A program made the position numbers and the translations under genes. Shown here piece after piece: positions 1 to 26,596 of a stretch of DNA of 26,596 bases (its first letter is position 1; each line of letters starts with the position of its first letter). Source of the DNA: a virus. The stretch is from IMG/VR virus record IMGVR_UViG_3300042294_003815, positions 1 to 26,596 of that record, one strand, 5' to 3'. The notes beneath the pieces were generated by a model. It worked only from the letters and a program-made list of their open reading frames with translations. It made no database searches and had not been told where the DNA came from.

Positions 1-357
1 TACAATGATAGTACCGATACTTTAACAGTTGTAAATCTTGTAGAATCCTCAGCATTAAAGTATAAAAAAGACATTATAGCAATATCTGAATCATTACAAA
101 ATGTTCGTCAGATGCAAGGTGTATACTTTACTCGAATAGAGGACGAATCAAGACAGATAGGATTTATTGCAGACGATGTATATAAAATATACCCAGAATT
201 AGTAGAAACTAAAGACGGAGAGGTAGAGAGTCTACGTTATCAGCGTATTACCGCTGTATTAGTGGAAGCTGTAAAAGAATTAAGCGATAAAGTAGATAGT
301 CACGAAAAAACTATAAAAGAATTAATTAGTAGAATCGTTAAACTTGAAAACAAGTAA
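1..357 (+). CDS. Fibre-type protein, C-terminal S74 chaperone domain (5' end outside window)
   Basis: The reading frame is open from the first base, so only the last 118 residues are visible and the gene begins upstream. They match the C-terminal intramolecular chaperone of endosialidase-type phage fibres (peptidase S74), which trimerises the fibre and then cuts itself off before a conserved serine. The visible motif is SSALKYKKDI. Aligned to the usual SD.R.K.NI motif, the second serine (visible residue 17, bases 49-51) and the lysine five residues later would be the Ser-Lys dyad. GFIADDV and ITAVLVEAVKEL are also typical, followed by a C-terminal helix with coiled-coil character. The next gene begins 2 bases after the stop. 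It differs from the three following paralogues in its cleavage motif and in having a shorter insert before the terminal helix. Whether its missing N-terminal part carries the same repeats cannot be seen. Confidence 0.85.
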   Translation, partial: YNDSTDTLTVVNLVESSALKYKKDIIAISESLQNVRQMQGVYFTRIEDESRQIGFIADDVYKIYPELVETKDGEVESLRYQRITAVLVEAVKELSDKVDSHEKTIKELISRIVKLENK

Positions 358-359
358 TT

Positions 360-2000
360 ATGGCAATTCTAAAAGAATCTACAATAGATACTTTAACTGC
401 TGGAAGAGGTAATAGCCAAGTAGCTTCTAATACAGCTTTTGGTATAAATACCCTCAAGTTAAATACTACTGGATACCAACAAACAGCAATTGGAATTGAA
501 GCTTTATCAACTGCTACCACTGGTCAGGAAAATACTGCTATTGGGGCCTATGCTGGTGATGCGATAGCTGGAGGAAATAATAATATAGCTATTGGATTTA
601 ATGCCCTAACAGCCGTTAATAGTGGATATAGAAATATAGCTATTGGACAAGCTGCTTTAGGAGCTCAAACTACTAGTAACCAACTTGTAGCTATCGGAGC
701 TCAGGCGGGTAGATGCGTAACAACAGGAGCAGGAAGTAGTATATTTTTAGGTTGGAGATCAGGATTTTCAAATACTGATGGAGGGCAATTCGTTGGCGTA
801 AAAGCTGGATACAGTACTACAACTAATGGCACTATAGCAGCAGTAGGATATTGTGCTATTAGCGTTAGTAATCCTACTCAAAACTGGCCTGTAGCAGTTG
901 GCACTTGTGCTCTACGTCAATTAACTGGTGGGTATATTGCTGCTGTAGGGTTTTGTGCTGGAGCCACTAATACATCAGGTATATCTAATGTCTTTATTGG
1001 AACTTTAGCTGGTAAAAGTGTAGTAACTAACCAAGACCAAATGCACGTTGGAGATTCAGCCGGATGCTCTTCAGCTACAAACCGCTCTAACTTTTTAGGA
1101 GCATCCGCAGGTATGAGCTCTACGGGATATGCCGCTAACGTTTTAGGTTATTGTGCTGCTGGAGCTGATACTAATAATTGTCAATCAGTAAATATTGGAT
1201 ATAGAGCAGGTTTTGGTCCTACATCTAGTTGTAGAACTTTATTTTTAGGAGCATGTAGCCAACCCAGTACTGGAAGATCTGTAAGTATTGGCTTTAAAGC
1301 TAGAGGCGGACAATGTAACGAGACTACTTCAGTTGGCCTCTGTACTGGTAATGCTTTAACAACTGGTAACTGTAATGTACTTATAGGACACTATGCGGGT
1401 TGCGCTATAACAACAGGTTATGGAATTAACATAATAGGATATAAAGCAGGTCTTGCTATGACCACCCAGAAAAATACTAATATTATTGGAGCTTGTGCTC
1501 AAGAATTATATAATCTGCGAGATATAATTGCTGTAGGAGCCGGTTCACAAACCTCCAATAATGCTAATCACACAGTTTGGGGAACTGCCTCCAATAACGT
1601 ATGTAACTGTATACAACTCCAATGGGCTACCCCCTCAGATTGTAGAGATAAAACAAATATAGAACCTTTAGATCCTAAATTAGGACTACAATTTTTAAGT
1701 AAAATTCGTCCTGTAAGTTTTAACTGGGATAATAGAGATTTATATGTAAAAAAATGTGGTTTTGAATACGGTAAAAAAGATGGTACATTAACCGGAGATA
1801 AAGAAAGGTATGGTATTATTGCTCAAGAAGTTTTACAAATTTTAGATAACCTAGATGTAAATTGGGATGGGGTACAGGGAACAAAAAAATCTTATAGAGT
1901 AAAGCACGATCATTTCTTTGCTTCTTTAGTAGCTGCTTTACAAGAATTATCTCAAGAAGTAGATACTATAGAACAACAAATCCTCCAATTAGAAAAATAA
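360..2000 (+). CDS. Repeat-rich tail fibre with self-cleaving S74 chaperone, paralogue 1
   Basis: A 546-residue protein. After about 15 N-terminal residues (MAILKESTIDTLTAGRG) it consists of roughly 24 short repeats with a core like NTAIG..AL..TTG, spaced about 17 residues near the N-terminus and drifting in spacing and sequence later. The S74 chaperone starts at S426 in SDCRDKTNI, with S426 and K431 as the predicted Ser-Lys cleavage dyad, and continues through F..V.FNWD and GIIAQEV to a C-terminal helix. Family knowledge predicts trimerisation, then release of residues 426-546. The mature fibre would be almost pure repeat. The protein has about 18 cysteines, many at the same place in the repeat (YCA, TCA, FCA, ACA). 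There is no clear N-terminal baseplate-attachment domain. There is no Shine-Dalgarno sequence, and the gene is probably co-transcribed with its neighbours. It could be a side fibre, tail fibre or head decoration; the repeat fold is not known to me. Confidence 0.85.
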   Translation: MAILKESTIDTLTAGRGNSQVASNTAFGINTLKLNTTGYQQTAIGIEALSTATTGQENTAIGAYAGDAIAGGNNNIAIGFNALTAVNSGYRNIAIGQAALGAQTTSNQLVAIGAQAGRCVTTGAGSSIFLGWRSGFSNTDGGQFVGVKAGYSTTTNGTIAAVGYCAISVSNPTQNWPVAVGTCALRQLTGGYIAAVGFCAGATNTSGISNVFIGTLAGKSVVTNQDQMHVGDSAGCSSATNRSNFLGASAGMSSTGYAANVLGYCAAGADTNNCQSVNIGYRAGFGPTSSCRTLFLGACSQPSTGRSVSIGFKARGGQCNETTSVGLCTGNALTTGNCNVLIGHYAGCAITTGYGINIIGYKAGLAMTTQKNTNIIGACAQELYNLRDIIAVGAGSQTSNNANHTVWGTASNNVCNCIQLQWATPSDCRDKTNIEPLDPKLGLQFLSKIRPVSFNWDNRDLYVKKCGFEYGKKDGTLTGDKERYGIIAQEVLQILDNLDVNWDGVQGTKKSYRVKHDHFFASLVAALQELSQEVDTIEQQILQLEK

Positions 2001-2001
2001 T

Positions 2002-3663
2002 ATGGCTAGTTTACAAGAATCATTTGTTAATTGTAACAGATTAGGAAAGGGCAATAATAGCTTATTATCAAACACTGTTTTTGGCAGATGCTCTTTAGCT
2101 AGTAATTCCACAGGTACTCTTAACACAGCAGTGGGATATTTAGCACTTTGTTCAAATACAACAGGTGTTGGCAATACCGCAGTAGGAGCTCAAGCCATGA
2201 GAAATAATACCATTGGTGTTAGAAACACTTCTATTGGTATATCTAATTCTAGATTAAATACATCTGGAGAAGATAATACCTCGGCTGGTGGTTTTGCACT
2301 TTATAGAAATACTTGTAGTAGAAACACAGCTATAGGCCATATATCACAACAAAACCGAACAACTGGTAATGGTAATACTTCAGTAGGCTTTAGATCTATG
2401 TATGGTGTAAACGGCACCACCACCGGGTGTGGGAATACTACCATTGGTCAATTCTCAATGGAAGATATCACATCTGGAAACTATAACACAGGTGTTGCTA
2501 GTCTTTCAAATGTAACTTCAGGTCTCCGCAATACAGGAATAGGTGCATTTAATCTTACGAACTTAACCTCAGGATGCGATAATACAAGCTTAGGAGCTTA
2601 TGGTAGTTGTGCTTTAACTACAGGCTGTTATAATACACATGCAGGCTGGGCTTCCTTTAATAAAGCAACTACAGCTAAATTTAATACAGGTGTAGGGCAA
2701 AGGTCTCAATGCTGTATAACCACGGCATGCTATAATACATCAATGGGTACAAGTGCTTTAGGCACTATAGCCACAACAAACCATAGTACTGCTTTCGGTA
2801 GAGGTGTTTTACAAAGTGCTACTTGTAGTAAAAACACAGCTGCAGGTGAATATGCAGGATGTTCGGTAACAACTGGAACTGATAATACACTTATGGGCTA
2901 TAAAGCTGGGATAAGTATTACAACAGGTATAGGTAATACAGTATTAGGGGATTTAAGTTTATCCAGTACTACAACAGCTGGTTGTAGCACAGCCATTGGT
3001 AATAGTGCTATAAGAGGTCCTTCTACAGGAGGTAAAAACGTTGGTTTAGGTGTCGCCGCGGGAGAAAACGCTGCCACAGGTACTACAGATCTTGTTGCTA
3101 TTGGCTTTAGATCAATGTTCTATACATCTAACGGTGCTGCAAAAACTACTAGTATCGGCTGTAGAAACAATATCTACCCTACTCGTTGTTGTGTTACCAC
3201 TATTGGAACCTATACCGGAGCTCCTGCAATTTGTGAAACAAGATGGCAGGGTAGCACATGCAATTGTGTTTATGATGATTGGTATGCAGTATCAGACCAA
3301 AGAGATAAAGCAAATATTAAAGACTTAAATCCTAAATTAGGTTTAGAATTTATTAAAAAGTTAAAGCCTGTAAGCTTTAATTGGGATCAAAGGGAAGAAT
3401 ACGTTAGAGAATGTGGCTTTGAATTTGGACAAAAAGATGGGACTTTAATGGTTAACCATAAAGAATATGGTTTTATAGCTCAAGACATTAAACAAGTCCT
3501 CAGCGAACTTGGTTTAAGATGGGATGCTCTTAAAGGAAAAGAAGAAACTAAGTACACTTTACAGCATAGTGCTTTAAATGCTAGTGTGACTAAAGCAATC
3601 CAACAACTTTTAGAAAAAGTTGAATATTTAGAAAGTAAAACATTAATCTTAGAATCTAAATAA
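2002..3663 (+). CDS. Repeat-rich tail fibre with self-cleaving S74 chaperone, paralogue 2
   Basis: A 553-residue paralogue of the preceding gene, starting 1 base after its stop. The N-terminus (MASLQESFVNCNRLGKGNNS) follows the same short plan. It is followed by about 23 repeats of the NT[A/S/G].G type, here with the NT core more regular (NTAVG, NTSIG, NTGVG). The S74 domain begins at S431 in SDQRDKANI, with K436 as dyad partner, and includes FNWD, GFIAQDI and a C-terminal helix. It is the most cysteine-rich of the three (about 21 Cys, including CC pairs at SQCCITT and TRCCVTT). Part of its chaperone coding sequence is identical at the DNA level to that of the next gene (3301-3359), which points to recent exchange or duplication. 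The protein probably forms a trimeric receptor-binding or structural fibre. No Shine-Dalgarno sequence is visible. Confidence 0.85.
   Translation: MASLQESFVNCNRLGKGNNSLLSNTVFGRCSLASNSTGTLNTAVGYLALCSNTTGVGNTAVGAQAMRNNTIGVRNTSIGISNSRLNTSGEDNTSAGGFALYRNTCSRNTAIGHISQQNRTTGNGNTSVGFRSMYGVNGTTTGCGNTTIGQFSMEDITSGNYNTGVASLSNVTSGLRNTGIGAFNLTNLTSGCDNTSLGAYGSCALTTGCYNTHAGWASFNKATTAKFNTGVGQRSQCCITTACYNTSMGTSALGTIATTNHSTAFGRGVLQSATCSKNTAAGEYAGCSVTTGTDNTLMGYKAGISITTGIGNTVLGDLSLSSTTTAGCSTAIGNSAIRGPSTGGKNVGLGVAAGENAATGTTDLVAIGFRSMFYTSNGAAKTTSIGCRNNIYPTRCCVTTIGTYTGAPAICETRWQGSTCNCVYDDWYAVSDQRDKANIKDLNPKLGLEFIKKLKPVSFNWDQREEYVRECGFEFGQKDGTLMVNHKEYGFIAQDIKQVLSELGLRWDALKGKEETKYTLQHSALNASVTKAIQQLLEKVEYLESKTLILESK
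3301..3359 (+). repeat. 59-base block identical to 5032-5090 (S74 chaperone start)
   Basis: Reading the two paralogues side by side, bases 3301-3359 and 5032-5090 are identical, including all third codon positions, and sequence diverges immediately on both sides. The block encodes RDKANIKDLNPKLGLEFIKK, directly after the S74 cleavage serine. The corresponding part of the first paralogue (from about 1644) is clearly diverged. Identity at silent positions suggests recent duplication or gene conversion, and such a block could serve as a recombination point for swapping receptor parts. Confidence 0.85.
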
Positions 3664-5385
3664 ATGGCAACTTTACTTAAAAGCTCAGTAAACGGGATAT
3701 GTGTTGGTCGAGGTTCTAACAACTGCACAGGAACTACCGCAATTGGGATTAATGCTCTACAAAATATTGCTAATGTTGTCAATAGAGGCTGTTTTAATAC
3801 AGCTGTAGGATATAATGCTCTAAGATGTAATGGTACTGCTGACTTTGGCTTAAGAAATACTGCTGTAGGACATATGGCATTATGTGCCAACACAGGCGGA
3901 GGTTGCAACACTGCAGTTGGATCTAGTGCTTTAAAAAGTAATTTAACTGGATTTTGTAATACTGCAGTAGGTTATAAAGCCTTGTATGCCAATACCGGAT
4001 GTTACAATACAGCTTTTGGTTCTTCAGCATTACAAAACAATACAACAGGTTTAAGAAATACAGCAATAGGACACCAAGCTATGAATGGGGGAGTTACACC
4101 TACAGGTAATAATAATACTGCAGTAGGAACCCTCGCTTTAAGAAATAATACATCAGGATATGAAAACACAGCAATAGGATTTAATGCATCCTATAGAAAT
4201 ACTACAGGAATTAGAAATACAGCTTTTGGAGCTAACGCTTTATGCAATAACTGTGTTGGTGTCAGTAATACAGCTTTTGGATACGCTGCTGCAAAAGAAG
4301 TGAGTAATTCTTCAGGACGAGTTACCGCGTTTGGCTCTAGAGCAGCCCAGCGTATTAATGGTAGAGCTAATACAGCAGTTGGATTTAAAGCACTTTATGG
4401 CGCTGCCTCTTCTACAGGATACCAAAATACTGCTTTTGGAGCTTGTTCTTTAGCTTCTATTTCTACAGGAAAAGCTAATGTAGGTTTTGGCTTTAAGGCA
4501 GGTAGTTCTCTAACTACAGGTAACTTTAATACTATGTTTGGTTCATTAGCGGGCTGTACCGTAACTACTGCTATAGGAAATGTTATGGTAGGCTATAAAG
4601 CAGGTATAAATCAAGTAACTTCTGACACAGGCACAATTGCTATTGGCTCACTTGCCGGTTATCTTAGCAGTTGTGCTGCTGGTAATCTAATTGAAATGAT
4701 GATAGGATTTTGTGCAGGTAAAGATAATACCTCATGTGGTAGAAATACCTTTATAGGAGCTCAATCAGGATTTGGCCTCTCAGGAGCCTCTAATACTGCT
4801 ATAGGGTATAGAGCAGGATATTCCCCTTCTTCTGCTACCTATTACAATACTTGCAACACTTTCGTGGGTTCATGCGCTTACCCTACTTTTAATGCCCAAG
4901 CTTTTAGTCACGTAATAGCAGTTGGACATAATTCTCGTCCTGATGGAATAACGGGTCATACAATGTGGGGTGCTTCTTTTAATACTGTTTTAAATGAAGT
5001 AGGAACAGCTTGGTCAAACGTTTCAGACTACAGAGATAAAGCAAATATTAAAGACTTAAATCCTAAATTAGGTTTAGAATTTATTAAAAAACTACGTCCT
5101 GTAGCTTTTAACTGGGATGTTAGAGATAATTACGTTGAAAAGTGTGGCTTTGAATTTGGTAAAAAAGACGGTACATTAGCTCAAGAACAAGAGGAATATG
5201 GGTATATATCACAAGAAATCCGCGATATATTAACAGATTTAAATGTAAAATGGGATGCTATTGGAGATAATGGTAAAGTAGTTAGACTACAATCATCTAA
5301 TTTACATGCTTCACATATAAAATCAATCCAAGAATTACACCAAAGAATAGTTTCTTTAAAAGAAAAAATAACAACCTTAACTTAA
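3664..5385 (+). CDS. Repeat-rich tail fibre with self-cleaving S74 chaperone, paralogue 3
   Basis: A 573-residue protein whose ATG directly abuts the previous stop codon. It carries the most regular repeat array of the set: about 24 units such as NTAVGYKALYANTG and NTAFGSSALQNNTTG, with a 17-residue period in the first half. The S74 chaperone starts at S454 in SDYRDKANI, with K459 as the predicted dyad lysine, followed by FNWD, GYISQEI and a C-terminal helix. About 18 cysteines occur, often just before the NT core or in the second half of the repeat. The near-identical chaperone start shared with paralogue 2, set against divergent repeats, suggests that the receptor part diversifies while the folding domain is conserved. 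A 39-base A/T-only gap follows, the first real gap in the fibre cluster, so this may be the last gene of the fibre transcript. Confidence 0.85.
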   Translation: MATLLKSSVNGICVGRGSNNCTGTTAIGINALQNIANVVNRGCFNTAVGYNALRCNGTADFGLRNTAVGHMALCANTGGGCNTAVGSSALKSNLTGFCNTAVGYKALYANTGCYNTAFGSSALQNNTTGLRNTAIGHQAMNGGVTPTGNNNTAVGTLALRNNTSGYENTAIGFNASYRNTTGIRNTAFGANALCNNCVGVSNTAFGYAAAKEVSNSSGRVTAFGSRAAQRINGRANTAVGFKALYGAASSTGYQNTAFGACSLASISTGKANVGFGFKAGSSLTTGNFNTMFGSLAGCTVTTAIGNVMVGYKAGINQVTSDTGTIAIGSLAGYLSSCAAGNLIEMMIGFCAGKDNTSCGRNTFIGAQSGFGLSGASNTAIGYRAGYSPSSATYYNTCNTFVGSCAYPTFNAQAFSHVIAVGHNSRPDGITGHTMWGASFNTVLNEVGTAWSNVSDYRDKANIKDLNPKLGLEFIKKLRPVAFNWDVRDNYVEKCGFEFGKKDGTLAQEQEEYGYISQEIRDILTDLNVKWDAIGDNGKVVRLQSSNLHASHIKSIQELHQRIVSLKEKITTLT

Positions 5386-5424
5386 AATTTGGATTTATTA
5401 AATAATTTTATTATATTATAGAAT

Positions 5425-5691
5425 ATGGAAAATGAACCCCCCCTACCACCACCAGATTATTTAGCTATTATAGCTAATTCAAATAGTGAAATTTCAGTTA
5501 TACATTCTATTATAGAGGGTAGTTTATGGATATATGCTACACAACAAGAAAAAACAGATGCAGTAGCTCGTCAAAAAGACTATTTAGATATTATGATGGG
5601 CAATTACTGGTTTAGAGATAATATTACCCTCGAGTACTCAGCAAGTATTGCTGAGGCTGTAAATTCAGCAAGCATTTATATTAATAATTAA
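5425..5691 (+). CDS. Small protein of unknown function (88 aa) between fibres and glycan island
   Basis: I do not recognise this 88-residue protein. It starts with a proline-rich stretch (ENEPPLPPPDY), followed by mostly helical, acidic sequence without membrane segments (IIEGSLWIYATQQEKTDAVARQKDYLDIMMGNYWF). It has no cysteine. The A/T-only leader 5386-5424 contains TTATATTATA, which also occurs after the terminator near 15731, so a promoter here is possible but unproven. A seven-C run lies at codons 5-7 (5437-5443), striking in such A/T-rich DNA. Its position right after the fibre genes and 6 bases before the sulfotransferase would suit a fibre-associated chaperone or adaptor, but nothing in the sequence proves this. 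Confidence 0.7.
   Translation: MENEPPLPPPDYLAIIANSNSEISVIHSIIEGSLWIYATQQEKTDAVARQKDYLDIMMGNYWFRDNITLEYSASIAEAVNSASIYINN
5637..5655. repeat. Perfect 8-bp inverted repeat inside the 88-aa gene
   Basis: CTCAGCAA (5637-5644), loop GTA, TTGCTGAG (5648-5655). The stem is perfect and would form in the mRNA about 36 bases before the stop codon. No T-run follows, so it is not a standard terminator. It may be chance. Confidence 0.5.
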
Positions 5692-5697
5692 TAATTT

Positions 5698-6519
5698 ATG
5701 GTAAAAAAGGTTTTTTATAATAGTTCTTTACCTAGAGCAGGTTCAACACTTATTCAAAATATACTAGCTCAAAACCCCGAAATTTATAGCTCTCCTACTT
5801 CAGGAGTATTTTCATATGTTGATGCTTTAAGAACTATTTACAGCACTGATCCGGCTATTCGAGCACAAGATGAACAAGTAATGGAAAACGCTTTTAGGGG
5901 AACTATTAAAGGCGCTATTTATGGGTTTTATAATTCTATTACAGATAAACCCTATATACTCGATAAAGCAAGAGCTTGGAATTCAGAATTAAATTTTATA
6001 AATTTTTATGATTCTGAACCTAAAGTTATTTGCATGGTTCGAGATTTAAGAGCAGTATTTGCTTCTATGGAGAAAAAATACAGAGCAAATCCTGAAAAAA
6101 ATCTAGGAATAGCTGATTGGAATGGGCTAGTAGGTACTAACTTAGATAAACGAATTATATACTGGTCTAATAACCCTCCTATTGGCCAAACTCTAGATCG
6201 TTTATATGATTCAATTTTAACTAAACAACACGAAAAAGTGTTATTTATTAAGTTTGAAGATCTTTGTACAAATCCTAAAAAAGAATTAAAACGAATTTAC
6301 TCTTATTTAGGGTTAAAGGAATTTCAACACGATTTTGACAATGTTGAACAACTAACAGTTGAAGATGATCGAGTACATGGTGTGTTTGGGGATCACGTTA
6401 TTAGAAAAAAAGTTGAATTACCTAAAGAAGATTTTGAAGAAATTTTAGGTGAAAAAGGTTGTAAGTTAGTTACAGATGGTTATCCATGGTTTTATGAATT
6501 ATTTGAATACAAAATATGA
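5698..6519 (+). CDS. Sulfotransferase (PAPS-dependent)
   Basis: A 273-residue cytoplasmic sulfotransferase of the P-loop-like family that moves a sulfate group from PAPS to a sugar or other hydroxyl. The 5'-phosphosulfate-binding loop is SSLPRAGSTLIQN (residues 9-21), and the 3'-phosphate-binding pair is R115 in MVRDLRAVFAS with S123, at the canonical spacing. Later features (FIKFEDLCTNPKKELKRIYSYLGL) are also typical of the family. There is no signal peptide or membrane segment, so the acceptor should be intracellular, such as a lipid-linked glycan, a nucleotide sugar or a virion protein glycan. It opens a six-gene island of sugar-related enzymes and overlaps the next gene by 4 bases (ATGA), implying translational coupling. 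It depends on host-made PAPS, since no PAPS synthesis gene is visible. The acceptor is unknown. Confidence 0.88.
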   Translation: MVKKVFYNSSLPRAGSTLIQNILAQNPEIYSSPTSGVFSYVDALRTIYSTDPAIRAQDEQVMENAFRGTIKGAIYGFYNSITDKPYILDKARAWNSELNFINFYDSEPKVICMVRDLRAVFASMEKKYRANPEKNLGIADWNGLVGTNLDKRIIYWSNNPPIGQTLDRLYDSILTKQHEKVLFIKFEDLCTNPKKELKRIYSYLGLKEFQHDFDNVEQLTVEDDRVHGVFGDHVIRKKVELPKEDFEEILGEKGCKLVTDGYPWFYELFEYKI

Positions 6520-7439
6520 AAGTAGGTTTTCAAGAAGAAGTTAAAGAAGAAGTTAAAGAAAAGTATATAGTTTGGCATATTGAAGGAGGATTAGGTAAAA
6601 ATATAGCAGCTACCTCTCTTTTATCAACTATTAAAAAAACATACCCTGATAGAAAATTTATCATGGTAGCATCCTATCCTGAAATATTTTTGAACTTCCC
6701 AGAAGTTGACAGAGTGTACCCCGCAGGTAATTCTCCTTATTTCTACCAAGACTATATTGAAGATAAAGACACAATAGTTTTTAGACATGAAGGATATTTT
6801 CAATCAGGTCATATCAATAAACAGCAGCACCTAATTCAAAGCTGGTGTGAAATTTTTGGATTAGAATACACAAACCAGCAACCTGTACTTCTACCTAATA
6901 TGATTCAAAAACAATTCATGTTTAATTGGAATCGGGAAAAACCTGTAATGTTATTACATACTAACGGGGGTGCACTACAAGATACAAATTCATATTCTTG
7001 GACTAGAGATATGCCACCTGCGGTAGCTATGCAATTAATTGATAAATACTCTCAAGATTATCATATTATACAAATTTGTAAAAACTTAAACCAAGTATAT
7101 TCTGGAGTAGAAGCTATTACTCAACCTTTAACTAATTTTGAATTAGTTTCAATTTTAGCAGTATCTCAAAAACGTATTTTAATTGATTCAAGTTTACAAC
7201 ATGCCGCAGCTGCAATGAAGCTCCCTTCAACAGTTTTGTGGGTAGGAACATCACCTAAAGTATTTGGTTATGAATTACATTCAAATATTAAGGCAAATCC
7301 ACCCAAACATAAACCAAAACTTTTAACATCATATTTATTTGATTATGATTTTACAGGGGATGCTATTCAATGCCCCTATGATGATGTATTCGAAATGTTT
7401 GATCTTAAAAAAGTAACTGACACTGTAGATAGAACGTAA
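6516..7439 (+). CDS. Glycosyltransferase, GT9 (heptosyltransferase)-like
   Basis: A 307-residue protein with GT-B features of the ADP-heptose:LPS heptosyltransferase family (GT9). The N-terminal glycine loop is VWHIEGGLGKNIAATSLL (about residues 19-36). The C-terminal donor-side segment, LIDSSLQHAAAAMKLPSTVLWVG around D224 and H229, corresponds to the DS..H.AAAL..P...L.G motif. The start overlaps the sulfotransferase stop by 4 bases. The first 15 residues are a short charged repeat (EEVKEEVKEK, from a 12-base tandem duplication near 6535), perhaps a dispensable extension. The donor sugar cannot be told from sequence. A 71-base gap with an inverted repeat follows, so this may end a sub-operon. 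Confidence 0.7.
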   Translation: MKVGFQEEVKEEVKEKYIVWHIEGGLGKNIAATSLLSTIKKTYPDRKFIMVASYPEIFLNFPEVDRVYPAGNSPYFYQDYIEDKDTIVFRHEGYFQSGHINKQQHLIQSWCEIFGLEYTNQQPVLLPNMIQKQFMFNWNREKPVMLLHTNGGALQDTNSYSWTRDMPPAVAMQLIDKYSQDYHIIQICKNLNQVYSGVEAITQPLTNFELVSILAVSQKRILIDSSLQHAAAAMKLPSTVLWVGTSPKVFGYELHSNIKANPPKHKPKLLTSYLFDYDFTGDAIQCPYDDVFEMFDLKKVTDTVDRT

Positions 7440-7447
7440 AAATTACT

Positions 7448-7489
7448 TGCTGGTTTAATTTACTGTTCGTATATTTAATTAAACAAGCA
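7448..7489. terminator. Imperfect inverted repeat between GT9-like and oxygenase genes; possible terminator or mRNA structure
   Basis: TGCTGGTTTAATT (7448-7460) can pair with AATTAAACAAGCA (7477-7489) over 12 of 13 positions, with a 16-base loop that can itself form TAC/GTA. It sits in the only sizeable gap (7440-7510) of the glycan island. No clean T-run follows (TTGATTATAAAA), and the stem is A/T-rich, so terminator strength is doubtful. It may instead be a processing site or a regulatory hairpin in front of the oxygenase gene. Confidence 0.4.
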
Positions 7490-7510
7490 TTGATTATAAA
7501 ATTTAAATAA

Positions 7511-8488
7511 ATGGCACACGAAAGTAATTCCCCTTATGTAAAATGGCATATAGATGAATTTAAACAAATTCAAAACACAACTTATAAAGTAACTGGATGG
7601 ATTTTTCACCAAAATCGCGAAATTAAAAATATTTTAATTGGAGATTCTATTCTTACATATCAACGCATTTCCCGTCCTGATGTATGTCAAACTTATCCAT
7701 ATATTATTAATAATAATGTAGGATTTGAGCTTTTAATAGAAGAAAAAGATTTATATAAAACCCTTTCAGTAGTTTTTGAAGATAATACTGGAATAGTAAA
7801 TATAGGAAATTTTAAAAATTTTATAACTAAATTTACTAATTTTCGTTCTATAACTAATAATGAATCTCTTACAGAAGACTATATTCTTAATTCTGGATTT
7901 AATAATCTTCATAAAGGAATCATGGTTGTAGATAATTTTTATAAAGATCCGGATGCTATAAGAGAATATGCTATCACAAATCTTACATTTAACTCTTCAG
8001 GGTATCACAAAGGAGAACGTAGTCAAGAACGTTTTATTTTAAATGGTACTAAAGAACGTTTTGAACAAATTATTGGACGTAAAGTCACTAATTGGGAACA
8101 TCCTGAATATGCAAATGGTCGTTTCCAATTTTGTGTAGAAGATGACCCTATAGTATACCATGTAGATAATCAAACTTTTGCAGCTGTTGTATTTTTATCC
8201 CCTGATGCTCCTTTAGAAGCGGGAACGGCTACGTATAGAAGTAAAATTACAGGAGCTACTCGTTTTGAAGAATTTGACACTCCCGAATTTATTACTACTT
8301 TTAAAGGATATGGTAGTGAAATTAATTTTTACGATGGTTCAAGTTTTGAAGTTGTTGATCAAGTAGGTAATGTATACAATAGATTAGTAATTTGGGATGC
8401 CAAAACTATTCATGCCGCTACTAAATATTATGGTAATAATATTAATAATAGTAGATTTTTTCAATTGTTTTTCTTTGATGTTGAATAA
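7511..8488 (+). CDS. Fe(II)/2-oxoglutarate-type oxygenase with N-terminal beta-sandwich-like domain
   Basis: A 325-residue protein. The C-terminal two-thirds (from about residue 128, GIMVVDNFYKDPDAIREYA) has the 2OG-oxygenase metal triad: H217 and D219 in YHVDNQTFAAVVFLSP, H301 in IWDAKTIHAATKYYG, and R315 as a candidate 2OG-binding arginine. The fold resembles phage and bacterial proteins of the DUF6445 type (family name from memory, unverified). The first about 100 residues (YKVTGWIFHQN, ISRPDVCQTYP, NNNVGFEL) look like the small beta-sandwich module with a GW...RPDV..YP..NN.GF pattern that accompanies glycosyltransferases and related enzymes. It probably hydroxylates a sugar, lipid or protein side chain. 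The next gene is a second oxygenase 12 bases downstream. No Shine-Dalgarno sequence; the leader is A/T-only. Confidence 0.7.
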   Translation: MAHESNSPYVKWHIDEFKQIQNTTYKVTGWIFHQNREIKNILIGDSILTYQRISRPDVCQTYPYIINNNVGFELLIEEKDLYKTLSVVFEDNTGIVNIGNFKNFITKFTNFRSITNNESLTEDYILNSGFNNLHKGIMVVDNFYKDPDAIREYAITNLTFNSSGYHKGERSQERFILNGTKERFEQIIGRKVTNWEHPEYANGRFQFCVEDDPIVYHVDNQTFAAVVFLSPDAPLEAGTATYRSKITGATRFEEFDTPEFITTFKGYGSEINFYDGSSFEVVDQVGNVYNRLVIWDAKTIHAATKYYGNNINNSRFFQLFFFDVE

Positions 8489-8500
8489 AATACCTTAATT

Positions 8501-9148
8501 ATGTATTTACCTACCCCCTATAAAATTGATTACGATACTAAAAAATATCCTTTTAGAGAAATTGTATCTAATATGCTTGAAATTAATAATAATCGTTTAG
8601 AAGATCTTCATCTTTTAGAAAATTATGGTTTATTATCTCGCGAACAAGATCAAAAAACTAAATGGCATAAAAAGTATTATGATAAATTTCAAACTGAATT
8701 TCTCTCTACTTATTTAAAATTAGTAAAAGAAATTAAAGAAAGATTTGAATACAAAGAAATCATATACCAACAAATTCCTACTTTTAGAGTTCAATTAGGG
8801 GACGGTAATGTTGCTGTAGGAGAATGGCATAAAGATAAAACTTATGAACATAATGCTACTGAAGTAAATTTCTGGATGCCTTTTGTAAATACTAATGTAT
8901 TCAATTCAATATGGACGGAAAGTTCCGAGGATAAAGGCGATTATAAGCCATATCTTGTAAATTATGGCGAGATATTGGTATTTAGTGGAGCTAATCTTTA
9001 TCACGGGAATAAAAACAATGAAAGTAACGATACTCGTGTTTCTGTAGATTTTAGATTAGTAGATCCTAATAAATTTACTCCTAATTCTAAAGGTTCTATT
9101 AATATGAATACTGCATTTGATATTGGTGGGTATTTTGAAAAATTATAA
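8501..9148 (+). CDS. Fe(II)/2-oxoglutarate-dependent oxygenase (phytanoyl dioxygenase/StrG-like)
   Basis: A 215-residue single-domain protein. H110-K-D112 in GEWHKDKTY and H168 in LYHGN form the facial triad for iron, and R179 (DTRVSVDFR) is placed to bind 2-oxoglutarate, with R185 as an alternative. The context FRVQLGDGN.AVGEWHKD and N.WMPF....SIW.E resembles StrG-like and phytanoyl-CoA-dioxygenase-type enzymes from antibiotic and sugar pathways. It is soluble, without signal or membrane segments. It sits between another oxygenase and a glycosyltransferase, which suggests that it hydroxylates an intermediate that is then glycosylated, or a sugar within the glycan. It is only weakly similar to its neighbour, so the two probably act on different positions. 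Confidence 0.75.
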   Translation: MYLPTPYKIDYDTKKYPFREIVSNMLEINNNRLEDLHLLENYGLLSREQDQKTKWHKKYYDKFQTEFLSTYLKLVKEIKERFEYKEIIYQQIPTFRVQLGDGNVAVGEWHKDKTYEHNATEVNFWMPFVNTNVFNSIWTESSEDKGDYKPYLVNYGEILVFSGANLYHGNKNNESNDTRVSVDFRLVDPNKFTPNSKGSINMNTAFDIGGYFEKL

Positions 9149-9156
9149 ATAAAATA

Positions 9157-10866
9157 ATGGTTTATATAATTACCCCCTGCCTCCGCCCTTTTAATTTAGA
9201 GAAAATAAAACAAACAATTCCTTCTGAATGTCAGTGGGTTATCGTATATGATTCATCATTAAAACATGAGTACCATATTGAAGGTGCTATTAATTTAAAA
9301 TCTCCATTTACGGGAGATGTAGGGTATCCTAATCGTAATCATGCTTTAGATACCTTAAATATGTCTGATAATGATTGGTTTTATATCCTAGATGATGATA
9401 ATCTTATCCACCCAGATTGGTATGAAACTGTAAAACCTTATTTAGAATCTGAGGTTAATATGATTAATTGGGGGCAATGTTTTTATAATGGCATTTCTCG
9501 TTCCAATGCTTCAGATAACTTAACCCAAGATAGAGTAGATTCCGCTCAGTATATGATGAGGTGGGGTGCTGTTAAACCCCTTAGATATTCCTCTCATTAT
9601 GAATCAGATGGTGATTATGCTAATAATGCTGCTAAATTATGTTTAGGAAATATTTTGAAAATAAACCAAAATATTTGTTATTATAATGCTTTAAGAAGAC
9701 ATAAAGATCCGGACCCAGCACGTACTCATATTGTAATGATTTCGATGTTTAAGAACGAAGCTCATAACATTAGACAAATGTTAGAGTCTTGTTACAAATA
9801 TATTGATTTTTGGGTTTTACAAGATAATGGTTCTACAGATGGTACACCCGAAATAGTAAATGATTTCTTTAAAGACAAAGATATCCCTGGATTTATTTAT
9901 AAAGTTGAAGAAGGATGGGTTGGATTTGGGTGGAACCGTGACCACTTACTCCAAAAATGTTTAAATACCGATCATGGGTGTGATTGGATTTTAAAAATGG
10001 ATTGTGATGAAACTCTTGAAGTAGATACCACAAATACAATTGATCCTAATGGTTTTGATTGGAGTATATTTTGGAGTACAGATATTCAATCGTTCAATGT
10101 CGTAGCTGCAGGGGGTGGGATAATATATTATAGAACCTGGATTTGGAATGCTAAACTACCATGGAGATTTAACCATGATACAGCACACGAAACTATTTAT
10201 TTAGACGTTGATTATCTTGAAGATAAACAAGTATTTGAACGTGTACCTTTACCTAAAGGATTTAGGCAAGTAGGACATAATACTGGCCAAAGTTGGAGTG
10301 TACCTACTAAATTTTTAACTGATGCACTTGTATTTGAGGAACGTTTAATTCGTGAAAATACATTACTTGAAAATAGATATCATTTCTTTTATATAGGAAA
10401 AAGTTATGAAGATACTTATGAAGGAGACTTTTTCCCATTAGGTAGAGCCCATTCAGAAGAATTTGCCCGTAGATGTATCTTTTATTTTGAAGAATTTGTT
10501 CACCAAACTCACGACTTTAAAAACACTAAAGAAGCTAAATGTATGGATGAAATGAGTTATCATGCTGTATGTGGGATAGCTAGAGCTTATAAATTTTTAG
10601 GTAATATTAATAAAGCTATTTTTTATTACCAAAAAGCTAATAATTTTTGCCCTCGACGTAACGAACACTGGGTTGGGTTAGCTGAAAGTTATAACTTAAT
10701 AGAAGAATATAATAAAATGTTAGAAATAACTAATATATTAATGTCCCCCGAAAGAACTTGCCCATTCCCCGATTTAGTATTTTTAATTAATACTAATTTA
10801 TACCATGATACTGGTAAATATCCTGAATATTTACATAACATTGCCTTACAAAATTCTAATAATTAA
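9157..10866 (+). CDS. Two-headed glycosyltransferase with C-terminal TPR-like repeats
   Basis: A 569-residue protein with two GT-A-type modules. Module 1 (residues 1 to about 185) starts YIITPCLRP and holds a metal/nucleotide-sugar motif LDDDN at D79-D81, followed by LIHPDWYE. Module 2 starts near residue 191 (HIVMISMFKNEAHNI), has the GT2 hallmark DNGSTDGT and a DXD motif at D282-C-D284 (KMDCDETL), and an acceptor-side H.TGQSW region. Residues about 468-530 (YHAVCGIARAYKFLGN.NKAIFYYQKA.NFCPRRNEHW) read as TPR-like helical repeats, as in processive or protein-modifying glycosyltransferases. Two catalytic modules suggest successive or alternating addition of two sugars. It is soluble, and the gene is 3 bases from the next one. 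Donor and acceptor are unknown. Confidence 0.8.
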   Translation: MVYIITPCLRPFNLEKIKQTIPSECQWVIVYDSSLKHEYHIEGAINLKSPFTGDVGYPNRNHALDTLNMSDNDWFYILDDDNLIHPDWYETVKPYLESEVNMINWGQCFYNGISRSNASDNLTQDRVDSAQYMMRWGAVKPLRYSSHYESDGDYANNAAKLCLGNILKINQNICYYNALRRHKDPDPARTHIVMISMFKNEAHNIRQMLESCYKYIDFWVLQDNGSTDGTPEIVNDFFKDKDIPGFIYKVEEGWVGFGWNRDHLLQKCLNTDHGCDWILKMDCDETLEVDTTNTIDPNGFDWSIFWSTDIQSFNVVAAGGGIIYYRTWIWNAKLPWRFNHDTAHETIYLDVDYLEDKQVFERVPLPKGFRQVGHNTGQSWSVPTKFLTDALVFEERLIRENTLLENRYHFFYIGKSYEDTYEGDFFPLGRAHSEEFARRCIFYFEEFVHQTHDFKNTKEAKCMDEMSYHAVCGIARAYKFLGNINKAIFYYQKANNFCPRRNEHWVGLAESYNLIEEYNKMLEITNILMSPERTCPFPDLVFLINTNLYHDTGKYPEYLHNIALQNSNN

Positions 10867-10869
10867 TTT

Positions 10870-12687
10870 ATGAAAAATATCCCTACAGAAGATCCAAAAC
10901 ACCATTGGTCATTTTTAAATGTAAAAGATAAGCTTGTATTAGATATGGGGTGTTCTTTTTATGAAGCCTACTATAACCCAGGCATGCTAAGTTCGGCTGA
11001 ATGGTTTATCGAAAATGGTGCTACCCAAGTAATTGGATTTGATGGTGATCCTGAAGAAGTAACTAAATATAATATAGTTTACAAAAACGACCCACGTTAT
11101 GAGGTATTTGAACTTTGGTTAGACACCCCAGGCCACATTAAAAAACTTCTTGAATTTAATCCTCAAGTTATAAAATGCGATATTGAAGGAGCTGAAATTA
11201 ATTTCTTACCTATTACTAAAGAAGAAATGGATTGTGTTGAAGAAATTGCTTTTGAATATCATGATATAGCTACCCGTGAAATGTGTGAGAAAAAACTCCC
11301 AGAATGGGGTTTTGATTATATTGAACAATTTTCTATTTTAGATAGACACCCCGATAACCAAGGAGTATATTATGGTCGTAAATCACAAGGTAAAAAAACA
11401 AAAGTAGTTAAATTATCTATTAAAAAAGAAGAAACACTTAAGGAAATTGTTCCAATTTTAAAATCTAAAAAAGCAAAAGTTCCTAAAGTTCTTTATATAG
11501 GACCGGGTAATCCCCATCTTGAATCTATACATAATAAAAATTTTGAAGACACTTCATTAGATGTTAAATATCTTTCTAATGATGATAATATTAATGAAAT
11601 TATATCTTCATTCCGTCCCGATTCTATTGTAACTATTGGTGAAAGTGATTCTCAATTCCCCAATTTACATAATAATCTATATGATGTAAGGAAACGTTGG
11701 TTTAATGGAACAGAAGTTAATGATATAACTGGGCATAATGCTTATTATTGTGCTATGCACCAAATGCTAACTAATGATAATTCTAAAATGATTTCATATT
11801 TTACCCCTTCATATAATACTGGGGTAAAAATCTATGATACTTATATGTCCCTAAAAGCTCAAACTTATCTTGATTGGGAATGGGTTATTGTAGATGATTC
11901 AAATGATAATGGTAAAACTTTACAAATTATTAAAAATATAGCATCAGTTGATCCTCGAGTTAGAGTTTATAGTTTTGAAGAAAAAAGTGGTGGAATAATA
12001 GGTGAAGCTAAATATAGAGCAGCTAGTTTATGCCGTGGTTATTTATTAGCAGAATTAGATCATGATGATTTATTAACAGATAATTGCACTATGGATTTAT
12101 ATGATGCAAGCCAAGCATTCCCAGATGCTGGATTCTTCTATAATGACTCGGTAGAAGTAAATCAATTTTTTCAATCTCTTACTTATGGAGGAGAATTTGC
12201 TTTAGGGTATGGTAAATACGAAAAAGTCCAATATAAAAATTATCTATGGGATGTAGCTATTACTTGCAACATTAATCCTAAAACAATCCGTCATATTGTA
12301 GGTATCCCTAATCATGTTCGTGCATGGAGAAGAGAAACATATTTTGCTATTGGGGGACACAATCGTGAACTATCCATAGCAGATGATTACGAATTAGTAG
12401 TAAGAACATTCCTCCATACTAAAATGGTTAAAATCCCTAAACTTGGATATATCCAGTTTATTCATGCTAAAGGTAACGAACAAAACTCTCACGATATAGC
12501 ACGAGCCGATATTCAACGACGTGTAAGAACTATTATGGAACACTACAATGAAGCTATTGCTAAACGATTTGAAGAATTAGGAGTAGAAGATTGGGTATAT
12601 AATCAAAAAGATACATACCCTTGGGAAGTTCCTTGCCGCTGGGGTAATGAAGAAGGTTACGTTAACGAGATTTTTTTAAACAAATAA
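10870..12687 (+). CDS. Fusion of FkbM-type methyltransferase and GT2 glycosyltransferase
   Basis: A 605-residue fusion. Residues about 20-175 are an FkbM-like SAM-dependent methyltransferase: the glycine-rich loop LVLDMGC (D25), the acidic SAM ribose region GFDGDP (D58), and the FkbM signature IKCDIEGAE (D104, E106). A lysine-rich linker (about 175-205) leads to a middle domain (VLYIGPGNPHLES...SIVTIGESDSQFPNL) that looks Rossmann-like but which I cannot name. From residue 305 (SKMISYFTPSYNTG) a GT2 glycosyltransferase follows, with the donor motif VIVDDSND and the DXD-type LDHDD at D397-D400. O-methylation is often a cap on phage or bacterial glycans, so this protein could extend and cap the same chain. 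It is the last gene of the island; a coiled-coil gene starts 18 bases later. Confidence 0.8.
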   Translation: MKNIPTEDPKHHWSFLNVKDKLVLDMGCSFYEAYYNPGMLSSAEWFIENGATQVIGFDGDPEEVTKYNIVYKNDPRYEVFELWLDTPGHIKKLLEFNPQVIKCDIEGAEINFLPITKEEMDCVEEIAFEYHDIATREMCEKKLPEWGFDYIEQFSILDRHPDNQGVYYGRKSQGKKTKVVKLSIKKEETLKEIVPILKSKKAKVPKVLYIGPGNPHLESIHNKNFEDTSLDVKYLSNDDNINEIISSFRPDSIVTIGESDSQFPNLHNNLYDVRKRWFNGTEVNDITGHNAYYCAMHQMLTNDNSKMISYFTPSYNTGVKIYDTYMSLKAQTYLDWEWVIVDDSNDNGKTLQIIKNIASVDPRVRVYSFEEKSGGIIGEAKYRAASLCRGYLLAELDHDDLLTDNCTMDLYDASQAFPDAGFFYNDSVEVNQFFQSLTYGGEFALGYGKYEKVQYKNYLWDVAITCNINPKTIRHIVGIPNHVRAWRRETYFAIGGHNRELSIADDYELVVRTFLHTKMVKIPKLGYIQFIHAKGNEQNSHDIARADIQRRVRTIMEHYNEAIAKRFEELGVEDWVYNQKDTYPWEVPCRWGNEEGYVNEIFLNK

Positions 12688-12691
12688 CTAA

Positions 12692-12702
12692 ATATTTATA
12701 AA
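12692..12702 (+). promoter_or_regulatory. Partial copy of the candidate late-promoter element
   Basis: ATATTTATAAA directly before the ATG at 12706 matches the first ten bases of the element found before the sheath, tube and tape-measure genes, but then departs from it (ACAT instead of TAAAAT) and lies only 3 bases from the start codon. If active it would give an essentially leaderless mRNA; it may be chance. Confidence 0.35.
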
Positions 12703-12705
12703 CAT

Positions 12706-12954
12706 ATGGAAACAAAAGTTTTAACACAAAAAGAACTTACACAACTAAGAGATCTTCAAAATCAACAAAATGATATTTTAGCTGGACTAGGTTCACTTGA
12801 ATATAGAATTACTTTATTAGAGAGTAATAAAGCTATTTTAAAATCACAAATAGTTGAACTAGAAAAAACTAGTGCTGATTTAGGAGCTCAATTAACCGAA
12901 AAATACGGAAGTGGTAACCTTAATTTAGAAACAGGTGAAATAACCATAGAATAA
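12706..12954 (+). CDS. Small coiled-coil protein (82 aa), unknown function
   Basis: An 82-residue acidic protein. Residues about 8-65 are a near-continuous amphipathic helix with heptad leucine/isoleucine spacing (LTQLRDLQNQQNDILAGLGSLEYRITLLESNKAILKSQI in part), ending in a short YGSGNLNLETGEITIE tail. Small proteins of this form occur near the tail genes of marine T4-like phages as far as I recall, without assigned function. Placed 93 bases before the sheath gene, it could be a chaperone, a structural rod or a regulator. No Shine-Dalgarno sequence. A weak hairpin overlaps the stop codon. Confidence 0.75.
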   Translation: METKVLTQKELTQLRDLQNQQNDILAGLGSLEYRITLLESNKAILKSQIVELEKTSADLGAQLTEKYGSGNLNLETGEITIE

Positions 12955-12968
12955 AGTTTTTAAACTTT
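12953..12968 (+). terminator. Weak hairpin at the end of the coiled-coil gene
   Basis: AAAGTTT (12953-12959) TT AAACTTT (12962-12968), overlapping the TAA stop. The stem has only one G-C pair and a 2-base loop, so it is at best a weak terminator. The 93-base gap after this gene also holds the promoter-like element for the sheath gene, so a transcript boundary here is plausible. Confidence 0.3.
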
Positions 12969-13013
12969 TAGTTGTATTTAATGGTTTTATAAAGATTTTT
13001 GATAAAATTTCAT

Positions 13014-13029
13014 ATATTTATAATAAAAT
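13014..13029 (+). promoter_or_regulatory. Candidate late promoter of the sheath gene
   Basis: ATATTTATAATAAAAT, 18 bases before the ATG. The same 16 bases occur before the tail tube gene (15160) and the 90-residue gene (19606), and 14 of them before the tape-measure gene (16800). It contains TATAAT, but no shared -35 element is visible upstream. A start about 7 bases after TATAAT would give a leader of about 15-20 bases with no Shine-Dalgarno sequence. Confidence 0.65.
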
Positions 13030-13047
13030 TAAAAATACAACTATAAA

Positions 13048-15144
13048 ATGGCAGAAACTTTAATTTCACCTGGGGTATTAGCTAGAGAGAATGACAATTC
13101 ATTCGTTACACAGCAACCCGTAACTGTTGGAGCCTCAATCATTGGCCCAACCGTAAAAGGCCCTGTAGAAATTCCTACAGTAGTTACTACTTACTCAGAT
13201 TATTTAAATAAATTTGGTGGTACTTTTTTAAGTGGTGGTCAAGAATATAGCTACTTAACTTCAATTGCGGCCTATAACTATTTTCAACAAGGAGGTCAAA
13301 GCTTAATAGTAGCTAGAGTAGTTTCAGGATCATTTGCTTCCGCTACTTCATTTGATGCTAATGCTTCTGGAACATTAGGTATAGCTAGTGGTTTAGGATT
13401 CACAACCGCTTCGGCTACATTAGGTATTACCCCATTTTCAGCTAGTTATGCTCTTGTAGGATCTAGTTCTTATAATATAAACGGTATTAATTTTAATTTT
13501 ACTGGTAGTGCTCAAGCTAATACAAGTACTCAAATTAATATTAATGCTTCTTCTTTTACTACCCCCACTACTTTTGCATCCGGAGCTGTATTAGCTCTTA
13601 ATGATAGTTCCTCAGTAGCGCTATACACCTCTTCTTTATCAGATATTTCAGCTTCAAATAGTGTAGCAACCCTTAACTTATTTGCAGAAACTGCAGGTGT
13701 AGGTGGTAATAGTTATTATTATACTTCGGGAAGTACAACTACTTTCTTTACAGGTGGAACTAATACTGTATCATTTACTCTTAAAACTATCTCAGAAGGT
13801 ACCATCATGAACAACTCAGGTTCACTAGGTACTAATGGTATTTTAAGCAGCGGTTCAGCCGATAACGTAAGATGGCAAATTTCTAACGTAAATACTGGTT
13901 CAGGTACATTTAGTTTATTAGTTAGACAAGGTGACGATACAACTACAGAACCCATTGTTTTAGAAACTTGGACAAACCTATCACTTGACCCTACTCAAAC
14001 AAACTTTATTTCTAGAGTAATTGGTGATAGTGTTAAAGTATATGATGCCGCAGAAAACTATGTTGAAATAAACGGAAATTTCCCTAATCAATCTAGATAT
14101 GTTTACGTAAGTGCAGTTAATTCCCCAACTCCTTATTACTTTGATAATAACGGAACTGCTAAAAGTGCATTCACCTCTTCTATACCAATTGTATCACAAG
14201 GTACTTTTACTGGTGCTACTGGTGATTTATTCTATGGTGGTGGAGCTAAATTCTACAACTATATTTCGGGATCAACAAACCTACAAGGTATTGATGCTAC
14301 TGACTACGATGATATGATTGATCTAATGACTAACCAGGATGATTATCAATTTAACGTAATCACAATCCCGGGCTTAAACATTGCCGATAACGCAACTCAA
14401 AATACTGATTTAGTAAATGTTGTTCAATCTAGAGGTGATGCTATTGCGGTATTAGATACTAGACCTTACGGTGCCCAAATTTCTCAAGCTACAACCTCTG
14501 CTCAAACAATTAATAGTTCATACGCTGCAACATATTGGCCTTGGCTCCAAACAATTGATCCAGGAACTGGTCAACTTGTGTGGGTACCTGCCTCTACGAT
14601 GATTCCGGCAGTATATGCGTTTAACGACAGTGTTTCTGAACCATGGTTCGCTCCGGCGGGTATTAACAGAGGCGGTTTAGATACCGTAGTAAGAGCAGAA
14701 AGAAAACTTTCACAAACAAATCGTAATGACTTGTATATAGGTAATGTAAACCCAATTGCTACATTCCCCGGAACTGGAGTTGTAGTATATGGACAAAAAA
14801 CATTACAGAAAAAGTCATCTGCACTCGATCGTGTAAATGTACGTAGATTGTTAATTGCTCTTAAGTCTTACATTTCTCAAGTAGCTAATAACTTAGTGTT
14901 TGAACAAAACACAATCGCTACAAGAAATCAATTCTTAAGCCAAGTTAACCCATATCTTGAATCAGTTCAACAACGTCAAGGTTTATACGCATTTAGAGTA
15001 ATTATGGATGATTCTAATAACACTCCGGATGTAATTGATAGAAACCAGATGATTGGTCAGATTTATCTACAACCAACTAAGACTGCTGAATTTATTTACC
15101 TAGATTTCAACATCTTACCAACAGGAGCTACTTTCCCAGCATAA
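13048..15144 (+). CDS. gp18: Contractile tail sheath protein
   Basis: A 698-residue T4 gp18-type sheath protein, which polymerises around the tail tube and contracts on infection. The N-terminus SPGVLARENDNSF followed by GASIIGPTVKGPVEIPTVVTTY.DY..KFGG is characteristic. The variable middle (about residues 110-430) is rich in Ser/Thr/Gly and probably forms the protruding domain. The C-terminal half holds the conserved sheath core: YQFNVITIPGLN, GDAIAVLDTRPYG, YWPWLQTIDP, PWFAPAGINRGGL, VYGQKTLQKK.SALDRVNVRRLLI and FIYLDFNI. Length is close to T4 gp18 (659). It contains no cysteine that I can see, unlike the fibre proteins. The candidate late promoter lies just upstream; the tube gene follows after 46 bases with its own copy of the element. 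Confidence 0.95.
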   Translation: MAETLISPGVLARENDNSFVTQQPVTVGASIIGPTVKGPVEIPTVVTTYSDYLNKFGGTFLSGGQEYSYLTSIAAYNYFQQGGQSLIVARVVSGSFASATSFDANASGTLGIASGLGFTTASATLGITPFSASYALVGSSSYNINGINFNFTGSAQANTSTQININASSFTTPTTFASGAVLALNDSSSVALYTSSLSDISASNSVATLNLFAETAGVGGNSYYYTSGSTTTFFTGGTNTVSFTLKTISEGTIMNNSGSLGTNGILSSGSADNVRWQISNVNTGSGTFSLLVRQGDDTTTEPIVLETWTNLSLDPTQTNFISRVIGDSVKVYDAAENYVEINGNFPNQSRYVYVSAVNSPTPYYFDNNGTAKSAFTSSIPIVSQGTFTGATGDLFYGGGAKFYNYISGSTNLQGIDATDYDDMIDLMTNQDDYQFNVITIPGLNIADNATQNTDLVNVVQSRGDAIAVLDTRPYGAQISQATTSAQTINSSYAATYWPWLQTIDPGTGQLVWVPASTMIPAVYAFNDSVSEPWFAPAGINRGGLDTVVRAERKLSQTNRNDLYIGNVNPIATFPGTGVVVYGQKTLQKKSSALDRVNVRRLLIALKSYISQVANNLVFEQNTIATRNQFLSQVNPYLESVQQRQGLYAFRVIMDDSNNTPDVIDRNQMIGQIYLQPTKTAEFIYLDFNILPTGATFPA

Positions 15145-15159
15145 GAGTTGTAATTAACG

Positions 15160-15175
15160 ATATTTATAATAAAAT
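15160..15175 (+). promoter_or_regulatory. Candidate late promoter of the tail tube gene
   Basis: ATATTTATAATAAAAT, identical to the copy before the sheath gene, 15 bases before the ATG, in a gap of only 46 bases. An extra promoter here would raise tube protein supply independently of read-through from the sheath gene. Confidence 0.65.
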
Positions 15176-15190
15176 AAACAATATAGCAAA

Positions 15191-15679
15191 ATGGCAGTAT
15201 TAGACCCAAACGAAATATTTTTCACAGCGTTTGAACCCAAACAGGCGAACCGCTTTATCATGTATGTAGATGGTATCCCCGCTTACACAATCAAAGCAAT
15301 TTCAGCTGTTACTTTTGAACAAGGTGAAGTAGTACTTAACCACATCAACGTATACAGAAAGGTTAAAGGTAAAACTACCTGGTCAGATTTAACAATGACA
15401 TTGTTTGATCCAATCACCCCTTCTGGAGCTCAGGCAACAATGGAATGGCTTCGCCTACACCATGAATCAGTAACAGGACGCGATGGTTATTCAGATTTCT
15501 ATAAGAAAGACTTAACTATCGATATTTTAGGACCAGTAGGTGATATCGTTTCTGAATGGGTAATTAAAGGAGCATTTATTAAAGGTGGTAACTTTGGTGA
15601 ATATAACTGGGATACAGAAAACCAAGCCGTTAATATATCATTAACAATTGGTATGGATTACTGTGTACTAAACTTCTAA
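15191..15679 (+). CDS. gp19: Tail tube protein
   Basis: A 162-residue T4 gp19-type tail tube protein (T4: 163 residues) that stacks as hexameric rings inside the sheath and forms the DNA channel. Typical stretches are NRFIMYVDGIPAYTIKAIS near the N-terminus, then W.DLTMTLFDPI.PSGAQ..MEWLR.HHE, GRDGY.DFYKKDLTIDILGPVGD, and VSEWVIKGAFIKGGNFGEYNWD near the C-terminus. It is followed by a strong intrinsic terminator, so the sheath and tube genes form a separately terminated, probably highly transcribed unit. The start is chosen at the only ATG at the beginning of the conserved domain, after an A-rich leader. Confidence 0.95.
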   Translation: MAVLDPNEIFFTAFEPKQANRFIMYVDGIPAYTIKAISAVTFEQGEVVLNHINVYRKVKGKTTWSDLTMTLFDPITPSGAQATMEWLRLHHESVTGRDGYSDFYKKDLTIDILGPVGDIVSEWVIKGAFIKGGNFGEYNWDTENQAVNISLTIGMDYCVLNF

Positions 15680-15704
15680 TAAAAGTTTACATAAAATTAA
15701 ATTT

Positions 15705-15732
15705 AAGCTTGGCTATGCCAAGCTTTTTTTTT
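15705..15732 (+). terminator. Intrinsic (Rho-independent) terminator after the tail tube gene
   Basis: Perfect 9-bp stem AAGCTTGGC (15705-15713) / GCCAAGCTT (15717-15725) with loop TAT, followed by seven further T residues (15726-15732). This is the clearest terminator in the window and lies 26 bases after the tube stop. Confidence 0.93.
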
Positions 15733-15778
15733 ATATTATATGTATAATAGACAAACTAGTTTTATTAAATAAAAATTT
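15733..15778 (+). promoter_or_regulatory. A/T-rich leader of the gp26-like gene, possible promoter
   Basis: After the terminator, 46 A/T-rich bases contain TATAAT at 15743-15748, 30 bases before the ATG, and TTATATTATA at 15731-15740, also present before the 88-residue gene (5411-5420). The ATATTTATAATAAAAT element is absent. Because transcription should stop at the terminator, some promoter is needed here unless read-through supplies this gene. Confidence 0.4.
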
Positions 15779-16504
15779 ATGAGCGAATTTAAAATTCCAA
15801 CCGAAATGGTTGAACTACCTTCAAAAGGTTTATTATACCCCGAAGGAAATCCTTTAAGAGAAGGAAAAGTAGAAATGAAATACATGACTGCTAAAGAAGA
15901 AGATATTCTTACTAACCAATCCTACATCAAACAAGGCATTGTACTAGATAAACTATTACAATCTCTTATTGTAACTAAAATCAATTATAATGATTTAATT
16001 GTAGGTGATAAAAATGCACTTATGGTTGCCTCTCGTGTTTTAGGTTACGGTAAAGATTATGATTTTGTTTATGATGGTGAATCTTATGTGATTGATTTAT
16101 CTACTATTGAAAATAAACCTTTTGATAAATCTTTAATTACAGAAGGAGTAAACGAATTTTCTTATACGTTACCCAATTCAGGGATTAATTTAACTTTTAA
16201 AATCCTTACAAATAGTGATGATAAAAAAATTGATGCCGAACTAGCTGGTTTAAAGAAGATTAATAAAGATTCTTCACCCGAATTATCTACACGCTTAAAA
16301 TACATCATTACCTCAATTGAAGGTGATAGAGAAGCTAAAACTATTCGTGAATTTGTAGATAATCATTTACTAGCTCGTGATTCAAGACTACTTAGAGAAT
16401 ACATCCGTCAAGTTCAACCTGATGTTGATTTAACATTTATTACAAATAGCGGTGAGGAGGTCGCTATCCCAGTGAACCTGAGCTTTTTTTGGCCTGACGC
16501 CTGA
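15779..16504 (+). CDS. gp26: gp26-like tail/baseplate assembly protein (0-frame product of a probable frameshift pair)
   Basis: A 241-residue protein resembling T4 gp26-type baseplate hub proteins: VELPSKGLLYPEGNPL near the N-terminus, then GKVEMKYMTAKEEDILTNQSYIKQGIVLDKLLQSLIV, a double-psi-like middle, and the C-terminal NLSFFWPDA. T4 gp26 is 208 residues. Its position between tube and tape measure is where most long-tailed phages keep the tail assembly chaperone pair (lambda G/GT type). In agreement with that, the next reading frame is open across the T7 run at 16484-16490, so a +1 shift would yield a 334-residue fusion. Codons near the end (GAG GAG GTC ... GTG AAC CTG AGC) are G+C-rich, unlike the rest. 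It begins after a terminator with its own A/T-rich leader. Confidence 0.85.
   Translation: MSEFKIPTEMVELPSKGLLYPEGNPLREGKVEMKYMTAKEEDILTNQSYIKQGIVLDKLLQSLIVTKINYNDLIVGDKNALMVASRVLGYGKDYDFVYDGESYVIDLSTIENKPFDKSLITEGVNEFSYTLPNSGINLTFKILTNSDDKKIDAELAGLKKINKDSSPELSTRLKYIITSIEGDREAKTIREFVDNHLLARDSRLLREYIRQVQPDVDLTFITNSGEEVAIPVNLSFFWPDA
16482..16504 (+). other. Probable programmed frameshift window (+1 or -2), T7 slippery run
   Basis: The downstream frame is open from just after TGA at 16479-16481; the upstream frame ends at TGA 16502-16504. The 23 shared bases contain CTTTTTTTGG. In frame 0 the codons are AGC TTT TTT TGG. A P-site TTT can slip +1 onto TTT again, then read GGC CTG ACG CCT GAA, joining 237 residues to 97 residues (GLTPEIAPQVR plus the 86-residue open frame). 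A -2 slip would give the same with one extra Phe. AGGAGG at 16455-16460 lies 23 bases upstream. Confidence 0.65.
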
Positions 16505-16523
16505 AATAGCACCACAAGTAAGA

Positions 16524-16784
16524 ATGAATTTATTCACTCAAATCCATGAAATAATATTTCATGGTAAGGGTGGTTATGACTGGAATACAGTCTATTCAAT
16601 GCCTATATGGCTAAGGAAGTTTACTTTCTTTAAAATACAAGAATTTTATAGCGAAGAATCTAAATCAGCTGAACAAGCAGGACAAGGTAAAAATAAAATT
16701 ACTGCGGTTGACCCATCAGGTAAGGTAAATACCCCAGCATTTATGGGCGCCTCTAAAGCATACAATAAAACAAGTTATAAATAA
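16524..16784 (+). CDS. Downstream partner of the gp26-like protein (86 aa, or 97-residue extension after frameshift)
   Basis: An 86-residue open frame starting at ATG 16524, in the +1 frame relative to the gp26-like gene. The same frame is open back to 16482, so it may be translated mainly as the C-terminal extension of the gp26-like protein. The conserved-looking core is MNLFTQIHEIIFHGKGGYDWNTVYSMPIWLRKFTFFKIQEFYSEE. The rest is polar and probably disordered, ending SGKVNTPAFMGASKAYNKTSYK. Small proteins of this type follow gp26 homologues in marine T4-like phages, as I recall (unverified). In lambda-type logic the extension (T domain) would hold the tube protein while the G part binds the tape measure. 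There is no Shine-Dalgarno sequence before ATG 16524. The tape-measure gene starts 37 bases after the stop. Confidence 0.75.
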   Translation: MNLFTQIHEIIFHGKGGYDWNTVYSMPIWLRKFTFFKIQEFYSEESKSAEQAGQGKNKITAVDPSGKVNTPAFMGASKAYNKTSYK

Positions 16785-16788
16785 AAAC

Positions 16789-16813
16789 ATATTTATCTAA
16801 TATTTATAATAAA
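16789..16813 (+). promoter_or_regulatory. Candidate late promoter of the tape-measure gene, with a tandem half copy
   Basis: ATATTTATCTA (16789-16799) is followed directly by ATATTTATAATAAA (16800-16813), the latter matching the first 14 bases of the element before the sheath and tube genes. The ATG follows 8 bases later, so the leader would be very short. The last A of the element starts a minimal frame ATG CTT TAG (16813-16821) just before the true start at 16822. Confidence 0.6.
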
Positions 16814-16821
16814 TGCTTTAG

Positions 16822-19599
16822 ATGACCAACGATCCAAAACAACAATTAGCTGAGCTAGAAGATCTTAGAAAGAAGTACGAACAACTTACTAAGCAGCAGG
16901 CTGCTTCATTTGATACGTCTACCCCTCTAAAAATGAAGGCTGCGATTCAAAGTATGACTGCTGCTTTAGACGAGGCTAAAGATAGGATTTCTGAACTTTC
17001 TGAAGGATTTAAAGGAATATATGATCTTAATGTTGCTATATTAAGTGAATTAAAAAAAGGTTATGATGCTACTAGTTTAGCTACTAAAGCTCAAAATAAA
17101 CTTCTTGATATTAGTCAAAAATTAAAATATGATCAACAAGGGTTAGCAGATTTAAATAAAAAACAATTATTAGCTATACAGGCTAAACAAAAAATAGCTG
17201 AACAAGATTTTAGAGAACAAGCTGAAAGATTAGCTAAAGAAAAAATTGGACTTAATTATGCTAATAGTTTCAATGTAGCTACAATTGAAAAATTAAAATT
17301 ACAAGGTAAAATTAATGATCAAGAAGAAGCTATATTAAGAGCCGCTACTGAATCATACCAAAATAATTTTGATACAAATTTTCTTTTAGAAAAACGTATT
17401 AAACAAGAAGAAAGAATAGAAGAATTAATGGGTTTGGGGGGTGTTATTCTTAAAGGAATTGAACAAACCCTTAGTAAAATCGGTTTAGGTGGTTTAGCTA
17501 GCTCTTTAGGTTTAGATAGTGCATTAGAAAAAATGCGTGAATTATCTAAAGAAATTGAAGAAGCTAGTGGTGCTACTCTTTCTTTTGCTGATAAAATTAA
17601 AGTACTTAGAACAGGTTTTACTGAAATTAAAGATAATGTTAGAGAATCTTTAACCGATCCTTTAAGTATAGGCATATTCTTAGCCACTCAAATAACTGAT
17701 GCATTCTTATCCGTAGATAAATCTACAGGTGAATTAGCTAAAAATTTTGGTATTTCTTATGAAGCAGCCTCAGGTTTATCAGATGAATTAAATACAGCGG
17801 CTAATGCTTCTTATTTACTTAATGTTAACACTCAGGGTTTAACAGAAGCTTTTATAACTTTAAATAATCAATTTGGAACTTTTGCTCAAATTAGTGACGA
17901 AGCTTTAATTACATTTACAAGATTAACTAAAGAGGCTGGATTATCTGCGGAATCAGCAGGTATGTTATTTAGAACTACAGTATTAACTGGTAAAGAAGTA
18001 GAAGGTACAACTAAAGAATTTTTAGGTGAAGCCACAGCTTTAGCAAATGCTAATGGAATTGCTTTAAATCAAAAACAAATACTAGAAGAAGTAAAAAATA
18101 CATCTCAAGCTACTTTACTTTCTTTAGGGGGTCAACCCGCTAAAATAGCAGAAGCTATAGTGCAAGCTAAATTATTAGGTGTTAATTTACAACAGGTAGA
18201 AGGAATAGCTAGTTCTTTACTTCAATTTGAATCTTCTATATCAGCTGAACTAGAGGCTGAACTATTAACTGGTAAAAACCTTAACCTAGAAAGAGCAAGA
18301 TTAGCAGCTATCAATAATGATTTAGCAACTGTAGCTGAAGAAATTGCTAAACAAGTAGGAACAGCAGCTGAATTTACTGCTAGAAATGTTATTCAACAGG
18401 AAGCATTAGCTAAATCTGTTGGAATGACTCGTGAAGACTTAGCTAAATCTTTAATCGAAAGAGAAGCATTAGTTAAATTATCAGGAGTTGAAGGTAAAAC
18501 CGCTCAAGAAAGATTTAATAATTTAGTTAAAGAAGTAGGTTTAGAAGAAGCTAAAAAACAATTAGGTGATGAAACTTTAGCTAATCAATTAGCAGGCCAA
18601 TCAATCCAAGAAAGATTTACAGCTTCTATAGAAAAATTAAAAGAAGTATTTGTATCTTTAGCTGAACCTTTAATACCTGTATTAAATATATTTGCTCAAA
18701 TTGCTGAAATAATAGCTCCTATAGCAGGTTATATAGGACAAATAGTAAAATGGACTGCACAATTAGGGAAATATCTTATTCCAATATATGGTTTATATAA
18801 AGGAATTCAAGTTGTACAATTAGCAGGTTTAGCTGTAAATAGAGCTAATTATGCTTTAAAGGCTCTTCAAATGGGGCAAGAAGCTTTTATAACTCGTGAA
18901 AAAGGAGTTCAAGGGATTATGGACAAGCAAAGTTTCCTTGTTAGAGTAGCTTACAATGCCCAATTATTAGCTGGATTACTTAGAGAACAAGGTATAGTAG
19001 GTATAAAAACTTTTGCTTTATCGTTAGATGAAAAAAGTCTTAGAAGAAAAATTATTTTAAAAAGTTATGAATTAGGTGAATTAGCCGTAGCTAGATTAAA
19101 ATCTTTCTTTGGAAAACAAGAATTAACTAATGAAATTAAAACCCAAGCTGTTAAAAAAGCTGGACTCCGAAAATCTCTAGCAGATATGATTATGAAAGCT
19201 TACACCTCAGCTGCAGCAGCCCCAGTTATAGGATGGATTTTGGGTGGTGTTGCTGCGGCAGCTGCTGCGGCTATAGGTTATAAATTCTTACAAGGTAATG
19301 ACGTTATATCTCAAGGATATGGTAAACGTACTCTTATGGCTCCTGAAGGCGCTATCCAACTAAACGATAAAGATACAGTAATAGCAGGTACTGATTTAGG
19401 AGGAGGTACCCAACAATCCTCTGGTGGTAGTTCTGTAAACATGGCTCCTTTAGTTGCTGAATTACAAGCTATTAAAACTCTACTTAATACAGTATTAAAT
19501 AAAGAAGGTACTATCAGCATTAATGGCACTACTGTGGCTACTGCTATTTATCCTGACATTCAAAGAATGTCTAGATTAAAAGACTTTAAAACTCAATAA
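16822..19599 (+). CDS. Tail tape measure protein
   Basis: A 925-residue protein, predicted to set tail length and to be ejected ahead of the DNA. The first about 220 residues are long amphipathic helices with coiled-coil character. Hydrophobic segments occur at roughly 280-300 (SIGIFLATQITDAFL), 615-645 (LIPVLNIFAQIAEIIAPIAGYIGQI) and 795-820 (APVIGWILGGVAAAAAAAIGYKFL), as expected for a protein that may insert in the host membrane. The C-terminal GYGKRTLMAPEGAIQLNDKDTVIAGTDL is a motif I associate with tape-measure C-termini in related phages. No cysteine is visible. At about 0.15 nm per helical residue it would specify a tail of about 140 nm. It lies after the probable chaperone pair, as usual. 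The start at 16822 is forced, because the only nearby upstream in-frame ATG is followed by a stop. Confidence 0.88.
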   Translation: MTNDPKQQLAELEDLRKKYEQLTKQQAASFDTSTPLKMKAAIQSMTAALDEAKDRISELSEGFKGIYDLNVAILSELKKGYDATSLATKAQNKLLDISQKLKYDQQGLADLNKKQLLAIQAKQKIAEQDFREQAERLAKEKIGLNYANSFNVATIEKLKLQGKINDQEEAILRAATESYQNNFDTNFLLEKRIKQEERIEELMGLGGVILKGIEQTLSKIGLGGLASSLGLDSALEKMRELSKEIEEASGATLSFADKIKVLRTGFTEIKDNVRESLTDPLSIGIFLATQITDAFLSVDKSTGELAKNFGISYEAASGLSDELNTAANASYLLNVNTQGLTEAFITLNNQFGTFAQISDEALITFTRLTKEAGLSAESAGMLFRTTVLTGKEVEGTTKEFLGEATALANANGIALNQKQILEEVKNTSQATLLSLGGQPAKIAEAIVQAKLLGVNLQQVEGIASSLLQFESSISAELEAELLTGKNLNLERARLAAINNDLATVAEEIAKQVGTAAEFTARNVIQQEALAKSVGMTREDLAKSLIEREALVKLSGVEGKTAQERFNNLVKEVGLEEAKKQLGDETLANQLAGQSIQERFTASIEKLKEVFVSLAEPLIPVLNIFAQIAEIIAPIAGYIGQIVKWTAQLGKYLIPIYGLYKGIQVVQLAGLAVNRANYALKALQMGQEAFITREKGVQGIMDKQSFLVRVAYNAQLLAGLLREQGIVGIKTFALSLDEKSLRRKIILKSYELGELAVARLKSFFGKQELTNEIKTQAVKKAGLRKSLADMIMKAYTSAAAAPVIGWILGGVAAAAAAAIGYKFLQGNDVISQGYGKRTLMAPEGAIQLNDKDTVIAGTDLGGGTQQSSGGSSVNMAPLVAELQAIKTLLNTVLNKEGTISINGTTVATAIYPDIQRMSRLKDFKTQ

Positions 19600-19605
19600 T
19601 TTTTA

Positions 19606-19621
19606 ATATTTATAATAAAAT
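19606..19621 (+). promoter_or_regulatory. Candidate late promoter of the 90-aa structural gene
   Basis: ATATTTATAATAAAAT, identical to the sheath and tube copies, 15 bases before the ATG at 19637 and directly after the tape-measure stop (19599). It probably starts the baseplate transcript, because the following genes to 26467 are tightly spaced and lack further copies. Confidence 0.65.
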
Positions 19622-19636
19622 CTTAAATTAATAAAC

Positions 19637-19909
19637 ATGGGACTATTAGATAAATTAACAATACAAGGTTCTAACTTAACACCCTATGATGGTAAAACTC
19701 CAAAAGTTAATCCACTAGCTACTAAGCAATCTAAATTACATGCTGATGGTAATCAAGCAGGATATTCTTTAGACGGTTCAGCAGCTTCTATTGTTTCTAA
19801 TGATTATACTGCGTATGATGATGGATACAATAATGCTTTACCACAACCATCACAGCTAGACCTTAACGGAAAAACTCCTTCTAAGTATTTAGACAATCCT
19901 CCAGGATAA
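19637..19909 (+). CDS. Small probable virion protein (90 aa)
   Basis: A 90-residue protein of unknown function. It starts MGLLDKLTIQGSNLTPYDGKTPKVNP and is rich in Gly, Asn, Pro and Ser with little predicted helix. DGKTPKVNP near the start and NGKTPSKYL near the end are similar short motifs. It follows the tape-measure gene, has its own copy of the candidate late promoter, and is 6 bases from the next structural gene. I recall similarly built small proteins beside tail genes in uncultured phages, always unnamed. A role in the tail-baseplate junction is possible but not shown. Confidence 0.75.
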   Translation: MGLLDKLTIQGSNLTPYDGKTPKVNPLATKQSKLHADGNQAGYSLDGSAASIVSNDYTAYDDGYNNALPQPSQLDLNGKTPSKYLDNPPG

Positions 19910-19915
19910 TATTAA

Positions 19916-22354
19916 ATGCCTTTAGTAGATTTAGTAACCGATCTTAAAAGCCTCAAGTACGGTAAGGATACCCCTGGAGGCGGATATAGTGGACAACCCT
20001 ATATCCAGGCTAAGATTCCAGATGGTTTAGAACCAAAATCTCCTGACTTTATTTTAAGGGGGGGTTACTTAACTGTAGGAGATTCTTTAACAGATATCAA
20101 AAGACTAACTAAAATGTTTTTTGATTTAAAGTCTCCTAACGGACTATTTTTTATTGCTAAACAAAACGTTTTATCTAATTCAGCTGCTCGTACTCAAACA
20201 AGTGGTGTATTAAATGAAGGTATTTATACTCCACTAAACACATTAGCTCAAGCGGGTGTTATAGCTTTTGGGGGTCACCTAAATAAACAAGGAATAAACC
20301 CATTTGCTCAAACAGGAGCTTATGCCCCCAATGAATATCTCTATTATAATAAAATAAATAAAGATAATTTAGATTGGATAAACTCTGGAGGAGCTACGTC
20401 ACTAGATAATAGATTATTTGCTTTATACGAATCTCGAATTTTAAATAATGAAATTGGGGGTTACGCTAAACCTAATAATATTAACGTTGAACTAAAAAAT
20501 ACAATATTAACTTATAGAGGAGGACCTGGTTCTATATTGGGTGTAGGTCAAACAGACATTAGATTTGAAGATAATGGTAATAAAAGAACTGGTGTAAATA
20601 ACGTACAACTTATTAATTCTGGATTCTTTGGAAAAAAACAACAACTTCCAATCCCAGGAACTCCTTTCTTTATTAATGTAATTGAAACCCCGAAAAATCC
20701 ATCTGCTGGTAATTTTGATGTTTTTAAAAGACCTAATAGCAGAACAACTAGTTTATTTATATCTCCTTATGGAGTTAGTAATGCCTATGAATTATCTACA
20801 GATCAACTATTACCTCAAGGTCCTAATGGGTCTGGGTCTATAAGTATTGATGGAGGATATACTTTTAACCCTAGCTTTGCTTATAACATTTATAACCCAG
20901 GTACATTAACTCCTTATGACCCAGTAGTAAATAGCCAAAAGATAAGGCCTAATAGTAGAACAACTAGTTTATTTATATCTCCTTATGGAGTTAGTAATGC
21001 CTATGAATCAGCTACAGGTCAACTATTACCCCAAGATTCTAACGGATCGGGATCTATAAGTATTGATGGAGGATATACTTTTGATCCTAGTTTTTATAAT
21101 AATGTTTATAATCCAGGTACATTAACTCCTTATGATCCAGTAGTAAATAGTCAAAAGATTTTAAAATCTGTTTTTAATGTTACTCAATCTGTAGCTGAAG
21201 GTGGTTTAAAAATTGATCCTGAAAAACTTTGGATTAAATCCCCTGAATACGATCCACCTGCTACTAATGTAAACACTCCTCAAAGTTCATCTTTTGCAAT
21301 TTCTAATACAGGTATAATTGAACGTCAAAGTGTTTATACTTATAATAAAGCTTTAATAGAAAGTTCTAATGTAAACCGATCTTCAGGTGATCATTTATCT
21401 CCTAAAACACAAGATTTTAGAGCGGTATTAAGAAAAAAATTAGGAGAAACCACAGTAGAAGCTAAAAAAGCTACAGCTTTAGGTGCTACACCTAAATCTC
21501 TTTCTTATGATGTAGGTGAAAACCAAACAATCGAAGGTAGAGTTAATTTAGGGGACCCCGGAGCTAGATCAGGTAAAGATTATTCTTCATATACTAAAGG
21601 TATATCATATTCAGGCCCAGTCGCAGCATTAGATAAAATTAATGCTCTAAGAGTTTATACTAGTTATGGTGAAGGACCTAAAACTGGTCCTGAAGTAGAT
21701 GATTTAATTACTTTTAGAATAGGTACTCTTTCAAATCTTAGCCCTGATATAGTTGATTATATACATTTTAGGGCATTTTTAGATAGTTTTACAGATTCTT
21801 ACACAGGAGATTGGAGTGGGTATAATTATTTAGGTAGAGGTGAAAAATTTTATACTTATAATGGATTTGATAGAAAAATATCCCTAAGTTTTAAAGCTGC
21901 TGCTCAATCAAAACAAGAGCTTATTCCAATGTATAAAAAGTTAAACTTTTTAGCATCAAACTTAGCCCCAGATTATAGTCAAAATGGCTATATGAAAGGA
22001 TGTTTTGTAACTTTAACAGTTGGTGGATATCTCTATGAGCAGCCAGGATTTATTACTAGCTTATCATACGATATAATAACGGAAATGCCTTGGGAAATAG
22101 CTATAAACGACACTGATAGAGATCAAGATCCAACAGTTAAACAATTATCTCATATGGTTAAAATAAATTCATTTGACTTTACCCCAATTCATAACTTTAT
22201 ACCACAAAAATTCGAATTAGGACCAGGTACAAATAATCAAGATCCTCTTATAGGAGATCAACAATATATTGCTTTAGCTAATCCTAATAATGGACTTACT
22301 AATTGGGGTGCTGAAAATGTGGAACTTTATCCTAGTGTAAACGGAATTTTTTAA
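19916..22354 (+). CDS. Large baseplate-type structural protein with a duplicated 72-residue segment
   Basis: An 812-residue protein that I cannot place in a named family. The N-terminal third (GGGYSGQPYIQAKIPDG) and the C-terminal region (about residues 610-790: FTDSYTGDWSGYNYLGRGEKFYTYNGF, then RKISLSFKAAAQSKQELIPMYKKLNFLAS, then GYLYEQPGFITSLSYDI) look like a structural baseplate component. The C-terminal part recalls tube-initiator or baseplate cap proteins such as T4 gp48/gp54, as a weak inference. Residues 272-343 and 344-415 are a direct tandem duplication (63 of 72 identical). A seven-G run lies at 20058-20064 (codons AGG GGG GGT). It sits between the 90-residue protein and the gp53-like protein, 5 bases before the latter. 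Confidence 0.7.
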   Translation: MPLVDLVTDLKSLKYGKDTPGGGYSGQPYIQAKIPDGLEPKSPDFILRGGYLTVGDSLTDIKRLTKMFFDLKSPNGLFFIAKQNVLSNSAARTQTSGVLNEGIYTPLNTLAQAGVIAFGGHLNKQGINPFAQTGAYAPNEYLYYNKINKDNLDWINSGGATSLDNRLFALYESRILNNEIGGYAKPNNINVELKNTILTYRGGPGSILGVGQTDIRFEDNGNKRTGVNNVQLINSGFFGKKQQLPIPGTPFFINVIETPKNPSAGNFDVFKRPNSRTTSLFISPYGVSNAYELSTDQLLPQGPNGSGSISIDGGYTFNPSFAYNIYNPGTLTPYDPVVNSQKIRPNSRTTSLFISPYGVSNAYESATGQLLPQDSNGSGSISIDGGYTFDPSFYNNVYNPGTLTPYDPVVNSQKILKSVFNVTQSVAEGGLKIDPEKLWIKSPEYDPPATNVNTPQSSSFAISNTGIIERQSVYTYNKALIESSNVNRSSGDHLSPKTQDFRAVLRKKLGETTVEAKKATALGATPKSLSYDVGENQTIEGRVNLGDPGARSGKDYSSYTKGISYSGPVAALDKINALRVYTSYGEGPKTGPEVDDLITFRIGTLSNLSPDIVDYIHFRAFLDSFTDSYTGDWSGYNYLGRGEKFYTYNGFDRKISLSFKAAAQSKQELIPMYKKLNFLASNLAPDYSQNGYMKGCFVTLTVGGYLYEQPGFITSLSYDIITEMPWEIAINDTDRDQDPTVKQLSHMVKINSFDFTPIHNFIPQKFELGPGTNNQDPLIGDQQYIALANPNNGLTNWGAENVELYPSVNGIF
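20729..21160 (+). repeat. Tandem 216-bp (72-residue) coding duplication
   Basis: Unit 1 is 20729-20944 and unit 2 is 20945-21160, exactly 216 bases each with no spacer. Both encode a unit starting RPNSRTTSLFISPYGVSNAYE and ending YNPGTLTPYDPVVNSQKI; I count 9 amino-acid differences. Silent differences are also present, so the event is not brand new. The units keep the frame and probably form two copies of a small domain. Confidence 0.95.
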
Positions 22355-22359
22355 TTTAA

Positions 22360-22662
22360 ATGAATAGATATCGAAATATTCCTATAATTAGAAGTACTAC
22401 TAGTAAACAAATGTATGCTACTTCTCGCTATCCCGAAATACCTTTATCCTCGGATGATATCTATGTTTATACTACTCAAGGAGATAGATATGATATATTA
22501 GCTCTTCAATATTATAGTAATTCTTCTTTATGGTGGATTATAGCTATAGCAAACCCTAATACAGGACTTAATTCATTAGTTATTCCAGAAGGTATCCAAA
22601 TTAGAATCCCTAGCGATTATACTAGCGTTATTACCCAATTTAATTTAATAAATCAGTTATGA
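22360..22662 (+). CDS. gp53: Baseplate wedge protein gp53-like (LysM-like)
   Basis: A 100-residue protein resembling the C-terminal LysM-like part of T4 gp53, the wedge protein that closes the baseplate ring. The region SDDIYVYTTQGDRYDILALQYYSNSSLWWIIAIANPNTG, followed by LVIPEGIQIRIPSDY, matches the LysM-type pattern (Y.V..GDR.D.LA..YYG...LWW.IA.AN......L..G..LRIP). T4 gp53 is 196 residues, so this is a short form, as is common in simpler myoviruses. The start is an ATG without Shine-Dalgarno sequence. Its TGA stop overlaps the hub gene start by 4 bases (ATGA), suggesting coupled translation of two baseplate parts. Confidence 0.78.
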   Translation: MNRYRNIPIIRSTTSKQMYATSRYPEIPLSSDDIYVYTTQGDRYDILALQYYSNSSLWWIIAIANPNTGLNSLVIPEGIQIRIPSDYTSVITQFNLINQL

Positions 22663-25600
22663 ATGTTGTCGGAGAAGCTGTTTCAGATTATATTTCTGAA
22701 CAAATTAGAATTAGACAAAAAATATATGGATCAGCTAATGCTTCTACAAGACCTTTAGCCGAAACTCTATTCCTTAATCAAAGAATAGCATTTGTTAGAT
22801 TAGTTTCAGGGGTCAATATAGATGATGCCTCAAAACTTAGAGGTGATATTAAAAATATTATTATCTCTAATAATTTAACAGGCAATAAATTAGCCTCTAA
22901 ATTTACCCTATTTGCTGGTACCACTGAACGTGATACTAGTTTGAATACAGATTTCCAATCATCGGGAGTGATCCGTGATGGTTCTTCAATCAATAACGGA
23001 GCTTATGGTTTAGGTGGGTTAGATTTTGGTTTAAAACCTATGCCTGGTATAACCTCTGTAGACATTAAATCTGAAAATAGAGGTTCCTTAAGAACAGCTA
23101 ATATAAAAATTAAAGCTTGGAATACTACTCAATTTGATATAATTGATCTTTTATATTTAAGATTAGGATATTCTATTCTTTTAGAATGGGGTAATGTTAG
23201 TTATGCAGGTAATAATGGTGAAATCCAACCAGATAATCCTTTTACTTTAGTTGACGGATTTTTATCAGGTGGGCCTTTCCAAGGTGAAAAAACCCCACAA
23301 CCAACAACATCACCATTTCCCCCAGGTTCAGTAATTAAGGGGGGAATTGTTAATCCCTCTTTACCTACCCCAGTTGAAGGTACAGTTACTAGCAATTCTC
23401 AAGGAGAAGCTACTGTTACAGCTTTATTAGATAATATAGCCCGATATAGAAAAGAATCATCTGGTAACTATGATGCTTTTTATGGTAAAGTAATTAACTT
23501 TAACTGGTCATTTGCTGAAGACGGTTCTTATGATATTGATTTAGAACTTAGAAGTGTAGGAGATGTTGTTGAAACACTTCGAATGAATGTTTTAATTAAT
23601 GATCCAAAAACCGAAGAAGAACAGCAAGAAGAAGAAACAGATGAAGAACCAACTATTGAATCTTATAAAGACAAAAATCAATTTGGTAGATTTTTTTATG
23701 AATGTACCCGCTTTTTAAAAAAAAATGGAGAATTTGCCCAATTATCTGAAATTAAAGCTTTAAAGGGTGTAGATGGTTCAAGTGCAGCTTTTCGAACGCA
23801 AGCTAAATATTATAAAAATCAAAATAAAACTACAGTTTTAATTAATCAAAGATTTAGTGGGTTAGCTGGAAATTATTTTTATCCTGAAGGGATATTAGAA
23901 GGTAGAGATATATTTAGTTATATACGTTTTGGTAATCTTCTTAGTTTTATTCAAAATAGTATTCTTCCTGTATATAAAAATGGAAATAGTCAAACCCCTT
24001 TAATTTTTATTGATTATAATACTGATACTAATTTAGCTTATTTTAACCCTTCTCAAATTAGTGCTGATCCTAGGGTTTGTGTTATTAATACTACTTTAAA
24101 GGGAACTTATGATAATAACCCCCAAACTTTTTATTATGGTGCTGGAGGAGACCCTTATGTAGTTGATATTGGAGGAATAAAAGTAGGTCAAATTATGAAC
24201 ATATACGTAAATATGCTTCATGTATTACAACTTATAAATGATAATACTACTGATGAAGGAACATCTTTAATTGATCTTTTAACTAATTTATGTTCTGATA
24301 TTTCTTTAGCATTAGGAGGAGTTAATAATTTTGAACCTTTTATAGAAGAAGAAACTAATACTATTAAAATTATAGATCAAACCCCACTATCTGGAAGAGA
24401 TTTAATATTACCTAAACTAGGAATAAAATTAATTAAAGATACAACAGCTATAAATTTATATGGTTATAAACCAACAGAAAACCCAGAAACAAAGGAACGA
24501 TCATTTCAAGGTAATTTTGTTAGAAATTATGGTATTAAGACAGAATTAACAAATGCTTTTGCTACTACAGTAACTATAGGAGCCCAAGCTAGAGGTTCAG
24601 TTGTAGGAGAAAACTCTACAGCTTTATCTAAATTAAATGAAGGGTTAATAGATAGAATTAAACCTGAAATAAATGATAGTCCTTTACAAAATGCTAATTT
24701 ATCTCTTGAAAATGATATATTTAAAATTAAAGACTCAGCAGGTAATTATTTAGATCCATATAATCAACCTTTATCTGAAACAGATACTAAATTAGCAGAA
24801 CTTGAACAAAGATTTCCTAATGCTTCAAAAAATTATAATAAATTTGCTTATAATTTAAGTAATACATCTAATAAACCTTTACCATATTATGATGATACTG
24901 AAATAGATAATTATACTACAGTCTTATCAAATTTTCTTAAATATTCAGAAGCTAAATCAGCTATTAAAAATAACCAATCTTCGGGAGCTGAAGGATTTTT
25001 ACCAGTAAGTGTTGAACTTACTTTAGATGGTCTTTCTGGAATTAAAATTTATAATGGTTTAAATATAGATACTAGATTTTTACCTTCTAATTATCCTGAA
25101 ACTATGGACTTTTTAGTAAGCGGTTTAGGTCATAAAATAGAAAATAATATTTGGACTACCAATTTATCAACTGTAATGGTTCCTAATAATACAGTTCAAG
25201 CTGAAGATTCTTTATTTTTAATTTCTGCTCAAGAAGGTTCATTTAGAGTAGGATTTACCCCAGACGGTAATCCTATTGATATTCCTAATAGAGCTTTAGA
25301 CCCTGCCCCAAAAATTAATCCTAATAAAATAGGAACAACTGCTTATGAAAATTCACCTGTAGCTAAAAGTTTAGCATCTAAAGGTTATAAAAACGCTTCT
25401 ATCCCCAATAAAGAACTTGTAAGTATTAATTTTGCAGTAGGAGGTAATAATAGAAAACTCCACCCAGCTGCGGCTGCTGCTCTTAAACTTTGGGTAACTG
25501 ATTTAACTAATAATAAAATCCCATATAACATTAGTAGTGCATATCGTGATTACGCTCAACAAGCAGGCTTAGCAGATACCCAAAAGGAAAGTGCAGCTCC

Positions 25601-25850
25601 TGCTGGTTCTTCTCCTCACGGATGGGGTGGTGCTGTAGACTTTGGTAATTTAAATAGATTAGTAGGAAAAAGTGTTGATCCTATTATAAATTTAAATGCT
25701 CGTGTTGCTTCTGCTACCGGTGGTAATAGTTATAGTCTTATAGCACAAATAGGAACTAGATATGGTTGGTATAATCCTTGGAGATTAAGTGATAATGCTG
25801 GGCGAGATGAAATTTGGCATTTTGAATATTGGGGACCTGTTAACAGTTAA
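22659..25850 (+). CDS. Baseplate hub/spike protein with C-terminal M15 (VanY-type) peptidase domain
   Basis: A 1063-residue protein. The N-terminal part (RGSLRTANIKIKAWNTTQFDIIDLLYLRLGYSILLEWG, then YGKVINFNWSFAEDGSYDIDLELRSVGDVVE) looks like a tail hub protein with gp27-type barrels. An acidic glutamate-rich insert lies at about 320-335 (EEEQQEEETDEEP). The C-terminus from about residue 925 is a zinc D-Ala-D-Ala carboxypeptidase/endopeptidase: SSAYRDYAQQAG, SPHGWGGAVDFG with H987 and D994 as zinc ligands, and DEIWHFEYWG with E1051 as base and H1054 as third ligand. This should cut peptidoglycan stem peptides during tail penetration. It replaces the lysozyme domain that T4 carries in gp5. Coupled to the gp53-like gene by a 4-base overlap. 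An A9 run (23717-23725) is a possible slippage site. Confidence 0.85.
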   Translation: MNVVGEAVSDYISEQIRIRQKIYGSANASTRPLAETLFLNQRIAFVRLVSGVNIDDASKLRGDIKNIIISNNLTGNKLASKFTLFAGTTERDTSLNTDFQSSGVIRDGSSINNGAYGLGGLDFGLKPMPGITSVDIKSENRGSLRTANIKIKAWNTTQFDIIDLLYLRLGYSILLEWGNVSYAGNNGEIQPDNPFTLVDGFLSGGPFQGEKTPQPTTSPFPPGSVIKGGIVNPSLPTPVEGTVTSNSQGEATVTALLDNIARYRKESSGNYDAFYGKVINFNWSFAEDGSYDIDLELRSVGDVVETLRMNVLINDPKTEEEQQEEETDEEPTIESYKDKNQFGRFFYECTRFLKKNGEFAQLSEIKALKGVDGSSAAFRTQAKYYKNQNKTTVLINQRFSGLAGNYFYPEGILEGRDIFSYIRFGNLLSFIQNSILPVYKNGNSQTPLIFIDYNTDTNLAYFNPSQISADPRVCVINTTLKGTYDNNPQTFYYGAGGDPYVVDIGGIKVGQIMNIYVNMLHVLQLINDNTTDEGTSLIDLLTNLCSDISLALGGVNNFEPFIEEETNTIKIIDQTPLSGRDLILPKLGIKLIKDTTAINLYGYKPTENPETKERSFQGNFVRNYGIKTELTNAFATTVTIGAQARGSVVGENSTALSKLNEGLIDRIKPEINDSPLQNANLSLENDIFKIKDSAGNYLDPYNQPLSETDTKLAELEQRFPNASKNYNKFAYNLSNTSNKPLPYYDDTEIDNYTTVLSNFLKYSEAKSAIKNNQSSGAEGFLPVSVELTLDGLSGIKIYNGLNIDTRFLPSNYPETMDFLVSGLGHKIENNIWTTNLSTVMVPNNTVQAEDSLFLISAQEGSFRVGFTPDGNPIDIPNRALDPAPKINPNKIGTTAYENSPVAKSLASKGYKNASIPNKELVSINFAVGGNNRKLHPAAAAALKLWVTDLTNNKIPYNISSAYRDYAQQAGLADTQKESAAPAGSSPHGWGGAVDFGNLNRLVGKSVDPIINLNARVASATGGNSYSLIAQIGTRYGWYNPWRLSDNAGRDEIWHFEYWGPVNS

Positions 25851-25852
25851 TT

Positions 25853-26467
25853 ATGGCATACTATCCTAAATCTCAAGTTAAAACTAATTTATATGCTAAC
25901 TTTGGAGAATATCTAATAAATTCTACAGGAGAACCTTATCAAGGTCCATATTGGAAAAATTCTAAGGGAGAATTTTATACTGGAAAAACTCCAAGTGATG
26001 TACCTTTCCAACAATTAACCCCTACTTTTGATCCAGTAAACGAATTTATATCCCCAGTTCCAGCAAACCCCATTTCTGAAGTAGTTACTACTGATTTAGG
26101 GTATATTTTATCTAAGGGTATAAGTATAGGTAACATAGATAATTATAGAGCTTTACCTACTTACATTTCGAACCCCCCTACTCAACAAGATTACCAGAAT
26201 GGAGAATTTAGAAGATATTTTTGTAAAAAAGCAAATGAAATATTTTATTTAGAAATAGATAAAAACACATACGATAATTTAGTTGCGAAAAACCCTCAAT
26301 ACTTATGGCAACTATATCCTCCATTCAATTTACCTTGGCAAATTACTGGAATTCAAGAACAAGTAGCCCGTACTAATAAAAATATAGTAGATTTAACATC
26401 TCAAAGACTTAAATTACCTAGATTTGGAGATTACCTAAATAATAATTACCTTAAGTACTATAAATAA
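25853..26467 (+). CDS. Probable structural protein (204 aa), unknown function
   Basis: A 204-residue protein starting 2 bases after the hub gene stop. The N-terminus MAYYPKSQVKTNLYANFGEYLI, followed by GEPYQGPYWKNSKGEFYTGKTP, is a pattern I recall from unnamed structural proteins next to tail genes in uncultured phages. The C-terminal part is Tyr/Asn/Pro-rich (YLWQLYPPFNLPWQITGIQEQVARTNKNI). No membrane segment, signal or enzyme motif is visible. By position, after the hub, it may be a baseplate or fibre-connection protein. It ends Tyr-Lys-stop, and its last bases contain CTATAAATA, which equals the T4 late promoter consensus but may be chance. Confidence 0.75.
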   Translation: MAYYPKSQVKTNLYANFGEYLINSTGEPYQGPYWKNSKGEFYTGKTPSDVPFQQLTPTFDPVNEFISPVPANPISEVVTTDLGYILSKGISIGNIDNYRALPTYISNPPTQQDYQNGEFRRYFCKKANEIFYLEIDKNTYDNLVAKNPQYLWQLYPPFNLPWQITGIQEQVARTNKNIVDLTSQRLKLPRFGDYLNNNYLKYYK

Positions 26468-26471
26468 AGGG
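26468..26471 (+). promoter_or_regulatory. AGGG ribosome-binding site before a GTG start
   Basis: AGGG lies 7 bases before GTG 26479, directly after the previous stop codon. It is the only convincing Shine-Dalgarno-like site at a start codon in the window, and it supports the GTG start of the truncated gene. Confidence 0.5.
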
Positions 26472-26478
26472 TAAATAA

Positions 26479-26596
26479 GTGTTTTGGTTAATAGAAAATA
26501 AAGGTCAACTAGAGGAGTTTTGCTATAAGGGTTTTAAAGAAGCGTTTGTGGAGATAATCCCATACTCTCCATTTATTCACCCAATCCAAAATTCCA
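26479..26596 (+). CDS. Start of a gene running off the window (unknown)
   Basis: An open frame from GTG at 26479, immediately after an in-frame TAA (26476-26478), to the window edge: 39 full codons. It reads (M)FWLIENKGQLEEFCYKGFKEAFVEIIPY and then SPFIHPIQNS. There is no in-frame ATG in this part, so GTG with the AGGG site is the only good start seen. I do not recognise it with confidence. The IEN...L.EF...G..EAF.E.IPY pattern reads as a globular alpha/beta enzyme-like N-terminus rather than a tail protein, so the structural module may end here. Confidence 0.65.
   Translation, partial: MFWLIENKGQLEEFCYKGFKEAFVEIIPYSPFIHPIQNS

Follow-up and report, generated by a model that had tools for sequence, protein, structure and literature searches.

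Genes between the fibre cluster and the tail sheath

The window, that is the whole stretch of DNA analysed (26,596 nucleotides, IMG/VR record IMGVR_UViG_3300042294_003815), is a myovirus fragment of an uncultured aquatic phage with kinship to Flavobacterium phage immuto. Positions 5698-12687 hold six intact open reading frames (ORFs), contiguous and all on the + strand. They are flanked by three S74/β-roll fibre genes (360-5385), which match PHROG tail spike/fibre families, and by the tail sheath gene, in agreement with a first-pass annotation that had placed six contiguous, co-directional genes between fibres and sheath. The features of the region are as follows.

360-2000, +, fibre 1, Asn/Thr/Ser/Gly-rich repeat protein, proposed acceptor (PHROG 4636 tail spike, E 1.5e-52; composition)
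2002-3663, +, fibre 2, NTAIG-type β-roll repeats, proposed acceptor (PHROG 4636, E 8e-54; 9 regular NxA[IV]G spacings)
3664-5385, +, fibre 3, NTAIG-type repeats and C-terminal S74 chaperone domain, proposed acceptor (Peptidase_S74, E 1.2e-8; 11 regular spacings)
5425-5691, +, small 88-aa protein (sm88); relatives directly adjoin the sulfotransferase at other loci
5698-6519, +, sulfotransferase (ST), PAPS-dependent type, module core (Sulfotransfer_3, E 9e-14; PRxGxT motif)
6516-7439, +, predicted GT9-fold glycosyltransferase, module core (AF2 model; Foldseek to WaaF, TibC, WaaC)
7511-8488, +, 2OG-Fe(II) oxygenase (DUF6445) with extra N-terminal β-rich domain, exchangeable cargo (DUF6445, E 1e-9; HxD-H-R; fold matches)
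8501-9148, +, 2OG-Fe(II) oxygenase resembling TIGR04324, exchangeable cargo (E 2e-13; HxD-H-R)
9157-10866, +, glycosyltransferase with GT2 domain (~198-290), weak N-terminal second glycosyltransferase head and TPR-like C-terminus, cargo (Pfam, PHROG)
10870-12687, +, GT2 glycosyltransferase (~304-560) fused to a possible FkbM-like methyltransferase (1-175), cargo (Pfam, TIGR01444, hhalign)
12706-12954, +, small 82-aa protein (sm82), downstream end of the variable slot; usually precedes sheath in relatives
13048-15144, +, tail sheath, fixed downstream boundary (Phage_sheath_1, E 4e-16)

The 88-aa ORF had not been part of the island as first annotated. Hydropathy analysis detected no membrane segment in any enzyme of the window.

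Family and fold assignments of the six enzymes

ST scored 52.7 bits against a Pfam Sulfotransfer_3 cut-off of 27, upholding the original family call. Its phosphosulfate-binding loop (5') and RDxR-type 3' motif were conserved, with P12, R13, G15, T17, R115 and S123 invariant in 16 relatives, and the PRxGxT motif was invariant across phage and bacterial relatives. Among solved structures, the ST profile was closest to protein-tyrosine sulfotransferases (TPST1/2; E 1e-10), but in the alignment with TPST1 PTSG faces GEET, so that ST has P/T where TPST1 has EE. We take this EE to be the position of the catalytic base Glu that follows the PAPS loop; the aligned Glu is missing in ST.

The GT9 ORF shares its first 4 nt with the end of ST, an overlap that was found in 23 locus pairs. 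By sequence the GT9-like call was weak (12.6 bits, below the Pfam Glyco_transf_9 cut-off of 22), and a PDB profile search with the GT9 alignment gave no match. The AF2 model (pLDDT 89), however, matched WaaF (E 1e-10), a Veillonella GT9 (3tov), TibC and WaaC as best hits in a Foldseek search of the PDB with TM ~0.6. The predicted structure supports a GT9-type GT-B fold for this product. The relatives of this ORF lack a four-cysteine iron finger and have only scattered single Cys columns (111, 188 and 286).

Both 2OG-type oxygenases were supported by their family resemblance and by invariant HxD, H and R residues (H217xD219, H301 and R315 in 7511-8488; H110xD112, H168 and R179 in 8501-9148). 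The top fold matches of the DUF6445 model, which is of moderate confidence (pLDDT 71), were the 2OG oxygenases HygX, PHD2, OGFOD1 and BesD, consistent with a double-stranded β-helix; a PDB profile search with the DUF6445 alignment returned chance-level matches only. The second oxygenase resembled TIGR04324 (sporadic carbohydrate cluster oxygenase) at 50.5 bits, missing the cut-off of 150, and a PDB profile search with its alignment gave no match.

The two remaining proteins had been read as a two-headed glycosyltransferase and an FkbM-GT2 fusion, and in each of them the GT2 part proved solid. In 9157-10866 the C-terminal GT2 was clear (E 6e-15) but the N-terminal head was weak (PHROG 2456, E 0.001). 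The C-terminal half of 10870-12687 scored 56 bits against a Pfam Glycos_transf_2 cut-off of 23.3 (E 5e-15), and chondroitin synthase was matched in the PDB (E 1e-10). Its first part (10870-11394) matched TIGR01444 (FkbM) weakly (E 0.06), and hhalign against a bona fide FkbM set gave a probability of just 11%, aligned at a KCDIEGAE motif; these matches are no more than suggestive of an FkbM-like methyltransferase half. Evidence for the methyl capping proposed earlier is weak in the window, although genuine FkbM genes adjoin ST-GT9 in relatives.

A conserved ST-GT9 pair with exchangeable neighbours

Of 61 non-redundant phage ST loci, 53 also had GT9, often with a 4-nt or near overlap; these loci are mutually related and were found with related queries, and the HMMs behind the counts were mostly built on seeds taken from the window or close relatives of it. 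An APS kinase lay near ST in 36/61 (PF01583, E 4e-15 and 3e-20 in relatives), usually joined by a small nucleotidyltransferase and DUF2061, suggesting that many related phages encode their own PAPS supply. The window itself lacks PAPS-supply genes. The APS kinase neighbours strengthen the sulfation step of the original proposal. At one locus (L286) the order is fibre, ST, sm88, APS kinase, CTPt, DUF2061, GT9, sm82, sheath, with little else between fibre and sheath.

The fibre-to-sheath gap was highly variable among sheath relatives, and only ST-GT9 was kept as a unit while the other four genes were swapped. Because close relatives have swapped the genes that fill the slot, we reject a single six-gene pathway of hydroxylation, glycosylation, methylation and sulfation, as had first been put forward.

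ST together with GT9 was found in no cultured phage record, and only the single-cell record AG-345-L05 has both. The APS kinase search of phage records gave only three matches, partial and weaker. Literature searches found no relevant paper on phage sulfotransferase with APS kinase, and only unrelated papers on DUF2061 with sulfate. Two other ideas were discarded: PHROG names had suggested an ADP-heptose supply by genes downstream of GT9 in relatives, which Pfam identified as APS kinase, and the small proteins upstream of ST fell into two unrelated-looking families and not one conserved acceptor.

Linkage to β-roll repeat proteins in phages and Bacteroidetes

The co-occurrence with repeat fibres that had been suggested as a check was positive for ST and GT9. 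An NxA[IV]G-repeat ORF was found within 6 kb upstream in 23/33 ST+GT9 loci compared with 1/23 sheath controls and 1/116 loci without ST or GT9; a recognised repeat fibre was missing nearby in about a third of the ST+GT9 loci. The NxA[IV]G pattern was used for these counts, as a strict NTAIG expression missed NIAIG and NVAIG forms and under-counted fibres. Homologues regularly found far from such fibres had been named as evidence against the island, and relatives of the TIGR04324-like oxygenase were regularly located in other clusters with no NxA[IV]G-type fibre detected nearby.

In Bacteroidetes, a β-roll protein, an NHL/T9SS protein, GT9, FkbM and ST were found together, and GT9 lay within ~6 kb of 12/14 β-roll loci in 11 genomes searched whole. 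Bacterial β-roll/NHL pairs without GT9 also exist, and in a 200-genome sample from one family only one additional genome supports the link after those already found by the GT9 scan are removed. The proposed coupling to fibres is supported by the phage counts and by these loci, and the latter suggest that the acceptor is the repeat protein. A single-cell Kyanoviridae record has genes for ST, GT9 and oxygenases in alternation with long repeat/virion-like ORFs.

A candidate fibre-decoration module

In other phages, and also in Bacteroidetes, the ST-GT9 pair adjoins repeat proteins of a similar kind, which suggests that such phages decorate their own fibres with sulfated sugars. We regard decoration of the β-roll fibres by ST and GT9 as fairly probable on this genomic evidence; the substrates, reaction order, acceptor residues and effect on the virion are what we infer from it. 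The decoration module would be an insertion in the variable slot that separates fibre genes from sheath. During infection the GT9-fold enzyme, as a soluble protein, would place a sugar on side chains of the NTAIG-repeat β-roll fibres encoded just upstream, and ST would then sulfate the added sugar (or possibly protein) with PAPS as donor. In many related phages PAPS would probably come from the phage APS kinase and small nucleotidyltransferase; in the window phage it would have to be provided by the host or encoded beyond the fragment. The interchangeable cargo (both GT2 proteins, both 2OG oxygenases and the putative FkbM-like half) would extend, hydroxylate or methylate the decoration, yielding virions with anionic, sugar-coated fibres.

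Alternatively, the enzymes could alter a host surface glycan (O-antigen, capsule or lipid-linked saccharide) and so block superinfection, with fibre proximity reflecting only a host-recognition region. Glycosyltransferases of the pelagimyophage host recognition cluster have been interpreted as modifying O-antigen (PMC7029224). The fibre-free clusters that hold TIGR04324-like oxygenase and some GT2 relatives fit this explanation, as do the carbamoyltransferase and UDP-galactopyranose mutase in the same slot of one relative. We nevertheless consider it unlikely, since the window has no membrane glycosyltransferase or flippase, the Bacteroidetes ST/GT9/FkbM set accompanies a β-roll protein and the Kyanoviridae record interleaves enzyme genes with virion-like ORFs.

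Direct sulfation of a fibre tyrosine or other residue by ST, with GT9 acting separately, would suit the TPST relationship of the ST profile and the tyrosines present in fibre and β-roll repeats. Against it, the presumed catalytic Glu is not conserved, acidic residues are scarce in the repeats and GT9 pairs with ST almost everywhere, which makes this route quite improbable. We give still less credence to unlinked auxiliary genes gathered in a hyperplastic region and adjacent to fibres by position only: the variable gap does recall the hypervariable regions of T4-like phages, but divergent phages retain both the ST-GT9 pairing and the repeat-fibre link, and that link is seen again in contigs of bacteria that have no sheath gene.

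Returning to fibre decoration, we tentatively entertain, at somewhat below even chances, a widespread mobile fibre-sulfation system common to aquatic phages and Bacteroidetes surface proteins. An APS kinase, a minimal ATP-sulfurylase-like nucleotidyltransferase and DUF2061 would make its own PAPS, and a GT9-type protein glycosyltransferase, an FkbM methyltransferase and ST would build sulfated, methylated sugars on β-roll fibres. The APS kinases beside sulfotransferases offer a concrete reason, besides sulfur assimilation, for phages to carry sulfur-activation genes, and through the Bacteroidetes link a few co-expressed genes would suffice to test the acceptor directly. If fibre decoration is true, phages would encode the charge and glycan coat of their fibres as an exchangeable trait, on which adsorption and phage survival in water could depend.

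Comparison with known systems

Sulfated virion fibres, or a decoration system of this kind, were described in no paper found. Phage-encoded glycosyltransferases are thought to modify virion proteins of mycobacteriophages. The present system would likewise use phage glycosyltransferases on virion proteins, though presumably on different ones, and to our knowledge no sulfation or PAPS supply is known there. Two putative glycosyltransferases have also been taken to suggest capsid glycosylation (PMC11256854).

Glycosyltransferases in phage host-recognition regions are already known. The pelagimyophage host recognition cluster (PMC7029224) and the cyanomyophage hypervariable region (Millard 2009, as cited in PMC7029224) similarly combine tail fibres and glycosyltransferases in hypervariable regions of T4-like phages. 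A text search of PMC7029224 found no sulfotransferase. The slot described here differs in that a fixed ST-GT9 core abuts fibre genes and sheath; the pelagimyophage cluster lies between VrlC and gp14, whereas here the sheath gene bounds the slot downstream.

Like the predicted GT9-fold enzyme of the window, the TibC/AAH autotransporter heptosyltransferases (BAHT family) have a GT9/heptosyltransferase-type GT-B fold and are encoded in linkage with a repetitive β-solenoid surface protein, and TibC glycosylates a β-helix adhesin (PMC4358343). The window GT9 lacks the four-cysteine iron finger that is the BAHT motif (PMC4358343). Further BAHT characteristics are a dodecameric assembly and ADP-heptose as donor. 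The acceptor is an autotransporter there and is proposed to be a phage fibre or β-roll protein here, and the window-type GT9 is partnered with a sulfotransferase and often with an APS kinase.

Enzyme identities and layout of the window

The window record is linear, viral and 26.6 kb long, and its sheath shares ~54% identity with the Flavobacterium phage immuto sheath. Its features are ordered as follows.

1-357: fibre end
360-5385: three long fibres
Between fibres and enzyme ORFs: 88-aa ORF
5698-12687: six enzyme ORFs, intact, in the same direction and closely packed
After the enzymes: 82-aa ORF, sheath, tube, more tail and baseplate genes

A large baseplate-region protein (22659-25850) matches endolysin family PHROG 2649 in its C-terminal stretch; the immuto protein at the corresponding place is annotated as a carboxypeptidase.

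The first enzyme is a clear sulfotransferase (ST) by family match, with PAPS-loop residues invariant in phage and bacterial relatives. Tyrosine sulfotransferases were its closest solved structures. We did not call it a protein-tyrosine sulfotransferase (TPST) because the Glu that acts as catalytic base in TPSTs has no conserved counterpart at the aligned position. Sequence support for the second, GT9-like protein (GT9) was weak; its AlphaFold2 model (pLDDT 89) matched two heptosyltransferases, WaaF and WaaC, as well as TibC, which glycosylates an adhesin. The TibC-type four-cysteine iron finger is absent from it, and it is therefore not a member of the TibC/AAH-type autotransporter heptosyltransferase (BAHT) family. 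Both oxygenases carry the HxD-H-R pattern, and the first has a fold like 2OG oxygenases (moderate confidence). Its family, PHROG 1644 (7511-8488), is labelled minor coat protein; members here resemble 2OG-Fe(II) oxygenases and the label is probably wrong. GT2 domains were sound in the last two enzymes, with weak support for an extra glycosyltransferase head and an FkbM half. No membrane segments were found by hydropathy in any of the six.

ST and GT9 form a fixed core associated with repeat fibres

Among the sheath relatives compared, the space from the fibres to the 82-aa gene and sheath was highly variable. Other cargo found there included 2OG-FeII_Oxy_3, an amine-oxidase-like flavoprotein, carbamoyltransferase, UDP-galactopyranose mutase, methyltransferases and additional sulfotransferases. 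Despite this variability, GT9 accompanied ST in 53/61 non-redundant phage ST loci, frequently with a 4-nt overlap of the reading frames, as in the window. In the close relatives L086, L087 and L090, the second oxygenase gene is separated from the gene for the GT2 protein by an additional gene of ~240-260 aa that the window lacks.

Of 33 non-redundant ST-GT9 loci whose upstream sequence was long enough, 23 had a regular NxA[IV]G-repeat ORF no more than 6 kb from the pair, versus 1/23 control sheath loci and 1/116 loci with neither gene; a prior HMM-based count of repeat fibres gave 23/29 versus 1/24. The TIGR04324-like oxygenase, by contrast, occurred in 28 loci of different make-up, where no NxA[IV]G-repeat fibre was detected. 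Some ST-GT9 loci have no such repeats, and in L073 and L203 the upstream fibres are of other types (tail-fibre and collagen-like families). Oxygenase, ST, GT9 and carbamoyltransferase genes are interleaved with long repeat/virion-like ORFs in AG-345-L05 (L204:2-16570), a Kyanoviridae single-cell record; one of these ORFs has a match to a virion structural family, and two match a family whose function is unknown.

Probable sulfate supply in relatives

In many loci a small APS kinase (PF01583; E 4e-15 in L203) lies beside ST-GT9, together with a ~120-130-aa nucleotidyltransferase (PF01467) and a DUF2061 protein. These were present in 36, 34 and 32 of the 61 ST loci respectively (all three in 31). 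In 33 sheath loci lacking ST, the region upstream of the sheath contained no APS kinase, and none of the three genes is in the window. By gene order and fusion the set resembles a PAPS synthesis unit, in which we infer that the small nucleotidyltransferase makes APS. Directly after ST, L191:10824-11720 encodes APS kinase and CTP_transf_like nucleotidyltransferase in one protein (E 3e-20 and 5e-8), resembling a compact PAPS synthase. In a Bacteroidetes MAG, a single ORF two genes from ST (L207:10095-10991, minus strand) matches both DUF2061 and APS kinase models, tying DUF2061 to sulfate activation.

A bacterial counterpart

Scanning GTDB genomes with the GT9 alignment gave 17 loci, the majority in Bacteroidetes MAGs. 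By eye, neighbouring genes make these contigs look chromosomal, which is not proof. The typical order is β-roll protein (SxILGGxxN repeats; LbR_Ice_bind E 4e-7 in L211), NHL-repeat protein with a T9SS sorting domain, GT9, FkbM and ST, with GT9 sometimes fused to FkbM. We found no description of these sets (L205-L219) in the literature.

Whole-genome searches of 11 GT9-scan genomes placed GT9 within ~6 kb in 12/14 β-roll contig loci and a β-roll match at 12/15 GT9 loci; because GT9 had served to select the genomes, the comparison from β-roll to GT9 carries the smaller bias. By eye, three more GT9 loci (L205, L298, L301) adjoin β-roll sequence, either remnants or a short ORF, and some β-roll/NHL pairs occur without GT9. 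Across 200 genomes sampled from one family, GT9 and β-roll were each found in 8 and together in 6 (Fisher p 9e-9); with genomes already found by GT9 excluded, the link is thin (p 0.06, one new genome).

Discussion

Most simply, β-roll repeat proteins would be the targets of GT9 and ST, and in relatives also of FkbM. In the window the substrates would then be the three adjacent fibres. It is also possible that the enzymes, particularly the exchangeable cargo, modify a surface glycan, as has been suggested of the glycosyltransferases of pelagimyophages (PMC7029224).

Phage host-recognition regions are already known to contain glycosyltransferases. The literature searched, which covers few subscription journals, contained no report of a fixed ST-GT9 core tied to β-roll fibres, of its bacterial counterpart, or of the probable phage-borne PAPS supply of many relatives. 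For modification of β-roll proteins there is a precedent in TibC, which is of the GT9 type and glycosylates a β-helix protein at patterned positions (PMC4358343).
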